Below are positions 1 through 52,778 of a DNA stretch of 52,778 nucleotides, piece after piece. The first letter of the stretch is position 1; the number at the start of each line of letters is the position of its first letter. Under the pieces are notes generated by a model. The model was not told the origin of the DNA. It worked only from the letters and a program-made list of their open reading frames with translations, and made no database searches. The translations under genes and the position numbers were made by a program. The stretch comes from Pirellulaceae bacterium (GTDB lineage: Bacteria; Planctomycetota; Planctomycetia; Pirellulales; Pirellulaceae): positions 1-52,778 of the forward strand of contig JAKVBZ010000032.1 in NCBI GenBank assembly GCA_022448645.1. Reading direction: 5' to 3'.

Positions 1-763
1 TAGTCTCGCCGGAATGATCCCTTAGATGAAACAGAACCGGGTAGGCCTTCAAGCGTAGTTCGACCTGGCGAGCGAATGCGTTGCCGTAGACGGGGCAGTC
101 AGAAGGGATTGCGCACATTTGCCGGATGCCGCCTGTAGTGCCCCAGCGTCGACACGACTTCTGTCCCAGGGGACCACACTCGTCACGTAAGCAGTTTGAT
201 GACAAAATAAGATCATAACACGACAGAAATCGACTATAATTCGTTAACTAAGTGACCAAAATTTATCACAACTGTGCGTTCATCGAATCATTGATACCAA
301 TGGCAGGAGATTTCAGAGGCCAGGTTTCCGTGCCAGGCTTGGATGTTAGTGGGCAACGATTTAACGTGATTTTCCGGTAAATATCCCAAACTTATGGCGG
401 AATCTTGTCTGTACACGCCGGGTTATTGTAGCTGGATGAACTTTGAAATCCTGAAAACACGCCCGAATAAAGACGCCGTCACTTTTGGCTTCATGGGCAG
501 TCAGTCATCCTGTTGGCTTTCAAAGTTGGGTGGTAGTGTCTTTTACGGAAACATCAGGCAATGCCCCAATGGATATCTTGTCGATTGGGTTCGTTAAGGT
601 GTTTAATAGTAATGGTTTATGTTTATTGGTGGTGTGCTGGTTGAAAATTATCAAAACATTTCTAAATAGGCCTATTGTGTAGTGGAATATGGTCATGAAA
701 TGAGCAATAATGGAAATATTGTGTCAACCTGAAGGGTGATTCGCTACTGGTGGGTGTCCTGTC
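1..763. other. Gene-poor left flank upstream of the BMC locus
   Basis: No convincing complete gene. On the - strand a frame stays open from about 243 to the left edge, with an ATG at 116-118, and could be the start of a gene running off the window; another - frame in the same place is also open, so neither is called. A perfect TATAAT sits at 235-240 on the + strand, but no good -35 hexamer lies 16-18 bases before it. TTGAAA at 641-646 is a possible -35 with only a weak -10 after it. The region must carry the promoter and any DeoR-type operator of the microcompartment locus, but no repeated operator-like site is clear to me. The short + frames at 394-597 and 485-682 have no protein-like features. 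Confidence 0.5.
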
Positions 764-1588
764 ATGATCGCTGAGAGCCGTCGAGTCAAGCTGTTGGAGG
801 TGATTCGCCAACGCAGCTTTGCCTCCTTGCCAGATTTGGCCGAAGTGATGGCGGTTTCGGAATCGACAATCCGGCGGGACCTGGAGCAATTGGAGGCCAG
901 CGGTGTCGCCAAGAGGACGCATGGTGGCGTGTTTTACATCGGTCCGAGACCTCACCTGCAACATTTCGACGACCGTCAGACTTCCGGCTGGGGCCGCAAG
1001 CGAGCTATTTCCCGAGTCGCAGCTGATTTGATCGAGGACGGTGATACTGTACTTCTCGATGGAGGCAGCACCACTTACGAGTTGGCTCAGTTACTGGTCG
1101 GACGACCATTGCAGATCGTCACTAACTCGCTGCCTGTAGCCACGTTGTTCACCTCGAGTATGGAAACGGATTTGGTGATGATTGGGGGCTATATCCACTC
1201 ACGAACTGGCGTGTCTCTTGGTCCATACGCACTGGGCATGCTGGAAGAACTGAACGCGCGGCGCGCCATTTTGAGCGTGGCGGGAGTGAACGAGCGTGGG
1301 TACTTCAATAGCAATCTTCTTTTGGTCGAAACTGAAAAGGCCATGATGCGAGCCGTCGATGAAGTCATCATCGTGGCCGACAGTACGAAGTTTGGTCACC
1401 AGAGCTTGGCGCTTCTCTGTGAGTTAGGAGAGATACACCGGTTGGTTGTGGACGATGCGATTGATAAGCCTTGGCTGAATAAATTGGCAGCTGCGGGAGT
1501 TGACGTGCGTTTGGCCTCTGTGGAAGACGCTGATGAGCATCAGGATGATGAATATCAGGACGATGAGGAAAGGGAACGGGGTAAGTGA
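764..1588 (+). CDS. DeoR-family transcriptional regulator of the BMC locus
   Basis: A 274-aa DeoR/GlpR-type repressor. Residues 5-57 form the winged HTH: the recognition helix reads [14 protein letters not shown], followed by the wing RTHGG, both typical of the family. The rest is the DeoR sensor domain, with the sugar-phosphate-binding signatures [10 protein letters not shown] and IVTNSLP, and VADSTKFG near the C-terminus. These domains usually bind a phosphorylated sugar intermediate and release DNA. A short acidic tail (ED, DDE and EDEER-like runs) extends the usual family length. It is the first gene of the locus, and its stop overlaps the GTG start of pduL by four bases (GTGA), so the two are probably translationally coupled. 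Inference: it controls the locus in response to fuculose- or rhamnulose-phosphate, as proposed for related planctomycetes. The ATG has only a weak G-rich upstream sequence as a ribosome site. Confidence 0.9.
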
Positions 1589-2295
1589 CTATCAGGCAAA
1601 TCGATTTCGTAGATCGTAATCAGGTGGAGCGATTGGTTCGTGAGATTGTTTCACGGCCAATGCAGCCCGTTGCTCATCAGGACGCGTCTAGGCCGTCGGA
1701 GTTGGTGGTCAGCGTGTCAGCCAGGCACTGTCATTTGACTGACGAACACGTGGAAACGCTGTTTGGTCCCGGGCATCAACTGAAGCCGTCCAAGCCGTTG
1801 TATCAAGACGGTTTTTTTGCAGCCGAAGAAACGGTGATGGTAGTAGGGCCTAGGCGTAGAATGTTACCCAACGTGCGTGTGCTGGGTCCCACCAGGCCGC
1901 ATGATCAGGTCGAGTTGGCATTCACCGATGGCATTTCGCTCGGTATCGACCTTCCGGTACGACCAAGCGGCCAGATTGCTGGGACTCCAGGGTGTGTGTT
2001 GGTGGGGCCAGCAGGAGTTGTCGAGCTTGCCGAGGGAGTGATTCGTGCGGAGCGACATGTGCATATGAGTGACCACGATGCAGCTAGGTATGGCGTTCAA
2101 AACGGCGACCGCATGGACTTGCGTGTGGTGGCAGGAAGTTGCAGTACGGTGTTGAACGGGTTGCTAGTTCGCGCAGATACTGCCAGTAAGCTGGAAGTAC
2201 ATCTCGATACGGACGAAGGAAATGCCTGTAATCTTGACCAAGCGACACAGGTCGAGTTAGTGCAAGTGCAGGAAGAGTGTCAATGCCACTCGTAG
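1585..2295 (+). CDS. pduL: PduL-type BMC phosphate acyltransferase
   Basis: A 236-aa PduL/PTAC protein that interconverts acyl-CoA and acyl-phosphate inside the microcompartment and recycles CoA. Two PTAC beta-barrel halves are visible. The first carries the zinc-ligand motif SARHCHLT (His48, His50), the second AERHVHMS (His158, His160). The N-terminal helix [14 protein letters not shown] is amphipathic and precedes a Pro/Ala/Gln linker, the pattern of a BMC encapsulation peptide. The GTG start at 1585 overlaps the DeoR stop; an A/G-rich stretch (gaggaaaggg) lies upstream. It sits first among the enzymes, 104 bases ahead of the first shell gene. Its partners in sequence are the CoA-acylating aldehyde dehydrogenase and the kinase. 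Family assignment is firm. The true acyl group (lactyl rather than propionyl or acetyl) is inferred from the aldolase in the same locus. Confidence 0.93.
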
Positions 2296-2318
2296 CTTTT
2301 CGGGAGTAGTATCACGTA

Positions 2319-2342
2319 GGAGCTTTGTAGTAACGAAGCTCC
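2319..2342 (+). other. Hairpin between pduL and first BMC-H gene
   Basis: GGAGCTTT (2319-2326) pairs with GAAGCTCC (2335-2342): seven Watson-Crick pairs plus one G-U closing pair around an 8-base loop. It lies in the 104-base spacer before the first shell gene and has no T-run, so it is not a classical terminator. It could stabilise or mark a processed mRNA end that separates low-dose enzyme from high-dose shell expression; that role is inference. Confidence 0.4.
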
Positions 2343-2399
2343 GAAATCATTCGGAATTTGTTAACTCAGTTATTTTCACCATTGACTGGAGACTCAGGT

Positions 2400-2693
2400 A
2401 TGCCAAAGACCATTGAAGCACTCGGCATGATTGAAACTCGCGGCTTTGTGGCTTTATTGGAAGCTACTGACGCGATGATGAAGGCGGCGAACGTCGACTT
2501 CAAAGGATGGGACAAAGTTGGATCAGGTTTGGTGTCCGCGTTTGTAGCGGGCGACGTTGCGGCGGTGAAGGCAGCGACGGACGCGGGGGTTTCCGCTGCT
2601 GGTCGTGTTGGCGAGGTGATCAGCGTCCAAGTGATTCCACGTCCCCACGAAGACTTGACGAATGTCTTGCCGAAACTTGCAAAAAGTAAATGA
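2400..2693 (+). CDS. BMC-H hexameric shell protein 1
   Basis: A 97-aa single BMC domain (Pfam00936 type) that forms hexameric tiles of the microcompartment facets. Diagnostic features are the N-terminal strand [20 protein letters not shown], the helix-turn KAANVDF, the pore loop VGSG (residues 40-43), the segment [13 protein letters not shown] and the C-terminal strand VIPRPHEDL. The frame could start 14 codons earlier, at 2358, but the ATG at 2400 is chosen. It follows GGAG (about 2388) at a good distance, and the protein then begins exactly where the family does. It pairs with a second, clearly paralogous BMC-H 111 bases downstream. The C-terminal tail ends in KLAKSK, longer than that of the second copy. 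Confidence 0.95.
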
Positions 2694-2753
2694 TTTCGAC
2701 GAGGTAGAACGATGTCACGCGAGCCGGGCGTGAGTCCATCAATGTAACCAATT

Positions 2754-2787
2754 GTCGTTGTGTTCGGCCCACACGAGTGACTTTTTT
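2754..2787 (+). terminator. Terminator-like attenuator between the two BMC-H genes
   Basis: The arm 2754-2763 (GTCGTTGTGT) pairs with 2771-2781 (ACACGAGTGAC) around the 7-base loop TCGGCCC. There are ten pairs including two G-U, with one bulged G at 2775, followed directly by six T at 2782-2787. This is the form of an intrinsic terminator, but it lies inside the operon, 18 bases before the second BMC-H start codon. Read-through could set the ratio of the first to later shell genes. That regulatory role is inference. Confidence 0.5.
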
Positions 2788-2804
2788 GAGTAGGAAATAG
2801 ACCT

Positions 2805-3074
2805 ATGAGTACAGCAATCGGCTTGATCGAAACGAAAGGCCTGGTAGGGCTGATAGAGGCCACCGACGCCATGGCCAAAGCAGCTAATGTGGATATCGTG
2901 AAGCGGATCGGCATTGGCGGAGGATTGGAAACAACCGTTGTACGTGGCGACGTGGGAAGTGTTCGAGCCGCAGTGGAGGCTGGTGCCCAGGCTGCGAGCC
3001 AGGTCGGCGAGTTGGTGTCGAGTCACGTCATTCCGCGTCCTGCCGACGGTTTGGTGGATGCTTATTTGAAGTAG
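2805..3074 (+). CDS. BMC-H hexameric shell protein 2
   Basis: An 89-aa single BMC-domain shell protein, paralogous to the preceding gene. Shared landmarks are [42 protein letters not shown] and VIPRPADGL. The pore loop reads IGGG (residues 37-40) rather than VGSG, so the two hexamers should have different pore linings. The ATG follows AGGA at a normal distance. It ends nearly flush with the conserved domain (DAYLK), with no long tail. It lies after a terminator-like hairpin and about 150 bases ahead of the kinase gene; that spacer holds an imperfect inverted repeat at 3132-3155 (CGGAAACGG/CCGTTGCCG, one mismatch). The two BMC-H genes together would supply the flat facets. No tandem-domain BMC-T gene is present in the window. 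Confidence 0.95.
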
Positions 3075-3226
3075 GGCCAAAGTGCGGGGCGTTATACGCA
3101 TTCAGTGACCTGGCAGCTGCCTGCCGGAACACGGAAACGGTTCATGCCGTTGCCGTAATCTGGAATGAAGGCTGCTGCCGCAGGATGAGTAAAGCCCACA
3201 GATTGGCTCTGATCGAGGGGGGAGTG

Positions 3227-4411
3227 ATGAAAATTCTAGTAGCGAATCTTGGGTCAACCAGTTTTAAGTTTCGCTTGCTGGATATGGTCGACCAGACTCA
3301 GTTGGCTCGAGGCGGTGTCGATCGCATCGGGTCTGTACAGAGTCGTTGTCGAGCCGAAATTGGTTCGTTCACCGATGAGACGACTCGCCGGGTGTCCAAT
3401 CATGCGGATGCACTGGATTATTGTTTTCAGCAGTTGACAGATCCTGAATATGGCTGTCTGGCTAATGTCAATGATGTCGCAGGAGTAGGGTTCAAAACGG
3501 TTCATGGTGGGCGCGCCAGCGGGGTGCAACGTGTCAATGAAGACGTCCTGCAAGCGATGCAAGAAATGTCGTCCGTGGCTCCAGCTCATAATCCACCGTA
3601 CATCCGAGCGATGCGTTTGATGTCGGACCGGTTTCCCGAATTGCCACTCGTGGCCGCATTCGAAACAGAATTTCACCAAACCATTCCCGAGCGACAGCGT
3701 CGCTATGCCATTCCAAGCGATTGGGCCGAATCGTACCAGGTCAAGCGTTGGGGGTTTCATGGAGCCAGTCACCGTTACATTGCCGAGCGAACCGCAGCCG
3801 TCATGGGGCGCGACGACCTGCGTGTGATTTCGTGTCACCTGGGCGGCTCTAGCAGCCTATGTGCCATCCGAAACGGGGCTAGTGTTTCCACAACGATGGG
3901 GATGAGTCCCCAAACAGGACTCCCACAGAACAATCGTGTGGGAGACTTTGATCCGTTTGCTTTGCCATGGTTAATGGAACGTACTGGTAAGACGCTGCCG
4001 GAGCTATTGCAAACGTTGGCTAACGAAAGTGGTTTGGCCGGTTTGAGTGGAACTAGCGGGGATGTGCGTGATTTAGAAAACGCCGCCGTTGAAGGGGATG
4101 CAAAGGCTCAGTTGGCACTAGAGGTGTATACGACAGACATTCGACGGCAGTTGGGCGGACTGCTTGTGGAATTGGGGGGGGCAGATGTGGTCGTGTTCAC
4201 CGGAGGTATCGGTGAAAACTCAGCCGGTATTCGGACCGCTGTGTGTCGGCAACTGGAAGAACTGGGCGTCGTGTTAGATGGTCGCGCCAATGTCGGGGCA
4301 CAAGGTGAATGTGAGATATCGTCACCCCAAAGCCGTGTCAAGCTGTGGGTGATTCCGACGAACGAAGAAATTATTGTGGCCCGACAAGTCCAAAAGCTTT
4401 TGCAAGGGTAG
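3227..4411 (+). CDS. ackA: Acetate kinase family protein of the BMC locus (divergent active site)
   Basis: A 394-aa acetokinase-family enzyme expected to convert the acyl-phosphate made by PduL into carboxylate plus ATP. Visible signatures are ILVANLGSTSFKF (residues 3-15), AHNPPYI, GFHGASHRYIAER, NNRVGDFDPF (active-site Arg retained), FTGGIGENSAGIR and the C-terminal PTNEE glutamate. Two positions differ from characterised acetate kinases. The FDTAFHQ motif reads FETEFHQ (catalytic Asp replaced by Glu146), and GHRVVHGG reads GFKTVHGG (active-site Arg replaced by Lys90). These changes suggest a BMC-specific subfamily, perhaps tuned for lactyl-phosphate; that is inference. The start at 3227 is chosen over 3185 because the purine-rich gaggggggagtg precedes it and it matches the family N-terminus. 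The stop codon overlaps the ribosome site of the next shell gene. Confidence 0.88.
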   Translation: MKILVANLGSTSFKFRLLDMVDQTQLARGGVDRIGSVQSRCRAEIGSFTDETTRRVSNHADALDYCFQQLTDPEYGCLANVNDVAGVGFKTVHGGRASGVQRVNEDVLQAMQEMSSVAPAHNPPYIRAMRLMSDRFPELPLVAAFETEFHQTIPERQRRYAIPSDWAESYQVKRWGFHGASHRYIAERTAAVMGRDDLRVISCHLGGSSSLCAIRNGASVSTTMGMSPQTGLPQNNRVGDFDPFALPWLMERTGKTLPELLQTLANESGLAGLSGTSGDVRDLENAAVEGDAKAQLALEVYTTDIRRQLGGLLVELGGADVVVFTGGIGENSAGIRTAVCRQLEELGVVLDGRANVGAQGECEISSPQSRVKLWVIPTNEEIIVARQVQKLLQG

Positions 4412-4415
4412 GACC

Positions 4416-4724
4416 ATGTTTGTTGCTAAAGTAACTGGTGCCCTCGTGGCAACTCAAAAGGTAGACACGATGGTCGGTCATAAGCTCCTGGTTGTCGAGC
4501 CTTATCGACTGGACAGTGAGAGTCGAAAAAATCTCGCGCCCACCGGACGAACGTTTGTAGCTGTCGATACCGTTGGCGCCGGCGACGGGGAAATGGTGCT
4601 GATTACGCAAGGATCCAGCGCACGCCTCACGCCCGAGACGAAGAACCTGCCAGTCGACACGGTAATCATAGGGATCGTAGATCAAGTGCATGTCGACCAA
4701 TCGTGTGTGTATGACCGCGATTAG
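4416..4724 (+). CDS. BMC-P (EutN/CcmL) pentameric shell protein 1
   Basis: A 102-aa EutN/CcmL-type protein that forms the pentamers capping the shell vertices. Features: N-terminal strand MFVAKVTGALVATQK, KLLVVEPYRL, the signature DTVGAGDGEMVLITQGSSAR, and a C-terminal IIGIVDQV strand. The ATG at 4416 is chosen because AAGGGTAGGA sits just before it and includes the stop codon of the kinase gene, which indicates tight coupling. It has a slightly longer insertion between the second and third strands (DSESRKNLAPTGR) than the second pentamer protein. It is one of three BMC-P genes in the locus, each placed beside an enzyme gene. The compound loop would change the vertex surface or small channel; its functional meaning is unknown. 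Confidence 0.93.
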   Translation: MFVAKVTGALVATQKVDTMVGHKLLVVEPYRLDSESRKNLAPTGRTFVAVDTVGAGDGEMVLITQGSSARLTPETKNLPVDTVIIGIVDQVHVDQSCVYDRD

Positions 4725-4804
4725 GTCGAATTCGCTCCCGCGCGGAAGGTGGGAATGAGCGGCAAAGTAGAAGTATCATTTGGGTAATAGATTGAGATAA
4801 CAAA

Positions 4805-6238
4805 ATGCAGTGGAACGAAAATTTAATTCGGTCGGTTGTCACGCAGGTGCTTGCCGAAGTGGGGCAGATACCATCTATGCAAGGTTCCGGTGCCGCCACC
4901 GGTCGTCACGGCGTTTTCGATTGTGTGCAGCAAGCCGTCGCTGCGGCACGCGATGCGTTCGAGCAGCTTTCCGAGCGTACGATCGAAGATCGCAAACGAA
5001 TCATTGACCACATTCGCCGAATTTCCATCGAACAGCGAGTCGAATTGGGCACGATGGAAATGGAAGAAACCCGCATTGGTCGGCTCGAGCACAAGATCGA
5101 AAAACTCATGACACTCGGGAAAAAGACTCCAGGTGTTGAATTTCTGAGGAGTGAGATCTTCAGCGGTGATCACGGGTTAGCCGTTATTGAACATGCTCCT
5201 TTTGGCGTGATCGGTGCCATCACACCTGTCACGCATTCGCTTCCCACGATTACCGGCAACGCCGTCAGTATGATAGCAGGCGGTAATACTTTGGTCGTCA
5301 ACCCTCATCCCAGTGGCCGACGAGTGGCGGCTGAAGGAGTTCGCCGGTTTAACGAAGCGATTTACCAAGACTTGGGTATCGATAACCTTATCTGCGTCAT
5401 TAGTGAGCCTACGCTTGAATCGGCTAACGAAATTTTCAGTCACCGCGACGTGGCTCTCATCTGTGTTACGGGTGGGCCTGCGGTCGCTCGGGCGGCCTTG
5501 AATTCAGGCAAACGTGCCATCGTTGCAGGCCCTGGAAATCCACCTGTGGTCGTTGACGAAACGGCCGACCTGGCAAGAGCTGCCCGCTCGATCATCACTG
5601 GCGGTGCCTATGACAACAACCTGTTGTGTATTGCTGAAAAAGAAGTGTTTGTCGTCGAGTCAGTGTTTGACGAGATGATGTCGGCCATGGAGCAGGAAGG
5701 CGCCGTCCGCCTGCAGCCTGCAGAAGTCGATCGGCTGACCCGTGAAGCCATCACTGCCGTCGGTGAGGGTGCACACAGGCACGACGTGCCAGCCAAGGAG
5801 TTCCTGGGACAGGATGCGAGTGTTCTGGCGAGGGCTGTCGGAAAATCTGTTACCGAAGAAACGGAATTGTTGTTCGGGGAAACCGATGAGACGAGCCCAT
5901 TTGTTTCCGTTGAACAAATGATGCCATTTGTTCCCTTTGTTCGTTGTCGAAACGTCGATGAGGCGATCGATAAAGCTAAGCAATATGAACACGGATTCCG
6001 TCATACGGCCATCATTCATTCCACCAACGTGCGCAACATGACTCGGATGGGACGGGTTATGGACACAACCTTATTCGTCAAAAACGGCCCTTGCTTTTCG
6101 GCTTTGGGGGTAGGCGGCGAAGGATACCTTTCATATTCCATCGCGACGCCAACCGGCGAAGGTGTCACGACGCCTTTGACGTTCACCCGTGAACGGCGCT
6201 GTTCAATGATTGATGAATTGTGCATTTTAGGGAAGTAA
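4805..6238 (+). CDS. BMC CoA-acylating aldehyde dehydrogenase (PduP-like)
   Basis: A 477-aa aldehyde dehydrogenase that should oxidise an aldehyde to acyl-CoA with NAD+ in the BMC lumen. The first ~18 residues, [17 protein letters not shown], form an amphipathic helix followed by a Gly/Ser/Ala linker, matching an encapsulation peptide. The Rossmann/ALDH core shows [24 protein letters not shown] and [12 protein letters not shown]. The catalytic Cys is in NNLLCIAEK (Cys275), as in PduP/EutE enzymes. The substrate is inferred to be L-lactaldehyde from the neighbouring class II aldolase, with lactyl-CoA then passed to PduL. It lies between two vertex-protein genes. The ribosome site is weak (TGAGATA before ATG). 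Family is certain; substrate is inferred. Confidence 0.94.
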
Positions 6239-6263
6239 ACGAGGGCCAAAAGTTACAAAACTC

Positions 6264-6524
6264 ATGCTGTTAGCACTCGTCATAGGTACCGCTGTTGCGA
6301 CGAAAAAGCACGCCACGATGCAGGGGCAAAAGCTCCTCGTGGTGCAGCCTCAGTTGCGCGATGGGAAGACTCCTGACGGCGACCCTCAGATTGCGGTGGA
6401 CGGAGTTGGAGCAGGAATTGGTGAGATGGTGATGATCACTAGCGACGGTCGTACGGCAAGGCAAATTGTAGGACATGACAACACGCCGGTACGCTGGACC
6501 GTGATTGGGATTCAGGATGCATGA
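6264..6524 (+). CDS. BMC-P (EutN/CcmL) pentameric shell protein 2
   Basis: An 86-aa EutN/CcmL-type vertex protein, the shortest of the three. It begins MLLALVIGTAVATKKH and continues with KLLVVQPQL, the signature GVGAGIGEMVMITSDGRTAR, and ends TVIGIQDA. Its stop codon overlaps the ATG of the next gene (ATGATGA), so the two are translationally coupled. It follows the aldehyde dehydrogenase by only 25 bases. The compact strand loops make it the most canonical member. Three BMC-P paralogues in one locus is the arrangement known from PVM-type microcompartments, where heteromeric or alternative pentamers are possible. Confidence 0.93.
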   Translation: MLLALVIGTAVATKKHATMQGQKLLVVQPQLRDGKTPDGDPQIAVDGVGAGIGEMVMITSDGRTARQIVGHDNTPVRWTVIGIQDA

Positions 6525-7201
6525 TGATTTCAGAATCTCAAATCGAGGAAATTGTGGGGCGAGTCGTACAGGAACTGCGCCAACGGGAAAAGTTAGCAAT
6601 ACAACAGGTCAACGTACCGGCAACCGAGAGCGAAAGAAATGCGTCCGAGGTGTGTGTCCTGAACGAGCGGGTCGTCACACTGGCTGTTGTAGAAAAACTC
6701 ACAGTTCGTCCGGCGGAGCTGCGGGTACCGACGGGAGCCGTCATCACTCCTTCGGTGCGTGACTGGTTGCGCGAACAAGAGGTAGAACTGGTGTTCGAGA
6801 CTTCTCCACAGAAGAATTTGGTTTCGCCGAACAGACTCGTTTGGTTGGTGCGGTGGCGCACGAACATGTCAGACGAAGCTTGCTGTCATGTGAAAATGAC
6901 AGGAAACGTTCAAAGTGAATGGTACGAAGGTGCAGATGCTATCCAACGGGTTCACCAACGACTTCGTGATGAGCAGGGATCGTGTCGCCTGCGTGTAGTG
7001 TTGTTTACTGACTTTCCAGCTGTCGCGGTATGTGAGTTAAATCGAGAAAAAAATGTACGGGCGGCGGCATGTGCCGACATGGCGTCGCTAAGAGATTCCT
7101 TGACGACGTTGCAGCATAATGTGTTGGTGTTGGGTACCCGACACAGTCGTGTGAAAGAACTTGTCGGGTTGGTTTCCGAATTCGGCAACGCGTCACCATA
7201 G
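6521..7201 (+). CDS. BMC-associated protein: encapsulation-type helix plus degenerate RpiB-like domain
   Basis: A 226-aa protein without a firm family name. Three parts can be seen. Residues 3-22 (ISESQIEEIVGRVVQELRQR) form an amphipathic helix like an encapsulation peptide. Residues 48-92 contain VVTLAVVEKL, then LRVPTGAVITPSVRDWLRE, a short element that I associate with BMC-linked proteins. Residues ~155-220 read AVAVCELNREKNVRAAACAD, then HNVLVLGTRH, which follows the spacing of the RpiB/LacAB fold (its AANKxxGIRAA and NVLxLGAR motifs). The RpiB catalytic Cys-containing glycine loop is not evident, so it is probably not an active isomerase. It overlaps the upstream vertex gene by four bases, and a third vertex gene follows. 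A second ATG at 6524 is an alternative start. The RpiB relation is a pattern-based inference needing a profile search. Confidence 0.72.
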   Translation: MMISESQIEEIVGRVVQELRQREKLAIQQVNVPATESERNASEVCVLNERVVTLAVVEKLTVRPAELRVPTGAVITPSVRDWLREQEVELVFETSPQKNLVSPNRLVWLVRWRTNMSDEACCHVKMTGNVQSEWYEGADAIQRVHQRLRDEQGSCRLRVVLFTDFPAVAVCELNREKNVRAAACADMASLRDSLTTLQHNVLVLGTRHSRVKELVGLVSEFGNASP

Positions 7202-7249
7202 TGGGCCTGAACATAGCAATAAGACGAGAGATAAATACAGAAAGCGTTT

Positions 7250-7552
7250 ATGCGAATCGCAAACATCATCGGTACCGTCACACTCAGCCGAGCTCATCCG
7301 AGCTTGCGTGGTGCCACATGGAAAATGGCTGTGCCGTTAGGGTGGGATCAATTGGTTGATGATGAGCCCGCCACGAGAGAAGCGCTGGTGCTCTACGACG
7401 AGTTAGGGGCGGGGCAGGGTAGTCGAGTCATGTTGAGCGAGGGTCGTGAAGCGTCTCAGCCGTTTTATCCTGAAGTCAAGCCGATAGATGCCTACAACTC
7501 CGGAATCCTGGACGACGTGTATTTAGGGCCATCTGTCGGCCAGAAGAAGTAG
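7250..7552 (+). CDS. BMC-P (EutN/CcmL) pentameric shell protein 3
   Basis: A 100-aa EutN/CcmL-type vertex protein, the most divergent of the three. It opens with MRIANIIGTVTLSRAHPSL, has MAVPLGWDQL in place of the usual LLVVQP strand, and carries the signature ELGAGQGSRVMLSEGREAS. The tail ends YNSGILDDVYLGP, contacting the region where other members have IIGIVD. It is separated from the next gene by nearly 290 bases, so the transcript may end or restart here. The NWxL/GWDQL-type change and the SEGREA loop suggest a different interface from the other two pentamers. Confidence 0.9.
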   Translation: MRIANIIGTVTLSRAHPSLRGATWKMAVPLGWDQLVDDEPATREALVLYDELGAGQGSRVMLSEGREASQPFYPEVKPIDAYNSGILDDVYLGPSVGQKK

Positions 7553-7838
7553 AAATAGGTGATGGCTGCCTCAGCGTCGTACACAGGCCGCTTTCCACCG
7601 AACGAGCTCCATCGATGCCGTAACCTAGAGACAAAGTTTTAGCGGTTTATACAGACTAAAGGCTTATGAAAACGAACTGTCACAATAACAACTTTCTGCG
7701 AAATAATTGTATCTCGTAGGCCAGGGCGCGGTATCGCCGTGTACCTTGTTGCATTCAAAATTTCGATAGGTGGCCGAAAGCTACCAGCTTGATTCGAACG
7801 TTATCACACAACCCACGACCCCTTAACCCAGAGTGATC
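7553..7838. other. Spacer before the aldolase gene
   Basis: A 286-base spacer inside the BMC locus, by far the largest there. It is AT-richer around 7635-7715. A small stem (GGTGGC/GCTACC, one G-U, loop cgaaa) lies near 7770. I see no pair of -35/-10 hexamers good enough to call, but its length suggests that the aldolase and dehydrogenase have their own promoter. Confidence 0.4.
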
Positions 7839-8699
7839 ATGCAAAATATCCACCGTTTAAAACAAGATATCTGTGAAATTGGCCGCCGTATCTATAACAA
7901 AGGATTTGCGGCGGCCAACGATGGCAACATCACCGTGCGCGTTAACGATCACGAAGTACTTTGCACTCCGACCATGCATTCCAAGGGTTTTTTGAAACCT
8001 GACGACATCGCCATGGTTGATATGGAGGGAAATCAAATCGCCGGTCGGAAGAAACGGTCCAGCGAGGCACTCTTGCATTTGGAAATCTACCGGCAACGAC
8101 CCGATGTACATAGTGTGGTTCATTGTCATCCACCACACGCTACCGCGTTTGCTGTCGCGCGTGAACCGATCCCACAGTGTGTCTTGCCCGAGGTGGAAGT
8201 TTTTTTGGGGGATGTTCCGATCACTCAGTATGAAACACCTGGCAGTCAGACGTTTGCTGACACGATTATCCCGTTTGTGAAAAACACGAACGTCATGATC
8301 CTGGCAAACCACGGCACGGTTAGCTACGGCGAAGACGTGGAGCGCGCCTATTGGTGGACGGAGATTCTAGATGCCTACTGCCGCATTCTGATGTTGGCTA
8401 AGGACTTGGGACGCGTTAATTACTTCACGGAGGGCAAGGAAAGGGAGTTGTTGGAACTGAAACAGAAATGGGGTTTCAGTGATCCACGTAATACCCCCGA
8501 CTTTCAGGATTGTGATATTTGTGCGAACGACATTTTTCGGGATAGCTGGCAAGCAGCTGGCGTGGAGCGTCGAGCTTTTGAGGCGCCGCCGGCCATGTCG
8601 CCAACTTCTAACCAGCAAAGCAATCTGGACCAAGAACGTCTCGTTCAATTGATTACTGAACGGGTGATGGCTGCGTTATCTCAAGGAACATCATTGTGA
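7839..8699 (+). CDS. Class II aldolase with C-terminal encapsulation peptide (fuculose/rhamnulose-1-phosphate type)
   Basis: A 286-aa class II (zinc) aldolase/adducin-family enzyme expected to split L-fuculose-1-phosphate or L-rhamnulose-1-phosphate into dihydroxyacetone phosphate and L-lactaldehyde. Active-site landmarks are AANDGNITVRV, SSEALLHLEI with the general-base glutamate (Glu76), the zinc histidines in VHCHPPHA (His95, His97), and ANHGTVSYGEDVE (His158). After the fold come CDICAND and a linker rich in Pro, Ser and Gln. The C-terminal helix LDQERLVQLITERVMAAL is a clear encapsulation-peptide-like tail. ATG 7839 is preferred to the GTG two codons upstream. It overlaps the following dehydrogenase gene (GTGA). 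The tail marks it as lumenal cargo, consistent with keeping lactaldehyde inside the shell. Confidence 0.92.
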   Translation: MQNIHRLKQDICEIGRRIYNKGFAAANDGNITVRVNDHEVLCTPTMHSKGFLKPDDIAMVDMEGNQIAGRKKRSSEALLHLEIYRQRPDVHSVVHCHPPHATAFAVAREPIPQCVLPEVEVFLGDVPITQYETPGSQTFADTIIPFVKNTNVMILANHGTVSYGEDVERAYWWTEILDAYCRILMLAKDLGRVNYFTEGKERELLELKQKWGFSDPRNTPDFQDCDICANDIFRDSWQAAGVERRAFEAPPAMSPTSNQQSNLDQERLVQLITERVMAALSQGTSL

Positions 8700-9631
8700 A
8701 GATAAGTATCATTGGTGGTGGGGGTCTGGTGGGATCGTGTGCCGCTTACGCGCTGCAATTCAGTGGTGTAGTGAGCGAAATTGCGCTATTGGACGTCCAT
8801 GAAGAATTGGCCGCGGCACAGGCACTTGACCTGCAACACGGTGGCCCGAGCACTTCTGACCAACGGATCTATGCCGGGGGATATGAACATGTTCGCGATT
8901 CAGACTTTGTATGTATCACTGCAGGCCTGCGACGCAAGCCAGATGAAAGTCGTTTGGATCTGATAAATCGAAATGTCGATCTGTTTCTAAAGATCCTTGA
9001 CCAGATCGAAACCGTCGGAGTTTCCTCGGAGACAATTGTTCTAGTGGTGTCGAACCCTGTCGACGTGCTGACCTATCTAGCAGCACAGAGATTGCAATTG
9101 CCCTGTTCTCAGGTGATCGGGTTGGGGACACAACTAGATACGATCCGGTTTCGCAGCCTCATTGCGGCAGATTTGAACGTGGCACCAACGCAGGTGTCGG
9201 CGGTAATCTTGGGAGAACATGGTGATAGTATGGTTCCCGTATGGTCGTCAGCAACGATTGCGGGACTGCCTATGGACAAGTACCCAGATTGGAATATCCA
9301 AAAGGCGAAAGAGCTATTTAAGAGGACTCAGGGCAGTGGCGCCGAGGTGATACGTGGCAAAGGGGGGGCAGGCTTCGCAGTGGGAGTGGCTATCCGAGAT
9401 GTGATTCAGCCGATGGCACTCAATCAACACTGCGTACTTCCGATTTCAAGTGTCCAACAAGGGTGTTACGGAATCCGAGACGTAGCACTGTCCGTTCCCA
9501 CTGTGGTTGGACGATCGGGTGTTGTAAAACACCACGAGATTGATCTCTGGCCCAAGGAAGTGCAGGCCATTCGCCAGAGTGGTTCGGTGCTTCGCCAAAC
9601 ATTACAGACCGTGTTGGCCCGAGTTGGCTAA
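8696..9631 (+). CDS. Lactate/malate dehydrogenase family protein of the BMC locus
   Basis: A 311-aa NAD-dependent LDH/MDH-fold dehydrogenase. The nucleotide-binding motif is IIGGGGLVGSCAAY, with Asp in LLDVHEE. The substrate-side residues are Arg in LDTIRFR and the proton-relay His175 in GEHGDSMVP. In the specificity loop, AGLRRKPDESR, position 102 (LDH numbering) is Arg80 rather than the Gln of lactate dehydrogenases, and the 246 region reads KGGAGFAVG. Both point toward a malate-like or an unusual 2-hydroxy acid or hydroxyaldehyde substrate. The GTG start overlaps the aldolase stop, so both are made together. No encapsulation-type tail is evident. Possible jobs are NAD recycling or handling lactate/lactaldehyde around the shell; the true substrate is unresolved. 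Confidence 0.87.
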   Translation: MKISIIGGGGLVGSCAAYALQFSGVVSEIALLDVHEELAAAQALDLQHGGPSTSDQRIYAGGYEHVRDSDFVCITAGLRRKPDESRLDLINRNVDLFLKILDQIETVGVSSETIVLVVSNPVDVLTYLAAQRLQLPCSQVIGLGTQLDTIRFRSLIAADLNVAPTQVSAVILGEHGDSMVPVWSSATIAGLPMDKYPDWNIQKAKELFKRTQGSGAEVIRGKGGAGFAVGVAIRDVIQPMALNQHCVLPISSVQQGCYGIRDVALSVPTVVGRSGVVKHHEIDLWPKEVQAIRQSGSVLRQTLQTVLARVG

Positions 9632-10037
9632 GTCCAGGACTGTCAGTAGGTGGGAACGAAGTCGCACTACTCCTCGTCGAGATAGCGCACATGCTTCGGT
9701 TTGAAAACGAGCATCGCGTTTGTATTTGGAGTCATGGAGAACGACCACGGTTCTCACTGGAAAAGATTTGTTTGGTCCGGTCTACGATCGACTTGAGCCG
9801 CTCCGCGACATAACACCAGTCGTTGGATGCCAATGTATGTATCACTCGCCTCGGGGGTATCGTGAGATACGGCGGGAATTACGGTTAATAGAAAGCCAGT
9901 GCGATCAACAGTACGAGTTGTGCTAGTAGCTCGCTGTGAAGAAGCGGATTTGGAATACCAAGCGAATCAGCCGTCTTGTGATTTCTATGAGGTCGCCTCG
10001 CAGCAGAAAAAATCATTGTGGATGAGCTGCATCGGAA
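9632..10037. other. Convergent spacer after the BMC locus
   Basis: The BMC genes (+) and the HD-domain gene (-) end toward each other here. A small inverted repeat GAGAAC/GTTCTC (9737-9742/9750-9755) has no T-run. Short + frames at 9720-9926 and 9899-10246 lack protein-like composition, and the second overlaps the HD gene. No gene or RNA is called. Confidence 0.5.
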
Positions 10038-10757
10038 TCAAATGCCAAACTCAGCTTCCAGGCCTCGAATGTAATCAAGAGCTTCTTCCATTTCAGGCAC
10101 TTGCCTGCCCGGTACGCGACCTTGGCGGTCACAATCGGCCAGTAGCAATAACTCGTCGTAATCTTCATGTTCCTGCAGGCGTCGACGAGCTCGAGCTCCA
10201 AGAATGCCTTCGCGTAGTTTGTGAGCGTCGTAGTGGTGCTCGATGAACCAACCGGTGCGAGGCGTGATGAGATCGCCCAAGGCATCCAGGCCAGCGACGA
10301 CATGGTCCTGGAGATCGATGCCTTTACCCACATCATGCAACAGTGCCGCCAACAAGAATTCTTCGTCGTAAGGTATTTCTTCACGAGCCAAACAAAACAC
10401 TTGTAAGCTGTGGTAGAGCACATCCCCTTCGGGATGGGAATGACGAGGTTGTTTCACCTTTTCCAGAGGTCGTAGAAGTTCTAGGTAAAATCGAAACCGG
10501 TTGGTTGGCTGAACAGCATCAGGCAACATGCGGTCCTTGGTGTCGACGTTTGTTTCTTCTGCTTCATGAGCCGCTACTAGCGCTCGAACTTCCGCGCGAA
10601 TCTCCTCGGTCGTTGGCCATTGATGGCGTGGGATGGGTTCGTTTGAGACGAGCCGCGCGGCCTGGATCCGGGCGCGGTAATACTCGGGTTCTTGGCGCTC
10701 AAAGATGATCTGAGCTGCGATCAGAGCGATACGGTTCCTGAGTTTGGAGGATTTCAT
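10038..10757 (-). CDS. HD-domain metal-dependent phosphohydrolase
   Basis: A 239-aa HD-superfamily protein. The metal-binding set is visible: His116 in DVLYHSLQVF, the HD doublet His141-Asp142 in LAALLHDVGKG, and a later Asp in LLLADCDRQGR (Asp208 or 210). The sequence HHYDAHKLREG lies between. The overall pattern resembles the HD part of tRNA nucleotidyltransferase-type proteins, with an N-terminal helical ~90-residue extension. The substrate is unknown (phosphomonoester, nucleotide or RNA end). It follows frr on the same strand by 144 bases and may be co-transcribed with the rpsB-tsf-pyrH-frr cluster. The ATG at 10757 has no obvious ribosome site. Confidence 0.75.
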   Translation of the reverse strand: MKSSKLRNRIALIAAQIIFERQEPEYYRARIQAARLVSNEPIPRHQWPTTEEIRAEVRALVAAHEAEETNVDTKDRMLPDAVQPTNRFRFYLELLRPLEKVKQPRHSHPEGDVLYHSLQVFCLAREEIPYDEEFLLAALLHDVGKGIDLQDHVVAGLDALGDLITPRTGWFIEHHYDAHKLREGILGARARRRLQEHEDYDELLLLADCDRQGRVPGRQVPEMEEALDYIRGLEAEFGI

Positions 10758-10901
10758 GAGATTCTGAGACGGCTTCTATTTCCTCCGTGATAGCTGTCCC
10801 CCCGAGTGAGTAGCGTGTGTGCGTGGCCCCAATGAGAAAATGTAGGCTGCCATCACACAAGCCGCGTCCACGTTTCGTCAACCATCTAAGAGTGTCGACC
10901 G

Positions 10902-11462
10902 TTAGTCATCCATGACTTCAGTTTCACGACTCTTGGAAAGCTCAGTAGCCTGCGTTTCGTAGGATTTTGTCAAATCCTGGATCTGCTTTTTAAGATCGTC
11001 GCGTTCGTCCTCACTGATCGCCTTCGATTTTTCTTCCTGGTCAGCAGTCTTGTTGCCATCGCGACGAATATTTCGAATCGAAACTTTAGCTTCCTCCGCT
11101 AAATCTTTGATGCGGCTAACCATCTTCTTCCGCACTTCGGTCGACAACGGAGGGATATTAATACGGATCAGGCGTCCGTCATTTTGAGGCGTGAAGCCGA
11201 GATTACCACCGATGATCGCTTTTTCGATGTCTTTGATGGTATTAGGATCGTACGGTCGGATGACTATCTGTGTTGGTTCTGGAGCTCCGACCGACGCGAT
11301 TTGTTTGATCGGAGTGGGGGACCCGTACACATCCACGCGCAACGAATCTACCAATCCCGGATTAGCTCGTCCGGTTCGAATACCGGCCAAGCTGTTTTTG
11401 AGCACCTCAATCGCCTTTTCCATGCGCATTTCAGTGTCTAGCACAATGTCGTCAACACTCAT
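10902..11462 (-). CDS. frr: Ribosome recycling factor
   Basis: A 186-aa ribosome recycling factor, the normal family length, which with EF-G splits post-termination ribosomes. Conserved stretches are [18 protein letters not shown], the [13 protein letters not shown] segment, [22 protein letters not shown] (here LGFTPQNDG), and the C-terminal helix RNIRRDGNK. The two-domain pattern (long three-helix bundle with a central beta domain) fits. Its ATG overlaps the pyrH stop by four bases, so translation is coupled. It is the last of the classical rpsB-tsf-pyrH-frr order. Confidence 0.97.
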
Positions 11463-12229
11463 CGTTCAACTTCCGCTACTTGTTGATTGCTGGAGATTAA
11501 AGTTCCGACACGTTCGCCTCCAACTGCCCGTTGAATATTACCTTCTTTTTGGTAATTGAAAACGAGAATGGGCATGTTGTGCTCCATGCATTGCGTGATG
11601 GCGGTGTGATCCATGACTCGTAGATCTCGTTCTCGAACCGTGTTGTAGTCAAGGTGTCGGTAAAGTACAGCATGAGGATTCGCTTCCGGATCTTCGCTGT
11701 AGACTCCGTCAACGCGGGTGGCCTTGAGCAATACATCGGCTTCCAATTCGAGGGCTCGTTGAGCAGCAGCCGTGTCTGTTGTCACAAATGGACTGCCTGT
11801 CCCAGCCGCCATAATGCAAATGCGTCCCTTTTCCAAGTGCCTGCGTGCCCGACGGCGAATATACGGTTCGGCAACACCGTCCATCCGTATGGCAACCATG
11901 AGTCGAGTATCACAGCCGAGTGATTCCAACGCGTCCTGTAAAGCCAAACCATTGATGGTGGTTGCCAACATGCCCATGTAGTGTGCGGTCGCTTCTTGGA
12001 TCTCGGCACTGGTGGTTTTGAAATGAGCGCCGCGCAGGATATTGCCACCGCCAATGACGATTGCGATTTGAGTTCCACGTTGGCTTGCACGTTTCACTTC
12101 GCCTGCGATTCGTACGACTTCGTCCATACTGATTCCACGTTCACCAGCATGCGCGAAACCCTCACCGGATAATTTGAGAATTACCCGCCGGTAAGGTAAC
12201 ATTGTCTCCGAAAGTTCTTGCGTAGCCAT
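11459..12229 (-). CDS. pyrH: UMP kinase
   Basis: A 256-aa bacterial UMP kinase of the amino-acid-kinase fold, converting UMP to UDP in the cytoplasm. Motifs are [11 protein letters not shown] near residue 17, [28 protein letters not shown], the phosphate-binding [14 protein letters not shown], and [15 protein letters not shown]. It is slightly longer than the usual ~240 residues because of the N-terminal [15 protein letters not shown] and the C-terminal NQQVAEVER; an internal Met at residue 10 is another possible start. It sits between tsf (30 bases upstream) and frr (4-base overlap). Confidence 0.96.
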
Positions 12230-12259
12230 CTGGGGGAATCCCGAGGTTAGTGGATACCG

Positions 12260-13099
12260 TTAATCTTCTTTGCCGAGTACCCAATGTACGAATTGAACGA
12301 CCTTCATGTCATTTTGTTTGGCAAATTGTCCAACCGTCTGCTTGTCGTCTTTTACAAAGGGTTGTTCCGTCAATACGTGTTCGGCATAAAAGTTTCGCAT
12401 GCGGCCTTCCACCATTTTGTCGATGATGTTTTCAGGTTTTCCTTCCTGACGAGCCGCTTCGGTCAAGATGCTGCGCTCTTTTTCAACCAGATCCTGATCC
12501 AGTTCTTCTTTATGAAGGGACTTGGGGCTGAGTGCAGCGATGTGCATGCAAATGTCTTTGGCCGCGTCTGCATTGCCACCTTCCACTTGCAGGAGTGCAC
12601 CGGCGACTGTTGACGCATTGTGGCTATAGGCTCCACACGAACCATCCAAACGGATCATGCGGCCGACATTAAAGACCTCTCGAATTCGGTTGAAAAGATC
12701 GTCTTTGACTTCACGGAGCGTTTTACCTGACTGGCTTGGACTTGGTTGGTCCAGCAGTTCTTCGGCTGAGCTTACATCCGGACCGTTGGCTAGTTGAGAA
12801 GCCAGATCGTTGGCTAACTGAATGAATTCTTCATGTTGAGTCACCGGCGCACTTTCACACTTCAATTCGACCATAGCTCCAACAGACGGGCTGTCGAAGC
12901 TGGCAAAAATCCCTATGCGACCGAAGGCTGTTTCGCGGTCCGCACGAGTTTCCATCGTCTTGGCACCGCGTTCGCGAAGTCTGGTAATTGCTGCGTCTTG
13001 GTCGCCGTCGGCCTCTTGCAATGCCTTCTTGCATTCCATCATCGGAAGACCAGTCTTGTCACGTAGGGCTTTCACAGCAGCAGCAGTTATTTCCGGCAT
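12260..13099 (-). CDS. tsf: Translation elongation factor Ts
   Basis: A 279-aa EF-Ts, the guanine-nucleotide exchange factor for EF-Tu. The N-terminal UBA-like domain has VKALRDKTGLPMMECKKAL (residues 9-27), then the core with FDSPSVGAMVELKCESAPV, and the C-terminal core repeat with MHIAALSPKSL. The ATG is preceded by GGGAG at normal spacing. A 277-base spacer with several hairpins separates it from rpsB upstream, so it may be regulated separately from S2; pyrH follows after 30 bases. Confidence 0.96.
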   Translation of the reverse strand: MPEITAAAVKALRDKTGLPMMECKKALQEADGDQDAAITRLRERGAKTMETRADRETAFGRIGIFASFDSPSVGAMVELKCESAPVTQHEEFIQLANDLASQLANGPDVSSAEELLDQPSPSQSGKTLREVKDDLFNRIREVFNVGRMIRLDGSCGAYSHNASTVAGALLQVEGGNADAAKDICMHIAALSPKSLHKEELDQDLVEKERSILTEAARQEGKPENIIDKMVEGRMRNFYAEHVLTEQPFVKDDKQTVGQFAKQNDMKVVQFVHWVLGKED

Positions 13100-13376
13100 T
13101 TCATGTTTCTCCCAATTGCCAATACGCTCTAAACAACGGAATCTGAATGTTCGCCAACGGTCAATGACCAGGCTTGGATGACAAATTAACGATTGTGTCC
13201 CTTCCTGTTCCGCCAGGTGAAATGCCTGGTGGATCTATGCGGGACAATGTTCAAGAGGAAGTTGAACCATGTGCCAGACTTGGTTCAAGGCAAAGCCTGT
13301 TCGCCTCATCGATGGTCCGTGTGACCATCGTTAATGACAGTCATATTCCCCAATGAACCACGAAACTATAGACAGC
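13100..13376 (-). other. rpsB-tsf spacer with three inverted repeats
   Basis: The 277-base spacer carries three hairpins: GATGGTC/GACCATC (13311-13317/13323-13329, 5-base loop), TTGAACCA/TGGTTCAA (13262-13269/13281-13288, 11-base loop), and CGCCAGG with CCTGGTG (near 13212-13232, one G-U pair). None is followed by a T-run on the - strand. They may shape the mRNA between the two cistrons; no gene is present. Confidence 0.45.
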
Positions 13377-14189
13377 TTAACTCGCTTCCACTTCTTCAGC
13401 AGGTGCGTCCTCCGCAGCATTCGTTGCACCGGAATCGGAACTGTTATCGGTAGGCGCGGTTGGTGGTGCTGGCTCCGCCTCCTCCTGCTTCTTCGCCGCT
13501 GCGGCAACACTGCTGCCCTCGATGACCGCGTCTGCCAACTGGGAAACGATCAATTCGATCGACCGAATGCTGTCGTCGTTACCAGGAATCGGCAAGTCGA
13601 CGAAGTCAGGATTGCAGTCCGTGTCGATAAGAGCCACTGTAGTGATGCCCAATTTGCGAGCTTCGGTAATCGCGTTCTTTTCCTTGTTTGGGTCGATGGA
13701 TACGATGACGTCCGGAATCTTGTCCATCGTACGAATGCCATTGAGATTGCGGTACATCTTGCGGTATTCCCGATTCAATGCAGACTGCATCTTTTTCGAG
13801 TAGTTCGCAATTTCGTCGCCCGAACGGATCGTCTCCAGCTCTTCCAGACGAGACAGACGACTGCGGATCGTGCGGAAATTAGTCAGCGTTCCGCCGAGCC
13901 AACGTTCACTAACATAGGGCATTTTACATCGTAGCGATTGCTGTTCGACGGTGTCGCCAGCTTGCCGCTTCGTCCCCACAAAAAGAATCGTGCCAGACTT
14001 TTCCGACACCTGCTTCAAAAAACGCTTCGCGCGGAGTAGTCCGCGGATTGTTTCCCGAATGTCAATGATGTGGATGAGATTCTTGCGGGCGTAAATATAT
14101 GGAGCCATCTTAGGGTTCCAGCGACTCGCCCGGTGACCAAAGTGAACTCCCGCCTGAATTAACTGCTCAACTAATGTGTTTTGCGCCAC
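13377..14189 (-). CDS. rpsB: 30S ribosomal protein S2
   Basis: A 270-aa S2 protein. The family start [20 protein letters not shown], the middle [12 protein letters not shown] and [10 protein letters not shown], and [20 protein letters not shown] with TDCNPD are all clear. The C-terminus is extended by a ~35-residue Ala/Glu/Pro/Ser-rich acidic tail beyond the usual fold. The start is set at the GTG at 14189 and not the GTG at 14198. GGGAGG ends one base before the outer GTG but eight bases before the inner one, and the inner start gives an N-terminus like other S2 proteins. It is the first gene of the cluster with tsf, pyrH and frr. Confidence 0.95.
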
Positions 14190-14356
14190 GTGGCACACCT
14201 CCCATCAAAGATTAACACCCCGTCTCCGCTCATGGTGACGACCTTAAATCAGGACGCCGAGCTCAGATGGGCAGAATAGTGAAAAACAATCCATCCGAAA
14301 TCAACAGATTTCGAAAACCAAACAAGTCCCAAAAATTGACTTGGGAGTAGCGTGTG

Positions 14357-14385
14357 ACTTTAACACTAAAGTCGGTTGGCGTCAA
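14357..14385 (-). promoter_or_regulatory. Candidate sigma70-type promoter of rpsB
   Basis: Read on the - strand, TTGACG (14385-14380) is followed after exactly 17 bases by TAAAGT (14362-14357): five of six and four of six matches to the -35 and -10 consensus. The -10 falls in one arm of the inverted repeat GACTTTA/TAAAGTC (14356-14362/14367-14373). It would leave a leader of about 160 bases before rpsB. Confidence 0.5.
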
Positions 14386-14900
14386 TCCGTCGGCCAGCGT
14401 AAATCCGGTATGTGTAGGTAGTTGGAAGCCTAACATTGGGACCATTTTTTACCGACTGTTTGCAAACAAACGAATATTTGATTGTGGCTAAGGCAACCAT
14501 TGCTGATCCGGTTTCCCTCTACAGCTCTAGGTTCGTCGGTCAAACAGACAAGCCGCAGCCGCTTTTCTTGTAGATGGCCCGGATTCTCCCAAAAATGCAA
14601 AGAAGACGCCTGTCTTCTATTTTACCGTCTATTCCTCTTGTATTCAGTTGTCCTTAGGGGGCTCTATCTCCCCTATTCTGCAGGATGGTTGGGTGCAGGA
14701 TGTAGGGTGTGTCTTCTTCGGTTTCCCTATTTTACCTGTGTAAGGGGGCTGTCTTCGATTGGACTCCGTCCCAGGACAGCGTCCGGCAAGCCCCTGCCTT
14801 AGTGGGAAGGGATTTCTTTGCAGTTCTTGCTAGGTAGGTGTCGTCCGCTGGTTCCGGCGTTCACCCCTCCAGGTCCCTAGTTAACTGAAAAAGGGGTTGT

Positions 14901-14940
14901 CTTTGTCCGGGGCTTTGAGGCTTTGTGCGGGGCTTTGAGG
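14901..14940 (+). repeat. 20-bp tandem duplication
   Basis: CTTTGTCCGGGGCTTTGAGG (14901-14920) is followed directly by the same 20 bases with one change (C to G at the seventh position, 14921-14940). It lies in the gene-poor stretch between rpsB and the receiver-domain gene; the + frame at 14482-14802 nearby is not protein-like. Confidence 0.8.
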
Positions 14941-14981
14941 GGATCGATTGGACTTTCGGCGATGGGAGCTTGTATACCGCG

Positions 14982-15013
14982 ATACCGCCTATTGTCCGAA
15001 TGAAAGGCGGTAT
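14982..15013 (+). terminator. Possible terminator hairpin in gene-poor stretch
   Basis: ATACCGCCT (14982-14990) and AGGCGGTAT (15005-15013) form a perfect 9-bp stem with a 14-base loop, followed by TTGTTTGATTT. The form is like a weak intrinsic terminator on the + strand, but no + gene ends just before it, so it may end an unannotated transcript or be a remnant. Confidence 0.4.
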
Positions 15014-15122
15014 TTGTTTGATTTAAGAGCTTTTCTAAGGGTTGGGTGTGATTCCTTGCCTCTCTGGCACGGTCGCTTAGCGGTTGGCACAGGGGTTTCT
15101 TAGCCCCCTATTCCAGTTCTGA

Positions 15123-15205
15123 GCCGTTTTGGTCCAGGCTGAGTCGATTTGGCCCAGGTGCCGGGCACAAAAGGGCCCACCTCGGGTCGTTTTAACCCAT
15201 GCTGA
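15123..15205 (+). repeat. Three degenerate ~20-bp direct repeats
   Basis: Related units start at 15123 (GCCGTTTTGGTCCAGGCTGA), 15143 (GTCGATTTGGCCCAGGTGCC) and 15186 (GTCGTTTTAACCCATGCTGA). Units 1 and 3 match at about 15 of 20 bases, and units 1 and 2 at about 13. The palindrome GTGCCGGGCAC (15158-15168) and GCCCC/GGGGC lie in the same block. The - frame 15077-15397 that runs across it is not judged a gene. Confidence 0.45.
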
Positions 15206-15425
15206 AACTCGGGATTTGAGCCCCAAAACGGGGCAGAAAAATAAATTATTAAAATTATAAGTCCTTTTGTAGTAGTGATTTGTGACGTCTTCTTTGCAGT
15301 CATTTCTGACCATTGGTACGACCATTGCTTTTAACCCGGTCGTTAGCAAGCCCTGAGGCTCACAAGAGAGCAAAACGACGGGCTCGCGAGTTTTCAATTT
15401 TCATCCTCAGCAAGGACTCGAAGAA

Positions 15426-15800
15426 ATGATTTGCCAGCCGAACAGCAACGCTAAAGTCTTCGTCGTCGATCCACAGCCTACCGATTACTCGGGCGTTGTT
15501 GGTGACACGGTCTACGACTCGGTGCAGTTCACTTTCTTCGGAAACGCTCGAGAGGCCTTGAGCAGCCAATCGACCGATGAGCCCGAACTGTGGGTGGTCA
15601 ACATGAGCCTGCCCGATATGCGGGGTACGGACCTTCAAGAGCTGCTACGAGCACGCGGTTGTAAGGCTCCTGTGATGTTGATCGGTGATGAGTACCGAGT
15701 TGAGGACGAAATTGATGCACGCAGCAGTGGCGCAACCATGTACTTCGCCAAGCCACTGCAACGCGAGTGGGTGATGGCCCCTGGCCAGAACGCTGCTTAA
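15426..15800 (+). CDS. Stand-alone receiver (REC-like) domain protein with Asn at the phosphoacceptor site
   Basis: A 124-aa single-domain response-regulator-like protein. The first strand reads KVFVVDPQPTDYSG, the third strand WVVNMSLPDMRGTDLQELL, and the conserved Lys is in YFAKPLQ (Lys109). The family's phosphorylated Asp at the end of strand three is Asn59 here, so phosphorylation at that site cannot occur. The fold is otherwise well kept. AAGGA lies ahead of the ATG. It stands 104 bases upstream of a PEP-CTERM surface protein on the same strand and could be co-transcribed with it. No output domain or histidine kinase is adjacent. Likely a phosphorylation-independent binding module (pseudo-receiver); its partner is unknown. 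Confidence 0.78.
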   Translation: MICQPNSNAKVFVVDPQPTDYSGVVGDTVYDSVQFTFFGNAREALSSQSTDEPELWVVNMSLPDMRGTDLQELLRARGCKAPVMLIGDEYRVEDEIDARSSGATMYFAKPLQREWVMAPGQNAA

Positions 15801-15904
15801 GGCGAAGACCTTTGTTGGTTCTAGGAGCAAATTAGAACCAAAAAATATTTTGAGGCTTCCGAGCAACGCGAGCCTTACTGAACCTTTTGTTAGGAGCGAC
15901 TAAG

Positions 15905-16807
15905 ATGAAAATTCAACAACTTACAACTTTGATCATGATTGCAATGTTGGCCGCCTTGGCCACCGCTTCCAATGCTGTGGCTGGTCCCAGTTTCCGTGGT
16001 GTTGTCAAAGACCAAGGTGGTAACGTTATCGACGAGAACGGTGGATCGAATGCAATGGGTTCACGTCCCTGGTTTATCGACATTGAAGACAACTTTAATC
16101 GCTCTGGCGGTTTGAACGGGTCCGAAGCAGATACTTGGCAAGTTGGTTTTGTACCTCCAAGTGACACTCGAAACGAAAACGGCGTCAGCGCTCATGGCGA
16201 GCTCACTGGAACTTTGGCAGATGAGCATGGTCGCTGGGTTGGCGACGGTAGCTTTCTAGTCGAAGGCGGACAGGTTAGCTCTTCGGAAGCCAGTGCTGTA
16301 GCCACCACGCCGTGGCGAGTTGTGTCTGGCTTGGGTGACGACTATCTCCTCGAAGCCGATGCCTCGATCGACGCTGGCGGAAGTGCAACGCTTGCCTTCG
16401 CTGGAGGCAACAGCTCAAACGATCTGATGGACGGCGAATTCGGCCAACTGGCTCTACAAGTCTCCCGTGACGCAACTGACGAGACGCAAGTTTCCTGGCA
16501 CGTCAAGTGGGACACTGACGAAGCACCTGGTCACAAGTCGGAAGCTGACGTTATCACGGTTCCCGCCGGTGAAGTACGCATCCAACTTGCCTGGAACGAA
16601 TTGATGAACACATTTGACGCTTGGTTGGGCGATAATCAGCTGGCCAGCGGAACTCTTGGTGCTCCTGGAATCGACGTTCACCACCTCGCTTTCCAACTCA
16701 ACAACGCAACCCTCGGTAGTGTGGTCGGTGCCATTCCTGAGCCCAGCAGCATGGTCCTGATGGCTGTCGGCCTCATCGGACTGCTCGGTTACCGCAACCG
16801 GAAGTAA
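15905..16807 (+). CDS. PEP-CTERM secreted protein
   Basis: A 300-aa exported protein. The N-terminus MKIQQLTTLIMIAMLAALA is a signal peptide ending near ASNAVAG. The C-terminus has the PEP-CTERM sorting signal: IPEPSS, a hydrophobic segment MVLMAVGLIGLLGY, then basic RNRK. Such signals are processed by exosortase and lead to surface or exopolysaccharide-associated proteins. The middle (~250 residues) is Gly/Asn/Asp-rich and beta-like (DDYLLEADASID, GSATLAFAGGNSS) and looks like a jelly-roll or laminin-G-type fold, although I cannot name a family. The start at 15905 follows AGGAG at 15892-15896. The gene ends before a strong terminator about 190 bases on. Confidence 0.88.
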   Translation: MKIQQLTTLIMIAMLAALATASNAVAGPSFRGVVKDQGGNVIDENGGSNAMGSRPWFIDIEDNFNRSGGLNGSEADTWQVGFVPPSDTRNENGVSAHGELTGTLADEHGRWVGDGSFLVEGGQVSSSEASAVATTPWRVVSGLGDDYLLEADASIDAGGSATLAFAGGNSSNDLMDGEFGQLALQVSRDATDETQVSWHVKWDTDEAPGHKSEADVITVPAGEVRIQLAWNELMNTFDAWLGDNQLASGTLGAPGIDVHHLAFQLNNATLGSVVGAIPEPSSMVLMAVGLIGLLGYRNRK

Positions 16808-17325
16808 GTGGTTGTCATCTCCTTAGTCGCTTCGCACGGTTCAGTAAGACTCGTATTGCTCCTGACTTGGTCGAACGGTTAGCCGGTCGTTGCTCCCGAA
16901 CGGTTGACCAGTAAAGTTCGACTCACCGCTGGCACTCTCACTGCTCCTGAGATCGCTGGCACGTCGCTGGTAAGGCGACACTAGTTGCTCCAGGAAAAGG
17001 CCGCCACAAGGCGGCCTTTTTCATGCGCAGAAGTGAGGGTTGACAGTTCGACGTTCACTGTGATGTCTTTGACATCATTCACGACACGCTGTCATCTAGA
17101 ATTACCGTCCTCTGTAGTACCAATCGTTACGTGGCAAAGTTGGTTCGTTCTACGCTCGGAACCAGAAAAGTAGGTAACCTAATGGTGGCTGGCTAGCATC
17201 TCGTCAATCTGTCTATCCGCAAACTGCTCACTTGACCTATGCTAAGCACGGCAAGGCGGTGGAGCTTATTAGCAAAGCTTTCGTCCTGTCATTAACGATC
17301 AAACTTATTCAGAAAGGGAATCTTG
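16808..17325. other. Spacer after the PEP-CTERM gene
   Basis: About 520 bases without a gene except the terminator listed separately. Two copies of CGAACGGTT (16872-16880, 16897-16905) and two of CGCTGGCAC occur before the terminator. A short + frame at 16985-17173 overlaps the terminator and is not protein-like. The sequence 17200-17325 holds the region upstream of the 47-aa gene, with AAGGGA just before its ATG. Confidence 0.45.
16999..17021 (+). terminator. Rho-independent terminator after PEP-CTERM gene
   Basis: GGCCGCC (16999-17005) pairs perfectly with GGCGGCC (17010-17016) around the loop ACAA, extended by AA/TT pairs, and is followed by TTTTT (17017-17021). This is a textbook intrinsic terminator for the + strand receiver/PEP-CTERM transcript. 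Confidence 0.9.
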
Positions 17326-17469
17326 ATGACACAACCAAAGAACTCGGAGCCCACCGAATGTTTGACTGCTGAAGAAGTTAAATTTGTCGTTGAAGCGATT
17401 GCGGAAACAGAACGCGAAGAGGCAGAGAAGGAAGAGCAAGCTCGTGTGCAGCAACGCAAGGCGGCGTAG
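17326..17469 (+). CDS. 47-aa charged hypothetical protein
   Basis: A short frame starting ATG at 17326 and ending TAG at 17467-17469. The protein begins MTQPKNSEPTECLTAEEV, continues with KFVVEAIAETEREEAEKEE and ends QARVQQRKAA. It is strongly charged and is predicted to be one long alpha helix from about residue 14 on. AAGGGA lies six bases before the ATG. The codon pattern and composition look like a real small gene rather than noise; no family is recognised. It stands alone between a terminator upstream and a 640-base gene-poor stretch downstream. Confidence 0.5.
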   Translation: MTQPKNSEPTECLTAEEVKFVVEAIAETEREEAEKEEQARVQQRKAA

Positions 17470-18110
17470 TCCTGCTGTTGGGTTTTGGCTGGGAAATTCT
17501 CACTTGGTCCATTCACAGGTGGTGTGAATGTCTCAGATCTAATGACGAAGGAATGTCCGATTCCGAAGTTGTCAATCAATTGCCTAGCGATTTAAACTGC
17601 TAAAAGTGCGGTAACGCAACGAATGACCGCATCAATCAGGCAACCGGAGGGCGTGGTGTTTCGTCACTCCTTGCACTCGGGCCAGCGGGCGAAGCGACTT
17701 CTCCTGAACCTAGGTACTCGCATGGTGGGTGTCGCTGTTTCCCACGTCTATCACTTCACCTGTCCCAACGACGTTTGAAGATCCTGTCCTGAGACGGTTT
17801 TCTCAATTTGAGAGGCTTTGTTGGGGACAAAAAGAGTTCTGTCCGTGGCGCACCGAATCCGAGGTTTTGTTGTAAATGCTTCCGAAGAGGTAGTTTACGA
17901 ACTTCGTTGTTGTCGAATCCACCAAGGCCAGGGAAGCGAGAGAACGCTGGCACTCATTTTGCTTTTGGGTACGGCTGTCACGCTGCTTTGTCGACATTCC
18001 CGCAGAATCGGCGAAGACCTGTTTGTCTTTAGCCAAGTTAGATGGAGCAGCGTACTAGTTTTTTGTATGCCACATCGGCTTCAGCTTGGATCGCCAGCAT
18101 AAAGGACGCC
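17470..18110. other. 640-base stretch without convincing gene
   Basis: Overlapping + frames at 17808-18032 and 17818-18102 and - frames at 17756-17953 and 17803-18036 all lack protein-like composition. A perfect 13-base palindrome TCTCAATTTGAGA lies at 17801-17813. Nothing else is called. Confidence 0.45.
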
Positions 18111-18266
18111 ATGATGAACGACTCACAACGCAAGAGAATGATTGAGGCTGAACTATTTCAAACTTGGCGAACTAGTGAGCGCCAAAGATTGCTGAAGGAA
18201 CTGTGGAGACTGGCAGATCTGGAGATTTTGCGCCAGCAGCAGAACCAGAACGGAAACAGGCAATAA
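18111..18266 (+). CDS. 51-aa helical hypothetical protein
   Basis: A 51-aa frame: MMNDSQRKRMIEAELFQTWR, then TSERQRLLKELWRLADLEIL and RQQQNQNGNRQ. It is rich in Arg, Glu, Leu and Gln and is probably helical, perhaps a coiled coil. AAGGA stands just before the first of two adjacent ATG codons (18111 and 18114), which sets the start downstream of the longer open frame from 18042. No family is recognised. It converges with the small zinc-ribbon gene on the other strand. Confidence 0.5.
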   Translation: MMNDSQRKRMIEAELFQTWRTSERQRLLKELWRLADLEILRQQQNQNGNRQ

Positions 18267-18309
18267 ACTGCCGACGTGGAAAGTGTCTTTGTTTGATAAC
18301 GCACCAAGT

Positions 18310-18498
18310 TCAAAGGACTCGTCGAAGACCGTCTTCGACGAGTTTCATACAGATACTTTTGACAGGCGCCCCCTTCTTTTGTTGGCAACGGCACGCCATG
18401 CTTGTGACCTGGCATTCCGCTCGTTCTCGGTGCTTACATTCGGGACATTCCCAGGTGCGCCGGCCGTCGTATTTGAGTCGTTCAAATGGGCCCTTCAT
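18310..18498 (-). CDS. 62-aa zinc-ribbon protein
   Basis: A 62-aa protein with four cysteines in a zinc-ribbon arrangement: CPECKHRE (CxxC) near residues 18-21, and MACRCQQKK (CxC) near 35-37. The opening MKGPFERLKYDGRRTWECPE resembles small FmdB-like regulatory or RNA-associated zinc ribbons of planctomycetes, but I cannot name one. GGAG precedes the ATG. It lies 30 bases after the end of tsaD on the same strand and may share its transcript. Its last codons are built from a perfect palindrome described separately. Confidence 0.65.
   Translation of the reverse strand: MKGPFERLKYDGRRTWECPECKHRERAECQVTSMACRCQQKKGAPVKSICMKLVEDGLRRVL
18318..18342 (-). repeat. Perfect palindrome at the 3' end of the zinc-ribbon gene
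   Basis: CTCGTCGAAGAC (18318-18329), one central base, GTCTTCGACGAG (18331-18342): 12-base arms with no mismatch. As RNA it gives an 11-bp stem with a 3-base loop, inside the last codons. The - strand continues TCCTTTGAAC, without a full T-run. It may act as a terminator or as a 3' stabiliser for the tsaD/zinc-ribbon message; for the + strand 51-aa gene it also lies just downstream. Confidence 0.7.
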
Positions 18499-18528
18499 GA
18501 TGAAATCTCCACAATATCATGTATCCGT

Positions 18529-19578
18529 TTAGGCGGTAGTGTCTTTAGCTTGTGAATGAGGCCTCACTAACCCGGGTTGGATGTCCAGGTAGAGATCTTC
18601 AACAAAACCAGCCTTTAGCCGTTCGACGGCGATCGCTCCCATCACCGCGTTATCGGTACAAAGGCGTAAGGGGGCAATATGCAGCGTAAATTTCATTTCC
18701 TCTGCGGTCTCGGACAAACGTTCACGGAGTCGTTTGTTAGCCGCAACACCTCCACCGACACAGAGTGTGTCGAGTTGGGTTGAACGCAGTGCCAGAATCG
18801 CTTTGTCGATCAGACAATCTACGACGGCTTCTTGAAAGCTGGCGGAGATGTCGTCGACCTGTTCAGGAGACAATTTGATGTCCTGGGGATTGGTCTGTCC
18901 GGGGCCGGCGATCTGGTAGCGAACGGCTGTTTTTAACCCGCTAAAGCTAAACTCCAGGCGGTCATCGTTCTGATAAAATGATCGTGGGAACCGGTACGCG
19001 TCTCGACGGCCTCGATCTGCTGCTGCACCCACAGCTGGACCGCCAGGAAAAGGAAGTCCCAGCATCGAGGCGACTTTGTCAAAAGCTTCCCCGGCCGCGT
19101 CGTCAATCGTTCCTCCGAGGAATTCAAAATCGACCGGGTTGGAACAACGGTAGAGGCTGGAATGCCCTCCGCTCACGACCATGCCGACACAGGGAAACAC
19201 GTCGATGCCGGTAGAGATTCGACAGGCGTAAACGTGCGCGTGTAAGTGGTTTACGGCAACGAGGGGGATATTGAGCCCAAGGCTCAACGCTTTAGCCGCT
19301 GCCAGGCCCACGAGGAGTGAGCCGGCCAGCCCTGGAGTATTCGCGACGGCAACTGCATCCAGGTCGTGTGCGGATACTTCAGCCCGATTCAGGGCCTCGT
19401 CGATGACCGGCAGGATGCGTTCGAGGTGGGCACGCGCGGCGATTTCGGGGACTACACCACCAAAACGTTCGTGCAATTCATCTTGAGACGCCACCACGGA
19501 CGAGAGAATATCCAGGTCGTCTGTGACGACGGCGGCAGCCGTTTCGTCGCATGTTGTCTCAAGTGTGAGAATCTTCAT
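18529..19578 (-). CDS. tsaD: tRNA N6-adenosine threonylcarbamoyltransferase
   Basis: A 349-aa TsaD (Kae1/YgjD/Gcp) protein, which transfers the threonylcarbamoyl group to A37 of ANN-decoding tRNAs with TsaB and TsaE. It opens MKILTLETTCDETAAAVV, has the metal-binding histidines in NHLHAHVYA, the ASKHA signatures PGLAGSLLVGL and VVSGGHSSLYR, GEAFDKVA, LPFPGGP and the C-terminal VGGGVAANKRLRE. The start at 19578 is chosen because it matches the family N-terminus. The frame is open 15 codons further, to an ATG at 19623, but that would overlap the upstream protease gene. It closely follows the S41 protease gene on the same strand. Confidence 0.95.
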   Translation of the reverse strand: MKILTLETTCDETAAAVVTDDLDILSSVVASQDELHERFGGVVPEIAARAHLERILPVIDEALNRAEVSAHDLDAVAVANTPGLAGSLLVGLAAAKALSLGLNIPLVAVNHLHAHVYACRISTGIDVFPCVGMVVSGGHSSLYRCSNPVDFEFLGGTIDDAAGEAFDKVASMLGLPFPGGPAVGAAADRGRRDAYRFPRSFYQNDDRLEFSFSGLKTAVRYQIAGPGQTNPQDIKLSPEQVDDISASFQEAVVDCLIDKAILALRSTQLDTLCVGGGVAANKRLRERLSETAEEMKFTLHIAPLRLCTDNAVMGAIAVERLKAGFVEDLYLDIQPGLVRPHSQAKDTTA

Positions 19579-19609
19579 ACTGAAAGTTTGCCGCAGAGTG
19601 GTCTGACGG

Positions 19610-21334
19610 TCAATTGCGGTCAATTTCAGCGAGTTGTTTCCGCAGATGTTGCAGAGCCAATTCTAGCTGAGTGTCGCTGAAATCCTGACTATCGTTGGCC
19701 TCTGCGGTTGTGGCCTCGTTAGTATTTGGTTGAGTCGTTTGGGACGGTACCGGTGGAGAGGTGGTACCAGGATCTGAGCCGTCATTGACGCTGTCAGCGT
19801 CGTTGGCGGGTGCTGCTTCATCGTTGTTATCCACTTGGTTTTGCCCGTCGGAAGGGGTTTCAGCGTCCTGAGCCTCTTCCTGTTTACTGCGATCGTCATC
19901 AGTTTTGTTCGCTGGATTATCGGTGGATTGCGACGGCGTGTCCGACTCTGATTCTGAGGTAACTTCTTCCGAAGGTTCTGCGTCCGATGCGGCGTCTTTT
20001 TCGTCCACACTTTCGGTGGAGTCGGTGTGTGTGTGGGCGATCAAGATATCCCGGTTGCGCCGGTACTCTAAGTACTTGCGAGTTTGCTTTCCGTCCCAAT
20101 CCACAAGGAATCCTTCATCCGGGTGGACCCCCCATTCGTCATCGCTGTTAGCTCCATAAAAACGATGGATATTTTTTCCGCTCGGTCTTTGGTAGCTGGC
20201 AGTTGTCAGTTTTAGGGCACTCTTTCCTTCTTCGAGTTCGACCACATTTTGAACGCTACCTTTGCCCCATGTCCTCTCACCGACCACGACGGCCCGCCCG
20301 TGATCTTGCAGGCAGGCGGCTAGGATTTCGCTGGCGCTGGCGCTGTACCCATTTACAAGTACAGCCATAGGGAGTCCGTCGTACGTTCCCGCTTGATGAG
20401 CTTTCCAGACACGTTTGGGGGTGTTGCGACCTTCGGTACTTACGATGATTCCGCTGGAGACAAACATGTCGCTCACTTCGACAGCCGCCGAGAGTAAGCC
20501 TCCTGGATTAAACCGTAGATCGATCACCAAGCCTTGGCAGTCGAGAGACTGTAATTTCTCCAATGCTTGTCTCAATTCCCGAGCCGTATGACGACTAAAG
20601 GCTGACAATCGCACGTACCCCAATCTTTCTTCTTCGTCCAAAAGGTACAGCCATTCGTCATGTTCATCCCGAATGTCTCCCAAGACCGTTTCAATGCGAA
20701 TCAACTCGCGCTTCAATGTGACCGTCTCTTCTTCGCCGTCACTATGACGCACCGTCAAGGTGACTTCCGTACCAATTTTACCTTTCATGCGACGAACGGC
20801 TTCATCAAGCGTAATGCCTTCGGTCGATTCATCTTCGATGGTGGTAATCACGTCGCCAGCCAACAAACCTCCTTTGTAAGCAGGAGTTCCCACCAGCGGG
20901 CTAATTACGGTCAATTGTCCATGTTCCGTAGTGACTTGAATGCCAATGCCACCGAACTCCGAGTCAATACTGCTGCGGAAATGCTCGATGTCACTAGGAG
21001 GTATGTAGTTGGAATAAGGGTCGAGTTCCGTGGTCAGTCCACGAATGGCCGCTTCGATCAGTTCGCGTCGGTCGACTGGTTTTACATAATTGCGTTCAAT
21101 TTGATCCACCGTATCGGCAAACAACTTAAAGAGTTCATAGTACTCTTGGTCATTGATGGAATCGACAGTTTCCGTGTCGACCGACTTTCCGTTGACACTT
21201 TCTGCGCCTTGAGATATGGGGGCAATGCAGAGAAGGCTGGATATGGCCAGCAGGGTTGTCAAAATCCCAGTTTGAATCCAATGCAACTGCGTCAAAGTGT
21301 CTCTCCAAAAAGAGTTTGACCATGAGGCACACAA
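19610..21334 (-). CDS. S41 C-terminal processing peptidase with acidic tail
   Basis: A ~574-aa exported serine protease of the CtpA/Prc type. Order: hydrophobic export signal at residues ~19-45, a helical segment, PDZ domain at ~125-210 (FGGIGIQV, GGLLAGDVITTI), then the S41 core with the Ser-Lys dyad Ser333 in GYSASASE and Lys358 in ERTWGKGSVQ, 25 residues apart as in Prc. From residue ~440 to 560 the protein turns into a low-complexity Asp/Glu/Ser/Thr tail, unusual for the family, and ends with a short helix (LELALQHLRKQLAEI). The only in-frame start near the signal is TTG at 21334, with GAGG about ten bases before; other TTG codons 30-45 bases in are possible. tsaD follows immediately, suggesting co-transcription. 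Confidence 0.9.
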   Translation of the reverse strand: MCASWSNSFWRDTLTQLHWIQTGILTTLLAISSLLCIAPISQGAESVNGKSVDTETVDSINDQEYYELFKLFADTVDQIERNYVKPVDRRELIEAAIRGLTTELDPYSNYIPPSDIEHFRSSIDSEFGGIGIQVTTEHGQLTVISPLVGTPAYKGGLLAGDVITTIEDESTEGITLDEAVRRMKGKIGTEVTLTVRHSDGEEETVTLKRELIRIETVLGDIRDEHDEWLYLLDEEERLGYVRLSAFSRHTARELRQALEKLQSLDCQGLVIDLRFNPGGLLSAAVEVSDMFVSSGIIVSTEGRNTPKRVWKAHQAGTYDGLPMAVLVNGYSASASEILAACLQDHGRAVVVGERTWGKGSVQNVVELEEGKSALKLTTASYQRPSGKNIHRFYGANSDDEWGVHPDEGFLVDWDGKQTRKYLEYRRNRDILIAHTHTDSTESVDEKDAASDAEPSEEVTSESESDTPSQSTDNPANKTDDDRSKQEEAQDAETPSDGQNQVDNNDEAAPANDADSVNDGSDPGTTSPPVPSQTTQPNTNEATTAEANDSQDFSDTQLELALQHLRKQLAEIDRN

Positions 21335-21543
21335 GCGAAACGTGCCTCGACATTATCCATCGACAAAACCAACCAACGGCAGTGCCCCGTGAAAGAATAC
21401 TGCGCGACCGCAGCGCCGACGAGCAGCGTTGGTAAAGAGTTTACGCATGAATGCTTCAGTATAGTTGATTGGCCGTGGGCGGGCAACTTCGCTGGAGAGC
21501 GTCCCGCGGGGGCCCCATGATGTGAAACGATGTTCGATGTGGG

Positions 21544-22536
21544 CTAACGGTCATACCAGACACCAAACCCGAACTGCTGTTCAAAGTCGTCGTAGAACGA
21601 GAATTGGCTGCTTTCACCGTTGTAGTAATGGAATCCCATCCGTAGCAGACTGCCACTTTTACTGCCGCGCCAAGCCCACCCCAGTTGGGCAGAGATGTTC
21701 CCACCGAAATTGACTTCTTCTCGCAAGTGAGCGTTGGCTGCGAAAAACGGTGCACCGCGGAGACCCGTCGGGCAGACAGGCGCATAGTCAAAACCAAATT
21801 GGAACTCCAAGGGTTCACTGATGTCGTCAAAAAAAGCCCAACCGGCTTCACCGTAGAATCGCAACCATTCGTTGAAGTAGATAGACTTGCCCAGTACAAG
21901 AACGTCGCGGGCAAAGTTAAGCCGGTCGAAATCGGGGTTCTTTATCAAGAATTCGTCGCCCAAGTGCGAACTGAGGTGGTAATAGCCAAATTTCGTCTGT
22001 CGGTAGCGATTTCCCCAGGTGGCCACGAGACCTCCCCGGAAATCTGCAGCTCGAACGTCGACTTCTTCTGGGATGTCCAAGCGAACTTGGGCTGCTCCTT
22101 CGGCGTCAATTTGAAAACCTTCTGGCCGTATGGGGTCGCTTGTTCCGAAGCGGATCAGTCCGACTCGGGCACCGACATTGGCGTCAAAAAAAGTACTGTC
22201 GTCGGGCACGTCGACGATCCGCGCGGCCAGACGTGGCTCTTTGGTGTTGGCCAGGTACGTCTTATATATCAATCCCGAAGGAAGGATTTGCCAAGACTGG
22301 TGCGAGCCGGTCCATCCAGACTGGTCTTCCAGGAATGCGTCGGCGTCAACAAAGCCTTCCGAAGTCACGTAGCCGACTTGGGCTGGGTATCCATCGATGT
22401 CAAGAAGCTCAGGGTCAGGTCCAATCCCAAGAATCTGTCCATGCGCTGCGAAGCCGAAACAATGCATCCAAAACGCGATGCCAATGGCGATCCAAGAAGG
22501 ATACGTCCTTTCTGGTTGACCAGAGATTGTAGTCAC
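21544..22536 (-). CDS. DUF1207 outer-membrane-type protein
   Basis: A ~330-aa secreted protein of the DUF1207 family. Diagnostic stretch: QILPSGLIYKTYLANTKEPR, then alternating beta-strand segments rich in aromatic residues (FGYYHLSSHLGDEF, LRFYGEAGWAFFDD, MGFHYYNGESSQFSFYDD) and a final FGFGVWYDR strand, as in outer-membrane beta-barrels. The signal peptide is WIAIGIAFWMHCFGFAAHG. The start is set at GTG 22536, which follows AAAAGGG; the frame is open to a GTG at 22641, which would put 35 extra residues before the signal. Its function is unknown. It stands alone between the S41 protease and the divergent lhgO. Confidence 0.8.
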   Translation of the reverse strand: MTTISGQPERTYPSWIAIGIAFWMHCFGFAAHGQILGIGPDPELLDIDGYPAQVGYVTSEGFVDADAFLEDQSGWTGSHQSWQILPSGLIYKTYLANTKEPRLAARIVDVPDDSTFFDANVGARVGLIRFGTSDPIRPEGFQIDAEGAAQVRLDIPEEVDVRAADFRGGLVATWGNRYRQTKFGYYHLSSHLGDEFLIKNPDFDRLNFARDVLVLGKSIYFNEWLRFYGEAGWAFFDDISEPLEFQFGFDYAPVCPTGLRGAPFFAANAHLREEVNFGGNISAQLGWAWRGSKSGSLLRMGFHYYNGESSQFSFYDDFEQQFGFGVWYDR

Positions 22537-22924
22537 GATGCCCTTTTCGGAGGTGCTGAGATTCCAACCAAGCGGCGAGTGCAAATCACAATCGCGCTGG
22601 TGCAGCAAACGAAGCGTCTGAACAGACAGCTTTTGCGGCACGTCGTTTAAAAATGGTGTTTACCTTCGCAGGGTAGCTTGCCGAACCCAGGAAGGCGGAC
22701 TAGTCTAGCAGTACCGTCGCCAGCACGACAAGGTAAATTAGGTTGGCGACTGTAATGATGAGAAGAAATGAAGTTGAAACTGCTGGTAGCATTTAGTGGC
22801 AGAGGCAAATGTAACGATGGATGGGGAATGCTTGCTAGCGTATGGGTGGTAGCGTTGTGGGCTAGGTATTGAACAGGCTAAATTACCCTGCCATTTTTTT
22901 TCTAAGGTTGAATTGTAGATCGAA
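22537..22924. other. Divergent intergenic region upstream of lhgO
   Basis: A 388-base spacer between the DUF1207 gene (-) and lhgO (+). It contains an eight-base T-run at about 22897-22904, but no stem before it. No clear promoter hexamers or small gene were found. Confidence 0.4.
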
Positions 22925-24127
22925 ATGCAACACGCGGACATTGTCATCATTGGTGGAGGGATTGTCGGTTTAGCGACCGGATACCAACTCGTGAAACGCT
23001 TTCCTGGCCAACGAGTGCTGATCCTGGAAAAGGAAGCTACCTTGGCATGCCACCAGACGGGGCATAACTCAGGTGTGCTCCATTCTGGGATCTATTACAA
23101 ACCGGGTTCGTTAAAAGCAATCAATTGTCGTGAAGGTAAGCTTGCGTTGGAGCAGTTTTGCCGGGAACACGAAGTCGATTACGAAATTTGTGGCAAAGTG
23201 ATCGTGGCTACCAGCGACGAAGAGATTCCACGTTTACAGAAAATATTCGAACGAGGTCAGGCGAACGGGGTGAATTGTGAAATCATCGAGGCAGGCCGCT
23301 TGAACGAATTGGAGCCTCACGCGGCAGGCATTCAAGCTATTCATGTTCCCGAATCCGGAATTGTGGATTTTGTGGGGGTTTGCGAAAAACTGGCCAATTC
23401 GATTCGTGAACAAGAGGGCCTCATCCTCACCAATGCCTGTGTCAAACGTGTTCAGCGCCAGACGGACCGAGTGTGCTTGGCGACCACATCCGGGGATGTA
23501 GAAGCTAAGTTCGTGATCAACTGTGCTGGTCTGCACAGTGATCGAGTGACGCAGCTCACAGGTGTGCGCCCGCCAGCTCGCATTGTCCCGTTCCGTGGTG
23601 AGTATTACGAGTTAAAACCGGAGGTAAATTATTTTTGTAAGAATTTAATTTATCCGGTTCCAGATCCCAGTTTTCCATTCCTTGGTGTTCACTTCACGCG
23701 CATGGTCGCCGGAGGCGTCGAGTGTGGACCGAATGCGGTTTTGGCGTTTGCTCGAGAAGGTTATCGAAAGCGAGATATTCATTTGGGGGATCTTTTCGAA
23801 TCGCTGACGTATGTCGGGTTCTTGCGACTGGCTACGAAATACTGGCGTATGGGGGCCGGTGAGATGTGGCGGTCCCTTAGCAAGCGGGCTTTTGTTAAAG
23901 CCTTGCAAAAGTTGCTTCCGGAAATTCGAGCTGAACACCTTCAGTCAGCACCGGCTGGGGTGCGTGCCCAGGCAGTGACTCCCGCCGGCGGAATGGTCGA
24001 CGACTTTCTCATTGAGCAAGACGATCGTGTGGTGAACGTGTGTAACGCACCCTCTCCCGCCGCAACTTCTTCTTTGAACATTGGCCGGCTGATCGTTGAC
24101 AAACTGAGTACTAGCCTGCGGGGATGA
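22925..24127 (+). CDS. lhgO: L-2-hydroxyglutarate oxidase / dehydrogenase
   Basis: A 400-aa FAD-dependent oxidoreductase of the DAO/LhgO family, oxidising L-2-hydroxyglutarate to 2-oxoglutarate at the membrane. The dinucleotide fold is [18 protein letters not shown], followed by the FAD-contact stretch [20 protein letters not shown] characteristic of LhgO. Later come [16 protein letters not shown] and [14 protein letters not shown]. The C-terminus with [20 protein letters not shown] and [15 protein letters not shown] closes the FAD site. Length matches the family. Start ATG at 22925 with a weak ribosome site. No hydroxyglutarate or lysine-degradation neighbours are in the window; it appears to be a stand-alone metabolite-repair enzyme. 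Confidence 0.93.
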
Positions 24128-24521
24128 TACTCGTCGCCGTTAAGTGTTTTGGATACGGTGAATGCTGCCCAACACTGCGTTGGTCGTGTTGCAATAGGCC
24201 GGCGCCGGCAGTTGTAAGCGGAGCTACCCATTTCCACGAGTCGATTCGTTTCTAGAAACAGCATTAAGTCGAGGCTCGAAAGCGGAACAGAGAAACGCGA
24301 ATACTTTATTCGAGTGGTTATTCATAGAACCTGGCGCAAGGGGATGATTTTGGCCGCGTTCTATGGCGTCTTGGAATCCACGTTGCGAAGTAGGTGCGGT
24401 TTGTCGGTCCATCGCGTTCCGTTCTCTGGCTTGGGGCGTAGGTCTCATCTATAATGCGACTATCTCCTGATATTGTTGTAGGTTTAGGCATTTCTCCAGA
24501 ATCAGGTCACGGTGGGTATTG
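24128..24521. other. Spacer upstream of the large metalloprotease gene
   Basis: About 390 bases without a gene. A 12-base perfect palindrome GCCGGCGCCGGC lies at 24198-24209, and AT-rich sequence at about 24300-24325. The - frames across this stretch (23941-24264, 24224-24448) are shadows. Confidence 0.4.
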
Positions 24522-27500
24522 ATGCGTTCTCTGCGAATACGGAAGGGAGACAATCGCATCGTAGACCTGGAGTCGCTTGAGCCAAGAGTTCTTCTGGCCG
24601 CAAATGGTGCGGAGGCGTCGTGGGTTCGGTCCGAGACGCATGGGGTCTACGCCGTACAGGCCACGGACGAGGGGGTGGTTCCGGTCGGCGAGGTACATCC
24701 GGATCACGAAGAACACGAGTTGTCCGGGGCGCAGATCACGGTGGGTGATTATGCTGTGGAGCCAGATGACGTCGAGCTGGCTCCTCCGTTAATGAACTAC
24801 ACGCTCACCGGACACAAATGGCCCGATTCTCGGCTTCCGATAAGTTACTACGTAAATACGGCTAATTTGCCAGCTGGTATCAACGAAGCGGATTATATTT
24901 CAGCTGTGGATGGGGCTTTTCAGGCTTGGGAAGACGTACCTACGGCGACGATTCGCTTCAATAAAATCGGTTCGGGTACTCAGTACGGAATGTCGACCGG
25001 GGATGGTGTTGCGACAGTCGGGTTTGGTACTGCCACTGCCGGAGCATTGGCGCATGCGACCTGGTCTTACGATGGATCAGGTATTGTTGATTTCGATGTC
25101 GTGTTGGGAGATGATCGGGCCAGTTGGTCGACCAGTCCGGGCGGTGGGCAAGCTGACGTTTGGGCAACGACCACTCACGAAGTCGGCCACGGGATTGGTT
25201 TAGGGCATACTCCGGACACGAATGCCAGTATGTACCAGGCTATTTTTCTCGGATCGACCCATCAACGGGATCCCAATTCGGATGACATCGCCGGTATTGA
25301 ACAACTTTATCCCGCTCCTGTGAATGAGCTGCCACCCACTCCCGGGGAGTTGTCGGCCAGTAACGTGGTGCCGACTGAGGCTACTATTTCCTGGGGCCCG
25401 TCAGTGGACCCAGATGGTGACGCTGTTACGTATGACCTACAGTATCGAAAGGACGATCTTTCCGACGATTGGAGTTCGGTTCAGTCAACGAGCAATACCA
25501 TGTTGACGATTACGGGCCTGGAGCAGCTAACGTCGTATCGTGTGCGTGTACGTGCTAATGATGGCATCGGTGCAAGTGACTGGCGAGAAGCGTCGAACTT
25601 GTTTGCGACACCGCCCTTCAATCAACCACCTACTCAGCCCGGTACTTTGACGACGGCTGATGTTTTGCAACATCAGACTTCGGTCAGTTGGGGAGCCTCA
25701 ATAGATCCTGATAATGATCCATTGACCTACGAAGTCCAGTATCGAAAGGACGACCTGTCGGACAGTTGGAGCAACACCTTCACGATAAGTTCGACGATGA
25801 TCCTCTTGACGGGATTATTAAATGACACCACCTATCGGGTGCAAGTCAGGGCCAGCGATGGGGTGGCAACCAGTTCTTGGAGATCCTCGACGAAACTGTT
25901 TACCACCCATCCGTACTTACCTGCGTTTCCGTTTGGTGAATTCGGAAAACTAGATGGCGTGACACACGTGGTGCGCTTTGTGAGTTTGAGTCGTTCATAT
26001 CACAATCCGGTGGTATTTGCTCTGCCTGCTTCCACGAATGGACAGCAGGCCGCGGTGGTGCGGCTCAGAGCGGTTCAGTCGGACCGATTTTCCGTATTTC
26101 TGGCGGAATCTTCAGGAGAGGATGGCATCCACGGGGATGAGTCGATCACGTACCTAGTGCTTGAAGCTGGTACCCATCAGCTCGAGGATGGCACGCGGCT
26201 CGAAGTGGGAACCGTATCCACGTCCGCTACGGTTGGCGGTCAGATCGATAACGTGTGGGAGTCAGTCACTTTTACGGACGGATGGTTTGAAGGTGTGACA
26301 CCCGTTGTGTTGACTCAACCACAGTCGAATGCTGGTGACGACTACTTGTCGACGCGTCAAACCAACCTGTCTTCTTTGGGGTTCGATGTTGCTTTGGAGC
26401 CCGACGAAGCTGCCACGTCTCAGCAGGTTGCTGAAATGATTGGATTCTTGGCGATTGAACCAGGAGTCCACGCGACCGGAAGTGTATTGCTGGAGGCGAA
26501 CTATACGGGGCACTCGGTTACTGACCAATGGTATGATCAAGCTTTTAGTCGGCAGTATGTGAGTGAGCCAGGTTTCTTGGCCTCCCTGGCGTCGTATAAC
26601 GGGTCTGATAACTCGCACATTCGCTATCAGGCCCTTGATGGTAACGGTGTGCAGGTCAAAGTAGGTGAGGATAGCTGGTTTGACATGGAAACGAAGCATA
26701 CTGCCGAAGAAGTTTCCTACGTGGTCATCGGAGGTGCGGGGTATTTGACTGCCACTGTTGCACAGTTAGATATTGGGCAGTTTGGTGTGATTAATGATGT
26801 AACCAATGTGCCTCAAACGATTGTCCTCGACAAAACTTTTGTGTCTCCAGTGGTGTTCGCCCAGTCAGTATCTGGAAATGGTGGCCAACCGGCGGTTGTA
26901 CGGGTCAACAATATTTTACCGGACAGATTTTCCATCTACCTGGCAGAGCCTTCCAACGAAGATGGCGTCCACGGTGCCGAAACCGTTAGCTTTCTAGTGT
27001 TGGAGGCGGGAGTTCACGAACTGGCGGATGGACGCCGCCTTGAAGTGGGCACACGGGTGACGGGTGCTTCCGTCGGACTAATGGTGGTGGATCAATGGGA
27101 GACTTTCCACTTCGCTGACTCATTTGACTCCGTACCCGTCGTCCTGACTCAGATTCAAACGGACTCGGGTCGTGATTATTTGATGACACGGCATTCGAAC
27201 ATTTCTGCTGCCGGCATGCGGCTGGCTTTGCAGCAAGAAGAAGCAATTTCGTCGCAGCACACTCCGGAAACGGTGGGTTACCTGGCCATTGAGTCAGGCT
27301 CTGGTGTATGGAACGGTCACGTCTTCGCAGCGGCAGCGACTGCCGCGGTGGTCACCGAAGATTGGCAAAAAGTCAACTTCTCACGAACCTTTTCTACGGC
27401 TCCTGTTCTGTTGTCGTCCATGAGTTCTTATTGGGGCAAGGATAGCGTTCATGTCAGGTATCGTGACCTGACGAGCAGCGACGTGGAGTTCAAGTCAGGG

Positions 27501-29264
27501 GAGGACACGACCTTTGACACTGAGCTCCTGCACGCCGAGGAATCGGTAGCCTACTTGGCAATTGATGGAAGTGGGATGTTGTCCGCTACGATCACGCAAT
27601 TAGGCATCGGCGAAGTGGGGCAGATACCGAATCTTACTAATGTTCCTCAGGAAGTTTTGCTGGAAAATACCTACTTGGCGCCCGTGGTGTTCGCTCAGTC
27701 GCCTACGGCGAACGGTGGCCAGCCTGTCGTGGCCCGTGTCGACAACGTTCAGTCCGATCGCTTCTCGATCTATCTTGCAGAACCTTCGAATGAGGATGGG
27801 GTGCACGGAGAAGAAGTCGTTTCGTACCTCGTGTTTGAATCGGGGGTTCACCAATTAGCAGATGGAACACGATTGGAAGTGGGTACCCGAACGACGGGAG
27901 CAACTGTGGGTCAGTTGGTGGTGGATCAGTGGGAAACCATGACGTTTACCCAGCCCTTCGCACAAACTCCCGTCGTGTTGTCACAGATCCAAACCGTGTC
28001 GGGTGATGCTTACCTGACAACACGCCACAACAACGCGGGCAAGAGCGGGTTCATGGTCGGTTTGCATCCAGAAGAGGCGGTTTCTGCGCAGCATGTGCCA
28101 GAAACGATTGGGTATGTCGCTATGGATATGCGTCGTGGAGTCTGGAATGGTCGTGTTTTTGAGGCGGGGCGATCCAATACCAATGTCTCGGAGGTAGCGA
28201 CTACTGTTTCGTTTGCCGCTGGTTTTGACTCCGTGCCCACGCTGCTGTCGAATATGGATAGCTACTTTGGAAAAGATAGTGCCCATGTTCGCTACCGTGA
28301 TTTAACGCAATCGTCTGTGAAATTCCAAGTCGGTGAAGACACGACCGTCGATACTGAACTGATACATGCCGTAGAGCGAGTGGCCTTCTTTGCCATCGAC
28401 GGTAACGGGACGCTGACGGCAAACGCTCCGACAGCGGCCCCCGTTGTGACGCAGGTCGTGCGAGATGGGGGTGACGATTCGGCAGCTTCTCTCGATACGT
28501 TGTCGTTTAAGTTTGATTTGCCAGTCAACGTAGCAGTCGAAGATTTGTCGCTGGAAAATAGTTCGGCCGGCGAAACTCTTGTTTCTTTGGCTGGAGTGCT
28601 CTTCCAGTATGACGCACTCACGCAAACCGCGACCTGGAGATTTGATGCCGTACCAGGCATCGGCCCAGGTTTTTACACGGCGGTTCTGGATTCCAACGCT
28701 GTTACCAGTTTAGCAGGCATTCCTCTTGACGGAGATGGAAACGGAACTGGCGGTGATGACTTTGCCACGCGGCAATTGGTGGCGCACCCGGGAGACACGA
28801 ACCTGGACGGAGACGTGGATATTCAAGACTTCAATATGCTGGCGGTCCATTATGATCCTTTAGGGATACAGGCAAAGGTGGGGTGGTCCGCCGGAAACTT
28901 TGATGGAGACGATGACGTTGATATTCGTGACTTTTCGCTGCTGGCGCGAAACTTCTTTCCGCTCGGGTATGGGTTGATATCGCCAGGGGGCGGAAGTGAC
29001 TGGTCGACGCTTGCACTGTCCGGCGACGCCGAGTTTTCAATGTTTGCAGGACTTGGTGGTGAATCGGATGGTTGGATTTCCAATCCAAAATGGGATACGG
29101 TCGTCCATCAACCACCACACTCAGTACGCCCGCAGCAGGGCTTCGCACAATTCGAGTGGATCGTAGACCAGCCGCCGACCGTGTCGGGCGCACGACATCC
29201 GGCAACCGCTTTGCAGCATTTAAAAGGGAAGGTTTTCAAAACGTCCCGCCATTGGTGCGGTTGA
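24522..29264 (+). CDS. Giant secreted matrixin-type metalloprotease with FN3, triplicated modules and dockerin-like end
   Basis: A 1580-aa exported protein. The N-terminus has the planctomycete LEPR-xLL motif (SLEPRVLLAANG, residues ~21-32). A matrixin-type zinc metalloprotease domain spans about residues 85-265, with the full metal motif HEVGHGIGLGH (His219, His223, His229) and SMY as a Met-turn. Two FN3 domains follow (~268-365 and ~367-462; each has LQYRKDDLSDDW or VQYRKDDLSDSW). Then come three modules of about 280 residues starting near 470, 750 and 1030. Each is made of three related beta units ending in YLVLEAG-, GYLAIE- and AYLAIDG-type strands, nine units in all. Residues ~1423-1485 carry two EF-hand-like dockerin repeats (DTNLDGDVDIQDFNML, DGDDDVDIRDFSLLA). 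The ~95-residue tail has no recognisable feature. ATG 24522 is used rather than the TTG just before it. Probably a surface or extracellular protease; its substrate is unknown. Confidence 0.88.
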   Translation: MRSLRIRKGDNRIVDLESLEPRVLLAANGAEASWVRSETHGVYAVQATDEGVVPVGEVHPDHEEHELSGAQITVGDYAVEPDDVELAPPLMNYTLTGHKWPDSRLPISYYVNTANLPAGINEADYISAVDGAFQAWEDVPTATIRFNKIGSGTQYGMSTGDGVATVGFGTATAGALAHATWSYDGSGIVDFDVVLGDDRASWSTSPGGGQADVWATTTHEVGHGIGLGHTPDTNASMYQAIFLGSTHQRDPNSDDIAGIEQLYPAPVNELPPTPGELSASNVVPTEATISWGPSVDPDGDAVTYDLQYRKDDLSDDWSSVQSTSNTMLTITGLEQLTSYRVRVRANDGIGASDWREASNLFATPPFNQPPTQPGTLTTADVLQHQTSVSWGASIDPDNDPLTYEVQYRKDDLSDSWSNTFTISSTMILLTGLLNDTTYRVQVRASDGVATSSWRSSTKLFTTHPYLPAFPFGEFGKLDGVTHVVRFVSLSRSYHNPVVFALPASTNGQQAAVVRLRAVQSDRFSVFLAESSGEDGIHGDESITYLVLEAGTHQLEDGTRLEVGTVSTSATVGGQIDNVWESVTFTDGWFEGVTPVVLTQPQSNAGDDYLSTRQTNLSSLGFDVALEPDEAATSQQVAEMIGFLAIEPGVHATGSVLLEANYTGHSVTDQWYDQAFSRQYVSEPGFLASLASYNGSDNSHIRYQALDGNGVQVKVGEDSWFDMETKHTAEEVSYVVIGGAGYLTATVAQLDIGQFGVINDVTNVPQTIVLDKTFVSPVVFAQSVSGNGGQPAVVRVNNILPDRFSIYLAEPSNEDGVHGAETVSFLVLEAGVHELADGRRLEVGTRVTGASVGLMVVDQWETFHFADSFDSVPVVLTQIQTDSGRDYLMTRHSNISAAGMRLALQQEEAISSQHTPETVGYLAIESGSGVWNGHVFAAAATAAVVTEDWQKVNFSRTFSTAPVLLSSMSSYWGKDSVHVRYRDLTSSDVEFKSGEDTTFDTELLHAEESVAYLAIDGSGMLSATITQLGIGEVGQIPNLTNVPQEVLLENTYLAPVVFAQSPTANGGQPVVARVDNVQSDRFSIYLAEPSNEDGVHGEEVVSYLVFESGVHQLADGTRLEVGTRTTGATVGQLVVDQWETMTFTQPFAQTPVVLSQIQTVSGDAYLTTRHNNAGKSGFMVGLHPEEAVSAQHVPETIGYVAMDMRRGVWNGRVFEAGRSNTNVSEVATTVSFAAGFDSVPTLLSNMDSYFGKDSAHVRYRDLTQSSVKFQVGEDTTVDTELIHAVERVAFFAIDGNGTLTANAPTAAPVVTQVVRDGGDDSAASLDTLSFKFDLPVNVAVEDLSLENSSAGETLVSLAGVLFQYDALTQTATWRFDAVPGIGPGFYTAVLDSNAVTSLAGIPLDGDGNGTGGDDFATRQLVAHPGDTNLDGDVDIQDFNMLAVHYDPLGIQAKVGWSAGNFDGDDDVDIRDFSLLARNFFPLGYGLISPGGGSDWSTLALSGDAEFSMFAGLGGESDGWISNPKWDTVVHQPPHSVRPQQGFAQFEWIVDQPPTVSGARHPATALQHLKGKVFKTSRHWCG

Positions 29265-29466
29265 GCTCGCGTTCAGCAGATGTGGTCATGGCGCGTCGCA
29301 GCGCACGTCCAAGGCCGTTCACGTTGTTTTCTTTCATGTCCCTATGGGGCGCGAGGGACCAGTCGCGAGGGTAAAAGAGGCAGAGAGAATGGAATTATCT
29401 GCAGCCTATGACTGGTCGTTATATCTCTACAGAATTGACTCGGCAGTTCCTTGAGCAATGCCCATC

Positions 29467-31731
29467 CTAGGGGCTCTCGTGGTAAGGTTCTTCGTTGCGA
29501 TACATTTGTAGTCTTCGGCGAAGCAACGACTTTTTGTCATTAGGGGCAAGTTGGATGCTGGCCTTCTGTTCTCGAACAGCGTCGTCGAATTGACCGTTTT
29601 CAGCGAATGCTGCCGCTAACGTTGCGCGATGCCGAAAATTGGTGCCTTGGCTGAGCCGGCAAGCGGTCTTGGCTGCATGGATGGCTTTCTCTCCGTTTCG
29701 TACCGATGAGTCGGGAGATGTCGCCATCACCCAAGCTAGATGATCGTGGGCATCAACGTAGTTGGGGTAGATGTTGATCGTACGAGTAAATCCCGTCAAG
29801 GCTTGGCGGTAATGGCGTAAACGCAGCAGGCACAGTGCGCGGAAGTAAGTTGCGGAAGGATGTTGTGGTTTCAGCGTGATCGCTTGGTCGTAGTCCAGCA
29901 AGGCCTCGCTAAATCGGTTTTGACGGAAGTGGGTGTTGGCTCGGTTGACATAGGCTTCGAAGAAAAATGGGTCTTTTTCGATTGCCACCGCATAATCGGC
30001 CAGTACTTCATCGGTTTTACCCTTCTCCGCTGCCAGGCGCCCGCGGTTGTAATACGCAGTGGCGCAATCTGGATCCCAAGCCAACGCCGTTTCAAAATCA
30101 CGAGCTGCAGCCTGCTGGTTGCCTTGTTTCAAATGAATACTACCACGATTGCTATACAGGATACCTGTTTGTGGATGAGCTGCGATCGCTTGATTGAGTA
30201 GACGGATGGATTCGTCGTGGCGTTCTTGAACCGCGTACAGATTAGCCAGGTTGGTGTAAGCTTCGAGGTAGAACTCTCGATGGATAGCCTCCAAATAATC
30301 TTGTTCGGCTCGGTTCAGGTTGTTGGCCTTTTGGTGGGCGTGGCCACGGTTGTACATGGGGCGTGCATCGTGAGCATTCTTGTTGATTACGTCAGTCCAA
30401 AGAGTAATAGCGTCTTGCCAGATCCGGTTGCGCTCTAGAGTCCACAGTCCACACACGAGAAGCAACGGAACGGCTATGTACGTGAAAGTACGGGGTTGGT
30501 TGACCAACGAATGGGCTAGTCCAGCAACAGCCACGGCCACACCCACCATGGGCAGGTACATGCGGTGCTCAAAGACCATTTCAAGATTGATGACGGAAGA
30601 CTCTACGATCAAATTGACGAACACGAATAGAATGCCAAATGCCATGGTGGGAAATCTTCTCACGTGACAGATGGCTGCCGCCATGATACAGGCCAGCACC
30701 GTGGCAGCTAACGTGGTTGACGGTGGACTGAGCCAATCAGAGGAAGTCTGTATCCAATGTGTTAGGTTCAAACGCTCGGGAGCGGGGAAGAGAACAAGCG
30801 TTGTGTAAAATGTTACGACGCGAAACTGAGTGAGCACCCGTTGCCACATGTCAAATTCGCGGAAGCCATAGCCCTGGATGAGAGCGTCGATGGGAGATGC
30901 GGTCTGCAAGTAGATGCAGAGAAAGAGCATTCCGACGAGGAGCGATGCCACCGAACCACAGATTGCAAATTGGACTCGGCGGCCCATAAAATAACGGTGC
31001 GAATGGTGGTAGAAACAGTACTCATATAACCCGATGGTGATCGGGAGCATGACGGAATTCTCTTTGGTGCCCAGCGCCAACAGCCAGCAGAGGGCCGTGC
31101 CGGTCCACCAGATTAGTCGCCTTCGAGACTTAGCTCGGCGGCCGTGGATATACGAGATGAACGCCATCAGGTAAAACAGGGTCGCCAAGCTGGCCATGCG
31201 TTGCACAGTGTACGTGACGGCCTGAGTTTGAAGTGGGTGAACCGCAAAAAGCATCGCAGCGGCTAAGGGTACCGTCCAGAGTATTGTTCGCTGGTGCGGA
31301 TTGGCGCTTTCGGTCGTTCCTGTGACGGTGCCGTGTAGCGACGTTTTCGAACGATCCAACAGCAGTATTGTCAGCCAAAACACCAGCGCTGAGTTCATGC
31401 CATGGATAATGACATTTACCAGATGGAAACCACCAACACTTAGACCGTGGAAGTAGTAGTTGATGGCAAAGGATAATTTGGCTACCGGCCGATTTTGCGA
31501 CGGACCATGCCACATGGCTTGGTGTAAATTCGAAGCCCCCAACGTTGTCAGTCGAAGATAGGGGTTATGTTCGATGTTATGTAGATCATCGAATACGAAA
31601 GGACCCTGCAAAGAATTGGCATAAACCGTTAGAGTTGCGGCCCATAGAATGAGTAACGCAATCGTGATGCGTCGTCGTGCGGTGACCGGTCTGGTCCCGG
31701 CCGGCGATGAATCTAGTCCAATGGTTTCCAT
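29467..31731 (-). CDS. TMTC-like membrane protein with C-terminal TPRs
   Basis: A 754-aa protein. The N-terminal ~430 residues form about ten transmembrane helices in the style of GT-C glycosyltransferases. The first outer loop carries the acidic pair in FVFDDLHNIEHNPYLRL, followed by NRPVAKLSFAINYYFHG and FHLVNVIIHGMNSALVFWL. From about residue 455 it becomes tetratricopeptide repeats (e.g. AYTNLANLYAVQERHDESIRL, AYYNRGRLAAEKGKTDEVLA), six or more units. This is the layout of TMTC/O-mannosyltransferase-like proteins common in planctomycetes; the sugar donor and acceptor are unknown. ATG 31731 is chosen because the seven-codon longer start is TTG at 31752, directly abutting the divergent gene. 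Divergent from the small TPR gene. Confidence 0.82.
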   Translation of the reverse strand: METIGLDSSPAGTRPVTARRRITIALLILWAATLTVYANSLQGPFVFDDLHNIEHNPYLRLTTLGASNLHQAMWHGPSQNRPVAKLSFAINYYFHGLSVGGFHLVNVIIHGMNSALVFWLTILLLDRSKTSLHGTVTGTTESANPHQRTILWTVPLAAAMLFAVHPLQTQAVTYTVQRMASLATLFYLMAFISYIHGRRAKSRRRLIWWTGTALCWLLALGTKENSVMLPITIGLYEYCFYHHSHRYFMGRRVQFAICGSVASLLVGMLFLCIYLQTASPIDALIQGYGFREFDMWQRVLTQFRVVTFYTTLVLFPAPERLNLTHWIQTSSDWLSPPSTTLAATVLACIMAAAICHVRRFPTMAFGILFVFVNLIVESSVINLEMVFEHRMYLPMVGVAVAVAGLAHSLVNQPRTFTYIAVPLLLVCGLWTLERNRIWQDAITLWTDVINKNAHDARPMYNRGHAHQKANNLNRAEQDYLEAIHREFYLEAYTNLANLYAVQERHDESIRLLNQAIAAHPQTGILYSNRGSIHLKQGNQQAAARDFETALAWDPDCATAYYNRGRLAAEKGKTDEVLADYAVAIEKDPFFFEAYVNRANTHFRQNRFSEALLDYDQAITLKPQHPSATYFRALCLLRLRHYRQALTGFTRTINIYPNYVDAHDHLAWVMATSPDSSVRNGEKAIHAAKTACRLSQGTNFRHRATLAAAFAENGQFDDAVREQKASIQLAPNDKKSLLRRRLQMYRNEEPYHESP

Positions 31732-31751
31732 TGTAGAAAGGTATTGGTCCA

Positions 31752-32684
31752 ATGTTGTGCCTGCGAAATGGTAGGGGAACTCTAGCTTACCGCTTGTGTC
31801 GCGTCATCATAAGCTGGTTCGAGCTGAACCCCAAAAGCCTCGAGATTCGCTGTCTTGTACTGTTCGCCTGTTTTACTTGGTTGCCGATGGCTACCTGGGC
31901 TGAAAACCTTTCACCAGAGGAATGGGTGGACAAGGCCCAGGGGGCCGCAGGTCGCGGTGACCTGGCTATGGCCTTGAAGTACCTGGACAAAGCAGTCGAC
32001 GCGGCACCTGACGATACATCGCACCGTTTGCGACGGGCTACGGTGCGAGATCGCAGCCGGCAACATACGAATGCGATTCAAGATTGTGATGAGGTACTCC
32101 GTCAGAATCCAGAGAACGCGTTCGCAATCCAGCTTCGAGGAGGAGCCAAGTTTAAGTCTGGCGACGTGAAAGGCTCGATTCAGGATTTTGATCGGGTGAT
32201 TAAGCTGGACCCACGACGGGAACCAAGCCATTGGCAACGCGGTATTTCTTACTATTACGCTCGGCAGTATGTACAAGGCGCTCGTCAGTTCGAATTGTAC
32301 CAAACGTATGATGGCGGCGATGTCGAGAACGTTGTCTGGCGATTCTTGTGTCAAGCTCGTACAGAAGGAGTGGCTGCGGCGCGCAAGGATATTCTGGTTT
32401 TGGAGTCGGCGGATCCTAGAATTCCGATGGAAGAAGTCTATGGTCTATTCCAAGGGAAGCTCACGATTGAAGACGTTCTGAAGGCAGCACAACGCGGAAA
32501 CCCGGACGAGCGAACTTTGAATCGCCAGTTGTTCTATGCCCACCTCTATGTGGGGTTGTATTGTGAGGCCACTGAACAACCCAAGTTGGCGGTTTACCAT
32601 CTTCGCGAAGCGGAGCGGCATCCGATTTCTCACTACATGTGGGATGTTGCGCATGTGCACGTGCAACAATTGTCCAGCCCGTGA
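31752..32684 (+). CDS. Exported small TPR protein
   Basis: A ~310-aa protein with a hydrophobic segment LVLFACFTWLPMATWA (~residues 35-50), likely a signal peptide, followed by tetratricopeptide repeats at about 57-160 (GDLAMALKYLDKAVDAAPDD, AIQDCDEVLRQNPENAFAI, GSIQDFDRVIKLDPR). The C-terminal half (residues ~165-310) lacks repeats. The frame begins at ATG 31752, opposite the TMTC-like gene. The true start could be later, but no ATG or GTG lies close to the signal segment; a TTG about 14 codons in is possible. TPRs suggest a scaffold for protein-protein contact. The divergent placement with the TPR-bearing membrane protein suggests shared regulation. Confidence 0.75.
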   Translation: MLCLRNGRGTLAYRLCRVIISWFELNPKSLEIRCLVLFACFTWLPMATWAENLSPEEWVDKAQGAAGRGDLAMALKYLDKAVDAAPDDTSHRLRRATVRDRSRQHTNAIQDCDEVLRQNPENAFAIQLRGGAKFKSGDVKGSIQDFDRVIKLDPRREPSHWQRGISYYYARQYVQGARQFELYQTYDGGDVENVVWRFLCQARTEGVAAARKDILVLESADPRIPMEEVYGLFQGKLTIEDVLKAAQRGNPDERTLNRQLFYAHLYVGLYCEATEQPKLAVYHLREAERHPISHYMWDVAHVHVQQLSSP

Positions 32685-32899
32685 TCTGTAGGGACGGATG
32701 GACATGCAGGCTGTTGATTTCGTCGACAGACCAACCAGAAGCCGGGTCGAAACTCCCTTTCGTGTCAGGAGTGATTTTTTGCTTCGGCATTTACCAACCA
32801 GCCCTGAAACTCATGAGCCGTCGGTGCTAGTTGAGGGCCTTGTCAGGGTGCGTCACAACTCCATAGCTAGAGTCGTCGGCTCGCCTTTTGTGAGCGGAA

Positions 32900-33385
32900 C
32901 TATAGTTGGTCACCCAGGCGAGCGTACTTCCCGCCAAAGTACAACAACGGTGGTCCGTCGGAGATATCCCCGGCGACAATCTCACCGATAAAGATATCAT
33001 GATCACCACCTGGAAGCACTTCGGTTAAACGGCAGTCGACCCATCCGAGAGAATCAGGAATGATCGGGGCGCCAGTTTCCGCAGTCGTAAAATTGATTCC
33101 CGAGAAGTCTTTCGGGCCGGAAAACGCGAAGCGATCAGAAAGCTCACGTTGTTTTTCACTAAGAATATTAAGAACGAAACAACCGGCCTGTTTGAATTTT
33201 TCGTGAGATTGACTTTCTTTTACAACCGCCAACAGGACACATGGTGGGTCCAAGGACAGTGAAGTCACCGCGTTTGCGGTCATACCCCAGGTTTCTTCAC
33301 CGATGGCTGTGCTGGCAACGGTGACGCCAGTGGCGAACTGTCCCATAATCTTTCGTTGGAGCTGTGAATCAAACGGCACCGTCAT
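32900..33385 (-). CDS. Flavin reductase-like domain protein
   Basis: A 161-aa flavin-binding protein of the flavin-reductase-like (FMN-binding split barrel) family. Features: MGQFATGVTVASTAIGEETW, MTANAVTSLSLDPPCVLLAV near residues 35-54, then GCFVLNILSE, DCRLTEVLPGGDHDIFIGEI and a final LLYFGGKYA. Such proteins reduce FMN/FAD with NAD(P)H or carry FMN to a partner oxygenase; no oxygenase gene is adjacent. ATG 33385 is preceded by GAGGAG at short distance. Family certain, substrate partner unknown. Confidence 0.9.
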   Translation of the reverse strand: MTVPFDSQLQRKIMGQFATGVTVASTAIGEETWGMTANAVTSLSLDPPCVLLAVVKESQSHEKFKQAGCFVLNILSEKQRELSDRFAFSGPKDFSGINFTTAETGAPIIPDSLGWVDCRLTEVLPGGDHDIFIGEIVAGDISDGPPLLYFGGKYARLGDQL

Positions 33386-33503
33386 GTCTCCTCAACAAGT
33401 TCCACATTCATCGTTCGAGCGTTCAACCGATAGCCAAACGTGCTATGCCTACGCTGGCTTTGGTAAAACCCACGATTACGATTCAAACCCGAACCGGCAA
33501 TGT

Positions 33504-33893
33504 TTACTGAGGTCGGGCAGGCTGTGCAGATGGCCGAATACGCTTTTGAATGTCCGTTTCCAGTACGCCGAAGGCTTGTTCGTGTCGTTGCAAGGACATC
33601 TGCAAAGCAGCTAATAGCCGTTTAGCCGTGTAGAAGTTGAGGATGATGCGTTGATCGATGGCGATGGGCTTCGACGGAACTCCCATCGGTTGCGGATTCA
33701 GCGCAAAATCAATAATTAACTCTTCGGGGGTTCCCGTGACGCGACAGAAATTGGCGTAGGAGGTGATTGCTTTGGATTCGTCGACCTGAATCTGGGGAGC
33801 TTGTACTTGTTGAGGCTTAGGATCGCCGGCAGGTGTTCCCTCCTCTGTCTTTGCAGGTGCCGCAGTTTCTGGTTTGTCTGTGTCCTTGGCCAT
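33504..33893 (-). CDS. DUF3467-type protein
   Basis: A 129-aa cytoplasmic protein. After a low-complexity N-terminus (KPETAAPAKTEEGTPAGDPK) the conserved DUF3467 core begins: ITSYANFCRVTGTPEELIID, followed by QRIILNFYTAKRLLAALQMSL and a C-terminal basic helix. The family's function is unknown. ATG 33893 is chosen because AAGGAG lies six bases before it; the frame extends 26 codons upstream without such a site. Located downstream of the epimerase gene on the same strand but separated by about 430 bases. Confidence 0.8.
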   Translation of the reverse strand: MAKDTDKPETAAPAKTEEGTPAGDPKPQQVQAPQIQVDESKAITSYANFCRVTGTPEELIIDFALNPQPMGVPSKPIAIDQRIILNFYTAKRLLAALQMSLQRHEQAFGVLETDIQKRIRPSAQPARPQ

Positions 33894-34222
33894 CTGGCTT
33901 CTCCTTGAGAATAAAGCTTTTTTCAGGGGATATTGGTTTTTAAATACTAGCACTTTGCGAACCGCGTGCAAGAGTCCCGAAGTTCGACAGGCTGAATTGC
34001 TCAGTTACCACCTTGTTACCAGTTCGACGGCGCACGAGCTGCCGAAAAATGGCCACGTATGCGAGCTGCCGAATAACAGCAAGGTAGTGGTTTCGCCGGT
34101 GATTTCGTGCTTAGAACTCCAAATGTAGGAGTTTTCCGGAATCGGCAGCTTGGTTGCGTAGATTTTTGTGTCGCAGATTTGACGTTACCGTGTTTCGCGC
34201 ACTCATCCATTTTTGCACGTCT

Positions 34223-34250
34223 TGAATTTGCTAGAATTCTGGCAAATTCA
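34223..34250. repeat. 9-bp perfect inverted repeat
   Basis: TGAATTTGC (34223-34231) and GCAAATTCA (34242-34250) flank ten bases containing AGAATTCT. It lies in the 430-base stretch between the epimerase end (34321) and the DUF3467 start (33893), which holds no gene. Two copies of GAGCTGCCGAA also occur at about 34036 and 34060. It could be an operator or stem; no T-run follows. Confidence 0.5.
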
Positions 34251-34320
34251 GGTCGTTGGTCACGGGAGACAGTTTGGGCACGATACGTCAGCTTAATTTA
34301 TCGCGATGATTCTCTTCCCA

Positions 34321-35310
34321 CTATGCTGCTCGGCGGAATGTCTCCGGAGTCAGGTGCTCTTGTTGCATCCAATGGACCGTTTGGTGCAGGCCCTCTTGCA
34401 GGTTCACATAGGGTTGAAACCCGAGTTCGCGTTTGGCTAGGTCCATGTTGACATGTCGTGATGTCCCTAAGAATCGTAGTGCAGTGCGCGAAATTGGACT
34501 TGTCTTGCCAAACTGCTCAAACATAGAGCAAGCCAGTCGGGGCACGAAATAGGGCAGTAAGTGTCGTGGCCGCGCGCTGCCGTTGAGATCGGCTAGCGTA
34601 TCTACTAAATCACCAATCGTTGTACGACTTCCGTCTGTCGCGTGATAAATTTTTCCTCGAGCGGTGCCGGTACAGGCCGCAGCTACCATCAGTCGGACCA
34701 TGTCGTGGACGTAGATGAGAGGTACGACATTCTCACGGCTGCCGATGAATCGGAAAGTCCCGTTTTGAACAGACTTAGCTAGTTTCGGAATATAGCGCTC
34801 ACCGGGTCCATAAATCAGGCCGGGACGAAGGATCGTGACTTCTATGTCGTGCGTATCACCGAATTGAAGCGCAAGTTGTTCTGAGTCGATTTTGACGTCC
34901 GCGTGTACTTCTCCAGAACGGATTACTGGCGCCGACTCGGTGGCATTTTCATAGCTGGTCGAGCCCAAGGCATTGAGAGAACTTATGAACACAATACGTC
35001 CGGCCCCTTCGGTGCGCACGGCGTGCAACAAGTTGCGGGTTCCGTCCAGATTGGTTCGACGGATCTCGTCGTCCGAACACAAGGAACTGGCGGCTGCACA
35101 ATGGTAGATCACGTCAGCACCCCGGACGACTTGGCACAGCCTCGTTCGATCGCAAACATCGCCAGACACGGCGAGGACGCCTTTGTTCCGAAGGCCCACC
35201 TTCGCTTCCGGACGACGTACCAAGGCGCGGACCGTTTTGCCCAGAGAACACAGATGCTGGACGAGATGGCTTCCGACAAATCCACTTGCGCCAGTTACCA
35301 ACTGAATCAT
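34321..35310 (-). CDS. NAD-dependent epimerase/dehydratase-like extended SDR
   Basis: A 329-aa extended short-chain dehydrogenase. It begins MIQLVTGASGFVGSHLVQHL (the GxxGxxG cofactor motif), has DVCDRTRL, DVIYHCAAASS, NLDGTRNLLHAV and ISSLNALG with the catalytic Ser. The canonical YxxxK appears as HADVK in GEVHADVKIDSEQLAL, so the Tyr is His in this protein. LRPGLIYGPGERYIPK and VPLIYVHDMVRL follow. The start at 35310 is supported by AAGGAG seven bases upstream; the frame extends 31 codons further without a site. It could act on a nucleotide sugar or a sterol/flavonoid-like substrate, or be a non-catalytic NAD-binding member if the Tyr change is real. Confidence 0.85.
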   Translation of the reverse strand: MIQLVTGASGFVGSHLVQHLCSLGKTVRALVRRPEAKVGLRNKGVLAVSGDVCDRTRLCQVVRGADVIYHCAAASSLCSDDEIRRTNLDGTRNLLHAVRTEGAGRIVFISSLNALGSTSYENATESAPVIRSGEVHADVKIDSEQLALQFGDTHDIEVTILRPGLIYGPGERYIPKLAKSVQNGTFRFIGSRENVVPLIYVHDMVRLMVAAACTGTARGKIYHATDGSRTTIGDLVDTLADLNGSARPRHLLPYFVPRLACSMFEQFGKTSPISRTALRFLGTSRHVNMDLAKRELGFQPYVNLQEGLHQTVHWMQQEHLTPETFRRAA

Positions 35311-36690
35311 ACAGGTACTCCTTGTTCTGTGCGGGCTCGTCGAGATGCAGGGGGCAACGTGGTAACAGAAAACGGCCTCTTGCCGGACCTTTTCCGACGA
35401 CACGCACTACAAAGAAGAAAAAAATCCTTCCTGGCATGTGCGCTGACGCTACCAGACTGAACCCCAGGACCGTTCAGCACGAAACGTGTGAAGGAAGGGG
35501 AAGCCTTCTTTTTTCATCGTCCAAGGATGCCCAGAACGTTTGCGGTGTGCCGTTCGAAAATTAAAATGCTAGCTTGCATGTCTGTGCTGTGTGATTTGAG
35601 GAGTTGGGGCGTCATGTTCGCCAATTGTCTGGACAGAAATGAACTTGCCATGGTCCCCCAAGCTAATCGTGCCGTTTTGACTCCACCACCCGTCCTCAAG
35701 GGGTTGCTTCTCCGGCGGTCGAAGACGTTGTCTGTGGATGATCGTCACTGTTTACAAGTTCGTGAACTGTCTCATTGGGTCAGCGCGATGAAAAATGAGC
35801 TTGGTCAGGTTGGCTTGGTCCCTTTCGAGCCAACACGATGCACAGCCGTTGTCTGGAGTGTCTCGACACGTGCTGTTGACTTTCCATGATCGGCCAGTTC
35901 TTGCCGGATTTGACTGGGGAGGATCATACTGAGCCAACACTTCGGGGTCGGTTGGGACTCATAACAGTTGTGCATTGGCGATGTGGCTGGGGCACTGGAC
36001 GTGGCGACAGTCCGCCAAGCAGCATGGCGGGTGGTTCGTAAGATAAGTCTGGGTAATGGTTTAGCGTGATTGACGTCCTTGGGCAGGGTTGGCTTTGTCG
36101 TGAACCGTGTGGCAGTCCTTCGTATTATTTTGGGGTGCCGCTGGCGGACGCATTTTCGGCCTGGAAATGCGAGAAACGACCCTACTGGCATTGATTTCCA
36201 CCGGCAAAAACAGCTTCGATTCATCGATGATGGTGGTTTGTTCTGTGGGTGTAATTCCGGGGCGCAGTAGGATAGGATTAATTCTTGGGAAGCAGGGAAT
36301 GGGATTCACTTTGTCTGTGGCCTGAAAACCTTGTCATCCATCTAGGTGAAGGATCATCTTGACCTTCGTATGTGGTCGGATTTACCGCGATATTCCGTAG
36401 TATTGTGATTCCTGGCACAACCGTAAAAAAGCATAACTGCCTCACTAAAATGGCAACTTGCATAAGCATCACATTGATGCGGTTGCGTACTGCTACCCGA
36501 AGAAGAGTGCAATGAGCCAAATTGGTACACGGTCTGCTTAACGTCCCCTCCATCCCAATGTTTTTCCCTTTTATGCCACGCGTCCAACCATTCTTCACCT
36601 TTCGGGGAAATTATTTCCAGAAGACGGCGGACTCGTTTCGGCTATGAGGCAGCGGGTTACCAAACTGTCTTTTTCTTTGTCCGGCACACA
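35311..36690. other. 1.4-kb region without convincing gene
   Basis: Several frames of 60-140 codons occur on both strands (e.g. 35488-35889 +, 35805-36224 -, 36061-36309 -, 36278-36598 -). None shows a domain, a good ribosome site and protein-like composition together. GAAGG/CCTTC with six T (35490-35514) may be a weak terminator on the +. The region may hold decayed genes or the control region of the GH3 gene. Confidence 0.45.
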
Positions 36691-38370
36691 ATGTTCCATC
36701 GCTATGCTTATCTTTGGTATCGCGGGTTGCGAGTGAAACGCTTGTTGCACGGCGCGCGGCATGCTACTTCGGTGCAGCGTCGTGTGTTGCGGCAAAAGTT
36801 GTTGCGAAACGGTGCTAGTGAATTTGCCAGGCATCATGGATTGAATCCTCAGACGACGGTGGAAGCATTCCGTCGCCAGATGCCCATCACCACTTACGCA
36901 GACTACCATCCTTATATCGAAAGAGTTAAAGAAGGTGACACTAGCGCCATGTTCGGTCCTAGGACGAAGGTGCTGATGTTTGCTTTGACTTCTGGCACGA
37001 CGAGCGAGTCTAAGTACATACCAGTGACGGACGAATTTTTGAAAGAGTACCGTCGAGGCTGGAATCTCTGGGGGGTCCAAACGTTTCGCCAACATTTAGA
37101 TTTGGTCCGCAAACACGTCGTTCAGTTGACGAGCGACTGGCAGCAGTTTAACACGTCTGCGGGTATTCCCTGTGGCAATATCAGTGGCTTGGCAGTCGCC
37201 ACAGCACCTCGAATCAGTGACCCCATGTTTTTGTTACCGCGATCGTTGATCAAAGTGACGAATTCCTTTGCCAAGCAATACACCGCGTTGAGACTCGCTG
37301 TAGCTTCACCAACAGTCGGTATGATCATTACTGCCAATCCAAGCACGCTGGTGGAGTTTGCTCGTCTGGCAGACCAGCAACGTGAACTAATCATCCGAGA
37401 CATTCACGACGGTACATTGGCTGTCAAGGACGAGATCCCGCCTGGTATACGAGATGTTGTTTTATCAGATTGCCGCAGGGCAAATCCCACACGTGCCAGG
37501 ATGCTGGACCAAATGGTAAACCGTAAAGGTTCGCTTCTGCCACGCGACTTTTGGCCGGACATGTCTGTGCTTGCCGTATGGACCGGGGGGTCGGTGGGCG
37601 CCTACTTGCCGCGACTCAAAGAGTACTACGGTGAGGTAACCTTTCGCGACCATGGACTGTCAGCGAGTGAAGGTCGCATGACGATCCCGCTTGACGCTGG
37701 GACGTCCGATGGAATGCTCGACTTCGCGCATAGCTACTTTGAGTTCGTACCCGAGGGAGAATTAGAGTCGGATAGCCCGACCATTCTCGAATCGCACGAA
37801 TTGGAGGTGGGGCAGAATTACTATATCTTGCTGACGACATCTAGCGGTTTCTACCGCTACAATATCCACGATGTCGTTCGATGTACCGGATACCGCGGGA
37901 CAGCTCCTTTGCTGAAGTTCCTTAACAAGGGCTCCTGTTTCTCCAGCATTACGGGTGAAAAACTAAGCGAGTTTCAGGTAGTCACTGCCGTGCAAAGTGC
38001 CTTTCAACGGATAGGGGTACCGTTAGACACGTTTACGGTGGCTCCAACCTTTGCCGATCCGCCAGGGTATGTGCTTCTCCTTGAATCAGGATCCTGGGAA
38101 GGGAAGCAGGCGGCTCTGGCTCGTGAAGTCGACCGCGAACTTTCGCAAATGAACTGTGAGTACGCCAACCGTCTGCAAAGCAAACGCTTGGAATCGCTCA
38201 GTATCGTTGGTGTTGCACCCGGGACTTGGCGGGCGTTTCGAGATCTTCGCATTCAACGGCTTGGAGGAAGCTTGGAACAATATAAGCATCCGTGCCTTGT
38301 GAACGACCTGCAATTTGTGACGAAACTGCGTCAATTGCAACCCACTGCCGCGGCGTTGAGGGCAGGGTAG
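36691..38370 (+). CDS. GH3 auxin-responsive-promoter family protein
   Basis: A 559-aa member of the GH3 superfamily (acyl-adenylating/amido-synthetase fold). Features: ITTYADYHPYIERVKEG, the phosphate-binding loop FALTSGTTSESKYIPVTDEF, MIITANPSTLVEFARL, SVLAVWTGGSVGAYL, and a motif-rich C-terminal part with YILLTTSSGFYRYNIHDVVR and SITGEKLSEFQV. Plant members conjugate amino acids to jasmonate or auxin; bacterial members are largely uncharacterised. No ribosome site is visible ahead of ATG 36691. It is followed after about 100 bases by an AmrS-like radical SAM gene. Family is clear, substrate unknown. Confidence 0.9.
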   Translation: MFHRYAYLWYRGLRVKRLLHGARHATSVQRRVLRQKLLRNGASEFARHHGLNPQTTVEAFRRQMPITTYADYHPYIERVKEGDTSAMFGPRTKVLMFALTSGTTSESKYIPVTDEFLKEYRRGWNLWGVQTFRQHLDLVRKHVVQLTSDWQQFNTSAGIPCGNISGLAVATAPRISDPMFLLPRSLIKVTNSFAKQYTALRLAVASPTVGMIITANPSTLVEFARLADQQRELIIRDIHDGTLAVKDEIPPGIRDVVLSDCRRANPTRARMLDQMVNRKGSLLPRDFWPDMSVLAVWTGGSVGAYLPRLKEYYGEVTFRDHGLSASEGRMTIPLDAGTSDGMLDFAHSYFEFVPEGELESDSPTILESHELEVGQNYYILLTTSSGFYRYNIHDVVRCTGYRGTAPLLKFLNKGSCFSSITGEKLSEFQVVTAVQSAFQRIGVPLDTFTVAPTFADPPGYVLLLESGSWEGKQAALAREVDRELSQMNCEYANRLQSKRLESLSIVGVAPGTWRAFRDLRIQRLGGSLEQYKHPCLVNDLQFVTKLRQLQPTAAALRAG

Positions 38371-38471
38371 CACCGATTTCCATAGGGATACGATGGTACC
38401 TAGCGATCGTCGACAATAATGATGTCGTTTGAGACGTTGGACTGTTCGACGATTGTGAGATCTATTCGGCA

Positions 38472-39590
38472 ATGCCGTCAAAAACTTCTGTAGACGCATT
38501 TTGTGTGGGAGTAGGTGTGTTTACCGTCCCTACCAAATATTGGCATGTGCTTGACGACGGTCGAGTCCAGTGTGATTTGTGTCCTCGGTTCTGCAAGTTG
38601 CACGAAGGTCAACGTGGGTTCTGTTTTGTACGGTCGTGTGAGAACTCGCAAATTGTTCTCACCACCTACGGGCGTTCGAGTGGATTTTGCGTCGATCCGA
38701 TCGAAAAGAAACCACTCCATCATTTTTTGCCCGGTACTCCTGTCCTTTCTTTCGGAACGGCAGGCTGTAATCTGGGGTGTCGATTCTGTCAGAATTGGGA
38801 TATCAGCAAATCCCGTGAGGTCGACACGCTCGCCGATCAGGCCTCGCCGGAGAGTATCGCCCATGCGGCACGACAGACCGGTTGTCGTAGTGTGGCCTTC
38901 ACGTACAACGATCCCGTGATCTTTCATGAATACGCCATCGACGTTGCCTCGGTCTGCCGTGAGTTTGGTTTGCGGGTTGTGGCGGTCACTGCCGGCGAAG
39001 TGTGCCCGGAACCTCGGGAGGAATTCTACCGTTTCATCGACGCCGCGAATGTCGACCTGAAGGGATTCACCGAAGAGTTTTATCGGGATATCTGTGCGAG
39101 CCATCTGCAACCCGTGCTGGACACGCTGGTGTACCTGAAGCACGAGACCGACGTTTGGATTGAAATTACCAATTTATTAATACCGGGAGAAAATGACTCA
39201 GATGAGGAATTGGATGAGATGACAAGTTGGATTGTCGAACAGCTGGGGCCAGAAGTCCCAGTGCACTTTACCGCATTTCATCCAGATTGGAGAATGACCG
39301 ATAAACCTAGGACACCGCCTGAAACTCTAAGTCGGGCACGAAAAATTGCTCTCGAGAACGGTGTGCGGTATGCCTATACAGGAAACGTGCATGATACGGA
39401 TGGCGGTAGTACGTACTGCCATGAGTGTGGCCAACGTCTGGTCGCGCGAGATTGGTACGTGTTGGGCGAATGGAAACTGGACGACGTGGGACGTTGCCTT
39501 TCCTGTAGTACACCTTGTGCCGGCGTGTTCGAAGGACCTGCCGGTACCTGGGGAGCAAAACGTTTGCCGATAAAGCTGCACGGTGGCTAG
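38472..39590 (+). CDS. amrS: AmmeMemoRadiSam-type radical SAM protein (AmrS-like)
   Basis: A 372-aa radical SAM enzyme. The SAM cluster is GTAGCNLGCRFCQNWDISK (Cys99, Cys103, Cys106), as in AmrS/PflA-related proteins. Before it is the Cys-rich opening CDLCPRFCKLHEGQRGFC. Then come FTYNDPVIFHEYAID, NVDLKGFTEEFYRDI, IEITNLLIPGENDSDEE and HFTAFHPDWRM. The C-terminus has a further zinc-ribbon-like CHECGQR and CLSCSTPCAG. In many bacteria AmrS is encoded with AMMECR1 and Memo proteins; neither is present near it in the window. Start at ATG 38472; a shorter start is possible nearer TKYWHVLDDG. Its reaction is not established. Confidence 0.85.
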   Translation: MPSKTSVDAFCVGVGVFTVPTKYWHVLDDGRVQCDLCPRFCKLHEGQRGFCFVRSCENSQIVLTTYGRSSGFCVDPIEKKPLHHFLPGTPVLSFGTAGCNLGCRFCQNWDISKSREVDTLADQASPESIAHAARQTGCRSVAFTYNDPVIFHEYAIDVASVCREFGLRVVAVTAGEVCPEPREEFYRFIDAANVDLKGFTEEFYRDICASHLQPVLDTLVYLKHETDVWIEITNLLIPGENDSDEELDEMTSWIVEQLGPEVPVHFTAFHPDWRMTDKPRTPPETLSRARKIALENGVRYAYTGNVHDTDGGSTYCHECGQRLVARDWYVLGEWKLDDVGRCLSCSTPCAGVFEGPAGTWGAKRLPIKLHGG

Positions 39591-39759
39591 CTGGGTCGTT
39601 GGCAGCCTTTTGTGTGAAAAAGCTGCCCGGTCCGATCGACTCGAGTTGTCGACGCACGCTGCCAGTCCATCACGTGGGCTACGTCATTTCACGTCGAATG
39701 GTCGCTTGCCCGTGTCGCTTGACTCTGGCTGCGAAGATCTCTACAGGCACATTCAAAGC

Positions 39760-40356
39760 TCACTGCTGAGGTTGTACGATTTGCTGATACGCTGCAGCAC
39801 CATGATTTAAAACAGTCGTGACACTGTCGTACGAAGCTTTCAGCTCGGTGGTTAGTTGCTGTAGTGCAAGGATCGCTTGTGAGTTAGTCCCTGTCTCGAC
39901 CAACTTGGAGGCTTCGGTACGGATGGACATGATGAATGCGTTGAACCGTTGAGTCGTATTGTCGTTGAGGAACCCAACCGATTTTCCAGCAGCTATCACA
40001 CGCTCCCAAGTCTGTGTTGATTCAAGAATGGCTTGGGCCTTTTGGCGATTCACTTCGGGTGGGTCATTGGTGTTCAGCTCCGCCGCCTGGGCAACGACCG
40101 TGTCGATCGTGTTGCCAAGTTCAACGATTTCGGTGGGAATGGTAAGCTCTGAGTCGCTTTCTCCTTGCCAAAAAGCTACCGTGCGAAAGACTCTCCCTAA
40201 CGAAAACTTACTCGCGGGTGCTACCGCATTTTCGTTCGTTGCGACACCATCCGCTGAGGACAAAGGGTTGGATGCAGTGTCGCGCTTGTTAGCGTTTTGG
40301 CAAGCGGGTAGTAAGATCGTTACGCATAGCATTAACAAAGCGACCGATTTTGACAT
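39760..40356 (-). CDS. Lipoprotein of unknown function
   Basis: A 198-aa exported lipoprotein. The signal is SVALLMLCVTILLPAC, with the lipobox LPAC (Cys19). The mature part starts with a Ser/Thr/Asn-rich linker, then a mostly helical region (ELTIPTEIVELGNTIDTVVA, INxATQTWERVIAAGKS-like) and a C-terminal helix LQQLTTELKASYDSVTTVL. No family is recognised. AAGGAA precedes the ATG by nine bases. It may anchor a periplasmic helical bundle. Confidence 0.75.
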   Translation of the reverse strand: MSKSVALLMLCVTILLPACQNANKRDTASNPLSSADGVATNENAVAPASKFSLGRVFRTVAFWQGESDSELTIPTEIVELGNTIDTVVAQAAELNTNDPPEVNRQKAQAILESTQTWERVIAAGKSVGFLNDNTTQRFNAFIMSIRTEASKLVETGTNSQAILALQQLTTELKASYDSVTTVLNHGAAAYQQIVQPQQ

Positions 40357-40675
40357 GCGGAACAGTTCCTTGTTCAGAACAGATTCAATGGGTGTCTTCG
40401 AAGCCAGAAAGGCTTTTAGAGATCCGTGGGAATTGAAGCAAGGCGGCTTAATGCTAGCGAATGCCGGCTGGCTGATTTTTGGCCCCTTTTTATCGAGCGT
40501 ATCGTTCCTTGTTCGATTGATTGGTTACGTAGCAGAATAACGCAACCCGCCCTGTTTTCGCGTAGATTTCGGTTGGCTCATAACGGACGGCGCGGTCCGG
40601 TCTGCGACAAAGCGAGTGTCCTAGAGGTGGCGCCTTTGGGGAGCTGGTTCTGTCAACTGCCCAAACAATGGTCAC
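40357..40675. other. Spacer between lipoprotein and DoxX genes
   Basis: About 320 bases. Short + frames from the neighbourhood (39959-40540, 40426-40872) are shadows of the flanking - genes. No promoter pair or terminator was recognised. Confidence 0.4.
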
Positions 40676-41125
40676 TTAAGTTGTCGATTCGCTTGTACTG
40701 GATGTGTGATCCGTCGAGTCGGGTTTCAACGAGATACTACCGGCTCCGAGTAGTGCGATGGCGATGGCGCCCAAAAGATACAGCATCTGCAGTTCGATGG
40801 CCCAGGCCCCATGGTCACCAAGCTTCAAAATGTCACCAGCATGTACCAGCCAGATGGCAACGACCATGTTAAAAACGAACACGATCGCTGCCGGACGGGC
40901 ATAGTACCCCAGCAGGATCATGAGGGGGGCGACAATCTCACCAATGTAGACTCCATAAGCGACGAACCTGGGGATGCCTGTTGTTTCCAGCAATTCCGCG
41001 ATGCCGTGAACGCCCCCTTTTACCTTGGCAATTCCATGGAACAGCATGAGTCCGGCGATGGTGATGCGCAGGACCAGTTTTCCCCAATCATCTCGTGTCA
41101 GATTTTGGTGTGTTGTCGTCTCCAT
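40676..41125 (-). CDS. DoxX-family membrane protein
   Basis: A 149-aa integral membrane protein with four transmembrane helices. Landmarks: LVLRITIAGLMLFHGIAKVK, ELLETTGIPRFVAYGVYIGE, IVAPLMILLGYYARPAAIVF and a C-terminal LLGAIAIALLGAGSISLKP followed by a Ser/Thr tail. This is the DoxX/YphA pattern; members are thought to take part in electron transfer or redox defence, but roles vary. Stands alone on the - strand between a lipoprotein and the Gfo/Idh/MocA gene. The ribosome site is weak. Confidence 0.88.
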   Translation of the reverse strand: METTTHQNLTRDDWGKLVLRITIAGLMLFHGIAKVKGGVHGIAELLETTGIPRFVAYGVYIGEIVAPLMILLGYYARPAAIVFVFNMVVAIWLVHAGDILKLGDHGAWAIELQMLYLLGAIAIALLGAGSISLKPDSTDHTSSTSESTT

Positions 41126-41393
41126 GTTGTTTCACCAGGAATGGGTTAATCGTACTAGTTTGTGGATTCGGCTGTGTCCTTCAGCCCTTCACGTGTTCAG
41201 CAGACTGTTGATTCGGTCGCTACGTCCATAGAGGACACGTTTTCAACCGGTCCATTGCCTGCAGATTCAAAGCGTTAAGGTCACTAGATAACGACGTACA
41301 GGTTCCACACTTGCCTTGCGAATAAATCGTCAGCTTCTTGATCTTGAGGGTGAAGCATATCATCGGCGAACGCCGAATGTTTATCGGAAGGCA

Positions 41394-42698
41394 CTAAACG
41401 ATGTTACCGGGTAGCGGCACGTCTCTGAACGTAACGGGACTGTTCCAGTCCTTGATGTCCGGTGTGAGACTCTCGGAAGCATTCAAAGCTTCTTCCCAGG
41501 TGAGCATTTGACCGGTGTATCCAGCCGTACGGCCCATGATGGCCATCAGCGTGCTGTTGACCATGCGATCGCCATGGTTAATGGGCTGGCCGCTGCGGAT
41601 GGAAGAAAACAACGCTTGATGTTCCACCTCGTACATATCGGGATTCGGGCCACGGTACTTCCATGTTTGCTTTCCGTTCAAGTCTGTGATGTAACTTCCG
41701 CGAGCCAGACTGGCGTTGCCTTTGGTGCCCATGACATACAAATTGTTTTCCCCGTGGCAGCCCGGGATTTGTCTTTGAGCCAAGAAGCAGCGTGCGCCGT
41801 TTTCCCAAAGGTAGTTGATCTCTACGTGGTCATAGATGTCACCACCTTCAGCAGGGATTTGCCGTCCACCGACGGCCGTACAGCTTACTGGCTGCGTGTC
41901 ACCCATGGCCCAGGCTATCCAGTCGACCGTATGACATGCTTGTTCTACTAATCCATCGCCTGAAAGCCAGGTGAAGTTGTACCAATTGCGAACCATCCAC
42001 TCTAAGTCAGACATGCCTTGGGGTCGGGAACTCGCCGGTGGCATGGGTTTGACAGGGCCAGTCAAATAGGTGCCAAACACAGCGCGGACATCACCGATTT
42101 CGCCGTTGTGGATCTTTTCGAAGAGCATTCTCTTGGGTGAGCTATAGCGCCAACAGAAACCAGCTAACAAAGCCAGGTTCTTTTCCTTAGCCAGTTGCAC
42201 CGTTTCGATGACCGACCGCACACCCATACTGTCCGTGGCCATCGGTTTTTCGGTGAAGATATGGCGGCCGCTTTCTACGGCCGCGCGTAAGTGGAGGGGG
42301 CGAAATCCTGGTGGTGTACAGAGAAGGACGACGTCGACGCTGTCGATGACGTTCTGATAGGCATCCAAACCAACAAACAAATGGTCGTCATCCACCTGAA
42401 TTCTATCGGCGATGTCGGTTTCGTTGCGAAGGTTTTTTAGACACCGTTCGGCTTTTTCGGGAAAAGCGTCCGCCACGGCAACAAGCTGTGTGTTAGGGTC
42501 TGCACGCAGTGCATTGCCGGCAGCACCGGTACCGCGACCGCCACATCCAACTAATCCGAGTTTGAGCAGATCACTGCCAGCGGCGTGTACGGCAGGTGGC
42601 GTCCCTGCAGCGCTGGCGGCCACTGCTGTTCCTGCGGCAACGGCGCTCTTGCGCAAGAATTGGCGTCTCGAATTGTGTTTGATAGGAGAGTCGCTCAT
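41394..42698 (-). CDS. Tat-exported Gfo/Idh/MocA-family oxidoreductase
   Basis: A 434-aa protein. The N-terminus SRRQFLRKSAVAAGTAVAAS is a twin-arginine signal, so a folded, cofactor-loaded enzyme is exported. The NAD(P) fold opens KLGLVGCGGRGTGAAGNALR. Further Gfo/Idh/MocA signatures are VDVVLLCTPPGFRPLHLRAA, GRHIFTEKPMATD (the EKP motif), GFCWRYSSPK, and EQACHTVDWIAWAMGD with the catalytic His. The ATG is preceded by AAGGGA. In planctomycetes these exported dehydrogenases cluster with secreted sugar-active proteins, and two such proteins follow here on the other strand. Sugar or inositol substrate unknown. Confidence 0.92.
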   Translation of the reverse strand: MSDSPIKHNSRRQFLRKSAVAAGTAVAASAAGTPPAVHAAGSDLLKLGLVGCGGRGTGAAGNALRADPNTQLVAVADAFPEKAERCLKNLRNETDIADRIQVDDDHLFVGLDAYQNVIDSVDVVLLCTPPGFRPLHLRAAVESGRHIFTEKPMATDSMGVRSVIETVQLAKEKNLALLAGFCWRYSSPKRMLFEKIHNGEIGDVRAVFGTYLTGPVKPMPPASSRPQGMSDLEWMVRNWYNFTWLSGDGLVEQACHTVDWIAWAMGDTQPVSCTAVGGRQIPAEGGDIYDHVEINYLWENGARCFLAQRQIPGCHGENNLYVMGTKGNASLARGSYITDLNGKQTWKYRGPNPDMYEVEHQALFSSIRSGQPINHGDRMVNSTLMAIMGRTAGYTGQMLTWEEALNASESLTPDIKDWNSPVTFRDVPLPGNIV

Positions 42699-43049
42699 GG
42701 TGTTGTCCCTTGATAGAAAACATAATCTTCACATTCAAATCTCACGGAAGCCCCATTTTAAGTCAAGATCGAGGATTTTATCAAGAACATTTATGGTTGA
42801 GTGAATCATGGACATACCGTTTTGGTAGAACTACGATTATATTTTGTGTTGTATTGGAGGGCACTTCAACGATGGTTTGCATCCCGAAGGACGCTTGTTA
42901 ACTGCTAAACTTGGTTAGTAATGGGTGTCACCTTGAGGATCTCGTGCGTAGGACAGGATTTCGGCTGATTGCCCTGCCCTAGAAGCTTTTCCATTCCATC
43001 GCTTCAAGAGAACCATTCCGAGTAACATGATCCAATTCAGGGCGATGAA
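42699..43049. other. Divergent intergenic region, Gfo/Idh/MocA and GH-like genes
   Basis: A 350-base spacer between two divergent genes. On the - strand TTGACT lies at about 42760-42765, but with only a poor -10. Nothing else was recognised; it probably holds both promoters. Confidence 0.4.
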
Positions 43050-44726
43050 ATGAGGTTACTTATGAGCAACGTGGTAGCCATGACAAAAATGATGACAGTG
43101 GTGTGTGTAATATTGCTTGCTCTGTTGATGGATAGCGGACGAGTGATGGCTGACGAATCGATCGTACCGGACCAAGATGCGGGGCCGGAACGGGAGCCTT
43201 ACTGGAATTTATTCCTGGACGACCATGTGATTGCTCGCAGTACAGGTTTTCGTCGCATCGTGCGACACCCCAAGCCGCGAGGTGTTGTGTTAAAGGCCGA
43301 CAAGCCATGGGAGGGTCTCGGGGCCAATCCTCTCTATGTGGGGCAACGACAGGCCGGTGGTTACGAGATGTATTATCGAGCTCATTGGCCGTTAAAAAGG
43401 GGCAATCAACCGCCACGCTTTGATCATCCGCCTTACACGAGCAAGATAGCTTATGCGATAAGTGATGACGGCGTTCATTGGGAAAAACCCCATTTGGGTT
43501 TTATGGATGCACCGGCCGAAGTCGACCGAGATTTCTGGCCTCCCTATCCAATGGCACAGGGCAAGACAGAAGATAACAACCTGGTCCCCTGTGGGCATCC
43601 TCGCGACATGTGGGCGCATGGAAATGTGCGCGATCCTGCCAAGCGGTTTACCATGTCTCAGAACTATGGACAGCCATCGGACGTGTCGTGGGGGAGCGAA
43701 ATGTCGGATCCCGTTACAGATCGTAACTGGCTAAATAAGTTCAAGCGGTCAGGTGGTTACAAGGTCAGTTACTATACGACGATTGAATACTGGGATGATC
43801 TCAACAGCGAATGGGTTGCGCTACGCCAAGCACCCAATCATCCGCCAACCCGAGTAGGTGGCCGCTATGCGTCGCCAGACTTGCAAAATTGGACTTTGCA
43901 GGACTTCTTGTACCCCGATGCCCATGACTCAACCGACCCCCGCTACTTCGACGAAGTATACGGCATGTTGGGAGTGCACATGGAGGGTATCGTTTTCGCG
44001 TTCGCTTATTGGTTCATCGGTGATGAAACGCATCCCAGCACGGAGGATCGAGGGCGTATCGGTACCAACACGGGTCGAGGCACGATGGAGGTGCGCGTGG
44101 TAACCAGCCGAGACGGAGGACGGACGTGGGACCGAACTTCGAGTCGTGAAGCGTGGATTCCCCACGGGACCGAAGAAGACAGTTACGACCGCCAGGTGAG
44201 ACTCGACTGTACACCTTTGCGAGTAGGAGATGAAGACTGGTTCTATGCAGGTGTGTCGAATGAAGACCACCTGGGATTTCGCCGCAACTATCGAGATCGT
44301 GTTGGCTATTCTGAGGGAGCGCTTTATACCCAGAAACACAATCGATATGTCAGCTTGACCGCTGGCAACCGTCCCCAGATTCTGATCACAAAACCACTGG
44401 AGGTGACAGGAAAGACGTTGCAGCTTAACGTCGATGCGGGGCGTGGTGTGGTTCAGGTGGGGATCGGTATCGATAAGCCGATTGAGCATCCCAACGGAGG
44501 CTGGCCCTTCAAAGCGCTTTTGCCACACTATATGGTCGAAGATCGCTGGGGGAATTCTCATTTGGTCGAAGGATTTGGTCTCGATGATTGCCAGCCCGTC
44601 AACGTCGACAGCATCGAGCACGACGTGGAGTTCCGAGAAGCGAAGTTAGAGTCACTGATGGGGCAAACCGTGCGACTCTATCTGATGGTGCACGATGCCG
44701 ATCTTTATGGTTTCCGGTTTAAATAG
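43050..44726 (+). CDS. Secreted GH-like beta-propeller protein (copy 1)
   Basis: A ~558-aa exported protein. Signal peptide: MMTVVCVILLALLMDSGRVM. The mature part opens with YWNLFLDDHVIARSTG and contains YEMYYRAHWPL, KIAYAISDDGVHWEKP, AHGNVRDPAKRF, WTLQDFLYPD, and VVTSRDGGRTWDRTSSREAW, with a final VRLYLMVHDADLYGFRFK strand. The repeated S-D-G-x-x-W/T segments resemble the Asp-box-like blades of GH32/43/62/68 or sialidase-like propellers. I place it in a planctomycete GH-like family shared with the next gene. ATG 43050 is one option; ATG 43062 (with GAGG five bases ahead) or 43080 are others. Confidence 0.75.
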   Translation: MRLLMSNVVAMTKMMTVVCVILLALLMDSGRVMADESIVPDQDAGPEREPYWNLFLDDHVIARSTGFRRIVRHPKPRGVVLKADKPWEGLGANPLYVGQRQAGGYEMYYRAHWPLKRGNQPPRFDHPPYTSKIAYAISDDGVHWEKPHLGFMDAPAEVDRDFWPPYPMAQGKTEDNNLVPCGHPRDMWAHGNVRDPAKRFTMSQNYGQPSDVSWGSEMSDPVTDRNWLNKFKRSGGYKVSYYTTIEYWDDLNSEWVALRQAPNHPPTRVGGRYASPDLQNWTLQDFLYPDAHDSTDPRYFDEVYGMLGVHMEGIVFAFAYWFIGDETHPSTEDRGRIGTNTGRGTMEVRVVTSRDGGRTWDRTSSREAWIPHGTEEDSYDRQVRLDCTPLRVGDEDWFYAGVSNEDHLGFRRNYRDRVGYSEGALYTQKHNRYVSLTAGNRPQILITKPLEVTGKTLQLNVDAGRGVVQVGIGIDKPIEHPNGGWPFKALLPHYMVEDRWGNSHLVEGFGLDDCQPVNVDSIEHDVEFREAKLESLMGQTVRLYLMVHDADLYGFRFK

Positions 44727-44972
44727 AATATCGGTGTGCCAGCTGGCAGTTGCCATGTTTGTGCAGGAAGGGACGGTGTCTTGTCTCGGTGGTCTTGAGA
44801 CGGTGTCGTCAGCTACCAAGCCGATACACCCATGCATCCATGATACACAGCAGTGATGTATACGGCTGGCGATGGCAATCGCGGGCATGAGCGCATGGAC
44901 AGATGATCGCATGGGCAGATGGACAAGCTCGCAACTTCAATGCTAAAGCACCACGAAAGGAACCTAAGAAAG

Positions 44973-46493
44973 ATGTGTAGTGCAAAAGTAAGCTTTCGTG
45001 TTGCGATGTTTGTCATATGGTCGGTGTCTGTGCCGTTCGCGGTAAAAATGCCGGCAGGAGAGGTGATTGACGTAGGAGACCGTAAGCAATTGTTCATGGA
45101 CGATCGCTTTATCGAGTCTTCTTCCGACGTCGTGTTGACGGTGAATCCGCCTCGACGCGACGGTAATATTGTGTTGCAAATGGATCAGCCTTGGGAGCAG
45201 GGGCGTTTTGTCGGTGTCTATTCTAGCGTGTTGCAAGAACATGGATTGATACGCTTGTGGTATGACTTTCGCAGTTCGACGCCGGACGGGGTCTACGAAT
45301 TCGAAGATCGTGTTGCCTATGCGGAATCCAAGGACGGCGTACATTTTGCCAAACCCGTATTGGGGTTACACGAGGTAGACGGAACGACAGACAATAACAT
45401 CGTGATGCCGGGGATCATTGGGGGATGTTCTATTTGGATTGATCCACATGCTCCTTCCCAGCATCGGTATAAAAACCAAGCCAAGGTGTATCCTGCGCAC
45501 AAGTTCCGTATGCACAGTTCCCCCGACGGTCTGCGTTGGGATTTGTATGCAAAGATCGACCCTGGTAGAGGCGGATTCGATACGCAATCCATTGTGTTTT
45601 GGGACCCCAGCGTAGAACGGTACGTGCTCTACACGCGCCGTTGGGTCGAGCCAAGTGGGCAACCCAAGGCGGCACGGTACCGCACGGTGCGCCGTTTAGA
45701 ATCTGACAACTTGGTTGATTGGGACAATGAGAATGTCGTGATGGAAGCCGATGCTACGGACTTGGCAACGCATGAGACACCTACGCCGCAGCCTCCGGTG
45801 GACTATTACGGAGCGAATGTTTTTCGGTATGAGGAGGCCGAAGATGTTTACATCATGTTGGCGCAGGCGTTTTGGCATTGGAAGGAACGAGATGCCAGAG
45901 GATTGGGGCCCTCGACATTTGACGTGCGTTTGGCGGTGAGCAGAGACGGCAAGAGTTTTCAGCGTACCGCTGGGCGTGAGCCCTTCATGGCAACTGGTAA
46001 GGCCGGAGCGTTTGATTCACGGTTTGTGTGGGCTATGCCTCAACCGATACGGCGTGGCGACGAGTTGTGGATTTACTATGTGGGGTCGAACCAGGACCAT
46101 GACCGGGTCATCGACCCGGCAGCGAACGGCAAGCACCTGACGGGAATTGGCCGAGCTGTTTTGCGGTTGGACGGTTTTGTCTCGTTAGATGCTGGTTACG
46201 AAGGTGGTGATTTTACAACGCCCCCAATGCGTTTTGCAGGTAACCGGTTGGAACTGAACGTGGCGACGAGCGGTGGTGGTTCGATGCGTGTGGAATTGCT
46301 TGACGAGGATTACCATCCACTGCCCGGTTATTCTGGAGAAGACGCCATTCGTCTCTATGGTAATTCGGTACGGTTCCCGGTGCGTTGGCGCGATACGTCC
46401 GATGTGAGTAGTCTATCGAAGCAGCCGGTGCGGTTGCGCGTTCGAATGCAAGACTGCAAGCTTTACGCGTTTCAGTTCACGTCCGATGACTGA
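44973..46493 (+). CDS. Secreted GH-like beta-propeller protein (copy 2)
   Basis: A ~506-aa exported protein, paralogous to the preceding gene. Shared features: a signal peptide (VSFRVAMFVIWSVSVPFAV), the opening KQLFMDDRFIESSSDVVLTV (compare LFLDDHVI), VAYAESKDGVHFAKP, MHSSPDGLRW, LAVSRDGKSFQRTAGREPF and a final VRLRVRMQDCKLYAFQF strand. ATG 44973 is chosen, with AAGGAA upstream; ATG 44919 would add 18 residues before the signal. The two copies suggest a tandem duplication followed by divergence, probably on different glycosidic substrates. A perfect 12-base palindrome TGCCAGCTGGCA (44737-44748) lies in the 190-base spacer before it. Confidence 0.75.
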   Translation: MCSAKVSFRVAMFVIWSVSVPFAVKMPAGEVIDVGDRKQLFMDDRFIESSSDVVLTVNPPRRDGNIVLQMDQPWEQGRFVGVYSSVLQEHGLIRLWYDFRSSTPDGVYEFEDRVAYAESKDGVHFAKPVLGLHEVDGTTDNNIVMPGIIGGCSIWIDPHAPSQHRYKNQAKVYPAHKFRMHSSPDGLRWDLYAKIDPGRGGFDTQSIVFWDPSVERYVLYTRRWVEPSGQPKAARYRTVRRLESDNLVDWDNENVVMEADATDLATHETPTPQPPVDYYGANVFRYEEAEDVYIMLAQAFWHWKERDARGLGPSTFDVRLAVSRDGKSFQRTAGREPFMATGKAGAFDSRFVWAMPQPIRRGDELWIYYVGSNQDHDRVIDPAANGKHLTGIGRAVLRLDGFVSLDAGYEGGDFTTPPMRFAGNRLELNVATSGGGSMRVELLDEDYHPLPGYSGEDAIRLYGNSVRFPVRWRDTSDVSSLSKQPVRLRVRMQDCKLYAFQFTSDD

Positions 46494-46603
46494 TGGGTGA
46501 GCGTGTCGTAAAGAGCAAGCGTGTCGGACCGCAACGAGCCGGCTGGCCATCTGTAGTCCAATTAGGTAAACTGAGCCGCACGTAAGGTTTGTCCTTCGGT
46601 TTA

Positions 46604-46677
46604 GGGCGTTTAGCTCAGTTGGCTAGAGCGCTGCGTTCACATCGCAGAGGTCACTGGTTCAAGTCCAGTAACGCCCA
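46604..46677 (+). tRNA. tRNA-Val (anticodon CAC)
   Basis: A 74-base tRNA. Acceptor GGGCGTT (46604-46610) pairs with AACGCCC (46670-46676), A73 at 46677. D-arm GCTC/GAGC, anticodon stem CTGCG/CGCAG with loop TTCACAT, anticodon CAC at 46638-46640 decoding GTG valine codons. T-arm ACTGG/CCAGT with loop TTCAAGT. CCA is not encoded. A terminator follows at once. Confidence 0.96.
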
Positions 46678-46685
46678 CTTCGATA

Positions 46686-46718
46686 AACCTCGGGAAACGC
46701 TTTGTCTCTCGGGGTTTT
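46686..46718 (+). terminator. Terminator after tRNA-Val
   Basis: AACCTCGGGA (46686-46695) pairs with TCTCGGGGTT (46707-46716), ten pairs including two G-U, with an 11-base loop, followed by TT within the run TTTT (46715-46718). It starts nine bases after the tRNA. Confidence 0.75.
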
Positions 46719-47020
46719 CTTCGTTCTTGGTATCGATTGTGGAGTGGTCAGTTTTGTCAACAATAGACAGCGGTTTGCTCCGATTGTCAGATTTTGGTGC
46801 AAACGCTGGTGCAAACGGGCGAGCCGTCGCATCGTCCGTCCCGGTTGCCTTCGTTTCGGATTGTTTGGGTGTCCTGTCCAGCGAAAGCGCCGGCAGCGAA
46901 TCTAGCGCTCCGTGAACGTCGAGTAGTCGCGGATCGGTGTAGACTCAAACAACGTGACCGACCGTTATATAGAACTGCGCGTCGTCGTAACGAAGATCTA
47001 AGCTGGGTTGGACCTGCTGC
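46719..47020. other. Spacer between tRNA-Val and DUF1501 gene end
   Basis: About 300 bases. TGGTGCAAACG occurs twice in a row (at about 46795-46817). The + frames 46589-46915, 46702-46905 and 46794-47093 have no recognisable protein features. No integrase gene or repeated copy of the tRNA 3' end was seen. Confidence 0.45.
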
Positions 47021-48469
47021 CTATGCCAGGATGTCGTGCAGGACTTCACCTTCGACGTCAGTCAGTCGGAAGTCTCGACCGTTGAACCGATAGGTGAGCT
47101 CTTCGTGATTCAGACCCATTTGATGAAGGATAGTCGCGTGGATGTCGTGAGCATTAACTCGTTTTTCCACCGATTTATATCCGAATTCATCTGAGGCTCC
47201 GTATTGGGCTCCGCCTTGGAATCCACCGCCCGCGAACCAGGTGGTGAAGGCATTCGGATTGTGGTCGCGACCGGCAGATCCCTGTGAATCAGACGTGCGT
47301 CCGAATTCGCCACCGTAAATGACGATCGTCTCATCGAACATGCCACGTTGTTTCAGGTCGGTGAGCAATGCAGCGGTTGGTCGATCGACCGAAGCAGCGC
47401 AGTTGGCATGATTGCCCTTGATGTCATGGTGCGCGTCCCACGGAACGTCGCCGCCACCGCCGCCTGGTGTTTTTGCCACGTCGGCGAAAACCTGGACATA
47501 TCGTACGCCACGCTCGACAAGGCGGCGGGCAATCAGGCACTGGCGACCGTAATCCTTGGATTCGTCACGGTTCAGACCATAAGCTTCCTGGGTCGCAGAC
47601 GTTTCACGGTTGATGTCAAATGCCTCGGGTGCTGCCGTCTGCATTCGGTAGGCAAGTTCAAATGACTCAAGTCGAGCATTCAAGTCGCCGTCGAACGGTC
47701 GTTTCTTTGCGTGTCGTGCGTTGGCCGTTCGCAGCGCGTCGAGCAACGATCGCTGATGTTCGTCGGTCAATTCACCGGGGCGGTCGAGGTTCTCGATCGG
47801 GTTGTTTCCGCGAGGATCAAGTGAAGTGGCCTGGTAAACCGAGGGAAGGAACCCGGCTGACCAGATCGGATCACCACCACGCGGCTTCGTGCCGTGCATC
47901 ACGACAAAGGCAGGAAGGTTTGAATTCTCACTGCCAAGGCCGTAGCTGAGCCACGCTCCCAGGTTTGGGAATCCCTGGCGAATCATGCCGGAATTGAGTT
48001 CGAGCATTGCCGGCGTATGGTTATTCGATTTTGAATAGCAGGAATAGACAAACGCAATGTCATCGACGTGCTTGGAGATGTTCGGGAAGATCTCGGATGT
48101 CCATGCACCCGATTCACCATGTTGAGCCCACTTGAATGGAGATTTTAGACATTTCCCACTCGTCGTGAAAAAGCCAGTTTTGGGGTCTGCTCCGGCCAGT
48201 GATGTTCCGTCCCGTTTCTGAAGCTCGGGTTTGTAGTCAAATGTATCGACCTGCGAAGGGCTACCTGTTTGGAACAGCCAGATGACAGCCTTGGCTTTCG
48301 GTGCGAAATGGGATGGTCGATCGGCGAGGGGATTCGAAACCGAAGGAGTTGCCGCAATAACGCCTTCCTGATGCAAAAGGCTGGTCAATGCCAACGATCC
48401 ACAGCCGAGACCGGCCTTCTTTAAGAATTCACGTCGATTTTGCGGGTTGTTGATCATGTGGTGATGCAT
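47021..48469 (-). CDS. DUF1501 (sulfatase-like) secreted protein
   Basis: A ~482-aa protein of the DUF1501 family, related to the alkaline-phosphatase/sulfatase superfamily. The Tat-like export signal is NRREFLKKAGLGCGSLALTS. Then PKAKAVIWLFQTGSPSQVDT, FDYKPELQKRDG, CYSKSNNHTPAMLELNSG, VVMHGTKPRGGD and IVIYGGEFGRTSDSQGSAGR with DHNPNAFTTWF are the family's landmarks. ATG 48469 is chosen because it lies after the stop of the upstream PSCyt1 gene (48483); ATG 48457 is another option. Encoded in the usual planctomycete pair with a PSCyt1-DUF1549-DUF1553 protein. Exact function unknown; such pairs are thought to act on complex polysaccharides or sulfated substrates. Confidence 0.9.
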   Translation of the reverse strand: MHHHMINNPQNRREFLKKAGLGCGSLALTSLLHQEGVIAATPSVSNPLADRPSHFAPKAKAVIWLFQTGSPSQVDTFDYKPELQKRDGTSLAGADPKTGFFTTSGKCLKSPFKWAQHGESGAWTSEIFPNISKHVDDIAFVYSCYSKSNNHTPAMLELNSGMIRQGFPNLGAWLSYGLGSENSNLPAFVVMHGTKPRGGDPIWSAGFLPSVYQATSLDPRGNNPIENLDRPGELTDEHQRSLLDALRTANARHAKKRPFDGDLNARLESFELAYRMQTAAPEAFDINRETSATQEAYGLNRDESKDYGRQCLIARRLVERGVRYVQVFADVAKTPGGGGGDVPWDAHHDIKGNHANCAASVDRPTAALLTDLKQRGMFDETIVIYGGEFGRTSDSQGSAGRDHNPNAFTTWFAGGGFQGGAQYGASDEFGYKSVEKRVNAHDIHATILHQMGLNHEELTYRFNGRDFRLTDVEGEVLHDILA

Positions 48470-48482
48470 ACGAAATGTCAGG

Positions 48483-51400
48483 TTATTCGATATAGACAAA
48501 CTCGTTCAAACACAAAACCAGGTGGCAGAAATCTCGAACGGCGAGTGTCTCGGCGTTAGGATCTTCTCCCCGGAGCATTTTCTGCCTTTCCATAAAAGCA
48601 GTCATGGATTCTTTTTCATCATCCGTGGCCGGACGTGAAAGAGCGATTTGATAGGCGCTGTCGATCGCATCGGCGATGGACGTCTCAGTATTCGCTCGCA
48701 CTTTCGCGGAAAACTTCGTCGCGAAATCTCGGATAATTGGAGAATTTAGCATGGCCAATGCCTGCGGTGCAACGGTGCTTTGCTCGCGAGTCGCAATGCC
48801 CTGCATCGCATCCGGTGCGTCGAAAAGGGTAAGCAATGGAATCAGCTGCCCGCGTTTGACCGTGAAGTAGATGCTGCGGCGTGTACTATTCTGATCCAGA
48901 GTTCCTTTGCCAAACATCGTGTCGTCCAGTGTGCCACTTACCGAGAGCAGTGAATCGCGAATGACTTCTGCTTCCAGGCGTCGAGGATTGCGGCGCCACA
49001 GGAGGAAATTCTCCGGGTCATGCTCCTGTCCGCTCCCAGTGATTTCATCCGCTTGCTTGTATGTTGCACTGGTCATGATGAGCTTATGGATTGGCTTCAA
49101 CTGCCATCCGTTGCCGACCAATTGGCTGGCAAGCCAGTCCAATAATCCCGGGTGCGATGGAAGTTCACCTCGAGTGCCGAAATCGCTTGGTGTCGCGACA
49201 ATTCCACGGCCGAAATGGTGATACCACAGCCGATTTACCATCACTCGTGCCAGCAGGTGGCCTGCACCCTGGTCGACATCGGAAAGCCAATTTGCCAGGC
49301 CGATCCGGCCCGCCACGGTTTTTCCCTCGTCATTCGGATCGCTGAGCCAGTGTTTTTCTTCTTGGTCGGCTCGCATCAAAACTCGGAAGAACCCCGGTGT
49401 AGCTTCATCTTCCTTGTTGTTCGGGTTGCCGCGACGCAGTTGGTAAACCTTGTAGGTATCGGCACCGAACTGGTAGCTGCTGCCACGAACACGAGCTGCG
49501 AAGACCTCCGTCATCTGTGGCTTGGGATGCTTGAGCTCGTGACCAACGACAGCCTGGTTCAGAGCCAGCCAATCGTGGTCATATCCCTGATACCATTCGG
49601 CCAAATTCTTTTTCTGGTCGTCGTTACGCTTCTCGGCCGGAATCTCTGCGATGGTCACAATTTCGGCAGGCGTGGGAGCGGTGTTGGCCGCAAAATAAAA
49701 GCCTGATTTTCCATCGGCATTGGTGATCTTCATCAGGATTTCGTTTCGGCCCGCAGCGAGCTGGATGGTTGCTTTCTCTTGATCGGCAGCTGCTTCGTTA
49801 CGAGTTACTTTCTTGTCGACCACCATTCGGCCGTTGACCCATAGCTTGAGTCCATCGTCGCTTCCAAGTGAAAGGGCGACGGGTTGTGGTCTGTCGACTT
49901 CGATCGTGCGGAATAGATAGTTGGCAACATTGTTGCCTGTCAGTTTGTCATTGTGAGCAACTCCGTCTTTCCATTCCGGTTGTTCGGTCCACTTGAGTTT
50001 CCCGTCTTCGTAGGTTGCTTCCAGCTTGATTTCTTCTTCGGGTGCGCGAAATTCATCAAATGCCAGATCGTGATTGGCTGCCTGGAACGGCCCAATGTGG
50101 TGCCACGGGCTCCATCCAGTAACGGGACGTGACTCCAGTGGCTTCACGCCGAATGCAAAGCCGGACGGTCCTCCACCGTTGACGATCTTAATGAGGACTT
50201 CGTTACGGCCTTCTTTCAGTGAGACCTTGATCGCTTCCTGGCCAACTGCCGCACCGCGGGAAACAAAGTTTTCATGGACCTTGGTTCCGTTTACCCACAC
50301 CTTGATCGCATCGTCGCTTCCCAGGAATAAAGTAGGATCCTGGACAACCGGTGAGTTGATGATGCGGTAAATGTAGTTTGCTGTGTTGTCACCGGAAAAC
50401 ACGTTATGGACCGTGTCGTCTTTCCATTCAGGTTGCTCGGTCCACTTCAGCTTTCCTTCTTCGAAGGTAGCTGCCAGGTCGACTTTTTCTTCCGGTCCGT
50501 AAGGGGTGTCAAAACCACCTTTCAGATTGTCAGACACGAATGGGCCAACGTGATGCCATGATTCAATTTTGAGTGGAGCACAGACGCCGAGAGTGGTGGT
50601 TCGCAATTCAAGCCATTTCTCAACGCGTCCAGGAAGTTGTTCTTGCTCGTGTTTCGAGCGAGCTGCAACAAGCGGGCCATGCGCGGAGTCGTATTTGGTT
50701 TTCGCGTCGCGATAGGCTTCGGGTTGCGATTTGATACCCGTGTTGGAGAATCCAACATCGGCGAAGGCTGAAGCCATGCGGTAATAATCAAATTGAGGCA
50801 GAGGATCGAACTTGTGGCTGTGGCAGCGAGCACACCCGACAGTGAGGCCAAGAAGAGACGTTCCGATCGTGCCGATCATGTCATCCAGTTGTTCATATCG
50901 GCTGCGTTCACGCTCTTTCTGGGTTTGCTGTGTTGTGTACGGGCCTGCAACAACGAATCCCGTGGCTGCGATGTGGTCAATCGCTGTTTTTGATTCGTCC
51001 GCGGTTTGAACGTCTGTGTTGGTCAACAGGTCACCAGCAATCTGCAGTCGGACAAACTCATCGTAGGGCATGTCCGAGTTGAGCGCCCTAATGATGAAGT
51101 CACGATAGTGCCATGCGAACGGTCGATCGCCATCAAATGCATATCCGTTACTTTCAGCGTATCGTACGATGTCCATCCAATGGCGCGCCCAGCGTTCGCC
51201 ATAGTGTCGGCTTGCGAGCAGGTCGTCAATGAGCCGCGAATAGGCGGCGTCGGCGTCTTGAGCGAAGTCAGCGACGAACTTGTCGACATCGGTCGGAGCA
51301 GGGGGCAGCCCGACGAGGTCAAAGTAAGCTCGCCGAATCAGGGTACGCGCACTCGCGTTGGCGTTCGGGGTGATACCGGCGGCTTCCTGTCGAGCTCGAA

Positions 51401-51911
51401 TGAACTGGTCGATTTCATTACGTGCCCATTTTGAATCCTTGATTGTTGGAGGAGCTGGCTCGGACAATGGCTGGAATGACCAGTGCTTCTTTCCTTCTTC
51501 TATGTCGATCTCTGATGACGTGGCAACGGCTACACCATCACGCGGGTCAGGTGCACCGAGTGTAATCCACTTCTCGAAATGAGCGATTACTTCGTCTGGT
51601 AACTTGCCCTTGGGAGGCATCTTGAATGCGTCTTGTTTCAGGGCATTGATGAGAAGGCTTTCGCCTGGTTTTCCCGGGACCACTGCCGGGCCGCTTTCGC
51701 CACCCTGGCGGCTCCCGTCCCGTGAATCGAGAAACAGTCCGCCCTTAAGGTTTTTCTTGGCTGCTGCACCGACGGAGTGGCACTCGTAACAGTGCTTTAC
51801 GAGCATTGGGCGGATTTTTGCCTCAAAGAAGTCCAGCCCTTCACGGTTTTTTTCTTCGGCAGCGAGAGTCGAAGAGGCAACAAACAGCAACAGAAAGTAC
51901 AGGCGTCGCAT
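48483..51911 (-). CDS. PSCyt1-DUF1549-DUF1553 protein with tandem inserted domains
   Basis: A 1142-aa exported protein. Signal RRLYFLLLFVASSTLAA. The PSCyt1 heme motif CYECH (Cys41, Cys44 and His45 from this start) is followed by GGLFLDSRDGSRQGG. DUF1549 covers ~150-370 with HWMDIVRYAESNGYAFDGDR and a second heme-like CARCHSHKFDPL. Between it and DUF1553 is an insertion of two ~145-residue repeats (residues ~449-594 and ~600-746). Each opens WHHVGPF or WHHIGPF and contains KLKWTEQPEWKD, LFLGSDDAIKVWVNG or SLGSDDGLKLWVNG, and GRNEVLIKI, PA14-like in style. DUF1553 then covers ~870-1110 (GRIGLANWL, NRLWYHHFGRGIV, SATYKQ, LLWRRNPRRLEAE). ATG 51911 is used; a GTG four codons earlier is possible. 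The DUF1501 gene follows downstream. Confidence 0.92.
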   Translation of the reverse strand: MRRLYFLLLFVASSTLAAEEKNREGLDFFEAKIRPMLVKHCYECHSVGAAAKKNLKGGLFLDSRDGSRQGGESGPAVVPGKPGESLLINALKQDAFKMPPKGKLPDEVIAHFEKWITLGAPDPRDGVAVATSSEIDIEEGKKHWSFQPLSEPAPPTIKDSKWARNEIDQFIRARQEAAGITPNANASARTLIRRAYFDLVGLPPAPTDVDKFVADFAQDADAAYSRLIDDLLASRHYGERWARHWMDIVRYAESNGYAFDGDRPFAWHYRDFIIRALNSDMPYDEFVRLQIAGDLLTNTDVQTADESKTAIDHIAATGFVVAGPYTTQQTQKERERSRYEQLDDMIGTIGTSLLGLTVGCARCHSHKFDPLPQFDYYRMASAFADVGFSNTGIKSQPEAYRDAKTKYDSAHGPLVAARSKHEQEQLPGRVEKWLELRTTTLGVCAPLKIESWHHVGPFVSDNLKGGFDTPYGPEEKVDLAATFEEGKLKWTEQPEWKDDTVHNVFSGDNTANYIYRIINSPVVQDPTLFLGSDDAIKVWVNGTKVHENFVSRGAAVGQEAIKVSLKEGRNEVLIKIVNGGGPSGFAFGVKPLESRPVTGWSPWHHIGPFQAANHDLAFDEFRAPEEEIKLEATYEDGKLKWTEQPEWKDGVAHNDKLTGNNVANYLFRTIEVDRPQPVALSLGSDDGLKLWVNGRMVVDKKVTRNEAAADQEKATIQLAAGRNEILMKITNADGKSGFYFAANTAPTPAEIVTIAEIPAEKRNDDQKKNLAEWYQGYDHDWLALNQAVVGHELKHPKPQMTEVFAARVRGSSYQFGADTYKVYQLRRGNPNNKEDEATPGFFRVLMRADQEEKHWLSDPNDEGKTVAGRIGLANWLSDVDQGAGHLLARVMVNRLWYHHFGRGIVATPSDFGTRGELPSHPGLLDWLASQLVGNGWQLKPIHKLIMTSATYKQADEITGSGQEHDPENFLLWRRNPRRLEAEVIRDSLLSVSGTLDDTMFGKGTLDQNSTRRSIYFTVKRGQLIPLLTLFDAPDAMQGIATREQSTVAPQALAMLNSPIIRDFATKFSAKVRANTETSIADAIDSAYQIALSRPATDDEKESMTAFMERQKMLRGEDPNAETLAVRDFCHLVLCLNEFVYIE

Positions 51912-52206
51912 GGTGGTTGTCACTTGATTCTTAGGTGGCTACTGCGGCCGTTTGGATTCCTTTCGTTTCATTCGGATCTGTTATTATACAATATACAAGG
52001 ATGCAATGGATACGAACATCCAGGTATGGACTACATCGCACGCAAAAAGTCGTGCGTCTATACGTTTCCAGATCCGGATCGGTTGGAAACTCTACCGCAT
52101 AGGTCCCCCTTTCCAGGTTGGCTTGTCCCATCGTCAATCCAATCCCGACAAACTCGAACTCGCATGTCTTACCTTTTCGACCCGCCGCCGGCAGTGTTGC
52201 CAAAAC
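51912..52206. other. Spacer before the IS21 remnant
   Basis: About 295 bases, AT-rich at 51970-52010 (GTTATTATACAATATACAAG), which could hold a promoter. The + frames 51777-52253 and 51952-52266 and the - frame 51931-52203 lack protein-like features. No gene is called. Confidence 0.4.
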
Positions 52207-52464
52207 TTACCCCCCGGACGGACAGCAAGAGTGATGACCGATTTCAGCTGTAAGCAGCAGCGCTGAAGGAAAGAGGGTTTGCCGGATGGTGGATCCCGCG
52301 AGCGTTGGCTTCCGGCGAGGTTGCTTCCGCCGATAGCCGGGTGGCTCCTGGTGAGCAAGAATCTTCTTCAGAGTATGCCAACTCAGATCATACTCGCGGC
52401 AAGCTGCTCGCTTGCTCAATTTGCCCGTCAGCACACGGCGACGGACCTCAGTCCAAAACTTCAT
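52207..52464 (-). pseudogene. IS21-family transposase (IstA) N-terminal remnant
   Basis: The - frame from ATG 52464 reads MKFWTEVRRRVLTGKLSKRA, then CREYDLSWHTLKKILAHQEP and PGYRRKQPRRKP. This is the N-terminal HTH part of planctomycete IS21-type IstA transposases. At about residue 55 (near 52300) the sequence stops resembling the family, and the frame continues with unrelated residues to a stop at 52207. A full IstA is several times longer and is normally followed by istB; neither the rest of IstA nor IstB is present. It is therefore a remnant. IS ends were not identified. Confidence 0.7.
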
Positions 52465-52778
52465 GTCAGCGTACACTCCTGTGCCTCCCTGCGAATCTGG
52501 AAAAGATGGACATCGATGCCACAATCATCCCAATTCTAAGGCTGCACATCTGTGCGCTGCAAAATCAAACCGCCGCGACACTACCCCCGCGCCGCAGTTT
52601 GGAACCGCCGTCAGCATACGCAGATGCCAGGCGGAATATTCACCAGTCCAGCAAACGTCGCATCTCGTCGTCGTCGCCCCCCCCTTCAAAAAAACGCTAA
52701 CCGGTTAGTTGCAGTACTTGACATGACCACGCTGCCCGATTAGCATCCAGGTTGATTGTAAGAAGAAGAAGAACGTCA

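Follow-up and report, generated by a model that had tools for sequence, protein, structure and literature searches.

A planctomycete-type PVM microcompartment operon and its twelfth gene, a putative shell-cargo linker

Introduction

The PVM type of bacterial microcompartment has been described in print (PMC4207490, PMC8217296), and both its definition and the PV-BMC pathway are taken here from print; in PMC4207490, a DeoR regulator and an acetate kinase figure as ancillary genes. In Eut compartments, the N-terminus of EutQ has been reported to be the shell-cargo linker, and its shell-binding H1/H2 region was defined in Salmonella as residues 9-41 (PMC12487888). PduM is said to have no known homology outside Pdu compartments (PMC12108088), and the paper on the Eut linker does not name it in its main text (PMC12487888).

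Gene Content and Type of the Locus

The window, which is the whole 52,778-nucleotide stretch of the Pirellulaceae contig JAKVBZ010000032.1 analysed here, contains a one-strand (+) operon at 764-9631 with two BMC-H genes, three BMC-P genes and no BMC-T gene (Table 1). All of the genes named in a first-pass annotation were recovered on the plus strand with Pfam or curated family matches, but the locus, which that annotation had called complete, also holds a twelfth gene that it had overlooked. Its count of two BMC-H and three BMC-P genes was reproduced exactly by phmmer at maximum sensitivity over window ORFs of at least 50 aa, the queries being the operon's own proteins plus four of BMC-T type, and no tandem BMC-T protein was found among these ORFs.

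Table 1. Genes of the operon, with positions in the window and the supporting matches.
Gene product	Position	Strand	Evidence
DeoR-family regulator	764..1588	+	PF00455 1.4e-41, PF08220 1.1e-15
PduL phosphotransacylase	1585..2295	+	PF06130 9.3e-69
BMC-H shell protein 1	2400..2693	+	PF00936 4.5e-26
BMC-H shell protein 2	2805..3074	+	PF00936 1.1e-26
Acetate/propionate-family kinase	3227..4411	+	PF00871 7.5e-104; TIGR00016 over cut-off; start codon verified
BMC-P shell vertex protein 1	4416..4724	+	PF03319 6e-28; start codon verified
CoA-acylating aldehyde dehydrogenase (EutE/PduP subfamily)	4805..6238	+	NF011927 2.6e-188, over cut-off
BMC-P shell vertex protein 2	6264..6524	+	PF03319 9.2e-27
Twelfth gene, putative shell-cargo linker	6521..7201	+	Helix, PduM/EutQ-type module and RpiB-fold domain
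BMC-P shell vertex protein 3	7250..7552	+	PF03319 7.9e-17
Class II (fuculose-phosphate-type) aldolase	7833..8699	+	PF00596 1.4e-50
LDH/MDH-family enzyme	8696..9631	+	PF00056 2.2e-34, PF02866 3.4e-32

The signature enzyme of the operon is a class II aldolase (PF00596), its ancillary genes encode a DeoR regulator and an acetate kinase, and an LDH/MDH-family gene is present as well; BMC-T is absent from the locus and the gene order is that of planctomycete relatives. For comparison, the best 80 of 548 confirmed planctomycete-type loci were chosen by aldolase similarity, so that the survey is skewed to close relatives. Within these 80 loci the genes present are collinear in every case (80/80), and this shared order, together with the descriptions in PMC4207490 and PMC8217296, supports the earlier assignment to the PVM type. 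All eleven other markers occur in 49 of these 80 loci; among the remaining 31, contig ends truncate 20, while 11 have no LDH match, an absence that contig ends explain not at all or not fully. No near match of the operon was found on plasmids. The operon is an ordinary, standard planctomycete PVM metabolosome operon, already known as a finding and itself one further case of a published type.

Several of its enzymes carry helices resembling encapsulation peptides. PduL has an amphipathic N-terminal one near residues 12-22, whose hydrophobic moment ranks first among the 226 windows of the protein, and the aldehyde dehydrogenase also has an N-terminal one, as well as Cys275 in 72/72 sequences. 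In the aldolase, the encapsulation-like helix is C-terminal and sits on a variable linker, with the helix sequence kept in 16/16 aligned rows; residues E78, H97, H99 and H160 of this enzyme are invariant (81/81). The LDH/MDH-family enzyme has Arg80 at the position discriminating LDH from MDH (64/64).

Architecture and Occurrence of the Twelfth Gene

The twelfth protein consists of an encapsulation-like helix (residues 5-28), amphipathic both by sequence and by model, a module of about 50 residues (about 44-93) with TP at 76-77 and D81, and an RpiB-fold domain (102-226). Among the best 80 of 548 loci, a profile detects the gene in 75, and of the remaining five a single one is truly without it; in nearly all loci it is retained before the third BMC-P gene. 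The RpiB-like domain is missing in 13 of these 75 loci, a short set from which L016 (a split long form) and L029 (runs of N) were excluded. This part has been lost about six times, each time with the helix and module retained, and nothing beyond the helix and module remains in the short forms. The short forms were also considered as frameshifts, which was rejected, since all 13 short loci have a P2-P3 gap of 264-463 bases. As well, an apparent P2-L fusion in L024, L080 and L031, seen as long ORFs, was dismissed by eye as over-extended starts.

A Module Shared with PduM, EutT, EutQ and a Glycyl-Radical-Locus Flavoprotein

The module is common to the twelfth protein, PduM, EutT, EutQ and the flavoprotein of glycyl-radical (GRM) loci. 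In hhalign, the twelfth-gene family matched the GRM flavoprotein family with Prob 97.2 and a score of 74.2, while 100 column shuffles reached at most 19.6. A profile built from these two families and run over 884 ORFs recovered an EutQ-like cupin protein (4.8e-10), E. coli PduM (8.5e-6), EutT (2.6e-5) and EutQ (8.5e-4), with 0.025 for the best of 30 shuffled profiles; the EutQ and PduM scores are modest and come from single sequences, and the two halves of the PduM match are each weak when taken alone. With the same profile, the score was only 0.21 for a Cetobacterium protein that occupies the PduM position, and a Klebsiella GRM2 hypothetical protein fell short of E 1. In the K-12 eut region, the full-family profile matched EutC (3.3e-4, through its targeting helix), EutT (4.5e-4) and EutQ (3.7e-3); the short-form profile alone, over the 182 ORFs of this region, gave EutT 0.025 and a non-significant 0.24 for EutQ. 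Placement of the module varies, namely at the C-terminus in PduM and the flavoproteins, at the N-terminus in EutQ, and in the middle or at the end of the twelfth protein. In E. coli EutQ the related stretch covers residues about 2-38 and thus lies over the H1/H2 region 9-41.

Since the twelfth gene falls below the cut-offs of the curated PduM models TIGR04493 and NF011957 (best E 3.4e-4, in another locus), it was not filed as PduM. The PduM model gave weak matches in 5 of ten PVM genomes, none of them over the cut-off, and in 2 of 14 control genomes too. A Foldseek search of the PDB with the module alone returned nothing usable (best E 0.17), a result that does not in itself point to a new fold.

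The Twelfth Product as a Putative Shell-Cargo Linker

Module homology, the overlap with the shell-binding part of EutQ, and loss of the RpiB-like part with the helix and module kept together suggest that the twelfth product most likely serves as a shell-cargo linker in PVM compartments. Its helix would join the enzyme core, and its module would hold on to the shell in the manner of the EutQ N-terminus in Eut compartments. We lean slightly towards a wider reading, in which Eut, Pdu, glycyl-radical and PVM compartments share a small shell-gripping module, of which the twelfth gene would be the most stripped-down carrier as well as the PVM shell-cargo linker. The RpiB-like domain would then be a motif-less part that has been repeatedly discarded, in operons that have no cargo-docking BMC-T. 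In Pdu and Eut, BMC-T helps cargo docking.

The statement that there is no BMC-T, made in the first-pass annotation, holds for the locus and the window but not for PVM organisms at large: a two-domain BMC-T gene occurs in 26 of 50 PVM genomes, and in 25 of these 26 it lies off the locus contig. Given these genes outside the operon, the view that BMC-T is missing from PVM organisms needs correction. A link between them and the short form was not supported (6/8 short against 20/40 long, Fisher p 0.26).

Carrying the module need not imply linking, because it is also present in the enzyme EutT. It is possible, though on balance doubtful, that the twelfth protein is a mere accessory passenger and the module a tag found generally on accessory proteins of microcompartments, linking no shell to a core, which would suit two other carriers of the module, the cobalamin adenosyltransferase EutT and an 88-residue Cetobacterium protein with no assigned role. 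However, the short forms leave nothing else to be the passenger, the module region lies over the shell-binding EutQ residues 9-41, and almost every locus keeps the gene ahead of the third BMC-P gene.

The twelfth gene matters more than the operon, in that a PVM gene found in nearly every examined locus has a module in common with PduM and EutQ. If the linker reading is true, metabolosome shells would capture their cores by a common rule, and engineered shells could draw on a natural part of about 90 residues.

Substrate and Pathway

Following the published scheme, enzymes encoded elsewhere would convert L-fucose or L-rhamnose to fuculose- or rhamnulose-1-phosphate, which the aldolase inside the shell would split into DHAP and lactaldehyde. 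The aldehyde dehydrogenase would then form lactyl-CoA and PduL lactyl-phosphate, while acetate kinase would recover ATP. The LDH/MDH-family enzyme would recycle NAD, and the operon is presumably under DeoR control. Fucose or rhamnose as the probable substrate in this organism fits both the published type and the invariant aldolase positions (81/81).

From 14 kb on, the window has 30 ORFs of at least 150 aa, of which 19 were scanned with Pfam (the other 11 mostly overlap a longer ORF), and none of the 19 matches a family of sugar isomerases, sugar kinases or diol dehydratases. The earlier claim that isomerase, kinase and transporter genes are absent from the window is thus upheld for these 19 further ORFs, whereas its corollary that they must be encoded elsewhere is only plausible, since RhaA or full-length FucI was found in 10 of 20 relatives (RhaA in 7, the full-length FucI C-domain in 5), each time on a contig other than that of the PVM locus.

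By the same models, both RhaA and full-length FucI are absent from the other 10 of the 20 relatives, including Blastopirellula marina DSM 3645, and RhaI-type isomerase was found in none of the 20. These absences would fit a compartment serving a substrate other than fucose or rhamnose, the isomerase genes being unseen and perhaps absent, but this is unlikely: most of the 20 genomes are MAGs, with completeness not given, in 10 of the 20 there is another protein that matches part of the FucI C-domain (two below the cut-off, one checked), and the aldolase is highly conserved, with 74-84% identity among the 120 listed of 7,356 matches. Still less probable is a metabolic role for the twelfth gene product as an RpiB-like sugar-phosphate isomerase, a cargo enzyme feeding the aldolase, because, although residues 102-226 match the RpiB/LacAB isomerase fold, they do not contain CGTG[IL]G, the catalytic motif of these isomerases, G[TS]G[IVLM]G occurs in 0/61 long forms, the window's included, Cys stands at the aligned position in only 1/61, and the domain is missing from 13 of 75 loci (from the best 80 of 548) through about six losses.

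Taken as a whole, the locus is very probably a PVM metabolosome operon following the published fucose/rhamnose scheme, with the twelfth product as a putative shell-cargo linker.

Comparison with Known Systems

No difference was found between the window operon and the published PVM microcompartment (as in Planctomyces limnophilus). As for the twelfth protein, its residues 102-226 are like the RpiB sugar-phosphate isomerases in fold, but these enzymes carry a motif missing from 61/61 long forms. The GRM-locus flavoprotein (PF02441, some with PF15953) has the same module at its C-terminus and, unlike the twelfth protein, a flavoprotein-like domain. EutQ shares the module at its N-terminus and has a cupin domain, which the twelfth protein lacks; moreover, EutQ binds the core through H3/H4 after the module, whereas the twelfth protein would use the encapsulation-like helix before it. 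The middle region of PduM, within PF15953, is absent from the twelfth protein, and PduM has its module at the C-terminus, whereas in the twelfth protein the RpiB-like domain or nothing comes after it. Nevertheless, PduM (PMC9132943, PMC12108088), which combines an N-terminal targeting helix with the same module, resembles the twelfth protein, whose own N-terminal helix may serve for targeting, and pduM, like the twelfth gene, lies directly upstream of a BMC-P gene.

The Operon and Its Gene Order

The PVM-type bacterial microcompartment locus that had been claimed in the window is real and complete, as every gene named for it was confirmed with strong Pfam and NCBIfam scores, and the claimed shell set of two BMC-H and three BMC-P genes was recovered when window ORFs of at least 50 aa were compared at maximum sensitivity. 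Against the proteins of the operon and four BMC-T proteins, these ORFs showed no further BMC-H or BMC-P and no BMC-T. The gene list of the first-pass annotation was therefore correct in all the genes that it named, but it overlooked gene L, the twelfth operon gene, which combines an encapsulation-like helix, a module of about 50 residues and an RpiB-fold domain. Sugar isomerases, sugar kinases and diol dehydratases, the last of which had been held to speak against the reading if found near the locus, were absent from 19 ORFs scanned from 14 kb on (at least 150 aa; 30 such ORFs are listed there, and the remaining 11 mostly overlap longer ones).

Among the best 80 of at least 548 confirmed loci, which were fetched from genome contigs via aldolase alignment, four records are labelled only "bacterium" and the rest belong to Planctomycetes or planctomycete groups. 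With the best hit taken per marker, the genes present lie on the same strand and in the same order in all 80 loci: DeoR, PduL, BMC-H, BMC-H, acetate kinase, BMC-P, aldehyde dehydrogenase, BMC-P, L, BMC-P, aldolase and LDH. All eleven markers besides gene L were found in 49 loci, while contig ends account for 20 of the 31 incomplete ones and the LDH hit is missing in 11. Nine of these 11 (L024, L033, L047, L052, L053, L060, L062, L075 and L080) extend at least 2.6 kb beyond the aldolase, with DeoR also missing in two; L024 lacks gene L as well. The conserved order supports the PVM assignment and fits the type as described in the accessible parts of PMC4207490 and PMC8217296, and the available text of PMC8857213 describes Verrucomicrobiota with PVM-type loci that serve fucose and rhamnose. 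The window operon is thus an ordinary PVM operon, correctly spotted, and since the type is published and functional metabolosomes without BMC-T are on record (PMC4207490, as far as accessible), the finding is already known, the absence of BMC-T included.

BMC-T and Sugar Isomerase Genes in Relatives

The absence of BMC-T holds within the window but not for PVM genomes generally. A tandem BMC-domain gene occurs alongside PVM genes in 7 of 20 PVM relatives, and one BMC-T protein used as query gave a two-domain match (E 1.9e-58 or better) in 26 of 50 PVM genomes, including that of L021, the window's closest neighbour on the tree. Only in L038 does it share the contig of the PVM locus; in the other 25 it lies on a different contig. 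BMC-T was read in six of eight fetched regions, and no neighbour gene was common to more than two. A conserved off-operon BMC-T is possibly a satellite shell part, a kind of gene treated in general terms in the accessible portion of PMC8217296. In genome G015 there is a second tandem BMC protein, shorter at 184 aa and different in appearance from the other BMC-T.

RhaA was found in 7 of 20 PVM relatives, a FucI C-domain of full length in 5, and at least one of the two in 10; neither was found in the other 10, B. marina DSM 3645 among them, and RhaI was found in none of the 20. A partial FucI C-domain match on another protein was seen in 10 of the 20 genomes, below cut-off in two.

Positions of features, in window coordinates unless a fetched locus of another genome (L-number) is named
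Feature	Position	Strand	Basis or remark
PVM operon	764-9631	plus	Pfam and NCBIfam
PVM "LDH"	8696-9631
frr, pyrH, tsf, rpsB translation block	10902-14198	minus	read by eye
GH3-family protein	36691-38370		PF03321, 4.3e-67
DUF1501 + PSCyt1/PSCyt2/PSD1 gene pair	47021-51923	minus	family matches
BMC-T outside PVM operon	L100:4592-5239; L099:4636-5400; L105:4813-5487		examples from 26/50 genomes
Shorter tandem BMC protein	L104:5030-5584		genome G015
88-residue Cetobacterium protein	L087:16485-16751

Operon Enzymes and Neighbouring Genes

The predicted catalytic positions are intact in the aldolase (E78, H97, H99 and H160, presumably metal ligands; 81/81) and in the aldehyde dehydrogenase (C275, which we take to be the nucleophile; 72/72). 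An encapsulation-peptide-like amphipathic helix is N-terminal in PduL, the aldehyde dehydrogenase and gene L, and C-terminal in the aldolase; ranking by hydrophobic moment sets the helices of PduL (rank 1 of 226) and gene L (7 of 216) apart, and less so that of the aldolase (18 of 278) and that of the aldehyde dehydrogenase (44 of 467). In the PVM "LDH", 64/64 rows carry Arg at the malate/lactate-discriminating position, where we take Arg to indicate malate dehydrogenase and Gln lactate dehydrogenase, and its in-compartment substrate may be other than lactate.

The putative translation gene block adjoins the operon on the opposite strand. Further along lie a member of the GH3 family, known chiefly for conjugating plant hormones, and a DUF1501 and PSCyt1/PSCyt2/PSD1 pair of a kind common in planctomycetes.

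Gene L as a Putative Shell–Cargo Linker

The module of gene L has relatives in other microcompartments. Among 13 short forms, which are versions of gene L with helix and module and without the RpiB-like domain, 10 matched the PduM model NF011957 (best 3.4e-4), 8 TIGR02536 (best 2.5e-5) and 5 TIGR04493 at E up to 1, and none reached the curated cut-offs. In a search of 702 ORFs from six named microcompartment loci, the short-form profile ranked E. coli PduM top (5.5e-6), with helix and module in the correct order and either half weak when alone. Against 77 GRM-locus flavoproteins, some carrying PF15953, gene L scored 74.2 over the module in profile–profile comparison (Prob 97.2; maximum 19.6 in 100 column shuffles), and the short forms scored 63.7 (maximum 22.3 in shuffles).

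A two-family profile of gene L and these flavoproteins, run over 884 ORFs of seven loci, had a training member as its top match, followed by an Enterococcus EutQ-like cupin (4.8e-10), the best match outside training. It also matched PduM (8.5e-6), EutT (2.6e-5) and EutQ (8.5e-4) of E. coli, an EutT-like protein (1.5e-3) and an 88-residue protein (1.6e-3) of Cetobacterium, and Citrobacter PduM (2.2e-3). Of 30 shuffled profiles, none did better than 0.025. The 88-residue protein has the module at its start and no Pfam match; its gene lies immediately downstream of the BMC-P gene in a Cetobacterium eut locus.

In E. coli EutQ, the module of gene L aligns to a stretch lying within about residues 2-38. 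According to the accessible part of PMC12487888, Salmonella EutQ attaches to the shell through residues 9-41 and to the cargo through residues 62-99, and loss of either region separates shell from core in Eut compartments; removal of EutQ 1-100 abolished the in vitro interaction with EutM (PMC4827028, available text), and PduM helps shell–core joining in Pdu compartments (PMC9132943, likewise). The module can also ride on enzymes, as in EutT, so its presence need not mean linking. Given its homology to EutQ and PduM and their roles in joining shell and core, gene L most likely links the core, via its helix, to the shell, via its module.

The accessible text of PMC12108088 gives PduM no known homology outside Pdu compartments. 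No paper linking PduM, EutQ and a PVM gene was found in the portion of the open-licence literature covered, mostly by listing, nor did open-licence papers yield one joining PduM with flavoprotein and glycyl radical, or one on a microcompartment pseudoenzyme with an encapsulation peptide. Gene L is an overlooked gene, and its proposed, testable role is unpublished as far as searched.

Known systems also offer a comparison of position. The gene between PduL and BMC-P is PduM in the E. coli and Citrobacter loci, a flavoprotein in Rahnella and, in Cetobacterium, a hypothetical with a module score of only 0.21; this arrangement occurs in four of seven loci and was not seen in those of Klebsiella, Enterococcus and K-12. 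In the PVM operon, by comparison, gene L lies immediately upstream of the third BMC-P gene.
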